From Hexactinellida sp. DTS-2022 (Eukaryota > Porifera > Hexactinellida), in assembly GCA_028753945.1 (NCBI GenBank), contig JAPNXP010000002.1, positions 10,850,001 through 10,914,000 on the forward strand: a stretch of DNA of 64,000 nucleotides. The letters are read 5' to 3'. Shown one piece after another: positions 1 to 64,000 of the stretch; positions within the stretch are counted from its first letter, which is position 1; every line of letters begins with the position of its first letter. The notes below the pieces were generated by a model. That model saw only the letters and a program-made list of their open reading frames with translations, was not told the origin of the DNA and made no database searches. Both the position numbers and the translations under genes were made by a program.

Positions 1-883
1 TTTTTAATATAGTTGAGTTTATTAAGTTTTATTAGTTATTATACTCGGGAGGATAATATAGGAAATTTTTGTTAATTCTGAGCAAAACAGAACTCACAAG
101 GGCTAAGTGAAATTGGGAAATGAGTGTTAGATGGCCTAATTAAGAGTACTATGAATTACGGACGTGCGAAGGTCTTCGAAAAAATTGAGATTAGATTGTT
201 TTTAGATAGAACTCTATAATGGATAGCTATATTGAAAATTTCAGGCTAATCTGAATTCTAGTTTTCCTCTAAAGAACATTATAAGATCCAGGATTGTGAA
301 GTACATGATGAACGGTGACATTTTCAAAGGGAATAAAAGGTTTGTAGGCTCGTACTTCCATAATTTGCTCAATTTCGTTGTTATTCATAATAAAGTATAT
401 ATGCATATCTACTTGGGTTGTAGACCAAAATTTTAAACATTCCAAAAGATAACTTCGGAGTTATAGTCATTTGAAGTCAGATTTGGACTGCCAAGGTGCC
501 TAGTCGGACTTGATACGTATATTCATTAGTTTACACTTGGTTCAAACAATTTGGATAAAAACTTTGAACGCTTTAGCATTTGAAACCTTCTGACCTTTCA
601 ACTCATTGGGTGGTCCTTTCGCATCTCTATTTTGAATCTCAGAAACACGTTGACCAATAAATAAAATATTGAGTGCAAAATGCTCGCAATACCCGGTTTC
701 CTCTCCATCCATAATACATTTCATGACCCTAACTCGCAATATCTTTTGAAATGACTATATTATGTATGCCTAAAATGTGCCCATTTTTTATGATTTACCA
801 TATTTATTTCTCGAGAACTATAATCTCTAGAGCTTAGCACTCAATTTCCTATGAGATCCATGTAATATTGCAAACCCATTAGA
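1..883 (-). repeat. Family E repeat copy, cut by window start
   Basis: This stretch is the reverse complement of sequence seen again at about 35740-36900 and inside the TTAA element at 37264-38825. Shared blocks include the segment around 590-760 (matching about 36120-36290 and 38000-38170) and a conserved module near 761-880 that carries the near-palindrome AGAGCTTAGC at about 829-838. The small frame at 542-739 is a chance frame in the repeat. No gene is visible. The outer end lies beyond the window. Confidence 0.6.
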
Positions 884-887
884 TTAA

Positions 888-1120
888 CTCAAGGCTGCTC
901 AAGGCTTTTTCTGCAAAATAGGATATAGTGTAGTTCATTGTATTTAATATTTAGATATTAATGATTCGAGATCCAAAAAGAACACATTAATATCTAGACA
1001 AACTACAATTTTTGAAAAGAATTTCACCAAGGATTTGACAAAAAGTGGTGACACATACCTTTTCTTCAAATCAATATAACAAACCTATCATACGAATAAA
1101 CCTTTGTTTCTCAACATTAA
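888..1120 (+). mobile_element. Left part of a split TTAA element (family A)
   Basis: The element follows TTAA at 884-887 and starts CTCAAGGCTGC, a diverged form of the family-A end CYGTAGACTGCC. It matches the left part of the copies at 5838-6524 and 17680-19060. It stops at TTAA 1117-1120 where the 13.7-kb insertion begins, and resumes at 14868-15310. The family is non-coding and about 680 bp long. TTAA duplication suggests piggyBac-type transposition, which is an inference. Confidence 0.8.
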
Positions 1121-1239
1121 CGCTACCTATGAGCAGGATGATGTTAATCTTTATGATCTGAATAATAAATCACTTTTTGAATTAATTTGATTGAATTTGT
1201 CAACAAAAAATGATTGAGTTGATTGATCTGCTAGCAATT

Positions 1240-1806
1240 TGAAATGATCTGAAATTGAGTTTTTGATTAGAAAATGAGTTTTGATCTGAAGTTGAGTTTT
1301 TGATCTGAAATTGAGTTTTGATGTGAAATTGAGTTTGATCTGGAATTGAGTTTTTGATCTGAAAATGAGTTTTGATCTGAAGATGAGTTTTTTATCTGAA
1401 TTGAGTTTTTTATTTGAAAAAGAGTTTTTGATCTGAAAATGAGTTTTGATCTGAAATTGAGTTTTGATCTGATGTTGAATTTTGAACTGAAAATGAGTTT
1501 TGATCTGATTTTGAGTTTTGATCTGATGTTGAGTTTTGATCTGAAATTGAGTTTTTGATCTGAAATTGAGTTTTTGATCTGAAAATGAGTTTTTGATCTG
1601 GAAGTGATCTTGATTTTGTAATGAGTTTAGATAGTTGATTATGAATTTTTAATCTGAAAATGAGTTTTTGATTTTAAAATGAGTTTTGATCTGAATTAGA
1701 GTTTTTGATCTGGAAGTGATCTTGATTTTAAAATGAGTTTTAGATAGCTGATTATGTATTTTTTATCTGAAAATGAGTTTTTGAACTGAAAATGTGTTTT
1801 TGATTT
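1240..1806. repeat. AT-rich minisatellite, ~19-21 bp unit
   Basis: About 28 degenerate tandem units of the type TTTTTGATCTGAAAATGAG run through this stretch, with unit length wobbling by one or two bases. The array begins about 120 bp inside the left end of the 13.7-kb insertion. A second array with the same consensus lies at 8008-8560, on the far side of the hAT pseudogene. No coding potential is seen. Confidence 0.9.
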
Positions 1807-1830
1807 AAGTTCATTTAATTAACCATACTT

Positions 1831-3619
1831 GTCTGATGTTCTACCATTATATTGCAATAATTTTCACTTAGAACTCCCGGTAGATACTTTAATATTTATA
1901 ATGTATTCCTTATGTTAGATATCGTACACGTAGTGGTAATATGTGGTATTACACTGGTATATAAATTTTTTGTTTATCTTTATGAGATTAACTTAGTATT
2001 TGTACCCCATTGTTTCGTGAGTCGGGCGGAGTAATAAATAAATAATTATTAATTTTAATTTTAATTTATTAATTTAAGGATGCTGAACGCGAGTTAACAT
2101 TAGCTGTAATGGGCAGTTTCCATAGTTTTGTCCAAACAATGGTAAATCACTATAAACATAAGATCCTTTATCCTAACTAAGATATTTAGCACTTGAGATC
2201 ATTTTTTGGAATTATATTTTTGTCAGGGATCGTGAAAATATTTTTTTGGGTTCTCATACCCGTAATACTATAGAATCAAAACTTCTCGGCATTATCCAGA
2301 GTGTTATATTGTGGCGCAAGTTCTGAAAAGTTTTGTACATATTCCCCACAACTAGGAATGAAAAAATGACTAGCTTTGGTAGTGTAGAGTTCCTACTTTC
2401 TATCCTGTGGGTGCTTGACCCTTGTTATCTCAAAAATCGGTCAAAATTAGACAATTTTACACCAAATTGGTTCAAAGGACACTTAGTTCTTGTACAATCG
2501 CTCCCAAGCTAGTCATTTTTATTGACAATAGTGTATACAAGTATATCTGAGTTTTTTTAGTCATTCCGCTAAATATTTTTTCTCAACTAATGCCGAGAAG
2601 GTCGAAAAAATGAGTTTTGAGATACAAGCGTTCAAAGTTTACCAGGTTATTCCCACTAATAATAGATACATTTCAATTGGTGTTTCATCCCGGGATGGAA
2701 GGAGTATGTAAGCTTATATTCGTACGATAAGCTTTACATGTATTCAGTCATTCTTCGTAACTAAATGACTTGATATTTATCCATTTGTGCAAGTCCACTT
2801 TATTTTGGGACACCAGCTGGAAAAGGAATTTGATGTAATTGGCTGTGAGAATTGTTCGAAATTCAACAGAAAGTTCATTCCAGCAATGTTTTGAACTACT
2901 ATGTACATGCACCATGTATATTTGTGGAACCTTTCAAATGAATTGCTTTATATCCCAGAATAATTAAAAAGATTGTCACCATAGAGATTCGAACCCATAA
3001 CCTCAAGTATACATTCTCCATATGCTTTCCACCGTGCAGTTGATACATATTAGTTATATATGAACTGATATTAGTATCAAAATGCACATAAATAACCATC
3101 AATGGTGATAAATGTCAGGAATGGTCACATAATCACCGATGTCATCAAAAATGACGTCACTAATAATGCACTTTTGAGCAAAAATATTCTAGATTCTTGA
3201 AAATTTACACTTCCAACAGAATTCCAGGTTATTTTTGCTTGTTATTTCACAATAATCGACACTTAAATTTTTGAAGTTAAATACCTGATAATTTGGCGTC
3301 AAGCATCCTTAATTTAGTATTACTTTCGACATATATTATTTGGATCGATTGACTGTTCAACGGCTCACAGGTGCGAGTAAGGTGAAACAAAGGAATGGAA
3401 AAATTGTTATTAGTTGTGAGTGACTTGTGAATTCTGAATTGTGACACATGGATGCAACTTTTCTGAGTTTTTAACGATTGGTTAACCTTAATTTCATTAA
3501 TTGATTTAATACTAAAAATAATTATAATCAATGCGGCTTCAGAATTCCATAAGATTATCATTTTGGTTTTTACCGAGAATAACTCAGTCTGACTATATAC
3601 ATATATATGTACCTTCCGA
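1831..3619. other. Non-coding stretch without recognisable gene
   Basis: AT-rich sequence in which all frames are short and show no domain. The only structure noted is a tRNA-like trace at 2976-3042 on the minus strand. The frames at 2899-3102 and 3277-3561 have no recognisable content. Confidence 0.5.
2976..3042 (-). ncRNA. tRNA-like / SINE-like remnant
   Basis: On the minus strand a B-box-like block GGGTTCGAATC is preceded by GAGGTTAT, as in the T-arm region of tRNAs and tRNA-derived SINEs. About 40 bases upstream lies a weak A-box-like segment (GCACGGTGGAAAGC). No closed acceptor stem or anticodon arm could be drawn with confidence, so a functional tRNA is unlikely. A decayed SINE head is the better reading. 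Confidence 0.35.
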
Positions 3620-3767
3620 CTAGGGGTTTATCTAGGTGTCAGCCCGGCATCGGTTGAGGAGCCAAGGTGTTTGCAGTTTGATTCGATTTAGTGGCGGCTT
3701 GGCACTTAGCCAGGTATATGGCTCTTAGCCAGGTATCTGACCCCAAATACCTCGATAAACCCTGTAG
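3620..3767. mobile_element. Short MITE with ~17-bp inverted ends
   Basis: The left end is CTAGGGGTTTATCTAGGT. The right end read inward is CTACAGGGTTTATCGAGGT. Both flank about 110 bp of GC-richer sequence with repeated TTAGCCAGGTAT. No clean target duplication was found. The ends suggest a hAT-like MITE. The frame at 3706-3891 is incidental. Confidence 0.5.
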
Positions 3768-3888
3768 TATTCCGTAGGAATTTACCCGCAAATATAAAGT
3801 GCCCGACCAGACTGTCCAGTTTCTCAGGTTTATCAGTGGACCATTTGAATTCGGTAATCACTGATAAATAGGCTACATCTTTACATAA

Positions 3889-4307
3889 CACAATGTGACA
3901 AAATATTTAAAAAATTTCGTTCCTGGGTTGCAAGTGATATTTCCTAATTCCTTACACATGTAAAGCATTCAAAACTACTTTTCTTCTCTTCTAACTTTGC
4001 TTTTGTCATGTTGACAATGACATTAATAAATTTACCGAAATGTCTCACTTTTGATGCAGCTGTTATACTTTTGAATTGCTTTAGTACAGAGACATTATAT
4101 TCATGTTGCACTATGATATTTCTAATTAATGGGAAAAAAAGTTGATAATACCAGTGATTTTTTATTGTAGATTTGTAAATTAAGAAATTTGTTTCATTGA
4201 GTAAAATCAAAGTCCTGATGTTGTTATCTCAAGATTCTATCCTTTTAGAGTATAAGGAATTAGGAAATTTCTACTGATAGCCAGGAAAAACTTTTTGTCA
4301 CATTGTG
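3889..4307. mobile_element. Non-coding element, CAC ends, TAA duplication
   Basis: The ends are CACAATGTGACAAAA, repeated inverted on the right, with TAA at 3886-3888 and 4308-4310. A further internal inverted repeat (TTCCTAATTCCTTA near 3945 and its complement near 4255) lengthens the stem. A 3-bp TWA duplication fits PIF/Harbinger-type insertion, and CAC ends also recall CACTA elements. The frame at 3944-4210 has no recognisable domain. Confidence 0.7.
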
Positions 4308-4310
4308 TAA

Positions 4311-4935
4311 TTCGCTTTTTCGGAGATTAGATATTAAGTTGATGCTACTACTTGAGTACTTTTCGATGGATGATACTCCGGATGAATCTCAATCAGTGAA
4401 GCCAAGTGAGTTCAGATAAATTCCTGGAGATTGACCATAAAATTTACGGAGAAATAAAAGTTTTACGGAGCATGCTAAAATTCCCTCTGCGACCCAATAG
4501 TTCTTAATTTGCTTTTTCAAATCTTATAAACTAACTATTTTGTGTGAATAATCATTTATAAAGGTAGATATATGGACGCTTTCGCGTATGTAAACAATAA
4601 GATATACTCACTAATAGTATGTATCAAACTATCAAAGTAAGATTTAATTTATCTAATTTTTAATTGTGCAACTGTTTTGAATCAAGAGTATTCTGCGATT
4701 GAAATAATTCATCACTATGATATTATTTAACATATTATAAAACATAAATAATGATATGGTGGTTCACTAGTAAAACAAAACGCAGTTATATGTTAAACAA
4801 GAAGTCTTATATTTCGCTAGAAATACGTAGAAATAAGTCTTCATACGTAGACACGTAGATAGGGGTATATTTACGTAATCTACGTAAATTTACGGAGACT
4901 TGGCAGCACTGATCTCAATTCATATTTGATTGTAA
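4311..4935. other. Non-coding stretch
   Basis: AT-rich sequence before the hAT pseudogene. It contains a short iterated block around 4800-4900 (ACGTAGA/TACGTAG words), possibly the pseudogene's upstream region or subterminal repeats. No gene is seen. Confidence 0.4.
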
Positions 4936-7734
4936 TGAATTCATTTACCAGCTAACGATGAAATAGATATTTCTCTGCTAGGAGATGATTTTTTTGATCA
5001 CGGGGCAATTGCTGTGGATCAATCTATAGATATGTTATCCTCTCCTAGTTCATTCTCTCAGTCTACCTCTAAACTGAAAAAAATCACTCGGCCCAAATGG
5101 TATCGTCGGTTCTTTCAACCTATTTCAGAGAAAAAACATCAGTGTGTAGAATGTGGGTGGATCGGGATGGCTACCCTAAGTTCTCTCTCCAACCTCACAC
5201 GCCATTTCAAAGCCGAAAAATTTAAGGATTGTAAGCAAAAATTCAATGCCTGGAAACAAGAACAAGAAGCATCAGAAACCTAAACTTCCCTCTGTGATTA
5301 AGGGTGATGTTGCCTTTCACAAGCTCTCTAAGGAAGCACAAGCAAATATAGATCATTTGTTAGGTGAATTTGTTGTCATGGCTGAAGTGCCTCTGAGATT
5401 AGTTGAAGGAAAAGAGTTTAGAAACTTTTGCGAAGGATTAAACCCCAAATATCAAGTTCCTTATATACGTAAATTAAAGCAATCCATATTGCAACCCATG
5501 ATGTAAAAGAGTCAAGACCAACTAGCTCAGAAACTTAGTCAATGTGAGTTTGTATCACTAACAATAGACAGTTGGTCTAGTAGAAGGTTATTGAGCATGT
5601 TAGGTCTTATAGTCAACTTCATGGATACAGGGGGATCTTTAAAAGCGGAACTATTGGGTATCAGAGAATTTAAGGGAAAGCATACAGGAGAAAATATTTC
5701 CATCTTTATAACAGAAATGGCAATTGAGTGGGGTATATTGGACAAAATTGTGAGGATTGGTTCAGATAATACTGCAAATATATTAAAGGCACTTAGCTGT
5801 TTTTGGGTAAAACATTTAAAGATGTATAATGGATTAACTGAAGACTGCCCAAGGCTTTTTCTGCAAAATAGGATTTACTGTAGTTCATTGTAATTAATAT
5901 TTAGATATTAGTGATTCGAGATCCAAAAAGAGCACAATAATATCTAAACATGCTACAATTTTTGAAAAAAATTTCATCAAGGATTTGACAAAAAGTGATG
6001 AGACATATCTTTTCTTAAAATCAACATAACAGGCCTAGCATATCAATAAACCTTTGTTTCTCAACATGAACAAATACGACTATAGTGCTACATATCAAAT
6101 CTTCAAAGTTTGAACAATTCTGCCTCAGGATAAAAAAGTTACGTTGATATTCAAAAAAATGACAAATCTGTCTTAGATGAACCATGGATTACCAGAAATT
6201 GAATTTATTTGGGTAATATCTATCACAACTCTATAATAGACTAACAAAATATAGTAAAAAAGTTAATATTAGTATAATATCTACTTATGGCTATTTCCAC
6301 AGTGAAATTTTAATTAATCCTATGTACAAAAGCCAGTGGCATGCAAGTGGAGCATTTCACTATTCTGCTACGTCATCATCGCAAATTTTTGAAAATTTCT
6401 TTTTTTTTATTAATATCGTTAGAGTATACAAAATAATCCCTAAATCCTTATTTACACGAAATTTGAATGATTTTATAGACCTCATTTCCAAATGTCACGT
6501 TTTGAGAATCTGGGAAGTGTACGGTTAAATGCTAGTGGTGACAGTAGTCACAGTACCACAAATGAAAATACAATTGAAGAAGATTTCTAAGAATTAATTG
6601 AATTTGATGACGAGTTTGAGGCGATATCTAATAGTACCTTTGAAGAAGCTACTTCCGAGATATTCGTAATTCTCCATGAAAATTGGACAACATTCTAATT
6701 GCCAATTTGAGAGACGTAGGGCTATTGCCGATATGGGGACGATGTGTCTGTCATTTAATTCAACTTTCCATCCAAAGTTATTTAGCCCACCCACTTGGAT
6801 ACCACTGTAACATCACGGAAATAATAGCGAAAACAAAAGCGTATATCAAAAGTTGCAAAAAATCGTAAAGATGTGCTGAGGTATTTTCAGAACACAAGTT
6901 TTCCCTCTCATTGATGAATCAGACCCGCTGGGACTCAATGTTCTATATGATTGAGTCATTCATAAAGGCTGAACATTAGGGATATCTGAAGTTATTACCT
7001 AGCTTGAATATAAAACCACCAAAAAAGTCAGAAATACACATTCTACAGGCTCTGCTAGATACATTAGAGCCTATACGTCTTTTTACGATTGAATTCCAAC
7101 ATGCTTTGGGAACAAGCGGTATTGTCTTTCCAGCACTAGATATGGTGTACAAACAACTTGCCGAAATAGATACAGAAGCAGATTCCCCTCCACAAATACT
7201 TTCTTCTTTGATAAGAGAACGATTTCGACCAGTTTATGAAGATAATTTCATGAAGTTGGCAAATTGTTTAGACCCACGTTTCGGGGATAGAACACTGGAT
7301 GATCCTGAATTGTGTCAAAAACTAAAAACATGTATGAAATTCGTTCATTCAAATAAAAATAAAGTTTCACCTCCATCAGAAGACTTGGTAATTTCTGTTG
7401 ATAAGCCAAAGAGTTTATTTCCTAAGAAATCATCCTATCCCCATTTAGGCTCGAACATTGAAGAAGCAGTTTGTGCATATAAAAATGAAGCAAGATCTGT
7501 TAGCGATGACATTGAGGCGAACCCCAAACTCTGGTGGGCTATGCATTCTAATAAGTTTCCAACTTATATAAACTGGCAAAAATATACTTAATTCCAACTC
7601 CTTCTATTGCGGAAAATGAGCGTCTATTCAGCATAGCTACGCGCATATGTTCACCATTTCGATCTAGATTGACTGGTGAAACTATCGAGCTGCTTGTTAC
7701 GCTCAAACATACAATGATGCGCCAAAAGCAATGA
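4936..7734 (+). pseudogene. Decayed BED-finger hAT transposase
   Basis: Fragments in shifting frames follow the order of a ZBED-like hAT transposase, which cuts and pastes DNA with a DDE catalytic core. A BED zinc finger lies near the start (W29, C44, C47 and H64 counted from a GTG at 5014). Next come a dimer/DNA-binding region around 5380-5480, the first catalytic aspartate in a TIDSW block near 5563, the second in GSDN near 5763, and a CVCHLIQL block near 6745. The C-terminal dimerisation block (IAENERLFSI, then FRSRLTGE) lies at 7590-7734. Lesions: a frame change near 5283, a stop at 5504, the 687-bp TTAA insertion at 5838-6524, stops near 6590 and 6700, and a frame change at 7590. No in-frame ATG opens the finger region. 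It cannot encode an active enzyme. Confidence 0.85.
5838..6524 (+). mobile_element. Family A TTAA element inside hAT pseudogene
   Basis: The element is flanked by TTAA (5834-5837, 6525-6528). Its ends are CTGAAGACTGCC and, inverted on the right, CCGTACACTTCC. Removing it restores the reading frame of the hAT pseudogene across the site, so it inserted after the gene did. It matches 888-1120 plus 14868-15310, and 17680-19060. It is non-coding. Confidence 0.9.
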
Positions 7735-8007
7735 GGGTGTACAAAACTGGTTAGCAGCGAATCAAAAACTATTGCCTATTTTATTTCATCTTTTAGTAGC
7801 AGACATTATTAGTTGATGCCTTGATGGCAAATGAACCCTCAAGCAATGCATTCCTGCATCTTGTATTTAATTAAATTAGTTCACGCACGTGTACATGACT
7901 TATATATTTACTTCTCAAGCTCACTAATCTGGAATTAGGTGAAGACAAGATAAATTAATTTGAAGCACATATGTCAGTTATTTTTATATCGAAAATTGAT
8001 ATTAGTC
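7735..8007. other. Spacer between hAT pseudogene and minisatellite
   Basis: AT-rich sequence, probably the 3' flank of the hAT pseudogene. No gene or repeat is recognised. Confidence 0.4.
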
Positions 8008-8560
8008 TTTAATTTGAATTGAGTTTTGATCTGATGTTGAATTTTGATCTGAAATTGAGTTTTTGATTTGAAAATGAGTTTTGATCTGAAATTGAGTTTG
8101 ATCTGAAATTGAGTTTTTGAACTGAAATAGACTTTTTGACTTGAAAATGAGTTTTGATCTGAAATTGAGTTTTTTATCTAAAATTGACTTTTTGATTTGA
8201 AAATGATTTTTTGATCTGAAAATTAGTTTTTGATCTAAAATTGAGTTTTTGATTGAAAATGAGTTTTGATCTGAAATTTAGTTTTGATCTGATGCTGAAT
8301 TTGACCTGAAAATTATTTTTTGATCTGAAATTGAGTTTTTGATTTGAAAAATAGTTTTTGATCTAAAAATGAGTTTTTGATTGAAAATGAGTTTTGATCT
8401 GAAATTTAGTTTTGATCTGATGCTGAATTTGACCTGAAAATTATTTTTTGATCTGAAATTGAGTTTTTGATTTGAAAAATAGTTTTTGATCTAAAAATGA
8501 GTTTTTGATCTGATATTGAGTTTTTGAAATGAAAATGAGTTTTTGATCTTAATAAAGGTT
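8008..8560. repeat. Second AT-rich minisatellite, same unit
   Basis: Tandem units of about 19-21 bp of the TTTTTGATCTGAAAATGAG type match the array at 1240-1806. Inside it a higher-order duplication is visible: the block starting near 8253 repeats almost exactly from about 8373. The two arrays bracket the BED-hAT pseudogene and its flanks. Confidence 0.9.
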
Positions 8561-9076
8561 TTAGTATAAATTGATTTGAGTTGATCGATTTGTAAAAGTC
8601 AAATGATTGATCTGATTGAGCGTCCCTTGCTATGATGATTGATTTATGATTCTAATGAACTAGATCAACTCATTAAATGATCTGTGACCGTTCATGCAGG
8701 CTACGAGTACTATTTTGCCAATGGCTACAAAATCACAAAAAAATTATATTTCGTCTATAGACGCTTGATTAAGCCCCCAAGGATATACAAAGGTCAAACG
8801 TACAATATCTCGACTAATTTGACCTCTATAAGTCGATATTTGGGGTGCTGAGTGTACTTTTTCAGTGGTTAATCACTTTCAGATGGATTGTTTGCTGTAA
8901 CTGACATGATTTTGGTGATTTTCCTTGAATATACCTGGCCCATTAGATAGTTTGTTGGAAAAAAAACAAAATTGATAAAAAATCATATAGAAAGAGAAAA
9001 TTCGCAAAGTTAGGGCCATTAACTATCCTTGGGGTCCTATTTCTAACACACCCCCTCTGAATACATTTTTCATCTC
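8561..9076. other. Non-coding stretch
   Basis: AT-rich sequence with scattered GATC/TGATTGATC words trailing off the minisatellite. No gene is seen. Confidence 0.4.
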
Positions 9077-9084
9077 CCGTGCAC

Positions 9085-9526
9085 CAGAGTGGACCATGAG
9101 TCAACATTGGTGACCCATGACCCATCTGACCCTTCGCATTTGTGACCATGACCCATTGACCCATTGACCCATGACCCATCGAGTGACCCATTGACCCATC
9201 AAGTAACGCTTTGACCCAACGTGTTACCCATTGACCTTTTAAATATCTATTTTTTAATATCTAAACATTATGTAACACAATTCGACTTGCAATATATGTA
9301 TGATGCTTGTCAATCAATTAACTTTGGTAGACTTCTAATACCAAATAAATACCCTGTAATGTTTCTGGGTTAATTTGGTTCGTACTATAACTGGACGAAC
9401 ATCGAAATTCGAAATGGTTCATGGGTCATGGGTCACAGAGCCGTGACCCATGACCCATCTGAACCATCAATTTATGTGACCCATCTGACCCATGACCCAT
9501 GACCCATCGACCCATGGTCCACTCTG
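9085..9526. mobile_element. hAT MITE (type B) with TGACCCATG subterminal repeats
   Basis: The inverted ends are CAGAGTGGACCATG, identical on both sides. The 8-bp flanks are ccgtgcac (9077-9084) and ccgtgtac (9527-9534), one mismatch. Both subterminal zones are runs of TGACCCATG/CTGACCCA words, probably iterated transposase sites (inference from other hAT families). A second copy lies at 62286-63393. It is non-coding. Confidence 0.85.
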
Positions 9527-9539
9527 CCGTGTACCTATA

Positions 9540-9796
9540 ATTAAAATGTACCAGTAAAAAGGCTCGCAATACACGAATTCCTATGCGTCCCTAATACATT
9601 TTGTGACACTCAGACGCCCCGTTTTTTCAAATGACCATATATGGGCATGGATATGTGCCACATTTTGATGATTCAGCAATTTTGTATCTCATAAACTAGA
9701 GAAAGCAGAGCTTAGCTCTAATCGATTATTCACAACAATATATCATGCATATATCATTGAATAACAAATTGGAGTATTTTCCAAATAGTCACCATG
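9540..9796 (-). repeat. Conserved module with AGAGCTTAGCTCT near-palindrome
   Basis: Diverged family-E-like sequence. It contains CCATATATGGGCAT near 9640 and CAGAGCTTAGCTCTA at 9706-9720, matching modules at 761-880, 35990-36150, 37880-38030, 40130-40290 and 46070-46250. No gene is seen. Confidence 0.6.
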
Positions 9797-9800
9797 TTAA

Positions 9801-10482
9801 CTGTAGACTGCCTAACTGATACACGTTGTGTCAAGTTGAAAACCGGTGGATCAAATTATTCAAATTTCGTGAAAATTTGGATTTTGACATGGTTTTGAAC
9901 TCTATCGATTTTATTCTAAAAATCAAAAATTTCAGAAATTGTAGTGATGACGTAGCATAATTGTGTACTGCTCCACTTGCCTGCCACTTGCTTTTGTAAA
10001 TTATAAATGTTATAATTTCACCGTAGAATTACCCGAAAGAAGATATTAGACTGAATAATATCTATTTAGTATATTTGGTTTGACTAATACGGAGTTGTGA
10101 TAGATATGACTCAAATATATGTATTTTTCGTAATCCATGGTACATCAAAAACAAATTTGTAGATTTTTTAGAAATGATGTAACTATCGTTAAGTGAATCA
10201 GATTTGTTCAATTTTTGAGATCTGATAACTAATGAGATAGTCGTCATTGTTCAAGTTTAGAAACGAAGGATTACTTACATGTTAACGGCGTTATATCGAT
10301 TTATAGAGAAAGTATATGTCATCACCTTTTGTAGAAATCCTCCAGTAAAATATTTCAAAAATTCTAGCATGTTGAGATATTATTGTACTCTTGTTGGATT
10401 TCAAATTAATGGGTTCTAAATATTATATACAAAGAAATACAGGGTATGCTATTTTCCTGAAAATCACCCCGGCAGTCTACGG
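9801..10482 (-). mobile_element. TTAA element, family A variant
   Basis: TTAA flanks lie at 9797-9800 and 10483-10486. The ends are CTGTAGACTGCC on the left and CCGTAGACTGCC read inward from the right. Its interior resembles the end piece at 51700-51983. The inserted length, 682 bp, is close to the other family-A copies. It is non-coding; the frame at 10062-10247 is incidental. Confidence 0.85.
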
Positions 10483-10486
10483 TTAA

Positions 10487-11036
10487 GAAGCCCATGCCGA
10501 AATATGGGGGTGTCATGTGACCATCACAAACCATCGATCATGAAAATCAGAGTTGTGCAAGAGCTTAGCTCTAACTTGCTAACCTTATCAGTAATCGTTT
10601 TCGAGGAATATGAACTGCTTCAATTACCTTCAAACCATTATCTGTCAGAGATATTGAAGGGTTGTGCCACTATTGTGTCCTTCTAAACCCTCTTCTCCAC
10701 ATAAATACTTTCTATTACCGGCTGTGGAAAAAGCTAGAGAACTCCGTGATTATTTATCGTATCAACTTGAAATTTCGGGGAGATGTAGTTTATATATATA
10801 TATAAATAACGTTAGAGCGTTTCCATACTTTCTTCTAATTTCGCCAAGTTGTAAAGCCACATTTCTCAAAAATAGGGAAATTCCATCGAAAAATTGACCT
10901 AAATTTTTGAATTCCTAATAAATATTATAAATTTAGATAATATTGGTGATTTTCTCGTATACGCAAGTTGAATGCATATTTATTTGACGAATTATGAAGT
11001 AAAACAAAGTGTTTCAAGTTATCAGGTTTTTCTACT
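10487..11036. other. Non-coding stretch with one core near-palindrome
   Basis: The sequence carries AGAGCTTAGCTCT at 10560-10572 downstream of a TGTCATGTGACCATCA segment, as in the shared core module. Frames here are short and unrecognised. Confidence 0.45.
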
Positions 11037-11121
11037 AGATATATCAGTGGTTCCCAACGGGGGAAATATCGCCCCCCTGGGGGCGATTATCGCTTTTAGA
11101 GGGGCGAAAATTCGGCACATA

Positions 11122-11666
11122 CAGTGTACTCCGCTTAATTGGGACACCGGTTAATCGGGACAGCCGCTTAATTGGGACAACGCCACCAGAACAGAATCCT
11201 TTCACTAGAAGCCATTACAAAACTTTCGGTTAATCGGGACAAACTCCGCTTAATCGGGACAAACTAAACAATTTTGGTTCAACATTCGTGTCGCTCAATA
11301 GAAAATTCCTTTGATCAGAACAAATTCTAATAAACTTTGTCAATAATAATGAAGGCAATACAAAATTTCTAAATATTGTCAATTTCTTATTGATTTCAGT
11401 AATATCTAAATTTTCCACAAATTATGACTTTGTATTTCAGGGATATATCAAACGATCCAAAGAATATTACGGCTCATTCTATGGGCTTTTGAGAATAATC
11501 AAGGGTCCGCACGCATTGGAGGAATTGTAGTAACAGGTTTAAAACAAAAATCTGTGTAAATCGCAGGTAAATCACTACTTACCAAATTTTTCGGTTAATT
11601 GGGATCTCCGCTTAATTGGGACAAGAGGCCTGGAACAAAGGTGTCCCGATTAAGCGGAGTAGACTG
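11122..11666. mobile_element. TA-flanked MITE, pogo/mariner-like
   Basis: TA flanks lie at 11120-11121 and 11667-11668. The ends are CAGTGTACTCCGCTTAATT and, inverted on the right, CAGTCTACTCCGCTTAATC. Words of the form TTAATYGGGAC recur about eight times near the two ends. Relatives lie at 34753-35297, 62452-63000 and 49405-51584 (split), with half copies in the palindrome arms. It is non-coding. Confidence 0.9.
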
Positions 11667-11982
11667 TACTTGAAGGGGGGCGATGTAGTTCTCTCAGGGG
11701 CGGTGCTATTTACACACTATTTTAACAATGTCTATTCCAAATTGTTATCTTTAGGGGAATAATTAAAATTCTGAGATTCGGAATTTTGACAAATAGTAAA
11801 CAAATTATGAACAGATTAAATCTCGTGTTCTCTATATATTTCAAGCCATATCAATTGTGATTCAAATAGTGATTTTCGTCAACATATAGCTTATAATGAT
11901 TAATGTATAAAATTGTATATTATTTAGTTGTATTAAACAAATTGACATAATATCCTGATTATAATTTCTAAGTTAATAAATA

Positions 11983-14497
11983 ATGATATCAAAGAGGAAA
12001 TGTCGTCAGTATTCTGTTGATTATTTGACATACGGATTTATCCCGGCTCCACATAATGAACAGTTTCCAATGTGTCTTCTTTGCTTCCAGACATTCTCTA
12101 ATGAAGCTATGAAACCTTCAAGGATGCAGGATCATCTTCACAGGAAACACCTTGATAAAAAAGATGCCCCATTGACATACTTTAAAGGTTTGCGCGATAA
12201 ATTTCAATGTAGAAACACGCTTAACAGTGCCTTTGAGAAGAGTCAATCAATAGTGGATGATGGGTTGATTGCTTCTTACAACATTTCCAAAATAATTGCA
12301 CAAACACTACAGCCACATACCATAGGTGAGGCACTGATTATCCCTGTACTAAAGGAAGTTATTTCAACGGTTATGCATGAAACTCCCAGTAAATTTATTC
12401 AAAACATTCCAATAAGTAATAACACAGTCAAGCGAAGAATTGATGAAATGGGCCAATATGTTGAGCTACAACTAATAAGATTGATTCAGGTAACAGAATT
12501 TGCACTACAACTCGATGAATCTACGCTTCCTGACAACCAAGCCCTTCTGATGGCATATGTAAGATTTATGAATTCTGGAGTTACACATGAGGAAATGCTT
12601 TTTGCAAAAACCCTTAAAACAGACACCAAGGGGGAGACTATTTTCAATATGGTAACATCGTATATGGAAGAGAAAGCTATCCCTTTGGAAAATATTATTG
12701 CTGTAGCAACTGATGGGGCACCAGCAATGACAGGCCGTTATCGAGGCTTCATTGCTTTTATGAAAAAAGCTGTTCCTGGAATTTTTACCATCCATTGTAT
12801 TGTTCATCGTCAACATCTTGTTGACAAGAACTTAAGTGGTAATCTTCATACATCACTTAAGGCTAATCAATATCAGCAAAAAATTATGGTCTCAGCTTAT
12901 CCATTGTTTTACTGTAGAACACTTATACATAGTAAATAATGAAACAACCATTGAAATTTCCATTTTACAAATACTTTTTTTGAAAATGGATTTTTTAAAT
13001 TTCGTAATGTTAAATTCCTATACCCTAGACGGTTTGCGCCAACATTCCCACAGAAGTGTATATGCAAGATATCAAGTTGAATGTTATTCTATCGTATAGT
13101 TCATGAATAGATCTGTGATTTGTCGGGTTGTATAAGCTCTATCAAATTCAGAAGTATTTTTTTTTGATGTTTAAAAAAAAATCGGTCAAAAAACCCCTCT
13201 TTTTTTGGATTTTCATGGAATTTCGTCACGATTTGGTCGTAAAAGGTGAAGAATGCATCGAAAAGCTTATACAACCCGACTAATCACAGATCTACTCATA
13301 AACTATACGAGAGAAGAGGATTTAACATGATGTCTGGTAGATAAACTTCTGGGCGAATGTTGGCGCAAACTCACTTTGTCCGTTTTGGTGTTTTTTTGAA
13401 AAATTTCGTCATAATAGGGGTTAATATTAATTAAAAAAGCAAAAATACCAAAAAATTAAGTTCTAAACCGATTTAGTATTTTTTTTTCTGGATCTATATA
13501 CTACATAGATAGATGTAGTGTTTAATGCAATAAACTGTAAAATGAGTGTATTTTAGATCATTAATATTTATTTTGGTTTCTGATATTGATTTGCCTTAAC
13601 ATTGTTATCAAGGTTATCAACAAGATCAAGAGCCGCTCATTGAATGATCGAATGTTCCGAGAGCTATGTCATGAAAATGGTGAGGAATTCGAGCGTTTAT
13701 TACTACATACAGAAGTGAGATGGCTATCAAAAGGAAATTGTCTGAAGCGTGTTTCTGAGCTCTTTGATACAATTGTAGAGTTTTTAGAGGAACAAGACGG
13801 TGATCTAAGTACCAAGCTCAAAGCAATTGAACAGGACACTTTCTATTTGACTGATATTTTCGAGAAGCTCAATAGGGTCAATCTACAATTACAGGGAGCA
13901 AAAACTAATCTTATACAGTGTAAGAGTGTTATCATGTCCTTCATTGACAAACTATCACTGTACAAGCAAAACCTTAGTCGACGTGAATTCAGTCAGTTTC
14001 CCACACTGAAGAAAAAAGCAGACAGCAATACTGATGATACCCTGTTAGTATATTCAGAACACTTGCAATCTCTGCATCAGGATATGCTCAAACGCTTCGG
14101 GGATTTGGAAGAATTACATATCCAACCGTGGATTTTAGATCCATTCTCAATTGATTCAAGTTCTGTAGACATAGATATTCAAGAGGAATTTTCTGATATT
14201 AAGCACGACATGGATGCGTCAAGGAGATTCGAAAAAGGTGGTTATAATGCTTTATGGAATGATGCAGATATTTTGACAAAATACCCATTGTTGTGGCAGA
14301 AGGTGAAATTACTGATGATTGCCTTCCCAACGTCTTACCTAGTTGAAATGGGTTTCTGTAAGGTCAACAGCCTATTGACAAATAAAAGAAATAAGCTTAA
14401 GGTAACATCTGGTGGTGATCTACGTTTAGCTTTGACAAAATTTAAGCCTGATGTGGAAAACTTATGTAGGCAACATCAAGCACAGCCATCTCATTAA
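11983..14497 (+). pseudogene. hAT transposase (ZBED5/FAM200-like), one insertion
   Basis: This gene encodes a DDE transposase with an N-terminal BED-type zinc finger (C31, C34, H51, H56). The first catalytic aspartate is in LDEST (D178), the second in ATDGAPAMTG (D244), followed by the HCIVHR block (C272, H275). After the insertion the frame resumes with the EVRWLSKGN block and the helical C-terminal region typical of ZBED5/FAM200 and GTF2IRD2-like proteins. Removing 12861-13595 and one TTAA joins the two parts exactly in frame: 878 + 898 nt give 592 codons including the stop. I see no other lesion. Vertebrate ZBED5-like genes are domesticated relatives, but the intact ends here show an ordinary transposon gene. 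Confidence 0.92.
12861..13595. mobile_element. TTAA element (family D) with inner fold-back
   Basis: TTAA flanks lie at 12857-12860 and 13596-13599. The ends are GGCTAATCAATATCAG and, inverted, GGCAAATCAATATCAG. Two longer inverted blocks lie inside: CAACATTC/GTTGGCGCAAAC around 13030 and 13360, and GATCTGTGATT..GGGTTGTAT around 13110 and 13285. The centre is poly-T/A. It is non-coding; the frame at 12836-13099 straddles the junction and is not real. Confidence 0.93.
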
Positions 14498-14867
14498 CTG
14501 CGGAGACTTTATATCATGACTAAATTATCCTAGCATATTAATTTAATAATGTTACAATATAGTATTAAACCAGTATAAATGTCTCAATTCGAACTAAGGG
14601 GGCGATTTGTAAACTAATTTGGTAAAATTGGGCGAATGACGAAAAATGGTTGGGAACCACTGAGATATATCTATGGCTTATATTACATAGCAACGCTATA
14701 TATGTTTTCATTGAATATAGGCAAGTTTAAGAATGAAATCAATGATGTTAGTTATTTTTCATATACTATACAGTAAGGTAAAGGAACTGATATACTAATT
14801 GAATTGACATCGCAAAAGGTATTGATTTTACCCATGACGTCACAGTACTGAGAAGTCGTAGGTAGCG

Positions 14868-15310
14868 TTAACAAATACGACTATAGTGTTACTTATAAGA
14901 TCTTCAAAGTTTGAACAATTCTGCCTCAGGATAAAAAAGTTTGCTTTGATATTCAAAAAATCGAAAAACCTGTTTTAGATGAACCATGGATTATTAGATA
15001 TAGAATTATTTGAGTTATATCTATAGCAACTCTATAATAGCCTAACCAAATAACCTAAAAGTTATTATTTTCTATAATATCTTCTTTTGGCCATTTCCAC
15101 AGTGAAATTAGAATTAATACTATATACAAAAGCTAGTGGCAGTATAGTGGAGCATTTAACTTTTCTGCAACGTCATCATCACAAATTTTTTTAATTGTAA
15201 TTGATAGAGTAGACAAAATCATGTCTAAATCCGTAGTTTTCACAAAATTTGAATGATTTTATCGACCACTTTTCCAAATGTCACGTTTTGAGAATCTGGG
15301 CAGTCAACGG
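14868..15310 (+). mobile_element. Right part of the split family A TTAA element
   Basis: This continues the element begun at 888. It starts at the duplicated TTAA and matches 6060-6524 and 18621-19060. Its right end, read inward, is CCGTTGACTGCC, followed by ATAA (a decayed TTAA). Confidence 0.85.
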
Positions 15311-15314
15311 ATAA

Positions 15315-15792
15315 CAATTTAATTATTAGCTCTATAAATTTGTAGTACAGTTGAAAATTGACACTGCAGATCTGGTAGCTCTACTTATAAGGATCATTTT
15401 TGATCGATAGTTATTTTTTCTCCGACTTATACTTTTTGAGATAGCCTCTACATAAACATGGTGACTCCCCGGAAATTCTTACTTAATGTGTTTGTACAAA
15501 AAACGGTGACTTTGACCTTTAGTGACGTCAGATAGGTCAAAAAAATGTCCGAATCAAATTTTAGTTCGGATTTTGATAGATAGCATGTCAAAGTATAGCT
15601 GGGAGTGGTTTAACAAAAATTTATCCTTTCTCATGAATTTACAATAATTCAGTGTCTATGGTCATATTTTTCTATAAGACGATGATTTGGACCTTTTGTG
15701 ACGTTAAAAATGTAAAGATAATGCCCGAATCCAATTTCTCTCTCGGAATTGGATAGATAGTCTATCAAAGTCTAGTTGGAATGCTTGAACAA
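15315..15792. other. Non-coding stretch
   Basis: AT-rich sequence. Two similar blocks occur around 15520-15600 and 15690-15780, each with GTGACGT, ATGTCCGAATC/ATGCCCGAATC and GATAGATAG, so an internal duplication is likely. No gene is seen. Confidence 0.4.
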
Positions 15793-15795
15793 TTA

Positions 15796-16932
15796 CACTG
15801 TACAACAAATCTTTTGTTTTAGAAAAATACGTTGTATCAATTATGCGTTTTATGGCAACATTGTTATGCTAATCACAGATCTGATGGCCCTTTTGATCGA
15901 TCCATCACATCACATTTTTTTGAAAATTAACATTACAAATTGCTTAAATATAGCAAATATATGGACATTTACACTAATATTTTTATATATTTTTTCTCAA
16001 AAGTTATTAACAGAAAGCAAAAATTTACTAATCTCATACTTGCCAACTGTCCCGCTTTTTGGCAGTGAGGTCTAATACTAATACAGTCGAAATTGGGGTA
16101 TTTTGCCACGGTTTTTTTTGCCACGGGTTTTTTTGCCATGCGTTTTTTTGCCTTTTCGGGTGATTTTGCCTGCTTGCATCTCCTTGTTTCTTCATAACCT
16201 CATAGGACTGTATATTGTTAAATACGGGTTTTTTTGCGTATCGGATTTTTTTGTCTCTTTTTCCATTCATTAGGGGGCAAAAAAAAAAGTTTCGACTGTA
16301 TGCTAGGTCCCGTTAAATTTCCAAATATCCCGCGGAATACAACTTTCCGTCCCGCTTTGTCCGTGGCTCAGGTTGGCATGTATGTAATTTATTATTTTCT
16401 TGAACGATGTTGCTTAGTAATTACATTAGGCGAATGTTAGTTGCACTTTTTCGTATCCGTAACAACCCAATAATTCCATTGCAATTTCCTAGTACCTAAA
16501 CCAGGCAAATACTAATGTCGTTAATATAAGCTAATTCCATAACAACATCCGAGTTACCAAGTAAAGTAACTATACTCCCACTCAAATAGGAGCATGAGCC
16601 CAGTACTTTTCATCACCTCAATTATACATATATTGCTTCCTAGGAAAGATTTTTTTGTTATAATCAAGTAGGAATAATGAACGTATAAACCTTTACCCCT
16701 CACAAATCAAACACCTCCTTTTTCGCATTTTGTTAATTTTCGATTCACTTACATTTCTCAATTTCGGGCAAAATGTCAATTTTTTTTTTAATAATTAAGA
16801 AAATTCGAATATTGTTTTTTCTGAAAAATGTATGTGATTGGCCCAAACGGACTTCGGATATGTGATCAGCATATCAAAATTACCATAAAATACATTGTCG
16901 CTATCTCGTATTTTTTTGTGTGTTGTACAGTG
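15796..16932 (-). mobile_element. CAC-ended element, TTA duplication, copy 1
   Basis: The ends are CACTGTACAACA, inverted on the right, with TTA at 15793-15795 and 16933-16935. Apart from a nested 215-bp MITE it is the reverse complement of 22143-23115. The 3-bp TWA duplication with CACTG ends fits CACTA or PIF/Harbinger elements. The frames at 15776, 16234 and 16828 carry no domain. Confidence 0.85.
16084..16298. mobile_element. 215-bp TA MITE with GCCACGG/TTTTTTTGCC runs
   Basis: TA flanks lie at 16082-16083 and 16299-16300. The ends are CAGTCGAAATT and, inverted, CAGTCGAAACT. The empty site is preserved in the sister copy near 22760-22775 (CTAATACTAATATGC read on the minus strand). Repeated TTTTTTTGCC words fill the interior. 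It is a mariner-type MITE and non-coding. Confidence 0.93.
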
Positions 16933-16935
16933 TTA

Positions 16936-17675
16936 CACAATAATTGCAGAATAATAAAAGTAGGATGGCTAGTGACAAGCTCCTTGTTAAAATATGATTG
17001 CCAATATATTAATGCGAACACTCTTAGTAGTAATTTCTTGGTAAACGTATACTATTTCAAGTTCCTTCAAAGCATTTTCAGAAAAAAATGCCATACAAAT
17101 TTCGGGAAGGAGTACAAATTTTAAATTAACTTATTAAGACATTTGTTAACTTTTATGTACTACATACTTAAGTGTTTGTAGAAATACAATCAATGCCAAT
17201 TTATTTGTTTGTTCAAAGATTTTATACATTCAGAAATACATTTGAAGAAAATGAATGTTTTATTTATTGGGGGAAAAACTCAGATTTATTTATAATTAAT
17301 TAGAAAATGGGGTATGAATAATATAAGGGGTTATAGCATGGGGGTTTGGGCTTAGTATTTGGATAAGTTGCTAAGGTTAACGATTAGAGTGGACTACTTG
17401 GCCTAATATTTCTGCAGAGGCAGAGAGCCTACTTGTATAAATCCCTCCTGGGTTATAGGACTTTTGTGAGGAGCGTCTGGTACGCGTTTAGAGGTGGGCC
17501 GTTTGACATTATATGGCGAAGAATTTCTGTCAACTCCTAGGGAATCACTGGAATACATTGTCACCTGCAGATGAATCATTTTAAATCCAGTCATTTGCAG
17601 ATGGATGAGTTCAGCGTCTGTCTGGGGTATTTCTAGATTGCAATTGTCCTATTAAATCGCGCCTACCTAGTTTCC
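16936..17675. other. Non-coding stretch
   Basis: No gene or recognised repeat is seen. A short GC-richer patch around 17400-17600 contains a 63-residue minus-strand frame (17403-17594) with no recognisable domain. Confidence 0.4.
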
Positions 17676-17679
17676 TTAA

Positions 17680-19060
17680 CTGAAGACTTCCGAAGGATTT
17701 TTCTGAAAAACAGGATATACTGTAGTTCAGGTTCTTCAGCCCTACTGAGCAAACTCGTTTTCAACTGTTATTTTATGACTACATCATATAATGAATCTAT
17801 GAATATTCTCAACTCAACTTGCGATTGCATACCTTTCCCATTGCATCTATCACAAAAATTGCACTATATGGAATCAATACAAATTTCCATATAGTAATTT
17901 ATACAGGTACTTTACGATTATTCTGCTATGGTTATATATTAAGTTAATATGCCTATTGTTCAATTGTATAAAGTATCCAGGTGGGGAGCAATGAGGCCAG
18001 ATTCACAATTATGCTTATAACTTCCTTTATAACACATCATCCCTTCGGAATTTTCGAGAATTTGGCTATCAAACATATATCATGTGCCTATTATATTAGT
18101 ATTACACAAGTTTATGTTTTATTTTTGGAAATAGCTCTCCATTGCTCCCTACCTAATACATTTATCTTTTGATTACACTAAAGTTCATAGCTCTATCAAT
18201 GGACACTGTTCTTACTTACTTTTATGAATTGGGGTCAGGTTTTGCTGATCCCCGGAATTTTTCTAATGAGTTTTCTTCACTATGTAAACTTTGGCTGCGC
18301 ATAAATTATTTTTTATCGAATATAATTTGCTCAAACTTTGCAGAAGCATTTATCCATATATTATATGCAACATTCAGGAAAGACGTCGATTTTTGAAAGA
18401 TTAGGGGTTTTTTTGAATCAGCAGTGCTTGGAGAGCCTTCATTGTATTTAATATTTAGATATTAGTGATTCGAGATCCAAAAAGAACACATTAATATCTA
18501 GACAAACTACAATTTTTGAAAAAATATTCATCAAGGATTTGACAAAAAGTGATGACACATACCTTTTCTTCAAATCAATATAACAAACCTATCATACAAA
18601 TAAACCTTTGTTTCTCAAAATTAACAAATACGACTATAGTGTTACTTATAAGATCTTCAAAGTTTGAACAATTCTGCCTCAGGATAAAAAGTTACGTTGA
18701 TATACAAAAAATCGACAATACCGTTTTAGATGAACCATGGATTACCAGAAATGGAATTTATTTGAGTTATATCTATCACAACTCTATAATAGCCTAAGCA
18801 AATATCCTAAAAAAGTTAATATTTAGTATAATATTTCTTCTTATGGCAATTTACAAGGTGAAATTTTAAATAATCCTTTATACAAAAGCTGGTGGCATTA
18901 AAGTGGAGCAATTCCCTTTCCTGCTACGTCATCATCACAAATTTTGAAAATTTCTTTTTTTTTGATTGAATTCGCTAGAGTATACATTTACACGAGATAT
19001 GAATGAATTTATTGACCACTTTTAGAAATGTCACGCTTTGACAATCTGGGCAGTCTATGG
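17680..19060 (+). mobile_element. Family A TTAA element carrying a 708-bp insertion
   Basis: TTAA flanks lie at 17676-17679 and 19061-19064. The ends are CTGAAGACTTCC and, inverted, CCATAGACTGCC. Its own sequence is 17680-17729 plus 18438-19060 and matches 5838-6524. It preserves the unoccupied TTAA (18621-18624) that the 13.7-kb segment hit in the sister copy. Confidence 0.9.
17730..18437. mobile_element. Element with TTCA duplication
   Basis: Flanked by TTCA (17726-17729, 18438-18441). The ends are GGTTCTTCAGC and, inverted, GGCTCTCCAAGC. The site is unbroken in the copy at 5838-6524 (GTAGTTCATTG near 5881). A 4-bp duplication with GG ends is unlike the other elements here, so the superfamily is unclear. 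The frames at 17981 and 18169 have no recognised domain. Confidence 0.85.
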
Positions 19061-19064
19061 TTAA

Positions 19065-21614
19065 GACTCTCTCCAATTTGGAAACATTTGTAGATCACGG
19101 TTCTCCTAGAAAGAAGAAAATATCTGCAAAGTACTACAGATACAATTTGACAAAATATATTTACCTACACTAGGAGTCATAAAAATAAATGATATTCACG
19201 GATTTTATTTCAGACAACTCCCTCGATTACCTCAGCACGAGTCTCAAGTTTGAGTGGGTGACGCTTAGCGGCCATTACAAAGAAAACTAAACTGCCTTAA
19301 AGTAAAAGCATGTTACTCAAGAGAAAATCATCTTCGGTGGAGTGCCCCGATAAGTAAATGGCGTCCCGAACTCGGGGTTATTTTCAAAGGGAAAATATAA
19401 TTCGCAACCTACTGCCCTGATACGAGGGGTGCCCAGATACACGCATGCCCCTATATGCGGGGTTCTAATGCAATAAGTTTTGTTTTTTAGTGTAAACATA
19501 ATGTAATTTTAAGAAACAAAAAGTATATTATGTTTTAATTGTAAATCGGGGCGCACTTTTGTGGATTGTTATGGCGCAATTGTTATAGTTGGCTCCGGCG
19601 CAGTAGGTAATGTGGGATCCGGCGCTGTAGGTATTGTGGGATCCGACGCAGTAGGCAAAGTAGACTCCGGCATATGTCTACTTTCAATTAGGATAATGGT
19701 CTCTTTTAATTTGGAAAGGTCCTCTAGCTGACTGATATCCTAATCATGGTAGTTATATTTTATAACAGTTAGAACATAGTATGAGTTTGCGAAAACTTAC
19801 ATGAAATTTTCTCATCTGTTTGAGCAAATTATGTTGTTTCAAATTTCGGACATCTTCACTGGTCTAAATTAACGTATGTATTTTTATTATTGGACTTGAA
19901 ACCTATTTTAGCGTTTAGAGTTTTGTTTGTTTTCGTTAACCTATTATAATAATTATTAACAATATAACCATACATAGGATAAGTTAGGGATCAATATACT
20001 TATAATGAAGTTGCCGCAACTATGAATATAGCAATTTCCAGGTTATTTTATTAAACGCTGTCTTCGGTCTCGGTCGGTACGCCGCCTAACTATAGTAAAT
20101 TTGCAAATTCAACATTTTTGTGCATTTTATTTTGATTTTGATTTTCCAGTTCTCTTCCAAAATTATGTTGCATGTTCAATTTAAAAAATGAATTTGTGTG
20201 GCGTCATAATCACACTATAGCTTACATCAATAAATCCAATTAATTCACTAAGTGCGAGTTTAGGTACAAATGTAGCAGTCCACCCTCAAGTTTTTAATGC
20301 AATCTTCAAAATCTAATACGAAATTAAGGATTCTTCGGGAGAAATTTTATGTTTTTTGTGACAAAATTGAAATGAGAGTTTATGTATCATAAAATTATGC
20401 GAGAAGTGAAATTAAAAAAAAAAATCTGCAAAGTCTTCAAAATGTCAATTAAGGTGACGTAATTTTGGATGATGTAGCATTTTGATAATCTCAATTGACA
20501 TTCCTTGGTTTTATATTTCCTAAATCGTGCACTTATATACTTTATGTATATAAACTAACATTAATATGCACAAATATCTCAGTGATTAGCATATATTGCC
20601 AAAACCAGTTGATAGTGGGCTAGAAATTCTGATCTGCATATTTTCTTTATCTTTTTGAGCATCATCAACAGAATAATTGACCATATTATATAATTCAACT
20701 CAATTGTCATATAAATGAGTATATTCATAAAGTATCCAAACTAGTGTAGACATATTATACATTTTAGAGCATTAATCACTACGTTTGCCATGATTAATCG
20801 CTGATAATGATGTCCCAAAAGAAATCGGACTCCATTAATATGACAGAAACTTGCATATAATTCGATTTAATCATGTCGTTTGATTAATATGATGTTTCAA
20901 TACATATTTTGTATATATTAAGAAAAAAATCTAGTAATTGAGAATAAATCCCGTTGTAATACGGACAAATTCAATGGCACATATGCATTTCATCATCTAA
21001 AAACTTCAGCCTTCAATTACTCAATTATAGTTTTTTTGACATATCCTGAATTTTATCTCATGAAGTTCTTAAGGGATTGCTTTCAAAAATCAGATATAGT
21101 AGTTCTTAATAGTATAAAGATCATTTCGCAAGCTCATTGAAGCAAACAAACGATTAGTGTCTGAGTGGAGACCAAGCAAGGAGCAAAAATACTACTTTTT
21201 CCCACTTTTTTGACGAATTTAGGATTCTTGAGTTAAGAATTGGTTAAACTTGGGATAGGCGTCTTGTGAGCTAAGCAAATGTAGTGCTAATAGTGCTGAT
21301 CAATCATGTAAATTTCTGGAGCTATATCGAATATACTTTATAAGAATTAATACAGTGAAATCTAATAAAACAGTATTACCCCAATGGGGAGGCGTTTCCT
21401 AAGAATTTAATGCTACTCGAAAAATAGTTTGGACTTAGACATGCTGTATACATTTTAAGGTCATAGGGTAGTGATTTTTGAAAGTTGAGCTGGAGGCTCG
21501 CAAAATTATTTTGAAGTTGCTGTATATTACTGTTAATCATGAAAGTAAAAGCTTTCTACTGTACAAACTAAAGCCATTATAAACTATAATGTAAAATTTT
21601 CAGTACTAATCCTA
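19065..21614. other. Long non-coding stretch
   Basis: About 2.5 kb with no gene. It contains a 24-bp tandem repeat (19590-19673) and a GC-richer patch at 19330-19480 with no known pattern. All frames are short. Confidence 0.5.
19590..19673. repeat. Short 24-bp tandem repeat, ~3.5 copies
   Basis: The unit is GGATCCGGCGCAGTAGGTAT followed by four bases, with drift between copies. As 24 is a multiple of three it reads as eight-residue repeats (GSGAVGNV and variants), but the enclosing frame is short and bounded by stops, so coding is doubtful. Confidence 0.75.
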
Positions 21615-22142
21615 TATATAGTGGGGTCAAAAATTAAGGTTCCGTGACCAACCTCTGGCTTGTTAAGTTTTATGCCTGATTCTGATACTTTAGGATATAA
21701 CTCGCGATTTAAGCTCCCACGCCGCTCTTGAAAGTTTGGGCAAACTTTTTATAGCGACAAATTCAAAGGGCCTCCGGCAATCATTTTTAAAAAAATTATG
21801 GCCCCTCTCTGAACATTTCATAAATTGAGATTAGAGTATTTTTGAAAAGTATGAAATAAGTAATAGCTGTACTTAAAATTTCAACTCAATCGGGACTATA
21901 CTTTTAATGTAATAACCTTTTGAAGATTCTTACGTCATTTGTCACCATGGGAGGTCCCTTCTTTAAACTATTTGTTTAAGGGATTTGAAGCATATCTCAT
22001 CCTATATACATGCAAAAACCTTTTAACTCGCTATGTAGTATGTCTCCATGTAAATCTCGGTAATAGACCCAAGGCTGGATTCGGTTAACCGGCTAACCGG
22101 TTAACCGTTGCTGACATCGGTTAACGGTTTGAGATTTAATAA

Positions 22143-23115
22143 CACTGTACAACACACAAAAAAATACGAGATAGCGACAATGTATTTTGTGGTAAGTTTG
22201 ATATGCTGATCACATATCCGAAGTCAGTTTGGGCCTATCACATTACATTTTTCAGAAAAAATATAATTCGAATTTTCTTAATTATTTAAAAAAATCTGCA
22301 TTTTGCCCGAAATTGAGAAATGTAAGTCGATCTAAAATTACCAAATGCGAAAAAGGAGGTGTTTGATTTGTTTACGGTAAATTTATACGTTCATATATTA
22401 ATACTTGATTATAACAAAAAAATCTTTCTAGTAAGTAATATGCATATTTGAGGTGTTGAAAAGTACTGGGCTCATGCTCCTAATTAAATGGGCGTATAGG
22501 TACTAGACTTGGTTACAGGGATGTTGTTATGGAATTAGCTTATATTAACGACTTTATTATTTGCCTGGTTTAATTACTAGGACATTGCAATGGAATTATT
22601 GGGTTGTTACGGTGACGAAAAAGTACAACTAACATTCGCCTAATGTAATTCACTAAGCAACATCGTTTAAGAAAATATAAGATTACATATAGCCAAAGCT
22701 GAGCTACGGGCAAAGCGGGACGGGAAGTTGTATTTATCGGGATATTTCGATATTTAACGGGACATAGCATATTAGTATTAGACATCACTGTCAAAAAGCG
22801 CGACAGTTTGCAAGTATGAGATTAGTATATTTTTGCTTTCTGTTAATTTCTTTTGAGATTTTATAGCATGTCTACACGTGATTGTACAAATTCTGCAGAT
22901 TCCTTCCATTATTCGCAGTTATGACTCGCAAAAAAATATTAGTGAAAATGTCCATTTTTTGCAATATTTCAGGAATTTGTAATGTTAATTTTCAAAAAAA
23001 TGTGATGTGATGGAACAAAAGGGCCATCAGATCTGTGATCAGCATAACAATGTTGCTATAAAACGCTTAATTGATACAACGTATTTTTCTAAAACAAAAA
23101 ATTTGTTGTACAGTG
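22143..23115 (+). mobile_element. CAC-ended element, TAA duplication, copy 2
   Basis: Ends are CACTGTACAACA, inverted on the right, with TAA at 22140-22142 and 23116-23118. It is the sister of 15796-16932 in the opposite orientation and lacks that copy's 215-bp MITE. The frame at 22570-22794 has no recognised domain. Confidence 0.88.
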
Positions 23116-23118
23116 TAA

Positions 23119-24074
23119 TCAGTTAAGGTTAAATTACGGCAGATTCATGTAAAAAAACACATAAATTTCGTTTTGAAGTAAGATGTTTAATTTTCACATA
23201 TATAATAGAAGACATTATAGCTATATCGAAACTGAAAACGAAATCGAATTATTTTGAATAAATTCGATTTTATGGGGCGTGCAGTTTTATGGTAATACAA
23301 AAGTCCCATAGGGGGATTTCTTCAGACTCCACCTGATAAGTGTGTCGATCTCAAGATCATTATTAGCTAAAGACATATTATGTGCGATATATCACATAGA
23401 TCATCGTTATATGCTGTAGGTGACTGGTTTAGAATTTTGATTTGACCTAAATAAAAAAAGTTGCGACCTTTTGAACTAAAGAAATCATTAAAAAGGTCAT
23501 GTTTTTTATGAGATATTTGATAAAATGTTTGAAAAATAATTTCAGAGTCATAATTCAAAAATGTAAACCGACTACCAACTCCGTACGCTTATAATCTTTC
23601 AATATTGATTCTGATAACAAACATTGATGGCCGCATTGCCAAATTACACTATAATATCGACCACCACTTTTTGAAATCGCCCTATGGGAGATTTGTATTA
23701 GCCAAATATTGAAACCGACAAAAAATAAAAAGTATAATATAGTGAGACATTTTCTTTTTTGTTTATTGCTTTGTATCGTACCTTGATCTATTTCTAACAA
23801 TTACAGATTAATACAAGAGATTTCATTCCCGTGGGGTAATTTAACCTTAACCGGTCTGTTGAATATCAGCAGATTTATTGAGAAATTAATTTATAAAGTA
23901 TTAAATATTTTTGAATTTTATCAGAATATGTAGTCCTTAACCCATTTCTCATCACCACGTAATGAATTTTCTTAGACAACATTGATTTAAATTTACCTAA
24001 AGCACGAAATGTAACAGTTAATATACTTATGCGGTTATACTTTATACAGCTTAGTCTTATTCTTTAGTATTATC
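23119..24074. other. Interior of the hAT-like element, non-coding
   Basis: AT-rich sequence with two small minus-strand frames (23367-23558, 23555-23800) and no recognised domain. They may be remnants of coding sequence. Confidence 0.35.
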
Positions 24075-24269
24075 CAGGCACGTAGCTAGAGTATGTAATT
24101 CAGGGGGGCAAGTTTTATGTTGGGAGGGCAAGTGCAGGGAGTCGGGGGGCAAGGGGGGACGAATCATATTTACTATAACGAACACTTCCTAATTCTCTTG
24201 GAAGGGGGGGCGAGAAGTACTTGGGGGGGGCAGTCGCCCCCTCCTCGCCCTCCAGTAACTACGTACCTG
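24075..24269. mobile_element. G-rich hAT-type MITE
   Basis: The inverted ends are CAGGCACGTAGCTA on the left and CAGGTACGTAGTTA read inward from the right. The interior is strongly G-rich (GGGGGGCAAGGGG and similar). No matching 8-bp flanks were found, so the duplication may have decayed. Confidence 0.65.
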
Positions 24270-24839
24270 GCCACTAATTAAATTTTACAAAGGATTTATT
24301 GTATTGAGTAGGATGGGCGGTTAACCGGTTAACCGTTGCGAGAAATCGAATTGTAACCGTAGCCTCGGATCGGTTAACCAACCCCACCCTTGATAGACCT
24401 AAATTTACCACTTTGACTCTTCTGGAGATCTCACATGGGGGTGACGAAGCAAAAAGAATTGACCCATAATCGTTTTATTCGGCAACTTTATATATATAAT
24501 TATCACAATTTTGAAGTCAAATGACTGGATTTTTTAATTTTTGTATAGTCAAAGTGATAAATTTATGTCTATTACCGTGATTACATGGAGACATACTACA
24601 TAGCGAGTTAAAAGGTTGCTGCATGTATATTTTGATGAGATATGCTTCAAATCCCTTAAAAAAATAGTTTAAGGGAGGGACCTTCCATGGTGACAAATGA
24701 CGTGAGAATATTCAAAAGATTATTACATCAAAAGTATAGTCCTGATTGAGTTGAAATTTTCAGTGCAGCTACTACTTTTTGCATAGTATTCAAAAATACT
24801 CTAATCTCAATTTATGAAATGATCAGAGAGGGGCCTTAA

Positions 24840-25717
24840 GGAGTCAGGAAGTTAAATATGCTCAGTTTCTATAGAACGTCTCTACAAAGTTAATCAGAAC
24901 ACTCCAATTTTTATATCATCATGACTGGAAGCACATAAAAAGTCATCAAAAAAATACTAGAAGATTATAATGCATATTCTTGTCAGGAAAGTACAAAACG
25001 TCCTGAAATTCGGACAAAAGGACACTAAACCACGTGCACTGGTCGTTTATAACGGATCTAAATACCTTTGTTATATAATCATAATCCTGATAAAGAAGTC
25101 TAAAATATGCCTCTGTTAGTGTCAGGAAGTTAGAACTAAGCTCTAACGAAGATACTCTTTTTGCTTACGTCATCAAATTGTGCCACATGACACATCCATA
25201 TATGGTAAACAAAATCATATAATGTAAACTACATGGTATGTAGTCCCAATTTGTTGCCCAGTGAATTTGTTGTATTGATTAATTGACATCGGTAAATGGT
25301 TAGAGCTAGTCGAGGCGACTTCTCATTCGTGAGATAATTAATTGCTCCCTCATCAAAAGTGGCGCATCCAGATGATCATACATGGTCAAAGAAATTAAAA
25401 TTTGCAGAAATATGAATTTTAGTATCTCAACTGCTTAGAGTATTTCTAATAGGTCTAAATCCAAATATGCTAGGCAATACGATTGAATTTACGGACTTAT
25501 AGCTGATGGTCCATTTTCTGCCCCCTACTGGTCCTGCAGGTATTTGATTTACGACGTTTTGATCCATCCTGACAAGAATATACTTCAGAATCTACTAAAA
25601 AAATTTTTTAATGACTATTTATGTGCTTCCAGTCATGCTGATATAAAAATTGGAGTGTTTGGATTATCTTTGTAAAGACGTTCTATATAAACTGGCCATA
25701 TTTAACTTTGTGACTCC
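24840..25717. mobile_element. TTAA fold-back element (family C)
   Basis: TTAA flanks lie at 24836-24839 and 25718-25721. The ends are GGAGTCAGGAAGTTAAATAT and, inverted, GGAGTCACAAAGTTAAATAT. Inverted similarity continues for about 180 bp. The centre contains GAACTAAGCTCTAAC at 25133-25147, the core word shared with other TTAA families. A relative lies at 30641-31199. It is non-coding. Confidence 0.9.
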
Positions 25718-25834
25718 TTAATTTTTCAAAAAATGATTTCCGAGGGCCCTTCGAATTTGTCGCTATAAAAAAGTTTGCCCAAACTTTCTAGCCAGAGGTT
25801 GGTCACGGAACCTTAATTTTTGACCCCACTATAT

Positions 25835-26432
25835 AGTCGCCTGAGGAGGTTTCGACTGGTAAAATCCATTTTTTCCCGATACCCATGAATTAGTTAATGT
25901 TCCTTATCCAAAAGTAAAGGTAACTGGATATATTTCGAATTGATATGAATAGCGTGCAAAATGGAAATTTGGAAATAAAAAATTCGATAAAAATTAAAAA
26001 AAATATTTACTAAACAATTATTATCTCATAGATGCTAAATTGCAAGATGCTCTAACCCACCCAGTTACCTTCTACCACATGAATTAAAGATTTTTAACAA
26101 TTTCATCCTTGATCAAAAATATAATTTTTTGAGTGATCGTTCTCAGGCGCAAAATAACTTATTAATAAAACAACTATTTTTTTTAAATTTGAACTATAAA
26201 TCATCTAAGTAGTATAGTTTGAGCGATTGTGATCAAAAAATTGTTTTTCTGAAAAAAAAAAATTATATTGAGTAAAATTCTTACCTTTGGATAAAGAATT
26301 CTCAGCTCAGGTGTGAAATTTTGAAATTATTTTCACGCCATTTTTCGGGGCATAATAGTCTACCTTGATATCTGAATTAAAAATTTGCAATGAAATTCAG
26401 TATTCTATACCCAGCACGGCTACCCCAGAACC
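25835..26432. other. Non-coding stretch
   Basis: AT-rich, with several runs of A or T. No gene or recognised repeat is seen. Confidence 0.4.
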
Positions 26433-26640
26433 TTAACCGTAGACTGCCTATTCGCCACACAGTGTGGCAGTGCCAAAAAACGTAGTAAATATTCTCCAAA
26501 TTTCAAAAGATTTCCGATTCAAACAGGTTTTTATATTCTCTACCATAGCCTACTATATAAAGGCCATTTCACTGCTTTAGACCAGGGATAAGATAAAGGC
26601 GGTTTTATTTTTCTAACTGTAACCAATTACCTGATTAATA
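26433..26640 (+). mobile_element. Truncated family A end
   Basis: TTAA followed by CCGTAGACTGCC, the exact family-A terminus, then sequence loosely like 9801-10000. No partner end was found downstream, so this is a truncated or heavily decayed copy. The right limit is approximate. Confidence 0.55.
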
Positions 26641-26790
26641 CTAGACTCATTATATCAACTACACATATCAAAGTTTTATATATGGGTCATAGTTGTCTCT
26701 CAACATAAATTCAAGCTCAAGTATTATTATTACATGCAAACTAGATAGTATAATTATGAAAACTAAGCAAATATTTAGAGGAATTTCACA

Positions 26791-27480
26791 TTATTTTCTT
26801 TGGGGCAGGTAGTAGGAACAATAATACAATATGGTTCTTTGCCTTGTTGCTGTTAAGTAACAATTGGCTACTGTTGTTAAAATTAAAGTAATAAATTGAT
26901 TTTCCTTCTTTACTAAGCAATCTATACACTCATCAACGAAGTCTTCGCACTTTTCACTATCGAGTTTTAGGAGGGGGAGTTGCTTGAATCCGATCGAAAA
27001 CATAATTGTAAACACTTTCCAAGGTGTAAATACCACATTTAGCACGTAATTGTAAGGGCCATTTAAAGCAGCCACGATCAAAAAGGCCAATCAAAAGGCA
27101 AAAGTTAAAATTCGGGTCTTCAATTTCCATTCAATTCCGTATATTTTCAGTGAGTACTCAACAACGATCGGGGTACAAATCTGAGATTTTAGACAATTTC
27201 CTTAATAAGAAAGGCAGCATATTCTCCGATAAATGCAAGAGGTTGTCCTGTGTATGAATTCAGGAAAAATCTTCGAAAGAGTGGCCACAGACATTATGTG
27301 TGAAATCACAATTCTCCAGATGGATGCGATAAAGATAATCTTCATTGGTTTCGAAGCTGCTGATAAATTCCATAAACGAATCTCTATCTTTATGGACATA
27401 ATCTTTCATATTATACAACTTGAGAATATTAGACTGTTTAAGTGCCCGCTCATTTTCCAGGACTTGACGAACCAATACAT
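26791..27480 (-). pseudogene. Unrecognised decayed coding remnant
   Basis: Minus-strand frames of 71 residues (27260-27475) and 99 residues (26791-27090) lie end to end in different frames with stops between. Their composition is protein-like, rich in D, E, C and H, with NCDFTHNVCGHSFEDFS near the end of the upstream piece. This may be the remains of one gene, possibly a transposase, but I do not recognise the family. The overlapping frames at 27202-27399 and 27233-27499 are shadows. Confidence 0.35.
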
Positions 27481-27499
27481 TGTAGTTTTACATTTGTAA

Positions 27500-28153
27500 T
27501 CTCGTTTCTTGAGACGAACTCCCTTCCAAGAGTGTTGATTAATCAATTAATGTCCATATCTATCGGTTTTCAAACATCCAGCTGATTGAGAGATTCGCAA
27601 GGATTCCACGATTATAACACTTTAACTTGAAGAAACTTGTCAATAGTAATAATGTTTGGACTGAAATGACAATATTTGATGTCTTAATATAAATGTGGTA
27701 TCAAGGTGCCAAAAAACAATCCTTGGGGATCTTAATGTCAGATGATTTAGAGACAGTGAATTTTCTCTGTTCTTCTTCGTACAAGTCAACACTCTGTCTC
27801 ATTGCCTATATACAATAACACAAAACAGGTTAAAATACAAAACTTTTACATTTAGCACAACTTGACATACTTGGATCAGTAAATCGTGCTCCTTTTGTCT
27901 CTATCAAGCCGCTGATACTTGATAGTGCAGTGTGATTAAGACGATCAGGGCCACCAGGAAGGTATTTAGGTACTGCGCTTTACTTCAATGTAGCTATATT
28001 GGTCGTATCTTCGTTTGGTCATCATGTCAAGATAAGTTTGTGTGTCAATGATATCATCAGGATCAAAGTGTTTAGCACAAACGAAAATGTTTTCAGTGTG
28101 TGAAGAACTAGCATATAATTACATAATTAAGTATGATTAATTAAAGAGCATCC
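27500..28153. other. Non-coding stretch
   Basis: No gene or recognised repeat is seen between the coding remnant and the small MITE. Confidence 0.4.
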
Positions 28154-28308
28154 TTATATGTAGACGGTCTATATAAAAAGCCCATACAAATAAGCCAAAA
28201 AATTGTCGACCGTCTATAAATTCTGTAGACCAAACCCCCTGTCGTCTATGGGTATTACTAATGTATATGTAAGAAAACCTGGTCTAGAAATAGACGGTCT
28301 ACATATAA
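28154..28308. mobile_element. 155-bp MITE with TAGACGGTCTA words
   Basis: The inverted ends are TTATATGTAGACGGTCTA and TTATATGTAGACCGTCTA. The word GACCGTCTA/TAGACGGTCTA also occurs inside. A TA duplication is possible at the TTA ends. It lies just outside the palindrome's left boundary and is absent on the right. Confidence 0.65.
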
Positions 28309-28345
28309 GTTATTTATTAATTAAAGTATGTAAGTGCTGTTAATC

Positions 28346-28559
28346 TTAAGTAAAACGGATCAAAGTGTTCAGAACCTACATGGTGGTCTATGCAATGATA
28401 CACTATCCCTAATTTTTGACCATTGTAGATTGGATCACATACTATTAGTTGACCATGGATATAAACATTGTGTAATCCCCAGTTATTGGAATCACTATCG
28501 GATGCAATAATGGAGACGATGTCTATGCCAGCTAAAGCTTCTAACATTATTAATTTCAA
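28346..28559 (-). CDS. Unrecognised short frame in left arm
   Basis: A minus-strand frame opens at 28559 and is identical to the frame opening at 47499 in the right arm until the arms diverge. It contains DIVSIIASDSDSNNWG and HGQLIVCDPIYNG with several cysteines and histidines. I do not recognise it. It could be a fragment of a larger transposon protein. Its reading past 28346 is set by unrelated flanking sequence. Confidence 0.25.
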
Positions 28560-28759
28560 ATCTTATGGAAAAAATATTGAAAACTTTCAATGATACAGAC
28601 TTTTTAGTGTCATCCACCTAAGCCACTTCCATAGGGGACACTTTTTTTGAAACCCCGCTATCTCCAAACACAATTATTGCCATTGCGGAAGTCATATTAT
28701 GACTCATATACCACCTAGAAACAAAATCTCAACGGAATTTGGACAGCTCTCAATTAGTT

Positions 28760-28904
28760 CTATCATATGAGTGCAGCGATTTCATTTGTGACTTTTTATT
28801 TCATTTTATTTAATTTATTGATGATGAAAAAAGTGATGTCCACATTTATTGATGAAAAATTGGACTCATAAGTGATTAAAAGAATTATTGTACTCATATG
28901 ATAG
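28760..28904. mobile_element. 145-bp MITE, CTATCATATGAGT ends (left arm)
   Basis: The ends CTATCATATGAGT are inverted on the right. The matching copy in the right arm is 47154-47298, so it predates the duplication. It is AT-rich and non-coding. Confidence 0.7.
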
Positions 28905-28959
28905 TTTAGAAGTTTCTCCATGCAATGCACAACAATCTACTCTTAATCATTAACAGGAA

Positions 28960-29190
28960 AAACTTATCTATTCCGAAAAATACGATTTTATAGAAGAAAA
29001 ACTTTTCACTGAGTTACCTAGATCGAATATTATTGCATTTTTGCCATCTAGAAGATGAAGTAAATCCGCTGTAAAAAATTTAATTAATTCGGGTAAATAT
29101 ATTTGGTAGAAGTGCTCTAGAGTATACCTGAACCTTAACATTGCATTGATAACTACACAATTCTCTGATAGAATCTTTTGTATAGTCAAT
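28960..29190 (-). repeat. Repeat R1, left outer copy
   Basis: This ~230-bp repeat occurs four times: here, 34492-34740, 38955-39190 and 46869-47095. The outer pair are arm partners; the inner pair are diverged and also inverted to one another. The 73-residue frame here (LPELIKFFTADLLHLL) has no recognised domain and is not kept in the inner copies. Confidence 0.75.
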
Positions 29191-29336
29191 ATCGATCAAT
29201 TTTCAATTAATGTTATATAAAATTAGGTGGTCATTTAGTTCCATATTCACATAATTGGCTGTAACTCGGTAGGAATATGAGTTAGAGAGTCAAACATTGT
29301 TTTGAATAATAGCTGATACAATAGACTATCGGGAAT

Positions 29337-30480
29337 TCAACTAACAATAAATACATTGGTTCTAAATTGCAGGTACCCGGAGGCCTTAACCAAGGCTCCG
29401 CCGGTTGAGGAGGGGGTGCCGCCACAAACCATAGGTTTTAAGCCGGCAGGGTTTTGAACTCGGCTCAACGCAACAAAAAGTTGGCCATGGCTGAAAATAG
29501 CATTCGGAGATGGTAGGAATATGCCCACATTTTCTAACATCTGTCCTTGCCCTTTGTTAATGGTAATACAAAATGCAGGACGAAAAGGGAACTGCCTCCT
29601 TCTGAGCACAAACGGAAAGTCGGAGTCAGATGGAGTCATGGGAATGCGAGGAATTCAAACCCGTTAACACTTATGAACACCTGTAGCAATTTCGGCGTCA
29701 ATAATCCGATTTAGGGATGCTTTTACCGTTAACCGAGTGCCGTTACACATTCCTTGAGTCGGGTCAAGACTACGCAATAAAATTATATACTCAAAAACCT
29801 TAAGGTACAGTCGATGAGGAGGCAAACCATTTGGTGTAATAGAATTTAGGAACTCAGTGGGATACATTGCTGCCTGCTCGTCACCTACCGAGTCTGCGCT
29901 TAACCAGGGTGCTCGCTTCCCCTGGTATCAGGTTCATAACGTATTGATTTATAAACTCAGTGGTATCATTCTTAGGACACATCAAACTACGGCGAGAAAT
30001 ATAATCTGGATTATTATAGTTAACTTTAATATCGCCGTAAGTAGCAGCAACCAAATCAGAAACTGACTCGCCTGCTACTACGAATTTGCGGTCCACGTGA
30101 ATCATATGATTCTCATCCTCGGGCTCAGTGCCTTCTCCAACTATCAAAAGGAATTTGGAGAAGTCACTAACTTGGGAAGCATCACCTGAAGAAAAATTAC
30201 GGAGTCGCATGGTTATAGAGAGTTTAAGAACCTCAACATGACTCCAGAGAGGCGATCTATTCAGACAGGCTGACACAACATCAGCTTCGGTCCCATATCT
30301 GATTACAGGTAGAATTTGACGGAAATCACCTCCAAACACAATAACTTTACCACCGAATGGGATATCGCATGAACAGAGATCTCTCAATGTACGGTCGATA
30401 CACTCTGCAGCATGTCTATGTGTCATAGGATCCTCGTCCCAAACAAACAGTTTCGTGCGCTGAATTAAGGAAATCAATAA
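29337..30480 (-). pseudogene. PIF1-type Helitron helicase C-terminal part (left arm)
   Basis: On the minus strand, frames follow the second half of a Helitron helicase, the enzyme that unwinds DNA during rolling-circle transposition. First is the Walker B region (WDEDPM, where DEAP is usual), then HRHAAECIDRTLRDL and motif III GGDFRQILPV. Later come the MYPTEFLNSI block, a CNGTRL block and the motif V/VI region with INKGQGQ and [12 protein letters not shown]. The ATP-binding Walker A half is missing. A frame change lies near 29900 and stops near 29660. The first ~26 residues of the upstream frame (from 30531) come from MITE sequence. The right arm carries the same lesions, so the gene was dead before it was duplicated. 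Confidence 0.9.
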
Positions 30481-31312
30481 GAAATAGACCCTATTTAGAT
30501 ATTTCGTTATGCCTTCGTCAGAATTGACCATGATTATTAGAATTTGTACTGATCAATATGAATTTTCTATTGAACGAAGCACCAACTTTGAAACAAAATT
30601 GTTTAGATTCTCCCAATTAAGCGGAGTTTGTCCCAATTAAGGAGTAGGATCAAAGGTTTTTTATCCATTTACTATTGTATGTCTCTACAAAGTTTTTGTA
30701 AACGCTCTAATTCTGATTGGCCCGTGACTGGAAGTCTATAAGAAGTCATTCAGAATTTATTCTGGAAGATTCTATTGAATATTCATGTCAGGATAATTCA
30801 TAACGTCCCAAAATCTTAAATAAATTCGGAAAATCGGACAAAAAGACCCCATGGCAACTTTTGTTCATCATGGGTATAAATACACCAGTTATATACTTGC
30901 CATCCTAATTTCACCGTTTAAAATCTTCCGCTGATTGTCTCTGTAAGTTTGAATTAATCTAAAAAGTAATCTGATTGAATTTGACGGACTTTTTGCTGAT
31001 GGTCCATTTTTGACCCCTAAGGGTTGAATTTTGACGTTTTGAATTATCCTGACACGAATATTAAATAGAATCTTCCAGAATAAATTCTGAATGACTTCTT
31101 ATGGACTTCCAGTCACGGGCCAATCAGAATTAGAGCGTTTACAAAAACTTTGTAGAGACATACAATAGAGAATGGAGAAAAAAGCTTTGATTCTACTCCT
31201 TAACCGAAAGATTTAGTATTAGCTTCTATGGAAAGGATTCGGTTCTGAGGGAATTGTCCCAATTAAGCGGTTGTCCCGATTAACCGGTGTCTCAATTAAG
31301 CGGAGTACACTG
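30455..31312 (-). mobile_element. Half of a TA MITE fused to helicase fragment (left arm)
   Basis: The terminal half of the TTAATYGGGAC-rich MITE ends at 31312 with CAGTGTACTCCGCTTAATT (read inward), then TA. It is interrupted by the 559-bp TTAA element. Its inner side runs directly into helicase sequence around 30455-30470, so the other half of the MITE is gone. Partner: 43903-44190. Confidence 0.85.
30641..31199. mobile_element. TTAA fold-back element (family C), left arm only
   Basis: TTAA flanks lie at 30637-30640 and 31200-31203. The ends are GGAGTAGGATCAAAG and, inverted, GGAGTAGAATCAAAG. The inverted repeats extend roughly 200 bp. The right arm has the empty site, a single TTAA inside CTTTCGGTTAATTGGGAC near 44012. 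It is a relative of 24840-25717 and non-coding. Confidence 0.95.
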
Positions 31313-31411
31313 TACTAAAATCTGAACTCTACTAGAGCTGAACGTTTATAAATGATTTGTTAAAATAAAAAAGCCGAAATTAGATTTAAGTTAATAACTC
31401 TATAAATACGA

Positions 31412-31583
31412 TAGAACCTCGTTAGTACGAATATCAGTGGACCGTCAAAATGCGTTTGCCTTATCCGGAATTCGTATTAACCAATATCATTTGTATCGAA
31501 AAGGCTTTGAAGAGAACTGAAATAGGGAATAGTGTTCGTATTATCAGGAATTTTGAATTAACCGTGTTCGTACTAACGAGGTA
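31412..31583. mobile_element. MITE with CCTCGTTAGTACGAA ends
   Basis: The inverted ends are ACCTCGTTAGTACGAA, with TA at both borders. A diverged relative follows at about 31790-32010 (CGTTAATACGAC ... GTTCGTACCAAGGAGGT). Both occur in the right arm (about 43635-43805 and 43205-43430). They are probably pogo/mariner-type MITEs and non-coding. Confidence 0.7.
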
Positions 31584-32226
31584 CTAACTACTGTAGTCTT
31601 GAGTAGTTTAAATGTTGTTAATATATTTACGAAGAGTTTCCATTAGAAACGAGACTTTATTACTTGGTTTTTTTAGGACAATACATTTAACCACCGCCCC
31701 CTCACTGCCCACCCCAATTACACCAATCAACATTCTGTGAGTTATATTTATTTCTCAACAGAACATCTTTATTATTCAAGGTTGAAACTGATTAGTCGTG
31801 TTCGGTTTGAACAAATACTATTTTGAAAATACTACATATAAAATAACCACGTTAATACGACTACTAATTAGCATCAAGATTTTTGTTTACCTTATCCAAA
31901 TTAGTATTAACCGGCATCACTGAAAATCCTTTACAGGATCCAAAAATTGTGTTCACACTAATCGAAAACTTGTATTAACAGTGTTCGTACCAAGGAGGTG
32001 CGAATATCGTTTCGGTATTTGGTTGGGAAGTTAATATATTCGGTTTACCTACTCTAATTTCGGTATTAAATCTAAAAACGATTATGATTACTACTCGGTC
32101 AAGCGTCAACCGAATATCACTTTGAATAAATTGAAAAACTACGTATTCGGCTAGATTATACTTTATTTTCTGCGGTTTTATGACCAGATAGTTTTTTAGA
32201 CCAATACAGACGATTCCCCATTGCCC

Positions 32227-32254
32227 CGAGGCGCGTTAGGCGCCTCGTCCCTAG
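32227..32254 (+). other. GC-rich 8-bp hairpin followed by CTAG (left arm)
   Basis: The perfect stem CGAGGCGC/GCGCCTCG has a GTTAG loop, followed by TCC and CTAG. It stands out sharply from the AT-rich surroundings. A hairpin a few bases before CTAG resembles a Helitron 3' end, but the usual T after CTAG is not present. The partner is at about 42962-42989 in the right arm. Confidence 0.7.
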
Positions 32255-34478
32255 GTGAGCTAATTATCAATACTCTTTATGGTATATTAGAATAATGGTA
32301 GTCATTGGATTTACTTGTTTTGTCCCTTTTGTGTAGAATATTTCGCGTGGCCAATATACGCTATCCATGAAAATTCAAGATTCATAGTTTTTTGAAGATA
32401 AAACTATATTGTTTGATGTAAATTACCCTTTTAGATTTTTGAGGAGATATGCCTTTGCAGTCAGTTATATGTACATTTACGTATTTTGATACTTTTCTTA
32501 TACACATCAATTTTGAATAATTCACAACATGATGTAGTATAACTTGCATTAATTAATATCACATGACCTAATCTATAGTATTAAAGAGTCAACTTGGCCT
32601 AAACCCAGTTATGGATTTGACAAATCCATCTACTCCACAGTTCTGCTTAAACATATAATTTTTCTTAATCAATTTATCCACACTTTCTTCAACAACAGAT
32701 GGAAATAATTCATTTTCTTGCGACCAGGATATTGAAGTTATTCATGATCTAAGCTCTATCGACCTCGACATTCATGTTCTCCAATCTGTTGTGGTTGCTC
32801 TTATTATCTTGAAACCACTAACTGCCATCATTCTATTCAACGATCAACTACTTACTGAAACAAGGATATTGAGATTACAGAGGCTACGAAATATGACCTT
32901 GTAAGATATGTATATATTGATCGTGGTTCTATTAAATGGCCTTCAGATATTGAAACTGAATCAATTGTGGTATTGTTGGAGATATCAATCAAGTTTGATT
33001 AAAATCATGCTTTAAAAAACAATAATATCCCCCGCCTTCTAGAAAAGTGCGAATTCGACTAGCTCAAAACGTATTCGTTGATAAATCTTGCTTAAAGGAA
33101 TATCTCTCATAGTTGTAGAGTTCGGAGGATATTTAGTAATAATATCCACTAAATGCACATTACCTAAAGATATTCGGAAGAAAATTGAAATCAATTATTT
33201 AATAACAAATACTGTGCATAGTAATTCTGTTTTCATTTCACATTTTGTTATTTGAGTACTTATAATATTGCTTGTATGTTAATGGATAACTTATTTCTAG
33301 ATGAATGGATGTCAAATATATGACAATATTACATACTTAGTTTACAGAGTCAAATCCAGGTAAAACAACATAATTCATGTGTAAAGTTCATTACCAATTG
33401 TAATAGGCAAACATATCGAATGCCCTTCTAGTTCATTCATGGTCCATTTTTTATTGTCGTTTCCAGTCCTTATCTATAGTAGTTCATGGTGTGGCATAAT
33501 GCATAGTACTAATGTAGTAGAGTTAAACTTGCACTATAATAGAACTTGCGCCAAATAGAGTAAATAGCTAGAATTTAGATTGACTAGTATGGATTCACTA
33601 TTAGGCAAAATTTCAACTATGAATATCTAATTCAAATATTTCGATTTTAGAAATTCTGAGTTTCTACGTCCTTCTTAGAAAAACTAGTACTGTCCAAAAA
33701 CGGAATAATATTTGTTGGTTATCGGGTGTCGAAAGTTTGCCATTGAATCTCCTTTAAAAATCTTCCCGAATTACATATGTCCTCATTAGCTTAGACTTGT
33801 TTTCAAAGAATTTGGACCAAATTTGAGAAAAACTGAACCAAAAGTATATAAATTTAATATAAATATGACCTTTTCATGATGATGCACACATTCCTGCACT
33901 AAACAGGTGAAACAGCAAAAGGAGGGCTCAGATTCACTTGAAATTTTCAATGTATCTACACTTCACTGGGTACTATACCATAACAGTCTAATCTAAATTA
34001 CCAAATTAACCAAAGAGGGGCCCTAAGGGCGCATCCAGTTGTTTATTTTGGTAATAATAATTATTTATCGTCAAAAGTATCCTAACAGTACCCTCAAATT
34101 CCACTCCCTCAATTTACCTTCATTTATGAGCCTAAAATGGGGAAAACGATTTTTTGGTGCAATGACTGTCAAAGATTCCAAATTGATAAATTATTGGTTT
34201 CAGGACGTTTCCAGTTGATTCTCATTATTATTATTATTATTATCGTTAAAGGTGTCCTAACAGTACCTCTGAAATTTCTCTCCCTCAATTTACATTTATT
34301 TAAGAGACTAAATCCAGAAAAACCATTTTTTGTGTGCAATGACTGTCAAATACTCCCAAAATGATAAATTAGAGGTTTAAGGACGTTTCCAGTTGTTTCT
34401 TTTGATAATAATTATAATTATTCGTCAAAAGCGTTCTAACAGTTACCCAGAAATTCCACTTACTCAATTTACATTCAT
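32255..34478. other. Left arm interior without a gene
   Basis: No gene is seen. Between about 33860 and 34480 three related blocks of ~140 bp (with TGCAATGACTGTCAAA and CCTAACAGTACC words) repeat in tandem. The 75-residue frame at 34137-34364 is carried by this repeat and is identical in the other arm, but has no recognised domain. Confidence 0.5.
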
Positions 34479-34491
34479 TTAAGAGCTTAAG

Positions 34492-34740
34492 GTTCAGGTA
34501 TCCTCTAGAGTACTTCTACCATAAGTATCTACCCGAATGAATTAATTTTTTTACAGAGGATTTACTTCATCCTCAGGATGCCAAAAATACAATAATATTG
34601 GCAAATAAACTAATAGAGGAAAAAACTTTTTTTAAATTTTACCATTTTTGCGGAATAGATCAATCAGAAAAGATAAACAATTCCAAGAATATTATTGATA
34701 AAATGTGTTTAGCTGGATGTAATATAACTTTTGAGTACAG
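34492..34740 (+). repeat. Repeat R1, left inner copy
   Basis: A diverged copy of R1 immediately inside the left arm. Its inverted counterpart is 38955-39190 on the other side of the spacer, so weaker inverted homology continues past the clean arm boundary. Confidence 0.65.
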
Positions 34741-34752
34741 GAATTGTGAATA

Positions 34753-35297
34753 TAGTCTACTCCGCTAAATTGGGACACGTTTGTTCCAGGCCTCTTGTCC
34801 CAATTAAGCGGAGAACCCAATTAACCGAAAATATTCTGTAAAGTAGTAATCTACCTACGATTTACAACAATTTTAGTTTTAAACATGTTATAACGATTCC
34901 ACCAATGCCTGCGGAAACTTGTTTCTACTCAAACGCATAGTATGACCCTTAATATTCTGTGGACTGTTTAAATTATGCCTGAACCAAAGTTCATAATCCC
35001 ATGTGAATTTCGATTTACACAATTCAATAATAAAATTGGTCCTATTTATATATTTGTCATGCCTTAATGAGAATTGACCAAGATTATTTAAATTTGTTTT
35101 GATCAATATTAACTTTATATTTTTCGAGCTCAATTTTGTACCCAATTTGTTGATTTTGTCCCAATTAAGCGGAGTTTGTCCCGATTAACCGAATATTTTA
35201 GTATTAGCTTCTATGGAAAGGATTCTGTTCTTGGGGAGTTGTCCCAATTAAGCGGCTGTCCCGATTAACCGGTGTCCCAATTAAGCGGAGTACACTG
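34753..35297. mobile_element. TA-flanked MITE, pogo/mariner-like
   Basis: TA flanks lie at 34751-34752 and 35298-35299. The left end has lost its first C (TAGTCTACTCCGC) and the right end is CAGTGTACTCCGCTTAATT read inward. The family's TTAATYGGGAC words are present at both ends. It lies in the palindrome spacer. The frame at 34888-35145 belongs to the MITE and is not a gene. Confidence 0.88.
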
Positions 35298-37259
35298 TAT
35301 CTACATTTTTCTGGATTTCAAATACTTTTATGTGATGCTTATCCAAAATCCAAAAAACAGATGAACTATACATATTAGGGTAAATCGCAGCACTGAAAAG
35401 TTGTATCTTTACGAGATCTCTCCGAAACCATTGAGTTTTTGATTCTACGACCAAAATTGACAAAATGACTTCTTCCGCAATTCTGAAAATGTTAGTTTTG
35501 AGATAGCGGCTTTTGAAAAATATTTTTACAGCAATTATTTCTAAATTGAGGTGACCTAAGTGTGTCAAACTGGAAAAATAATAGGAATCTTTCTTAGAAA
35601 TCTCTTGAGAGTACTCATTGGTATCAATACAATCCCAAAATGCAATAAAATCGAAATAGACAATGATTTGGATTTTATCTAAATATTCGAAATTTGTCGA
35701 CTGCCAATTTTGCATTATTTCGACGTTTTATGTAATATGCGGTCCAAGGTCAAACTTCAGAAATATAGAATTCTGAAAGTTTGTATGCTAGAGGTTATTT
35801 TGAAAAAGCCCCGAACTACATCTGTCATCACTAGTTTAGACTTGGTTTCAAACAATTTGGACCAAATTTGCAATAGTTGACAAAAAGTAAATATATTTTT
35901 AACTTACTTTTCACATTATTATGAGCATATCCCGGTGAATATATAGGATAACAATCTTTTCGATAATGGTTTCAATTGGTAATCTAATGAGTTTGCAATA
36001 TTACATGGATGTGATTGGAAATTTAGTGCTAAGCTCTAGAGTTTATAGTTCTCAAGAAAAGAATATGCTAAATCATCAAAAATGGGAACATTTTATGCCC
36101 ATATATGGTCATTTGGAAAAATGTCCGAGTTATGGTCATAAAATGTATTATGGAGGGTTAGGAAACCGGGTATTGCGAGAATTTTGCACTCAAATTTTAT
36201 TTATTGGTCAACGTGTTTCTGAGATACAAAATAGAGATGTGAAAGCACAATCCAATGAGTTGAAAAGTCAGAAAGTTTAAAATGCTAAAGCGTCTACAGT
36301 TTTTATCCAAATTGTTTCAAACCAAGTGTAACCTAATGAATATATATTTACTTTGGTAATGACCCTTGATCTAAACTTTACAATGCAAACTTTCAGCGTT
36401 ACTGCCCTTTGAAGTCAGATAATGCACCTTGACAGTCTAAATATGACTTCAAATGACTATAACTCCGAATTAAATTTTTCGAATGTTGAAAGTTTTGGTT
36501 TACAACCTTATCAGATATGCAAATATACTTATGTATGAATAACAACGAAATTGAGAACAAATTATGGCAGTGCGAGCCTACAAACCTTCTATTCCATTTG
36601 AAAAAGTCACCCTCCATGATGTCCATTACAATCCCGGGTCTTATAATGGTCGCTATAGCAAAACTATTTGTCAGATTCAACTGAAACCTTCAATGTGGCA
36701 ATTATTTAAAGTGTACTTTTCAAAAACAATCCAATCGCAATTTATCTGATTAGCATTGTGTGGCCGTAATTTTTAATTCTGTTAATTTGGCCATATAACA
36801 GACATTTCCCAATTTCACATAGCCCTAGTGAGTTCAATTGTCCTCAGAATTAAGCCCAATTTTCCTATATTTTCCTCCTGAGTTAATTAATGCATTTTCG
36901 AAATTGTATGAATACACATGTGTACTCTCACAGAATTCCTTTGAAAATTCCATTTATTTCTCCAATTTGACTCACCTCGAGTTTTGAATGGAAATAAAGG
37001 GGTTCTGGTATAGGTAGCTGTATAGCATAGAAATAGATAATTCCGGTGCATTGCCACATATAGCTTTTATCTTATATTTGGATAGAAGAGCATATGTCGC
37101 ATCTTAATTTCAAATCCTTTGGAAAATATTGTACCTTTCAATGATACAGACTTTTTAGTATCCTCCACCTAAGCCATTTCCATCGGGGGTCACTTTGTTC
37201 AAATCCCGCTAATCTCCAAACACAATAATTACAACTTTTGAGTCGTGCTATTTAGTCTA
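35298..37259. repeat. Spacer with a family E repeat copy
   Basis: From about 35740 to 36900 the sequence matches 37264-38825 and, inverted, 1-883. It includes the core module with AGTGCTAAGCTCTAG near 36025-36040. The frames at 35281-35715 and 35966-36280 are repeat-derived and show no domain. No gene is seen. Confidence 0.6.
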
Positions 37260-37263
37260 TTAA

Positions 37264-38825
37264 GGCCAAACTATACTCAAGAATGATATTGAGATTATGA
37301 TCTTTTTGGATAGTACCCTATAAAATAAACCAGCATGTAAAATTTCAGGTGTTTCTGACTCATACTTTCGAAGTTGCGACCTTTTTAGAGCTTAGGAATG
37401 TATGCATCATCATCAAAAGCTCAGTTTTCAAATGGACGATCATAACTTTTGGTCTAGATTTCACAGATTTGGTTCAATATGATTGAAACCAAGTTTAAAT
37501 GATTGAATACATATGTTCCTTTATAGAAATACGTTTTTTAACACTTCCGAAAAAAACTTTCAGAGTTACAGCACTTTGAAGTCAGATTTCTACCGCCAAC
37601 CTATAACATTTCGATGTTTGGCAGTCAAAGACTGACTTCAATGGGCTGTTACTCTGAAAGTTTTTGTCGGAAGTGTTAAAAAACGTATTTCTATAATGGA
37701 ACATATGTATTCATTCATTCAAACTTGGTTTCGAACATATTGAACCAAATTTGTGGAATCTAGACCAAAAGTTATAATGGTAGGTTTTTACATACACCAC
37801 TATTTTGACTCAAATCAAATGAATTTATATGTTTATAACTATTTTGCAAATGCTTTCATCAGTTTTTCATATGAGTTGGTAATAGTACATAGATGTGAAT
37901 ACAAAGTTAGTGCTAAGCTCTAGAGTTTATAGTTTTCGAGAAAAATATTTGAAAATCATCAAAAATGGGCACACTTTATGCCCATATATGGTCATTTGGA
38001 AAAATTGTGCGAGTTAGGGTCTCAAAATGTATTATTGAGGGATAGTAAACCGGGTATTGGGATCATTTTGCACTCAAAATTTTATTTATTGGTCTACGGG
38101 TTACTGAGATTCAAAATAGAAAAGTGAAAGGACCACCCAATGAGTTGAAAGGTCAGAAAGTTTCAATTACTTGAGCGTTCACAGTTTTTATCCTAATTGT
38201 TTGAAACCAAGTGTAAACTAATGAATATATATTCAATTTGGGAATGACCCTTGATCTAAACTCTACAATGCGAACTTTCAGAGTTCCAGCCCTTTGAAGT
38301 CTGACTTGGCACAATGACAATCCAAATCTGACTTTAAATGACTATAAATCAGAATTTTTCGATTAGAATGTTGAAAATTTTGGTTTAGATCCTAAGTATA
38401 TATGCAAAGATACTATTGGATGAATTACAACGAAATTGATAGTAAATTATGGCAGTGCGAGCCTACAAACTTTTTAACCCATTTGAAAAAGTCACCCTCC
38501 ATGATGTCCATCACATTCCAGGATCTTATAAAGGTCGCTACAGCAAAACTAAGGGTCAGATTCACCTGAAATTTGAAATGTAGGTATACTTTACAGGGTA
38601 CTATCCAAAAACAATCGAATCTCAATTTATCTGACGAGCATTGTGGGGCCGTAATTTAAATTTTCGTCCGAAATTGGCTATATAACAGGGAATTCCTGGG
38701 TCACAGAGCCCTACTGACTTCAAATCTACTCAGAATTCAAAAAATTTTTGCCAGATTATCTAACAGTGTGAAACAAACAGGAAAACGAATTTAACTCATT
38801 TTCCCATTTGCAGTATAGTTTGGCC
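37264..38825. mobile_element. TTAA element (family E) with long inner fold-back
   Basis: TTAA flanks lie at 37260-37263 and 38826-38829. The ends GGCCAAACTATACT are exact inverted repeats. Inside, 37441-37585 pairs with 37634-37776 to form a stem of roughly 145 bp with a short loop. The right half carries the family-E block with the AGTGCTAAGCTCTAG core word near 37909-37923. It is non-coding. Confidence 0.9.
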
Positions 38826-39318
38826 TTAAGAATACTTCATGTGTATTTTGGATTTTGCATCAGGAAATCTTCGTTTGAAGGTCGACATCGCACAAAAGTA
38901 TTTCAAATCAATTTTAATGTAGATATTCACATTTCCTAGACTTAAAAGTTATATTACATCCAGCTAAACACATTTTTTCAATAATATTATTATTCTTGTT
39001 TATCATTGCTAATAGATCTATCCGCAAACATGCTAAAATATAAAGAAAAATATTCCTCTCCCAGTGTATTTGCCAATACTATTGTATTTTTGGCATCCTG
39101 AATATGAAGTAAATCCGCTGTAAAAATTTCAATTAAATTGGGTAAATATCTTTAGTAGAAATGCTCTACAGGATACCTAAACCTTAATTAAGTCTATAAC
39201 TTTGTATTACATTTGAACATCGACCCGTCTTATGTACATGAACAACTAATAAGGACCATTTCGAAGGATCGTTTTTTCTCTACGACTTATAATCTTTAAG
39301 ATACACAAAATAAGTATA
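38826..39318 (-). repeat. Right edge of spacer, with R1 right inner copy
   Basis: R1 occupies about 38955-39190 on the minus strand. The remaining bases up to 39318 have no counterpart at the left edge. No gene is seen. Confidence 0.55.
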
Positions 39319-39331
39319 CTTAAGCTCTTAA

Positions 39332-40733
39332 CGCTGTTTCCGCCCATCGAGATGGAGTGAGTATATACAACACACTACTCGTTTATCCTAGTAAGCCAAT
39401 ATTTTCAGTTCTATAAGGAGTGTATATGTAAGCTATTTTAAGACTACTAGTGCTCTAATTTAAGGCTTCTAAGTACAGATTTTTTTTGAAATTCTATATT
39501 TAAGCTCCCATATAGAATAATATAGTACTAAAAGCTTACTTTTGAAGAATTGATAAAGATTACAAAAATGTGATTCGGTCTAATCCATTCTATCAGATGT
39601 CCTTGAGGTCCTCTGGGAAGGTGCTAATATCAAAAAGTCAAATTTTTCATCGGAATTGGTCGATTCTAGGAAAAACGGACGGTTTTTCAACATTTGAGCC
39701 ACATTTTTGCTCCCAAAGGTGTCTAGAATTTAATTAAGTACGAAATCGGACAATCGGAACTCAAACAGGTCTTAGTTTACATATTATGGTGCTATATTCC
39801 AAATCTCAGCGATATAACTTCAAAAAGTTCCCCAAAACTAAGCTTTGAAAATAGTGGCATGCTATAATTAGTTACGGTGGTTTTCAAGTGGCAGAGAGGA
39901 TTTGCGACACGTCTACAGCGAAGAATATTGATTCGGGAAGGAATTAAAATCGGCCATCTTGCTGGAATTCAATCACTGATAGTGCCTGAAAGTTAGAACT
40001 AAGCTCCAGTTAGCTTTTGAATTTGGATTTTCTCAATTTTGATGATTACATGACACTCCTTATATGGGCATTCGAGATTATTAGCAAGGTAACCATTTGG
40101 TTTTGAGTGATTTTTGACTTTGCAATGATTTAGAAATGATATATCAATGTGATTAGTAATTTAGAGCTAAGCTCTAGAGTCTCCCGTTTAGGAGATACAA
40201 ATTTGCATGTGTCATCAAAATTGGTCACATTCACACTACCATATAGGGCAATATCGAAAACGGTGCGTCCTAGGCTCACAAAATGTATTATTCACATATG
40301 GGAAACCATGTGTTCTGATCATTTTTCACTAGTCTAACTTGAATTTATCTCTTTTCCTCTCTGAGTTACAAATTAGTTAAGAATCCGTACCCTGAAGACC
40401 GCCGAAAGGCTATAACTTTTGCAATTTCCACTTTTATCTAAAAATTTTTGTTGAGTTTTGCAAAAATTTTGTCAGACTATCATAAGTCTGAATATTGAAA
40501 CGTTGTAAATACAATAAATAGTTATTTTAACGTGGGCAACACCTTTGGAGTTATAAAACCGCGTTTTAATATCAAAAGCTACTCTACTAAAACAGTCATA
40601 ACTCGGGAAATAATGTTCGGATCGATGAAAACCCAAGTCTCCTCGATAGATACCATCCTTCCGCAGTGTCTGTAAAAATATCGTAAAAATTTGAACATTT
40701 CAAATTACAAAGCGAAAATGGACGGAAACAGCG
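39332..40733. mobile_element. 1.4-kb TTAA element (family B), right arm only
   Basis: TTAA flanks lie at 39328-39331 and 40734-40737. The ends are CGCTGTTTCCG, inverted on the right. The empty site is TTAA at 34479-34482 in the left arm. It is a close relative of 45267-46669. Core words GAACTAAGCTCC (about 39996) and TAGAGCTAAGCTCTA (about 40162-40176) lie inside, facing each other. It is non-coding. Confidence 0.95.
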
Positions 40734-40737
40734 TTAA

Positions 40738-42961
40738 ATGAGTGTAAATTGAGTTAGTGGAATTTCTGGGTAACTGTTAGAACGCTTTTGACGAATAATT
40801 ATAATTATTATCAAAAGAAACAACTGGAAACGTCCTTAAACCTCTAATTTATCATTTTGGGAGTATTTGACAGTCATTGCACACAAAAAATGGTTTTTCT
40901 GGATTTAGTCTCTTAAATAAATGTAAATTGAGGGAGAGAAATTTCAGAGGTACTGTTAGGACACCTTTAACGATAATAATAATAATAATAATGAGAATCA
41001 ACTGGAAACGTCCTGAAACCAATAATTTATCAATTTGGAATCTTTGACAGTCATTGCACCAAAAAATCGTTTTCCCCATTTTAGGCTCATAAATGAAGGT
41101 AAATTGAGGGAGTGGAATTTGAGGGTACTGTTAGGATACTTTTGACGATAAATAATTATTATTACCAAAATAAACAACTGGATGCGCCCTTAGGGCCCCT
41201 CTTTGGTTAATTTGGTAATTTAGATTAGACTGTTATGGTATAGTACCCAGTGAAGTGTAGATACATTGAAAATTTCAAGTGAATCTGAGCCCTCCTTTTG
41301 CTGTTTCACCTGTTTAGTGCAGGAATGTGTGCATCATCATGAAAAGGTCATATTTATATTAAATTTATATACTTTTGGTTCAGTTTTTCTCAAATTTGGT
41401 CCAAATTCTTTGAAAACAAGTCTAAGCTAATGAGGACATATGTAATTCGGGAAGATTTTTAAAGGAGATTCAATGGCAAACTTTCGACACCCGATAACCA
41501 ACAAATATTATTCCGTTTTTGGACAGTACTAGTTTTTCTAAGAAGGACGTAGAAACTCAGAATTTCTAAAATCGAAATATTTGAATTAGATATTCATAGT
41601 TGAAATTTTGCCTAATAGTGAATCCATACTAGTCAATCTAAATTCTAGCTATTTACTCTATTTGGCGCAAGTTCTATTATAGTGCAAGTTTAACTCTACT
41701 ACATTAGTACTATGCATTATGCCACACCATGAACTACTATAGATAAGGACTGGAAACGACAATAAAAAATGGACCATGAATGAACTAGAAGGGCATTCGA
41801 TATGTTTGCCTATTACAATTGGTAATGAACTTTACACATGAATTATGTTGTTTTACCTGGATTTGACTCTGTAAACTAAGTATGTAATATTGTCATATAT
41901 TTGACATCCATTCATCTAGAAATAAGTTATCCATTAACATACAAGCAATATTATAAGTACTCAAATAACAAAATGTGAAATGAAAACAGAATTACTATGC
42001 ACAGTATTTGTTATTAAATAATTGATTTCAATTTTCTTCCGAATATCTTTAGGTAATGTGCATTTAGTGGATATTATTACTAAATATCCTCCGAACTCTA
42101 CAACTATGAGAGATATTCCTTTAAGCAAGATTTATCAACGAATACGTTTTGAGCTAGTCGAATTCGCACTTTTCTAGAAGGCGGGGGATATGATTGTTTT
42201 TTAAAGCATGATTTTAATCAAACTTGATTGATATCTCCAACAATACCACAATTGATTCAGTTTCAATATCTGAAGGCCATTTAATAGAACCACGATCAAT
42301 ATATACATATCTTACAAGGTCATATTTCGTAGCCTCTGTAATCTCAATATCCTTGTTTCAGTAAGTAGTTGATCGTTGAATAGAATGATGGCAGTTAGTG
42401 GTTTCAAGATAATAAGAGCAACCACAACAGATTGGAGAACATGAATGTCGAGGTCGATAGAGCTTAGATCATGAATAACTTCAATATCCTGGTCGCAAGA
42501 AAATGAATTATTTCCATCTGTTGTTGAAGAAAGTGTGGATAAATTGATTAAGAAAAATTATATGTTTAAGCAGAACTGTGGAGTAGATGGATTTGTCAAA
42601 TCCATAACTGGGTTTAGGCCAAGTTGACTCTTTAATACTATAGATTAGGTCATGTGATATTAATTAATGCAAGTTATACTACATCATGTTGTGAATTATT
42701 CAAAATTGATGTGTATAAGAAAAGTATCAAAATACGTAAATGTACATATAACTGACTGCAAAGGCATATCTCCTCAAAAATCTAAAAGGGTAATTTACAT
42801 CAAACAATATAGTTTTATCTTCAAAAAACTATGAATCTTGAATTTTCATGGATAGCGTATATTGGCCACGCGAAATATTCTACACAAAAGGGACAAAACA
42901 AGTAAATCCAATGACTACCATTATTCTAATATACCATAAAGAGTATTGATAATTAGCTCAC
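40738..42961. other. Right arm interior without a gene
   Basis: Mirror of 32255-34478. It contains the same three ~140-bp blocks (40738-41340) and no gene. The 75-residue frame at 40852-41079 is the partner of 34137-34364. Confidence 0.5.
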
Positions 42962-42989
42962 CTAGGGACGAGGCGCCTAACGCGCCTCG
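42962..42989 (-). other. GC-rich hairpin with CTAG (right arm)
   Basis: The arm partner of 32227-32254, with the same 8-bp stem and GTTAG loop on the minus strand. Confidence 0.7.
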
Positions 42990-43204
42990 GGGCATGGGGA
43001 ATCGTCTGTATTGGTCAAAAAAACTATCTGGTGATAAAACCGCAGAAAATAAAGTATAATCTAGCCGAATACGTAGTTTTTCAATTTATTCAAAGTGATA
43101 TTCGGTTGACGCTTGACCGAGTAGTAATCATAATCGTTTTTAGATTTAATACCGAAATTAGAGTAGGTAAACCGAATATATTAACTTCCCAACCAAATAC
43201 CGAA

Positions 43205-43805
43205 ACGATATTCGCACCTCCTTGGTACGAACACTGTTAATACAAGTTTTCGATTAGTGTGAACACAATTTTTGGATCCTGTAAAGGATTTTCAGTGATG
43301 CCGGTTAATACTAATTTGGATAAGGTAAACAAAAATCTTGATGCTAATTAGTAGTCGTATTAACGTGGTTATTTTATATGTAGTATTTTCAAAATAGTAT
43401 TTGTTCAAACCGAACACGACTAATCAGTTTCAACCTTGAATAATAAAGATGTTCTGTTGAGAAATAAATATAACTCACAGAATGTTGATTGGTGTAATTG
43501 GGGTGGGCAGTGAGGGGGCGGTGGTTAAATGTATTGTCCTAATAAAACCAAGTAATAAAGTCTCGTTTCTAATGGAAACTCTTCGTAAATATATTAACAA
43601 CATTTAAACTACTCAAGACTACAGTAGTTAGTACCTCGTTAGTACGAACACGGTTAATTCAAAATTCCTGATAATACGAACACTATTCCCTATTTCAGTT
43701 CTCTTCAAAGCCTTTTCGATACAAATGATATTGGTTAATACGAATTCCGGATAAGGCAAACGCATTTTGACGGTCCACTGATATTCGTACTAACGAGGTT
43801 CTATC
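43205..43805. mobile_element. Two CCTCGTTAGTACGAA-type MITEs (right arm)
   Basis: Arm partners of the two MITEs at 31412-31583 and about 31790-32010. The better-preserved one is at about 43635-43805. Confidence 0.65.
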
Positions 43806-43902
43806 GTATTTATAGAGTTATTAACTTAAATCTAATTTCGGCTTTTTTATTTTAACAAATCATTTATAAACGTTCAGCTCTAGTAGAGTTCAGATTTTAG
43901 TA

Positions 43903-44190
43903 CAGTGTACTCCGCTTAATTGAGACACCGGTTAATCGGGACAACCGCTTAATTGGGACAATTCCCTCAGAACCGAATCCTTTCCATAGAAGCTAATACT
44001 AAATCTTTCGGTTAATTGGGACAAACTCCGCTTAATTGGGAGAATCTAAACAATTTTGTTTCAAAGTTGGTGCTTCGTTCAATAGAAAATTCATATTGAT
44101 CAGTACAAATTCTAATAATCATGGTCAATTCTGACGAAGGCATAACGAAATATCTAAATAGGGTCTATTTCTTATTGATTTCCTTAATTC
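43903..44190 (+). mobile_element. Half of a TA MITE fused to helicase fragment (right arm)
   Basis: TA at 43901-43902, then CAGTGTACTCCGCTTAATT and repeated TTAATYGGGAC words. After about 44185 the sequence becomes helicase. The empty TTAA (near 44012) of the left arm's 559-bp insertion lies here. Confidence 0.85.
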
Positions 44191-45266
44191 AGCGCACGAA
44201 ACTGTTTGTTTGGGACGAGGATCCTATGACACATAGACATGCTGCAGAGTGTATCGACCGTACATTGAGAGATCTCTGTTCATGCGATATCCCATTCGGT
44301 GGTAAAGTTATTGTGTTTGGAGGTGATTTCCGTCAAATTCTACCTGTAATCAGATATGGGACCGAAGCTGATGTTGTGTCAGCCTGTCTGAATAGATCGC
44401 CTCTCTGGAGTCATGTTGAGGTTCTTAAACTCTCTATAACCATGCGACTCCGTAATTTTTCTTCAGGTGATGCTTCCCAAGTTAGTGACTTCTCCAAATT
44501 CCTTTTGATAGTTGGAGAAGGCACTGAGCCCGAGGATGAGAATCATATGATTCACGTGGACCGCAAATTCGTAGTAGCAGGCGAGTCAGTTTCTGATTTG
44601 GTTGCTGCTACTTACGGCGATATTAAAGTTAACTATAATAATCCAGATTATATTTCTCGCCGTAGTTTGATGTGTCCTAAGAATGATACCACTGAGTTTA
44701 TAAATCAATACGTTATGAACCTGATACCAGGGGAAGCGAGCACCCTGGTTAAGCGCAGACTCGGTAGGTGACGAGCAGGCAGCAATGTATCCCACTGAGT
44801 TCCTAAATTCTATTACACCAAATGGTTTGCCTCCTCATCGACTGTACCTTAAGGTTTTTGAGTATATAATTTTATTGCGTAGTCTTGACCCGACTCAAGG
44901 AATGTGTAACGGCACTCGGTTAACGGTAAACACATCCCTAAATCGGATTATTGACGCCGAAATTGCTACAGGTGTTCATAAGTGTTAACGGGTTTGAATT
45001 CCTCGCATTCCCATGACTCCATCTGACTCCGACTTTCCGTTTGTGCTCAGAAGGAGGCAGTTCCCTTTTCGTCCTGCATTTTGTATTACCATTAACAAAG
45101 GGCAAGGACAGATGTTAGAAAATGTGGGCATATTCCTACCATCTCCGAATGCTATTTTCAGCCATGGCCAACTTTTTGTTGCGTTGAGCCGAGTTCAAAA
45201 CCCTGCCGGCTTAAAACCTATGGTTTGTGGCGGCACCCCCTCCTCAACCGGCGGAGCCTTGGTTAA
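44121..45266 (+). pseudogene. PIF1-type Helitron helicase C-terminal part (right arm)
   Basis: The partner of the left-arm fragment. The frame opening at 44121 has 216 residues identical to the left arm: residues 1-26 are MITE-derived, then Walker B (WDEDPM, 31-36) and motif III (GGDFRQILPV, 67-76). After a frame change near 44750 the YPTEFLNSI and CNGTRL blocks follow. A further change near 44990 leads to the INKGQGQ and [12 protein letters not shown] blocks. The fragment is broken downstream by the 1.4-kb TTAA element. The lesions match the left arm, so this is a dead copy of a dead fragment. Whether the 216-residue frame is expressed cannot be told from sequence. Confidence 0.9.
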
Positions 45267-46669
45267 CGCTGGTTCCTACTATAAACGCATTAGTGAGTAT
45301 CTATAACTATCTACTCGTTTATCCTAGTAAGCTAATACTTCCTAATCTATAAGGACATAGTGTATAGGCTATTTTAAGACTGCTAGCGCTATAATATAAG
45401 GCTTCTAAGCACTGATTTTTTTTGAAATTCTATATTTAAGCTCCCATATAGAAGAATATAGTACTAAAGGCTTAGTTTTGAAGAATTGATAAAGATTACA
45501 AAAATTTGAATCGGTTAAATCCATTCTTCCATTTCCCCTTGAGTTACTCTAGGAAGGTGCTAATATCAAAAAGTCAAATTTTTCCGTCGGAATTGCTGGA
45601 TTTATGAAAAAACGGACGGTTTTCCACATTTGAGCCACTTTTCTGCTCTCAAAGGGCCCAGGTTTGTAAATAAGGACGAATTCGGAAAATCGGAACCGTA
45701 ACAGGTCTAAGTTTACATACTATAGTGCTATATTCCAAATTTCAGCGTTATAACTTCAAAAAGTTCCCCAAAACTAAGCTTTAAAATTGTGGCATGCCAT
45801 AATTAGATATGGTGGTACTCAGGTGGCAGAGAGGATTTTCGACACGTCTACAGGGAAGAATATTGATTTGGGAAGGAATTAAAATCGGCCATCTCGCTGG
45901 AATTCAATCACTGATAGTGTCTGAAAGTTAGAACTAAGCTCCAGTTCACTTTCGAATTTGCATTTCTCTCTTTCGATGGTCACATGACAACTCCATATAT
46001 GGGCATTCGAGATTATTAGGAAGGTAACCATTTGGTTTTGAGTGATTTTAGACATTGCAATGATTTCGAGATGATATATCAATGTGATTAGTAATTTAGA
46101 GCTAAGCTCTAGAGTCTCTCGTTTAGAAGTTTCAAATATGCATGTGTCATCAAAATTGGGCACATTCACACTACCATATAGGGCATTTTTGAAAACGGGG
46201 CCTCCTAGGCTCACAAAATGTATTATTTGCATATGGGAAACCATGTATGCTGATGATTTTTCACTAGTGCAATTTTAATTTATCTCCTTTCCTCTCCGAG
46301 TTACAAATTAGTTAAGAATCCGTACCCTGAAGATCGCCGAAGGGCTATAACTTTTGAAATTTCCACTTTTTCCTAAAGATTTTTGTTGAGTTGTGCAAAA
46401 AATTCCTCAGACTATCATATGTCTGAATATTGAAACGTTGTAAATACAATAAATAGTTATTTTAACGTGGGCAACACCTTCGGAGTTATAAAACCGAGTT
46501 TTAATATTAAATGCCGCTCTTCTAAAACAGTCATAACTCTGGTAATAATGATCGGATCGATGAAAACCCTAGTCCCATCGAAAGATACCATCCTTCCGCA
46601 GTATCTATGAAAATATTGTAAAAATTTGGACATTTCTAATAATGGGCGATTACAAGGCGGAACCAGCGT
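45267..46669. mobile_element. 1.4-kb TTAA element (family B), right arm only
   Basis: TTAA flanks lie at 45263-45266 and 46670-46673. The ends CGCTGGTTCC are inverted. The empty site is the single TTAA in GGCCTTAACCAAGG near 29383 of the left arm. Its interior matches 39332-40733, including the facing core words near 45930 and 46097-46111. The 121-residue frame at 45879-46244 spans that inverted module and has no recognised domain. Confidence 0.95.
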
Positions 46670-46868
46670 TAAGGCCTCCGGGTACCTGCAATTTAGAACC
46701 AATGTATTTATTGTTAGTTGAATTCCCGATAGTCTATTGTATCAGCTATTATTCAAAACAATGTTTGACTCTCTAACTCATATTCCTACCGAGTTACAGC
46801 CAATTATGTGAATATGGAACTAAATGACCACCTAATTTTATATAACATTAATTGAAAATTGATCGATA

Positions 46869-47095
46869 TTGACTATACAAAAGATTCTATCAGAGAATTG
46901 TGTAGTTATCAATGCAATGTTAAGGTTCAGGTATACTCTAGAGCACTTCTACCAAATATATTTACCCGAATTAATTAAATTTTTTACAGCGGATTTACTT
47001 CATCTTCTAGATGGCAAAAATGCAATAATATTCGATCTAGGTAACTCAGTGAAAAGTTTTTCTTCTATAAAATCGTATTTTTCGGAATAGATAAG
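46869..47095 (+). repeat. Repeat R1, right outer copy
   Basis: Partner of 28960-29190, with the same 73-residue unrecognised frame. Confidence 0.75.
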
Positions 47096-47153
47096 TTTTT
47101 CCTGTTAATGATTAAGAGTAGATTGTTGTGCATTGCATGGAGAAACTTCTAAA

Positions 47154-47298
47154 CTATCATATGAGTACAATAATTCTTTTAATCACTTATGAGTCCAATT
47201 TTTCATCAATAAATGTGGACATCACTTTTTTCATCATCAATAAATTAAATAAAATGAAATAAAAAGTCACAAATGAAATCGCTGCACTCATATGATAG
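47154..47298. mobile_element. 145-bp MITE, CTATCATATGAGT ends (right arm)
   Basis: Arm partner of 28760-28904. Confidence 0.7.
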
Positions 47299-47498
47299 AA
47301 CTAATTGAGAGCTGTCCAAATTCCGTTGAGATTTTGTTTCTAGGTGGTATATGAGTCATAATATGACTTCCGCAATGGCAATAATTGTGTTTGGAGATAG
47401 CGGGGTTTCAAAAAAAGTGTCCCCTATGGAAGTGGCTTAGGTGGATGACACTAAAAAGTCTGTATCATTGAAAGTTTTCAATATTTTTTCCATAAGAT

Positions 47499-47723
47499 TT
47501 GAAATTAATAATGTTAGAAGCTTTAGCTGGCATAGACATCGTCTCCATTATTGCATCCGATAGTGATTCCAATAACTGGGGATTACACAATGTTTATATC
47601 CATGGTCAACTAATAGTATGTGATCCAATCTACAATGGTCAAAAATTAGGGATAGTGTATCATTGCATAGACCACCATGTAGGCTCTGAACACTTTGATC
47701 CGTTTTACTTAATAACTCAATAA
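47499..47723 (+). CDS. Unrecognised short frame in right arm
   Basis: Identical to the left-arm frame until the arm boundary at 47712, after which it ends in four unrelated residues. No family is recognised. It may be a fragment of a larger protein cut by the duplication boundary. Confidence 0.25.
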   Translation: MKLIMLEALAGIDIVSIIASDSDSNNWGLHNVYIHGQLIVCDPIYNGQKLGIVYHCIDHHVGSEHFDPFYLITQ

Positions 47724-47729
47724 GGTTAT

Positions 47730-47960
47730 ATCAGTATTGAGATCCATCTGACTATTCTATTGTGTTGGGGAGTGATTCAGCTGTATATCATAGCTGTATG
47801 CCCACAGTTGCAGTGTACTATCTACTGTAGTGTGATTCTCCTGATGGATGTGAATGAGATCCCTCTGACCATTCTTTTGTGCTCAATTGAATTGGTTAGG
47901 GAGTGATACAGCTTTGTTTCATGACTGTATGCCACAGTTATAGTTGATGTATTCTGTTGT
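47730..47960. repeat. Diverged tandem duplication, ~115-bp unit
   Basis: Two related units start near 47732 and 47846. Each holds GAGATCC(A/C)TCTGAC, GGGAGTGAT(T/A)CAGCT and CTGTATGCC(C)ACAGTT in order. No gene is seen. Confidence 0.65.
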
Positions 47961-48022
47961 GATCCATTTTGTGATTAAAATTATTCACTCATCCCAATGA
48001 CTCCAATTGAGCTATTAAAAGT

Positions 48023-48052
48023 GCAGAAAACAGTGCTAATACTGTTTTCTGC
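48023..48052. other. Perfect 12-bp hairpin
   Basis: GCAGAAAACAGT and its exact complement are separated by GCTAAT and followed by a C run. It could be an RNA or cruciform hairpin; no role is assigned. Confidence 0.6.
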
Positions 48053-48411
48053 CCCCCGACAAAATGGATCATATTGGCACTAGGCTCGGGGAAAGGTACT
48101 GGACATGTCCCAAGTGTGTCCGTTCTATTATAGAATGACCCTGAGGGACCGATGTTATACATTAATATATTCCCATCATGTAGTTACATTTAGTTAGTAA
48201 CAACCTACTATATTTTAGATAAACAACAAATGTGCAATGCGCTAAGTGGGACCTCGCCCAATTTCGTTTTGGATAAGCGGACCATGCAGGTATAATTAAT
48301 GTGGTACATTAACTCAACCACGCGAATTTAATTACCTTGCAAGATTTTTTATTTATTCTCATAAGTCATAACTACTAATTCTATTACCGCCTACTTTTAT
48401 TTACTAATTAG
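48053..48411. other. Non-coding stretch
   Basis: No gene or recognised repeat is seen between the hairpin and the repeat-bearing frame. Confidence 0.4.
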
Positions 48412-48900
48412 ATGACTTGTGAACTAGACATTAGTCTAGAGGACATATTAGGAGATGATTCTCCTGATGTCACTGCTATTACCCCTGCTGTCAGCCCTGC
48501 TATTACCCTAGATGTCCCTGCTATACCCCTGCTGTCGCTATTACCCCTGCTGTCACTGCTATTACCCCTGCTGTCAATGCTATTAACCCTGCTGTCACTG
48601 ATATTACCCCTGCTGTCACTGCTATTACCCCTGCTGTCACTGCTGTCACTACTGCAACCCGAGCCACTCCTCTTAGGCCATTTGGGCCAAGAGGTAGGAG
48701 AGGTAGGAGAGCGAGAAGGCGACACAACAGGGGAGGTCTATCTATTATCCCGCCCGCTAGATTCCGGAACCCTGGCGTATGGGCCAAACAAGTACGCTTT
48801 TTATGGGTCCTTGAATTAATTATCAGGTTTGTTACTGCAGAAGTTACTAGAACTTCTCTTTGTTTAACGAATCACAACCCAGAATGAATTTAAGCGCGCG
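48412..48900 (+). pseudogene. Repeat-bearing frame with arginine-rich patch, one frameshift
   Basis: An ATG frame opens with an acidic start (MTCELDISLEDILGDDSPD) and runs into seven-residue repeats of the TPAVTAI type, encoded by a 21-bp tandem repeat (about 48465-48650). A one-base loss near 48521 throws the ATG frame into leucine/proline repeats. In the other frame the TPAV repeats continue into RPFGPRGRRGRRARRR and then FRNPGVWAKQVRFLWVLELI before a stop near 48884. The switch point inside the repeat suggests slippage. I do not recognise the family; a nucleic-acid-binding structural or transposon protein is possible. The minus-strand frames here are shadows. Confidence 0.45.
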
Positions 48901-48974
48901 TTAAGTAGTGTGTGTAATATACTAGCCACAGGTTAACTTATTTATTAATATTACTGTGTTTTAGAGGAGGAAAA

Positions 48975-49043
48975 GGCCGCAAAGCGGCCATTAATTGCAT
49001 GGCGTAGTGCCTAACACGAACGAACAAAGGTCGCGAAGCGACC
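48975..49043. other. Pair of GC-rich three-base-loop hairpins
   Basis: GGCCGC-AAA-GCGGCC (48975-48989) and GGTCGC-GAA-GCGACC (49029-49043) are two perfect 6-bp stems with related stem sequence, 39 bp apart in AT-rich DNA. They lie just downstream of the repeat-bearing frame. Transposon-end hairpins or structured RNA are both possible. Confidence 0.65.
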
Positions 49044-49404
49044 GAGATCGAAGGGCTCGTATTAGTATATTCATACTGTAATCCAAATAGTGTACACATA
49101 CTATGCATATAAGAACATTAATCAATACGTCAGCCCATGGCCTACTTAATATACGTACGGCTATATACATTGGCGCCGGAACTCATTTGTATCAGGGTGG
49201 GTATACTTCCCAAATATACATAAAATTAAACATTTTTTCAATAAGACTAATAACGAGAATACACGTTTTTTGATTATAACTATAAGGAATACCTCTATAA
49301 GGAACTTTGAGGCTGAAATTGACAAAATATAAAGGAACTTCAGCCTGAAATTTTAATTAGTGTTCGTTATTAAAAAAACGTGTAACTAAAAGAAATTATA
49401 TACT
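49044..49404. other. Non-coding stretch
   Basis: No gene is seen. A short inverted echo occurs near 49295-49345 (AAGGAACTTTGAGGCTGAAATT and its partial repeat AAGGAACTTCAGCCTGAAATT). Confidence 0.4.
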
Positions 49405-51584
49405 GTCTACTCAGCTTAATTTGTACACATTTGTTACAGGCCTCTTGTCCCAATTAAGCGAAAAACCTTTGTAAAGTAGTGATTTACCTACAAATTTTGG
49501 TTTTAAACCTGTTACAACAATTCCTCCATTGATTATTCTCAAACCCATAGGATGAGCCGCAAAAATCTCTGTACGGTTTGATATTTCCCTGAACCACAAG
49601 GTCATAATCTCTGGTATATTTCGATATTACTGAAATCAAAAAGAAATAGACAATATTGAGATATTTTGTCCTGCCTCACCAGAATATCGACAAAGATTCG
49701 TAGAATTTGTTCTGAATCTCTGATCAATATGAATTTTCTATTGAGCGACACCAATTTTGAACCCAATTTTAGTGTGCTTCTTCTAGTAAAACGTTATAGT
49801 ACGGTCCTACTATAGTTTTATATTATAAGTGCCCACTACTAAATTTATCTCTGTCGGACTTCCGGCCGGCCGTACGCGATGGCCTGACTACACAGTTAGG
49901 GATAGAGATTTCAAATTTCGACAGTAGATATAGAAATTTCTGGAGATGATCACCTCGAAGCCTGATTTCTCAATTTAGCTTTTGTTCGTCAGTTATATCG
50001 AAATTTATATTCTGGGCTAGTGACTCTTTAATTAATAATTCGAATTAGTTATTGAAAATATAGAGGTTGTATTCTCATAAGGATGTTCTTTCTATATATC
50101 AATTAAAATTAATAGGTCGCTAATCAATTCTACGTTTTATTAACGATTATTTACATAAATCAGCCATCTTCTCCATATTGTAATTACTCTATAGCAGGGG
50201 TCGGCAATCCTAGGCACGCGTGCCACTTATGGCACGCGAAGTATTTCTCCACGGCAAGCTAAGTGATTTTACTCAAACTCTTCCTTGTCGACGATTTTCA
50301 GTTTTCTCTGTTTTTTCCAACCTAACACATAAGTTTTAACTCCAATAAAGTGTTATTACTTCATTAAATACATAAGAGATAGAACTGTCATAGAAATTTT
50401 GGTCCACTTGGAAAATTGGTACGGATCGACAAAGATTATCATAGATAAATGGTCACAACCTGAGATTTTTTGTTCCACCATGGGATGGAATTAGTAATAA
50501 GTTGAAAATAAAGTGAAGAACTGTTTTAACGAGATTTAAGCGCGTACGACTGGAAAAGAACTTATTATCCGGGTTGGAGGGTCCGTCATGAGAGGAAGAA
50601 AGTACCAGGACAAATATTCTCTGCAAAACTGGTGCTAGAACCATTTTCCATGGAATATTATTCCTAAGACCATTTCCCATGGAATCTAGGTCTTCGGACC
50701 TATTATTTCTGGGAAATTTGCTCCGAGTGCCCATTATTCCATGGAAAATGATCCTATGACCAAAATTCAATGAAATACTGGTCCCATCGTGGGACGAAAT
50801 ATTTCAGGCCTGGACCATTTTCCATCGAATATTGGCCCACAGAACCAAATTTTACCGGTAAAATTGGTACGGGGACTATTTTGGGGACAAATTTTCCAGT
50901 GACAGAACTATTAGGATTATATTTGGCACGGAAGGTCATAAATATGTTGACATCATAGGTAAACTGGCACACTTCATTCAAAAGGTTGCCGGCCCCTGCT
51001 CTATAGTATACTGAATACAATTGAACATATTACATAAGCCTACTATCTGCTAGATAATGACTGTTATTGATTGGTTTGTATTACTTTGTGTTTGAATATG
51101 TATTTCATGTAAGTGCAATGAAAACACTTGGAAGTTGGATCATTTTACAAGTTGATGATGATGATGTCAATTATATTAATCAAAATAGCAAAGTAAATAC
51201 TACACATGTCCTAATTTCTATTTGTAATAATTTAAATTAATCTTTAATTAATTCAAACTATTTGAAGTCTTCACAATTCAAACAATAATTTAATTATATT
51301 ACACTACGACAATTGTAATTTAAATATTGAAATTCTAGTTAAATTAAAGTGCAATCAGAATGAGTACACTCCCTTAAATAAACATTGGGGAAGTTGAATC
51401 AGAAGGAGACACTCCCATCCCTTCTGTGAGGGGCTTTTGCTAGTTTGTCCCGATTAAGCGGAGTTTGTCCCGATTAACCGAAAGTTTAGTAATAGCTTCT
51501 AATGAAGCATTCTGTTCTTGGGGCGTTGTCCCAATTAGAGGCTGTCCCGATTAACCGGTGTCCCAATTAAGCGGAGTACACTGT
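49405..51584. mobile_element. TA MITE split by a 1.65-kb insertion
   Basis: The left piece, about 49405-49785, starts CTGTCTACTCAGC (a worn family end). The right piece, about 51440-51584, ends in CAGTGTACTCCGCTTAATT read inward, then TA. Together they match 34753-35297. The material between them includes a hAT element (50195-50998) and unassigned AT-rich sequence. The boundaries of the outer insertion could not be placed exactly. Confidence 0.75.
50195..50998. mobile_element. hAT element with perfect 8-bp duplication
   Basis: The ends are CAGGGGTCGGCAATC and, inverted, CAGGGGCCGGCAACC. The duplication ctctatag is perfect (50187-50194, 50999-51006). The interior repeats CCATTTTCCATGGAATATT-like words several times. 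No transposase is present; the frame at 50453-50770 and its neighbours are incidental. This terminus type is common among animal hAT elements. Confidence 0.95.
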
Positions 51585-52181
51585 ATAATCATTAATTAGA
51601 AACCTCCAGAGGGGTTATAGATAACATATACTTGTTATACATTCTAAATGTCTATGAACTTACAAAATTTGGTGACAAATTGTGCCTATTATACTAAATA
51701 GACCTATTATACTAAATAGATATTATTTAGTCTAATATCCTCTTTCGGGTATTTCCCAGTGTGAAATTATTACATCTAGAATTTACAAAAGCAAGTGGCA
51801 GGCAAGTGGAGCTGTTCACTTCAATTCTACGTCATCAATACAATTTCTGAAAATTTTGATTTTTTGATTGAAATCGATAGAGAGTACTAAACCATGTCTG
51901 AAACCGAATTTTCTTGTAATTTGAATTATTTGATCGACCTGTTTTCCTCCTGTTACAACATGTATCAGTTAGGCAGTCTACAGTTAAGATCGCGAAAATT
52001 GGAATCCTTTCCTATACCGTAACATTAATTTGTGATTTAAGCGTATGGAAATTGGATCAGACCAGGAATAGGAGCGTATTTACAAATGGCTGTATTATAA
52101 ACTGTTGCCTATTATAACAGTTGGAAGCTTATGCTTCAAAAACTTTCTATTCCCAATCAGGGTGATACAATCCGGGCCATT
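51585..52181. mobile_element. Family A end piece and flanking non-coding DNA
   Basis: From about 51700 to 51983 the sequence matches the minus-strand interior of 9801-10482 and ends CCTAGGCAGTCT-like, with the family-A terminus CTGTAGACTGCC read inward and TTAA at 51984-51987. No left end was found, so the copy is truncated. The rest shows nothing recognisable. Confidence 0.55.
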
Positions 52182-52208
52182 AGACAGACAGACAGACAGA
52201 CAGACAGG
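52182..52208. repeat. (AGAC)n microsatellite
   Basis: About six perfect AGAC units. The frames translating it (for instance 52157-52462 on the minus strand) are artefacts. Confidence 0.9.
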
Positions 52209-53362
52209 CAAACGGACAAAGATTCGAACAACAATAGAGTTTTATCCACAAATGGCCTCATCTCATGAAAGTCATTGCTTTCGGTTATGAGAACTTCGTG
52301 TGGAGAAGGGGTAACAGGGCCCAATTTACAATTGTGCGCATTGTGTATATCTCCAAACCTGGGATCTATGGAGTCCTTATAAATCCACTGGACCTCAATA
52401 TTTGTATTGCATTCTAGGGCGGGAATACAGAGAATATGTAGGATTTGCTTCTTGGGTTCCACGGGTTAATTAAATAGTTAGGGAAACGCTTAGGTATTGC
52501 GTCTTACATGTACAACTAGAGTATTTAGAGTTGAATTATGTGAATTTTCTTACCCCAAAATTGGGCAATCATGTCATGTCATTTACTCAGAGAGAATATT
52601 TGTATTCTTTCTTCCAAAATTCGTACTTTTTCCAAACGATCCCGGCCCTATAATACCAGCGCACACACAAATTTCTGTTTGGGTGTATGTGTATTTGTAG
52701 TTTCTTCAATCAATTCCATAGATATAGTTTACTTTCCATTTTCCGAACAATCACATAATGAGTACTATACGAGATATCATTTAATTAATTTCTAATACAT
52801 TCGATTCATACAACATCCATTGTATTGCTATGATTTGGTAGATGGTGTGATCGTTTCGTCACTTCCTACATGGGTGGTATTGTGAATAGGTTGACTACAA
52901 CTAACATAAATATTTCCTTGTATTTAATTATGTATTATAGCTTCCTCTCTCTGTTATCTTTTGTGCCTTACATTATTCCTTTCATTTGAATACACTAGTT
53001 TTATATAATATATTATAACCCTTTGGCTTCTAATCTGGTCGGTTAATTAACTCTATCTATTTTTGGCGATTTGTGCGGATACAGTCTGAGCGCTCAAACA
53101 TTTTTCAGTGATCTCTTCTCAAATTAGGTTCAACTAGGAATTTCTATTCTTCTAAGCTAATGGATATTTATTATCATTTACTTTACCCAAGGATTATATA
53201 ATCAGATTTAATTAATTGTGAGTATTTATTTCAGTTATTCATTTCTTTAATTACTTGCTCATACATTTTATATCTCTTTTTCACTTTGTGCTCATTATTA
53301 TTTATTAATTATCAAGAATATTTTAGTCGCAACTTACTAAATATTAATTAATTAATATGGAA
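52209..53362. other. Non-coding stretch
   Basis: AT-rich with many ATTAATTA words. No gene is recognised; the small frames at 52497-52795 have no domain. Confidence 0.45.
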
Positions 53363-53364
53363 TA

Positions 53365-53604
53365 CTGTATTTCCCTGAATAAGCGCCCCGGCGCTTATTG
53401 TTTTCGTGGGCCAAATGATCCTGAAATATTTGTGAAAAATCCAAAATATATTATCTAGGTTTGTTCTAATGATTTCCACCAATAGTATACCTGCCGAAGT
53501 TGCCAAAATCAATGGAATTACATTACAGTGATCAACTAATGTGTTTAAATTTTATCATACCAATGTCAATTTTATTGATCCGGCGCTTATTCGGGAAAAT
53601 ACGG
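53365..53604. mobile_element. 240-bp TA MITE with AATAAGCGCC ends
   Basis: TA flanks lie at 53363-53364 and 53605-53606. The ends are CTGTATTTCCCTGAATAAGC and, inverted, CCGTATTTTCCCGAATAAGC. It is a mariner/pogo-type MITE and non-coding. Confidence 0.88.
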
Positions 53605-53606
53605 TA

Positions 53607-54262
53607 CTCTATACAGCAATTGCATATAGTATCTGTTCCGTAGGTCACAAGTATCTTGATTTAATTAATCATTATTTACTGAATAATCCTTTCGTATACT
53701 TGTGGGGTTCCATTTGTGTGGCCCTATAAATGGATGGAGAGTAGGACTCCTTTGTGCTTTCTTTGTAAATAATGATTCAATGCCACCACCACGGCACCAC
53801 AAACTGGGTGCCAACCCCATTTTTTTTAATTTCCACGGCTAATTTAGAGGAATTCTCCTCCTACTTGAATGTTGTGTTTATTTAATGCCCCTCCTATAAG
53901 CAATATTACAATGTGCTATTTTATTAGTCAAATAATTTCTATAGAGCTCTCTAAATTCACCTCCCCCTATCCTCCTCCAATTCATCTTCCAATCTCATTC
54001 CCCCCCCCTATATGAACACGTTCCGACCACCCACCTTCGATCCCTCCGTCACCACTACGAAATTTCTCAGAGTCATCCCGCCAAACACATTCGAGACCCA
54101 CTTGATTTACCGCCGACTACCTTTGCCCTGGTGTACTATTCGAATAATCTCTCCATTGACATTCCATTGAAACTCCAACGTCCAATGTCATATGGCCTAT
54201 CCATTCAGATCCCTACCTCTCCTAATTCTAACCCTTTTTTGACACCCTTCCCACACCTACTA
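53607..54262. other. C-rich region upstream of Helitron remains
   Basis: The plus strand turns pyrimidine-rich from about 53950. A short frame opens with ATG at 54014 (MNTFRPPTFDPSV) and another runs at 54131-54262, both proline-rich and unrecognised. They could be remains of a Helitron upstream exon. Confidence 0.35.
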
Positions 54263-54484
54263 GACCCCGGAACTAAATATGTAGGAGGATTCTTCACTAT
54301 TCCTAACATGAATACTGAGGAAGTATTCCTTGAAATGTCTCGCCGCTTGAACAAGGTTCAGTGTACTGTATTCCTCCACACTATGCACTGCTTTAAGACT
54401 ATGAAGCAGCTGCCTATGTATCTCTATATAGGAGGCGGTGCTGGTGTTGGTAAGAGTACGGTCTTACGAGTCTTATACGAAGGT
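54263..54484 (+). repeat. Displaced copy of the helicase Walker A segment
   Basis: This 222-bp block is the same as 61240-61461 except for one substitution seen (CAG here, CTG there, near 54359). It encodes the Walker A motif GGGAGVGKST. It sits in front of the DUF6570 region, the wrong place for a helicase motif, and is in the same orientation as its source. Its right edge is the snap-back hairpin at 54462-54499. Confidence 0.93.
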
Positions 54485-54499
54485 ATAAGACTCGTAAGA
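54462..54499. other. 17-bp snap-back inverted repeat at copy junction
   Basis: The last bases of the Walker A copy (TCTTACGAGTCTTATAC) are followed by the loop GAAG and their exact complement. At the source (61440-61480) the complement is absent, so the inverted arm was made at this junction. This is the mark expected of a strand folding back and copying itself. Confidence 0.9.
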
Positions 54500-54502
54500 T
54501 GT

Positions 54503-55318
54503 GTGTAAGAACAGTCTCATTAACATCAAAGATGGCAGAGTCCCTAAGATAGCGTTGTACCGTGGCTTAACTTTTCCCGAGTTCACTCCTGAGCTATCTG
54601 GTCTGACTGTGATTGAACAGAGGCTGGTCTCTCCCAGTCACGAGTTCATGAACATAAGATCTCTGGGCAGGGAGAGACAGCACGGACTGCATGGAATGGT
54701 TGTTAATGTTCCCATAGACGTAGATAAGACTGTTAATCAGTTACATAGGACGTTCTTACAGTCCCAAACCATTCAGTTACAATTGTTTCGTAAGTTATCG
54801 TTCGCGAAACCTTATTTATACGAAACGATCAGACCGAATGTAGTGTTAGAAGCAGCTCTCTATCTCTCTACCACTGAGCTCTTCAAACTAGAGAAGGTAG
54901 AAGTTTCAGAGAATTTGGTTAACTCTATAACACGTACTGGTTCTGGTAATGTTAATTTTATTGTTAACCCGAATGACGAGCCTTCTGATATAGTTGTAGA
55001 TGAAGAACAAGAGGATTCTGAGACTGTTCCTGGTATCGAGGAGCTCTTCGATAAACTTGAGGAGTTGTTGAAGGAGATTGATGATTGGGATGAGTCCAAG
55101 GATGATCTCCCAATTAACCTTGGTTCTCTAGACACACTGTTGCTGTATAATGAGAACCTGCTAATGAAATTGGCTCCTGGAGAAGGGAGGAAGCCTCTGT
55201 ACTTAACCACGGATAAGTATATAGAGGAACTAGCTTACCCTTGTGTGTTTGCTGGTCTCAAGAGAGAGTTACCTGAGGACCTGTCTATCGTCAAGAAATC
55301 AAAGTCTGACATCATGAG
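54503..55318 (+). pseudogene. Helitron protein, DUF6570 region
   Basis: An open frame starts mid-domain with CKNSLINIKDGRVPKIAL and continues through the conserved blocks LYRGLTFPEF, RLVSPSHEFMNIR and GLHGMVVNVPIDVDKTVNQL. This is the DUF6570 domain found N-terminal to the Rep nuclease in many eukaryotic Helitron proteins. A long acidic stretch follows, with the frame closing at 55334. No true start is present: the region begins at the snap-back junction, so upstream coding sequence has been lost. It is the first surviving part of the Helitron that continues to 63837. Confidence 0.88.
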
Positions 55319-55507
55319 GTTAGTTGCTATCTAATAATACTTATAATTTCAATCTCTACTATACATAATTTTGTTACAACCCTGGATATTCTTTAAGTTT
55401 AATAACTATGTTATATCCATGGTCCAATAACATATTTGTTATCTACAATTAATTAAATTTCAATATAATTTTTAAATCTGCTAATGAGACTCTAATATAT
55501 TCCCTAG
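55319..55507 (+). other. Candidate intron in the Helitron gene
   Basis: The coding frame is interrupted by 189 AT-rich bases bounded by GTTAGT and TTCCCTAG. Removing them gives DIMR followed by YDRS, close to the RYDRR block expected at this point in Helitron proteins. The frame then needs one more small indel near 55530. A decayed insertion without clean ends is the alternative. Confidence 0.45.
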
Positions 55508-55821
55508 ATATGATAGGAGTGCAGCACTAACATCCCTCTGCTGCTTCTCAAGTACAAACTGGTGGAGACAGCTAGTCTTAACAATGCTATCAGTATATGT
55601 ATGAGAAAAACTAAGTCTAATGACGGACAGGCTAGAACTGTGGCTGATATTCTCAATGATGACAATCTGGAGAGAATGGTTGAGGACGATGAGGCTTTTA
55701 AGTTCTTGAAGCAAGTCCGGTCTACCCCTGCATTCTGGCAGCAGAAACAGAGAGAACTGAAGTCTATGATAAGACAGCTGGGATGTCCCACGTTCTTTCT
55801 AACTCTGTCTGGTGCTGAGAC
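55508..55821 (+). pseudogene. Helitron protein, helitron-like N domain start
   Basis: The main frame is at 55562-55810, with LVETASLNNAISICMRKTKS and IRQLGCPTFFLTLSGAET. This is the start of the Helitron_like_N region, which precedes the HUH nuclease. It is cut within SGAET by the hAT-type insertion at 55822. The reading resumes at 59511-59519 in frame as KWLELLRILKQ. Confidence 0.88.
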
Positions 55822-55833
55822 CAGGCTTGGGGC

Positions 55834-56297
55834 TGATTACGATTACAATCGTAATCGATTGTAATCGATTACAACTTTTCCTATAATCGTAATCGTAATC
55901 ATAATCAAGCTTTTCTTGAAGGATGTAATCGTAATCGTAATCGTAATCACCCCCTAGTAATCAGCCCCAGATATGGCACCAGGCCCCCCCAAATTTTCCA
56001 CAATAACTTTAAATAAGGATATAGTTTGAGGGTTCGCTGATCTCATTGCACCTCCAAATATATATCCGGCCCCTACAAATAATTCTTGGTGGCTACCCCC
56101 ATGCACACGGGCATTATTTTTCGTGCGCATGAAACTCCGGGGCTTAATCGAAACAATCGTAATTGCATCGTAAAGAAATGAATTGTAATCGATTGTAATC
56201 GATTACAACATTTCCTGTAATCGTAATCGTAATCATAATCAAGCTTTTTCTGAAGGATGTAATCGTAATCGTAATCGTAATGACTCACTAGTAATCA
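55834..56297. repeat. TAATCG hexamer blocks with ATCGAT palindromes
   Basis: Two related blocks (about 55838-55968 and 56155-56302) each hold GATTGTAATCGATTACAA and runs of AATCGTAATCG, followed by GTAATCAGCCCC. Between them lies a 190-bp unrelated segment. The frames at 55834-55864 and 56073-56288 are artefacts of the repeat. Confidence 0.8.
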
Positions 56298-56535
56298 GCC
56301 CCAGGTCAGTGCTCCCTCTAAGCTTTTTCGGCGCTAAATTGCCGAAAAAATGATGGCCCGGAGGTGCCACCGCCGATTTTCAAAAGAAATTCGCCCACCG
56401 CCGGATTTTTAGAGTGCCAAAGAAGTTCAAAACCACAGTACTGAAAATATATATCTAGAATTATTAACCACAGTATCGAAAAAAACAAAGAATATAGTAT
56501 GTAGAGTTAGTGTTTGTATGAGTCTCGTATGTAGA

Positions 56536-59248
56536 TTATGGGTCTTCTGAGTTTGTTGACCACCCGTCAGACAGATCATCTTCTGGATCCTCAGGCTCAT
56601 TGTCTCCCCAATCGGCACCCTTGACCCTTAGTGGTTCATCGTCTGCGTCGCTATTCTCAGATACAAGGGACCTATCAGAGATGTCCTCCTCGTCGGAACT
56701 AGGCACAAAGTATTCGTCGCAGCTATCGTTATCTTCGAGGTCTGCATCCTTGGTGAGTGCGTTGGCTACTCTCGCACGTTTGATAGCCGGATCAGCAGTC
56801 AACTTTCGCCTTCTGTCCTTTTCCGACCACCACATCTCGAAGGCTTGTTCCAGCTCCTCGCCAGAGCAAATATCCTTAGAGCGAGAGAGCAAACGAACCG
56901 CCATGAGACGATCCAGTTGTGGTATGGCGAGGCAAGCCCTATACTTGCTCTCATAGGCGCCGAAAGTGGGGGGGTCAGGGGGGGTTACACCCTTCCTGGT
57001 TTTTGTCAGGGAGGGTTTCACCCCCCCCCTGGCTGAGGAAAGAGTCAGGAAGGGTATACCCCTCCTGGTCAGGGAGAGTATATTAGACATGTTATTTAAT
57101 GTCAAAGTATATAACAACACGTACCCCATTGAAAATTAGAATTCCATAAGGAGTTTTTCTAAATAACATTGGATGATTTATATATGTATACAATTATGGT
57201 CGTCAACATAATGATTTTCAGCCACCATAGCAGTGGCACAAATAGGGGGGGGGGGCGCTGGGGGGCGCGTACCCCCGTGAAATTGAAGGCGGGCAACATT
57301 ATTGGTGCGGGTGTTACCGTGCCCTCTGGATAAAAAATGCAATGTTCAATATAATTTAGGACACTAAATATACGTATAATTCATTCAAAACAAATATATA
57401 CCTGGGTATCTCGCAGTCCATTGTTTTCTGGGGGGCTTGCCCCCAGAACCCCAAACGATCGCTCGAAACACTCGCTCAGTGTCCCCCAAACTTTACCTTA
57501 TACTTGTAAACTTTACGTCCTTTCACCATAGGCATCGTTTTTTCGAACTTTCACAATTAAATGTAAAGTTACACCCCCCCTGGCGCTGGAGAGTTTCGGC
57601 ACCCATGCTTGCTCTTAATCCTGTTCTGACAGGAGAACTCTCTCTCTGCTCCTGCCGACGAAGCTGGCACACAGGCAACTACGTCTACCAGCAGAGAAAA
57701 GTGTTTGCCAACACCCGCCTCCGACGCAGCCTTCTTGATACACGATACTCTTTCTCTACGCGCATATGTTTCTGTCAGTCGAAAGTCTCTATACAAAGAT
57801 TTTCTCTCCGCTTTGCTCCCTGTGCCAAGAAGAGGCTTACAGGTCTTCACCAGATTGGAGATGGCACTCTTGACATCATGCTTTGGTAACTTTGAACCTT
57901 TGATGCGGAGCTGCAGGAACTCAAAGGGCTTGAAAATCTTTGCCGATTCTAGCGGTAGACGCTTGCGGAGGTGTTCGAGGAATACCTTCCGGAGTTGCTT
58001 TCCGGCTTCACTGAGTCCGTCTAGAAACTCTAGGCGATTCCCTGTCTTCTCGATCAATGTGAAGCACCGCCATACAGTAAGTCCCTCCAACTGTGTCTGC
58101 AGACTGAGAACAGACACTATCCTCAGGATGCGGCGAAGGTCACCGAAGAGAACGCCTCTCTCCCTAAAGAACGTAATTACTAACTTTCCTTCCGCAGTGT
58201 CCCGCAGGTAATAGTTCGACTCAATGAAGCTTATAACCTGGTCCATGCAGTCAGAGAGTACAGAAATACAGCGATAGCGACCGATCCACCGTGTTTCGAT
58301 CAGAGATGTTGGTAGACGAGCCTCCTTTCCCCAGACGTCACAGTGCGCCTTGTACTCTCCGCGCCTCGAGCTGCTTCTGGAGAAGAAGCTGTAGGATGCC
58401 CGACAAAGTGCGTCTACCTCATGGAGAAATACCTTGCAACGCGGATCTTTATAGATATCATCGACAGCCAGTGCCAGTCTATGGGATGTGCAGTGGACTT
58501 GGTAAAGAACTTTTTTATCTGCGTTCACCCCTCTTGCCTTCGCGACTTCCTCAGAAAAGTGCTTCACCATTCCGTTGTGCACACCTACCATTGCACTAGC
58601 GCCATCTGACCCCACACCGACGCAGTTGGCTACGGACAAGCCATGCTTGGCCAGCAGAGAGTAAGTAGCTGCCGCAATAGCTTGACCAGTGCCATTCTTG
58701 AGCTCCACAAGTCCAAGGAACTGTGAACCATACTTCAGAGTGTTCACTAGGCAGCACAGAGTCTTGGTCATAGATATGTCCGTCGACTCATCCAGAATGA
58801 TACTATACGGATCCCCATCACGAACTCCCTCGAGAGACTTTGTTCTAATGACGTCTGAAAGGAACTGGAGGTGGATGCTGCCATAGTTCTTACCGCGCCA
58901 GTTCTCAGACGGAGATGACTTTGACTGGGACACAAGGTCACCAAACTTGAGAATAGGAGTACGCTTTGTGAGTGCCATCTCCTGATTGCAAATGAGACTC
59001 AGAGCCCCGAATTGCAGAATCACCCCGTTCTTCACCTCCTCCTTGATATTATTCCGGGTCTCCCACTTTTTCATAGTAATATCCTCCAGTGTACGCTTAA
59101 TGGTTGGTTGTGACCTCGTTGCACCCTGTCCTTTACAAGCCCTCTGGTGGTCAGTCAGATTTGACCTCTTTATCTCCTTATATACTCTCCACCTCCCGAA
59201 TGTCGCATTGGCCTGCTTGTAAACTGCACAAAGCTTGCAGCGGTACAA
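56536..59248 (-). pseudogene. hAT transposase (ZNF862-like), one insertion
   Basis: The frame runs leftward from 59248 (first codon TTG, so the real start is upstream or missing; a stop lies in the same frame near 59304). A CxxC-HxxxxC finger is at residues 4-38, the first catalytic aspartate at D153 (ILDESTD), the second at D215 (GSDGASAMVG), CTSHRL at C253/H256, and the catalytic glutamate region AEREFS near 535. The frame is broken by 56952-57607. Removing that element and one 8-bp duplication joins 1641 + 408 nt exactly in frame (683 codons with stop), continuing NRIKSK into YRACLAIPQLDRL. The tail after that is strongly acidic. The many plus-strand frames across this region are shadows. 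Confidence 0.92.
56952..57607. mobile_element. 656-bp element with CATAGGCGCCGAAA ends
   Basis: The ends are CATAGGCGCCGAAA and, inverted, CATGGGTGCCGAAA. The duplication cttgctct is perfect (56944-56951, 57608-57615). G-rich and C-rich runs fill both sides (GGGGGGTCAGGGG and similar). An 8-bp duplication fits hAT or P-type elements, and CA...TG ends lean towards P, but no transposase is present. Confidence 0.93.
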
Positions 59249-59518
59249 TTTTGTATCCCCATCAGTTTGGAACTCGAGCCAGGGGAAGTCCTTAGGTTAC
59301 TTGTCCATATGAATAAGATCACTAATCTACAATATGTTTAAATATTTAGTGCATATGCATCGATATAACTGTATGTGTAAGATATGTTTAAACGATATTG
59401 ACTGGCCGAATTATGTAGCCAAATTAAAAGCCACAGCCGAATATCTGGCGGCATTAGCCGCCAGATAACAGCCTTGCCATTTCTTAGAGGGAGCACTGGC
59501 CCCAGGTCTGGCTGAGAC

Positions 59519-59768
59519 TAAATGGCTAGAGCTACTCAGGATACTGAAACAGATCCTAGATGACGTTAAGCTGTCTGTTGAAGAGGTTCTGGAATTCCAG
59601 TGGAGCGAGAGAGCAGATCTGATAAGGAGAGATCCTGTCACTTGTGCTAGGTACTTTGATCACCGCTCCAAGGAGGTATTTAAGGTACTTCGATCAGAGG
59701 TTAGTCCCCTTGGTAAATTGACTGATTACTATTTGAGAATATAATTTCAGTAAAGAGGGTCACCACAT
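59519..59768 (+). pseudogene. Helitron Rep region up to the HUH motif
   Basis: The coding resumes as KWLELLRILKQILDDVK, then EFQWSERADLIRRDPVTCARYF. Stops at 59742-59744 and 59751-59753 sit just before RGSPHVH, in the position of the usual FQQRGSPHVH. The second is CAA changed to TAA. These block expression of the nuclease. Confidence 0.85.
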
Positions 59769-60632
59769 GTGCATTCGTTACTTTGGGTACAAGATGCCCC
59801 TAAGTATGACAACAATCCGTTAAATGAAGTGATAGATTTTATTGATCGTACTATCTCATGTAAATTGCCAGATGAGACTAGTATAATAACTGAGGATGAT
59901 ATTAAGTTGCAGCGACATAAGCACACAAATAAGTTTTATAAGAAAAAGTCGTTTCCTCGTTGTAGGTTTGGTATTCCGTACCCTCTAATGGTATCAACCA
60001 AAATTCTAGAACCATTGGAGTTTGATGCCAGTACGGCTACCAAAGAGGAGATACCTGCTAATGCTGCTCTTAATGATACTGCTAAGAAAATATATACTCT
60101 CATTGACAACTATGATAAGAGCGATACTGAATTAGGTAGTATAACGATACAGGATTTCATTAATGAACTCTATGTTACCGAAGAGCAATATATAACTGCG
60201 TTGAGATCTTGTATAAATAGACCTACTATATTTCTGAAACGAAATTTGAATGAGATAAGAATCAATGCTTATAATAAGACTATATTGCATCTCTGGAAAG
60301 CTAATATGGATCTCCAATACATATTGGATCCATACGCTTGTGCTGTTTACGTTATTTCGTATATCGGAAAGTCCCAGCGTGGGATGTCTAAGTTATTGAG
60401 AGATGCCTTGATGCATCTGAAAGCAGGCAATGCCACTATCAAAGAGAGACTGAGGGGAATTGCATACAAATTTCAGAGCTGTAGCGAGGTATCAGCTCAA
60501 GAGGTTTCTTACCATCTCCTCAGTCTTCCTCTCTCTAAGTGCAGTAGAGCTAATGCCTATATTAACACCAATCCTGCTAATAAACGGGTTAGGATACTCA
60601 AGTCCAAACCCATTCTAATGGTTATGGAATAG
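59754..60632 (+). pseudogene. Helitron Rep nuclease, HUH and two-tyrosine region
   Basis: This region encodes the rolling-circle nuclease that nicks and joins DNA strands. The HUH metal-binding motif HVH is at 59766-59774, followed by LLWVQDAPKYD. Later blocks are HKHTNKFYKKK with CRFGIPYP, then LWKANMDLQYILDPYACAVY. The pair of candidate catalytic tyrosines is Y-V-I-S-Y at 60348-60362, followed by GKSQRGMSKLL. The conserved SAQEVSYHLLSLPLSKCSR block closes the domain. The frame is open for 287 codons from the HVH, so the domain is well preserved apart from the stops just upstream. The frame closes at 60630-60632. Confidence 0.92.
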
Positions 60633-61239
60633 GATTCTGTAGATATACTTCTGTCAGGTCTAATTGAGCACTACATGCAACGACCTGATGAGTTAGAGGA
60701 AACATGCCTAGCATAGTTTGCCGCTTGATATGAATTCCAATCTAGTAAGCGTATGTGTAAAATTAATCCCGACTTTCATGAGGAAATATGGAAGACGAGG
60801 CAGCGTCCCTGGTCGATAATCCGAGATTATTTCCTCTCAAAGATACAAGTTTTATGAGACTTCGTCGTAAAGCTAAAATTATCCGATTTAGAAGGTATAG
60901 TATTATACAGGACGAAGTTAACTTTTATAGAGAACAGTTAATTCTGTTTGTACCATGGAGAACTGACACTAATGATACTGACAATATCGACTTTAAGTCT
61001 ATGTTTACTACCCATCTTACTCTGATTACTCAGAATAGGGAACTATTTGAAAGCAAGACCAATCCTCAATTGACGTGGCTATTAATATCCTCAAGGACTT
61101 GGACCCTGATGAGCTCAACTTTGATGGAATTGCTATAGAGGAAATAATGAACAATGAGGGTGCAGTGGTTATTGAGGATACTGACTTCCAGGTAGACAAT
61201 CCAGGGAACGACAATTCCTGGACTGTAGATCCCAATAGT
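60633..61239 (+). pseudogene. Helitron linker between Rep and helicase
   Basis: Broken coding. Stops follow 60632 and recur near 60713. The frame opening at 60788 contains RFRRYSIIQDEVNFYREQLILFVPWR, a block normally found between Rep and helicase. The frame from 61075 carries on (ILKDLDPDELNFDGIAIEE) and overlaps the end of the previous one, indicating a frameshift in 61075-61138. Confidence 0.8.
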
Positions 61240-62162
61240 GACCCCGGAACTAAATATGTAGGAGGATTCTTCACTATTCCTAACATGAATACTGAGGAAG
61301 TATTCCTTGAAATGTCTCGCCGCTTGAACAAGGTTCTGTGTACTGTATTCCTCCACACTATGCACTGCTTTAAGACTATGAAGCAGCTGCCTATGTATCT
61401 CTATATAGGAGGCGGTGCTGGTGTTGGTAAGAGTACGGTCTTACGAGTCTTATACGAAGGTTTGGTAAGATTTATGAATTCACTACCTGGCACTAAGCTT
61501 GATGCTATCAAGGTACTGCTAGCAGCTCCTACAGGTAAAGCTGCTTTTAATATCCGTGGTATGACACTACATTCTGCATTTGCTTGACCTGTAAGGGAGT
61601 TTAACGGCGTATGCCCAACTTATCTTCTGATGTTTGTAACACGTTAAGAAGTAAGCTAAGCTGTTTGAAAGTTATTATAATAATTGAAATATCCATGTTT
61701 GGTAGCAAATTTTCTCTCAGGTTAATAAGCGTTTGAAAGCCATTATGGACAATTCACTGGACATTGGTGGTGTCTCCGTCATCTGTGTTGGAGATTTCCA
61801 TCAGTTACGTCCGGTTAACGATAGCTAGTATGTCTTTCAAATTTCAGTCTCCAGTGCCAATAATTACGACGGACTGTTTGTACCGTACCTTTGGGAAAAA
61901 TTCTCATATATAGAACTTACGGAAATAATGGGACAAAAGGTTGATCAGAAGTTTGCATTAGCATTGAACAATTTTGCTAACTGTTGTTTAACTGAGGATG
62001 ACACAAATCTTTCACCAGTAGAATTATTGCGAAAGATTCTTATGAGAATCTTTCCATAAAATCTATCCATTTGTTTCGTACAAACGCCAGTGTTAATGCT
62101 CTTAACGAGATTGTCTCAATGCACTGAAGGTTTTAGATTTATAGCTATTGATTCTTTAGTAG
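61240..62162 (+). pseudogene. Helitron PIF1-type helicase, N-terminal half
   Basis: The Walker A motif GGGAGVGKST is at about 61408-61437, followed by LLAAPTGKAAFNIRGMTLHSAF (motif Ia). A stop at 61585-61587 replaces the next residue. The Walker B region near 61665-61705 reads IIIIEISMFGS, where IDEIS is expected, so the magnesium-binding aspartate is gone. Motif III GDFHQLRPV is at about 61790-61816, with another frame change between and stops near 61825 and 62056. It is interrupted at 62171 by a hAT element. Confidence 0.9.
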
Positions 62163-62451
62163 GAGATACTCAGGGCCGGATTAACCCATGGGCAACCGGG
62201 GCAACTGCCCCGGGGCCTCCACCACCAAAGGGCCTCCACCACCAAAGTTGTACTTCATTTTTCACTGGACAATTGTAATGGAAGGCAGAGTGGATCATGG
62301 GTCAACATTGGTGACCCATGAGGCCATGACCCATCTGACCCATCGCATTTGAGACCCATGGCCCAATGAGTGACCCATTGACCCAACGTGTTATCCATTG
62401 ACCTTTTTAAATATCTATTTTTAATATCCAAACATTATGTAACACAATATA

Positions 62452-63000
62452 CAGTGTACTCCGCTTAATTGGGACACCGGTTAATCGGGACAACCGCTTA
62501 ATTGGGACACCTCCCCAAGAACCAAATCCTTTCCATAGTAACTAATACTAAATATTTTCGGTTAATCGGGACAAACTCCGCTTAATCGGGACAAACTCAA
62601 CAAATTATGTTCAAAATTGGTACTCCGACAATATAAAATTCTGATTAAACGGAACAAATTCTAATAATCTTGGTCAATTCTGATAAAGGCATAACAAAAT
62701 ATCTAATTAGGATGTATTTTCCTTTTATTTCCGAAAAATTGAAATTTCTCAGATTCTATGACCTTGTGGTTCAGGGGAAGATTCAAATGGTCCACAGAAT
62801 AAAAAGGCTCATAATATGGGGTTGAGTATAATAAAGGATCTGCAGGCATTGGAGGAATAGTTGTAACAGGTTTAAATGTAAAATGGTTGAAAATCGTACG
62901 TACATCACTACTTTCAACAATCTTTCGGTTAATTGGGATCTCCGCTTAATTGGGACAAGAGGCCTGGATCAAATGTGTCCCAATTAAGCGGAGTAGACTG
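62452..63000. mobile_element. TA-flanked MITE, nested
   Basis: TA flanks lie at 62450-62451 and 63001-63002. The ends are CAGTGTACTCCGCTTAATT and CAGTCTACTCCGCTTAATT (right, inverted). The corresponding part of the type B copy near 9280-9300 shows the sequence without it. It belongs to the same family as 11122-11666. Confidence 0.93.
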
Positions 63001-63202
63001 TATGTATAATGTATGATGCTTGTCAATAAATTAATTTTGGTAGATTTCTAATACCAAAGAAATACCCTGTAAAGTTTCTGGGTAATTTGATTCGTAATAT
63101 AACTGGAATTCAAAATGGATCATGCGTCATGGGTCAGAGCCGTGACCCATGACCCATTTGACCCATCAATTTAAGTGACCCATCTGACCCATGACCCATG
63201 AC

Positions 63203-63370
63203 CAGGGCCGGCGGAAAGCTCGTGAGAGGTGGGGCGGCCTTGTATTATGATGATAATTGTGAGGATTGCAGAGTCAAAAAACACCCCGCGAGATTTCAGA
63301 GTACCAAAAAAATCACAGAAAAAGTGGGGCGGCCCAGGCCGCCCCAACCGCCCCTCTTCCGCCGATCCTG
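63203..63370. mobile_element. 168-bp hAT MITE (type C), nested
   Basis: The ends are CAGGGCCGGCGGAAAG and, inverted, CAGGATCGGCGGAAGA. The duplication cccatgac is perfect (63195-63202, 63371-63378). It is GC-rich with GGGGCGGCC words. The plus- and minus-strand frames here are artefacts. Confidence 0.9.
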
Positions 63371-63469
63371 CCCATGACCCATTGTCCACTCTGGTGGAAG
63401 GAGTTAGGGCCTCCACAACACTGGTTGCCCCAGGGCCTCCACCTCTGTTAATCCGGCCCTGGAGATACT

Positions 63470-63837
63470 GCTGGTGGTGTTACTGACTAGCTGAGTTACC
63501 TTATTAATCACCTAAAGGTATGTGACACCCAGGGACTACCCTATGAGCTCTTATTGAAGCTGGGCGCTATATACCTCATGACAGTGAATAACGATATACA
63601 AGATGGTCTGGTCAATGGGGCTACTGGAATCTTGACGATAATAGTGTATGGAACCAAGAGCGATTCTCTGGAACGAGCTCCCTGCATCCTCTGGATGGAG
63701 TTTGACGATCATACAGTAGGAAAGGATAAACGAGCGGAGTCTCAACATCGTTATCTTAGAGATAGTGCAATTCCAAGGAACTGGACTCCTATTGGATTGG
63801 AAACACTACGTTTCCAGCAGGCTTGTCAAAAGGTCCC
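63470..63837 (+). pseudogene. Helitron PIF1-type helicase, later part
   Basis: After the hAT insertion the coding continues with a stop near 63487, then LPYELLLKLGAIYLMTVNND and DGLVNGATGIL. Further on come ILWMEFDDHTVG and AESQHRYLRDSAIPRNWTPI. This is the stretch before the final motifs. It runs into a TCAGG-rich minisatellite after about 63837, and the last motifs (TxHKxQG, VALSR) are not seen in the window. Confidence 0.85.
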
Positions 63838-64000
63838 GCATTGTCAGGTCAGGTCAGGTCAGGTCTTATATACAATATTTACGGTCAGGTCAGGTCAGGT
63901 CAGGTCTTTCACATTCTCAGGTCAATTTCAGGTCATTTTCAGGTCAATTTCAGGTCATTTCAGGTCATTTTCAGGTCAATTTCAGGTCATTTTCAGGTCT
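63838..64000. repeat. TCAGG-rich minisatellite, runs off the window
   Basis: Two short runs of four TCAGG units (near 63845 and 63888) are followed by 11-bp units of the type AGGTCATTTTC and AGGTCAATTTC up to the window end. The array replaces the 3' end of the Helitron helicase. Confidence 0.9.

Follow-up and report, generated by a model that had tools for sequence, protein, structure and literature searches.

A near-identical inverted duplication of mobile-element sequence with TTAA at its joins in a hexactinellid sponge assembly

What placed two nearly identical copies of one 5.6-kb segment in opposite orientation within a single 64-kb stretch of sponge DNA (the window), and what has kept them alike? 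The window lies on the contig labelled C11 of a 112.4-Mb assembly of 18 contigs. The uL3 gene matches vertebrate PDB chains best and fly and worm chains next, which points most probably to an animal host; a search for mitochondrial COX1 found none, and sponges with 18 chromosomes are on record. Base-by-base alignment defines an inverted duplication at window positions 28346-47712, 19.4 kb overall, comprising a left arm on the forward strand (28346-34491) and a right arm on the reverse strand (47712-39319). Once three TTAA-flanked inserts are subtracted, the arms measure 5583 bp on the left, which carries a further 563 bp of insertion, and 5582 bp on the right, which carries two insertions of 1406 bp each. 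Between them lies a spacer of 4827 bp (34492-39318). The arms are 99.8% identical, differing by nine substitutions (left-arm coordinates 28374, 29720-29721, 31672, 32182, 32198, 33024, 34461 and 34474) and one 1-base indel (32221). A match of 5.6 kb at this identity cannot be due to chance, and the combination of two long inverse arms, more than 99% identical, with a shorter spacer between them is that of a large palindrome. The first-pass annotation of this DNA had described a near-perfect inverted duplication with arms of ~5.58 kb, a ~4.8-kb spacer, few arm substitutions and three clean TTAA insertions; alignment and edge mapping bear out each of these features, with one insertion in the left arm and two in the right.

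The left arm starts with TTAA (28346-28349) and finishes with TTAA followed by G (34487-34491), and the right arm has TTAA at 47709-47712 and 39320-39323. On the right, the final 13 shared bases of the inner edge sit beyond the insert designated C below. With so few bases between this insert and the inner edge, plain BLAST alignment stops the arm at 34482/40734.

Each arm is a patchwork of mobile DNA that combines a broken Helitron-type helicase, miniature elements and repeats. The helicase is a PIF1-like fragment of 216 aa (Pfam PF05970, E = 6.9e-37) derived from a broken Helitron-type element. Its left copy (29881-30531, reverse strand) and right copy (44121-44771, forward strand) proved identical on direct comparison, as had been proposed for this reading frame, and are ~92-95% like other copies in the genome. 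Helitrons are marked by a Rep-helicase gene and by 5' TC and 3' CTRR ends. The arms resemble these rolling-circle elements in their PIF1-like helicase fragment, but unlike a complete Helitron they hold a broken internal piece only. Each arm also contains a miniature element of ~590 bp (28550-29138; right-arm counterpart at about 46920-47508), a repeat of ~936 bp with many 91-98% copies genome-wide (32553-33488; counterpart at about 41728-42663) and, at the left-arm inner edge, 2.5 copies of a 176-bp tandem repeat (34034-34485; right arm 40735-41182). No fertility genes were found in the arms, which yielded only repeat and mobile-element sequence, although a short spliced gene could escape detection. 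The mosaic nature of the arms, like the other inverted pairs on C11 described below, lay beyond the view of the first-pass annotation.

Three inserts distinguish the arms. Insert A, in the left arm only (30641-31199, forward strand), is a 559-bp TTAA element with ~178-bp terminal inverted repeats, flanked by TTAA at 30637-30640 and 31200-31203. Inserts B and C, in the right arm only, are forward-strand elements of 1402 bp each that are 88.7% alike: B occupies 45267-46668, between TTAA at 45263-45266 and 46669-46672, and C occupies 39332-40733, between TTAA at 39328-39331 and 40734-40737. All three are full-length members of small groups with 98-100% copies elsewhere in the genome, and all are young elements. 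Insert A is a TTAA DNA transposon: TTAA bounds it at each end in the window, as it does in five of five relatives compared. Inserts B and C are also bounded by TTAA in the window. Of three relatives of B that were compared, two are flanked by TTAA and one by TTCA; three relatives of C, with one end only visible, show TTAA, TTAT and TTAC. The B/C family is thus not strict about TTAA. No match of inserts A, B or C to a transposase was made. In being TTAA-bounded in the window, parts of the spacer and all three inserts resemble piggyBac-type TTAA transposons and miniature elements. The duplicated arm differs from such transposons: it has TTAA ends, but no terminal inverted repeats were seen in it, and it is not a transposon. 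The earlier proposal that the arms were hit separately holds, given complete inserts with close relatives elsewhere, barring loss by precise excision, which for TTAA elements could mimic arm-specific insertion.

The outer flanks reveal the direction of copying. Helitron-family sequence continues unbroken from the right arm into its outer flank (47713-48185), where it is 92.9% identical to copy C15 and 90.9% identical to copy C11b; homology in both copies passes 47712 to reach 48185, and none extends past 28346. This unbroken Helitron continuation on the right, together with a novel join at the outer edge on the left, shows that the right arm is the parent and that the left arm was derived from it. 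The left copy has TTAA at either end, and each end is joined to unrelated sequence. When the sequence outside the right arm (47713-52000) was compared with everything to the left of 28346, its first 1.3 kb gave no match, and the matches beyond resemble interspersed repeats; on this comparison, a later insertion masking a longer left arm was rejected. The presence of TTAA at both left-copy joins could be chance, because TTAA is common here (589 occurrences in the 64-kb window, 64 of them in the left arm).

The same edges bear on two further explanations. The entire 19.4-kb structure might be one giant TTAA transposon whose terminal inverted repeats measure 5.6 kb, a reading favored by the TTAA at its left (28346-28349) and right (47709-47712) outer edges. 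The Helitron homology that crosses the right outer edge unbroken shows, however, that this edge is not a transposon end, and among the genome matches listed, those found beyond the window correspond to parts of the arm only. The giant transposon was rejected at its right edge and is extremely improbable. Alternatively, haplotypes or an amplification chimaera may have been joined head to head during assembly. Whole-genome amplification is known to produce inverted chimaeras, and the gene stretches sampled at other inverted pairs are identical in six of six. Against such an artefact, the joins at the two ends of the left copy are novel, each lies at TTAA, and neither flank continues that of the right arm; three complete elements, and substitutions in each arm, distinguish the two copies; and 4.8 kb of spacer lies between them. 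We consider an artefact improbable. Wrongly joined haplotypes, a worry raised in the first-pass annotation, are unlikely: a second allele would be expected to have the same flanks as the right arm, yet the left copy forms a novel join at each end.

The spacer is a composite of TTAA elements and fragments. Element T1 (34491-35700, forward strand) retains an intact left end where it meets the arm, lacks its right 16-20 bp and harbors another repeat nested at about 34754-35337. Element T3 (37260-38829) is a TTAA element of ~1570 bp with an inverted-repeat centre; of the 38 further copies listed, 32 lie on C11. At the inner edge, bases 39180-39360 gave no significant match to the spacer (best E 0.042). 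A single transposon inserted at the palindrome centre was not adopted as the spacer's identity, its ends being mutually unlike and T1 lacking a right end. The centre of the palindrome may have been deleted after T1 inserted. The intact end of T1 falls at the inner edge of the left arm while its far end is missing, so the original left copy may have been longer and trimmed later.

What, then, accounts for the likeness of the arms? One answer is that the inverted duplication is very recent and gene conversion played no part, the 0.16% difference reflecting little time and the three elements coming from a current burst. The inserts are near-identical to copies elsewhere, inserts A and C carry few private substitutions (one and two, respectively), and polarised changes are about equal across the arms (derived on the right at 28374, 29720-21 and 32198, and on the left at 31672, 32182 and 33024), all of which fit recency. 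Insert B alone, however, has four private substitutions, plus one deletion, in about 1400 columns, and the inserts jointly carry seven in 3351 bases versus nine over 11180 arm bases (binomial P = 0.054). Moreover, the three insertions to nine substitutions in the arms amount to about 20 times the ratio in Helitron copies, namely 6:419 private changes in ten copies (P = 0.0012) and 3:160 in two C11 copies (P = 0.0044), although a current element burst would offer another source for the raised ratio. Finally, the differences cluster at the edges, with three of eight difference sites lying no more than 31 bp from the end of an arm (P about 1e-4 in a post hoc test devised after seeing the data). 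Recent duplication without conversion, which the first-pass annotation offered as a recent fold-back and the simpler option, is possible but doubtful. We lean toward gene conversion between the arms, the other reading offered in the first-pass annotation, which insert ratio, insert-private mutations and edge clustering favor in three weak to moderate tests, small or post hoc, that stop short of proof.

With modest confidence, we favor a real intrachromosomal inverted segmental duplication of putative TTAA-break origin, with later inserts and probable gene conversion, as one of several on C11. By the homology and direction described above, a 5.58-kb mobile-element mosaic beside a Helitron relic was copied in inverted orientation ~4.8 kb away to form the left arm. 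TTAA transposases make breaks at TTAA sites, and a break of this kind may have been repaired by copying neighboring sequence via TTAA microhomology; alternatively, a fold-back may have formed whose centre was later lost. Three young elements, each specific to one arm, would then have landed at TTAA, one on the left and two on the right, and gene conversion between the arms probably wiped substitutions from their interiors.

The palindrome seems to be one of a set. Further inverted pairs comprise five on C11 (the 10.78-, 5.00-, 4.93-, 8.87- and 4.81-Mb pairs) and one on contig C5, five of the six having been found via piggyBac-type transposase matches (57 matches merged to 39 loci, 23 of them on C11). 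All six are identical at the gene, and of the 14 mirrored stretches sampled, 10 show complete identity. Near-identical direct repeats also occur on C11, and inverted copying is not its sole mode of duplication. A broader and rather unlikely reading is that C11 is being built up by recurrent inverted duplication from TTAA breaks made by piggyBac-type transposases, with gene conversion preserving the palindromes, on a contig of poor ordinary recombination that is perhaps a sex chromosome. Under this reading, the self-complementary TTAA overhang would join sister ends head to head or prime copying of a neighbor, and some resulting palindromes would carry the transposase in both arms. In the literature searched, mostly papers available without subscription, we found no report tying piggyBac or TTAA to inverted duplication.

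Palindromes are best known from sex chromosomes. Published accounts of the human Y and X and of willow describe large inverted repeats with arms >99% identical, more than one of which may share one chromosome (PMC3723533, PMC8981503, PMC7023750). The present structure resembles those so described in arm identity and in the presence of more than one per chromosome, here C11; it differs in that its arms are mobile-element relics rather than testis or sex genes and in that conversion here is inferred only. An inverted segmental duplication is a known kind of structure in a new place, and the interest lies in the palindrome-rich contig and the possible TTAA-transposase origin. A chromosome with several near-identical inverted repeats of mobile DNA would show that palindromes need no gene-level selection to arise and persist. 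If they begin at TTAA breaks, a common transposon family would be linked to the way palindromes originate.

Base-by-base alignment, with the edges checked separately, confirms that the inverted duplication proposed in the first-pass annotation is real and that its coordinates are good: the left arm runs from 28346 to 34491 and the right arm from 47712 to 39319, with a spacer of 4827 bp between them. With inserts set aside, the left and right arms measure 5583 bp and 5582 bp, respectively, and differ by nine substitutions and one 1-base indel. The description of arms few substitutions apart yet bearing three clean TTAA insertions likewise holds. Each insert lies between two TTAA motifs, insert A in the left arm (body 30641-31199) and inserts B (body 45267-46668) and C (body 39332-40733) in the right.

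No host gene was found in the arms. From the outside inwards each comprises a Helitron-type piece with a miniature element in its gap, a repeat, a 936-bp repeat and, at the inner edge, a 176-bp tandem repeat. In the main alignments to ten other copies, the outer part of the Helitron-type piece (28346-28555) is 85-89% identical and the inner part (29385-30468) 92-95%; within the piece lies a PIF1-like helicase fragment (Pfam E 6.9e-37) disrupted by stops and frame changes. Among the best candidates listed, 32 of 39 copies of the ~590-bp miniature element between these parts fall on C11, the contig that contains the window at 10850001-10914000. Copies of the repeat at 31303-32557 are 84-90% identical in long alignments, and those of the 936-bp repeat in the arm interior 91-98%. 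A genome search listed 42 matches, comprising 39 elsewhere in the genome, the query itself and two right-arm pieces. Separately, a uL3 ribosomal protein gene was observed as a single, intronless open frame of 392 codons, which may be either the gene itself or a retrocopy; its best PDB matches are vertebrate chains, followed by those of fly and worm, and the host is accordingly most likely an animal. The GC-richer right end of the window (54501-61587) holds open frames matching DUF6570, DUF4371 and AAA domains, probably further mobile elements.

Because Helitron homology crosses the right outer edge and has no counterpart left of 28346, the left arm is the copy and the right arm is parental. 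In two of the ten Helitron copies aligned, C15 (92.9% identity) and C11b (90.9%), this homology passes 47712 unbroken and reaches 48185; in the others it extends less far. The bases left of 28346 show no resemblance to the Helitron-family sequence found past the right arm's edge. The left arm's outer join reads ...AATC/TTAAG..., its inner end reads TTAAG, after which comes the intact end of T1, a TTAA element of the spacer, and the right arm carries TTAA at the two matching points (47709-47712 and 39320-39323). From the 64 such motifs in the 6146-bp left arm, the probability that a single join falls at TTAA by chance is estimated at about 1 to 4%, according to how much slack is permitted. TTAA at both joins is suggestive of more than coincidence and is not proof.

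The spacer is itself a mosaic. T1 (34491-35700) lacks its right 16-20 bp and contains a nested repeat at about 34754-35337; it is followed by a segment (35692-37264) with a 96.5% copy on contig C12, by T3 (37260-38829), a ~1570-bp TTAA element with an inverted centre, and by an end segment (38826-39187) of which 38923-39187 resembles inverted T1 at 83%. C12 shows the matching order without T3 and with ~710 extra bases in the last part, and its match stops within a few bases of 39324. Among the best candidates listed, 32 of 38 other T3 copies lie on C11, which makes up 14% of the genome examined (112.4 Mb, 18 contigs). At the contig ends, 600 bases each, a ~212-bp satellite is common to four of five sampled (C4, C11, C6 and C18), its orientation at contig starts mirroring that at contig ends. 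At the start of C1 a different repeat, of 408 bp, is present, and the stretches inspected showed no short telomere repeat.

In genome searches A and B each belong to small groups of close copies (six others at 99-100%, one truncated, for A; five others at 99% for B), and C, queried without its final 17 bases, has six others at 98-99%, one beginning at base 152, plus a shorter 98% piece. B and C are 88.7% alike. Compared with five of six, three of five and three of six relatives, respectively, and with flank columns excluded, the window copies carry one private substitution in A, four plus a 1-base deletion in B and two in C. These set an upper bound on insertion age, and the inserts are young. 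All five A relatives are flanked by TTAA, as are two of three B relatives; the third is flanked by TTCA, and the three C relatives, each seen at one end, show TTAA, TTAT and TTAC. Because TTCA, TTAT and TTAC occur beside relatives, the target of the B/C family is looser than strict TTAA.

Three comparisons bear on whether gene conversion, rather than recent duplication without exchange, has kept the arms alike. Inserts hold seven private substitutions in 3351 bases versus nine in 11180 for the arms, a ~2.6-fold higher load (P = 0.054), although those in the inserts may be inherited from their source elements. Insertions and substitutions in the arms stand at 3:9, versus six insertions longer than 100 bp, not all established as mobile elements, to 419 private substitutions in ten Helitron copies (P = 0.0012) and three to 160 in the two of these on C11 (P = 0.0044). 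The ten were hand-picked from the 39 matches elsewhere in the genome, chiefly for their scores in a 0.6-kb match; the counts cover 4.2 kb and skip columns with fewer than seven copies and alignments below 88%. A current burst of elements would also raise this ratio without conversion. TTAA elements can excise leaving no trace, as for piggyBac, and an arm-specific insert could alternatively reflect such a loss from the other arm. Finally, of the eight sites at which the arms differ, three are no more than 31 bp from an arm edge (by a test devised post hoc, P about 1e-4). Polarised changes fall on both arms, with 34461 and 34474 left unpolarised and 33024 polarised with no base from one of three relatives. 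Insert load, insertion ratio and edge clustering are each consistent with conversion having reset the arm interior but not the edges, and gene conversion between the arms is plausible.

Other inverted pairs occur elsewhere in the genome. A search for piggyBac-type transposases returned 57 rows representing 39 loci, 23 of them on C11, and five of seven neighbouring pairs less than 30 kb apart are inverted. Four, on C11, diverge from their centre (4928457-4939727, 5004065-5009963, 8869725-8876298 and 10780310-10786222, hereafter 4.93, 5.00, 8.87 and 10.78 Mb), and one converges (C5:2680771-2692341, 2.68 Mb). Both members score equally in every inverted pair except that at 8.87 Mb; the two direct pairs have unequal scores. 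Mirrored stretches of 100 to 251 bases at the transposase are identical in all five inverted pairs. Among six mirrored stretches sampled 1 to 3 kb outside it, four are identical (10.78 Mb at 1 and 3 kb, 5.00 Mb and the C5 pair), that at 8.87 Mb is about 95% identical, and that at 4.93 Mb, 2 kb out, is unrelated, as is one taken 1 kb inwards in the pair at 10.78 Mb. As a control, the best 150 of 608 reverse transcriptase candidates, 13 of them on C11, were read by eye; these rows contain one equal-score inverted pair within 30 kb (C11:4807035-4810541, 4.81 Mb), identical over the 80 bases sampled and unrelated 1 kb outwards. On other contigs, C12 and C13 among them, these rows include inverted neighbours of unequal score as well, a pattern expected from chance insertions. 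Overall, 10 of 14 mirrored stretches are identical, one is about 95% identical and three are unrelated. The pairs at 4.81 and 4.93 Mb could each consist simply of one element present twice in opposite orientation.

Direct repeats are also present on C11. Three T3 copies at 8.649, 8.653 and 8.657 Mb (C11:8649128-8658886) lie 4094 bases apart, suggesting recent tandem duplication, and further direct near-equal pairs occur at 11.13 Mb and 11.17 Mb. Because inverted pairs and direct near-equal repeats occur together, C11 appears rich in recent duplications, some of them inverted. The transposase pairs may represent independent duplications or a fold-back element family, the latter hinted at by two pairs whose gaps are 3574 and 3558 bases. 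Taken alone, the palindrome is a modest find; as a member of a set on a chromosome rich in mobile elements, it would be of greater interest.
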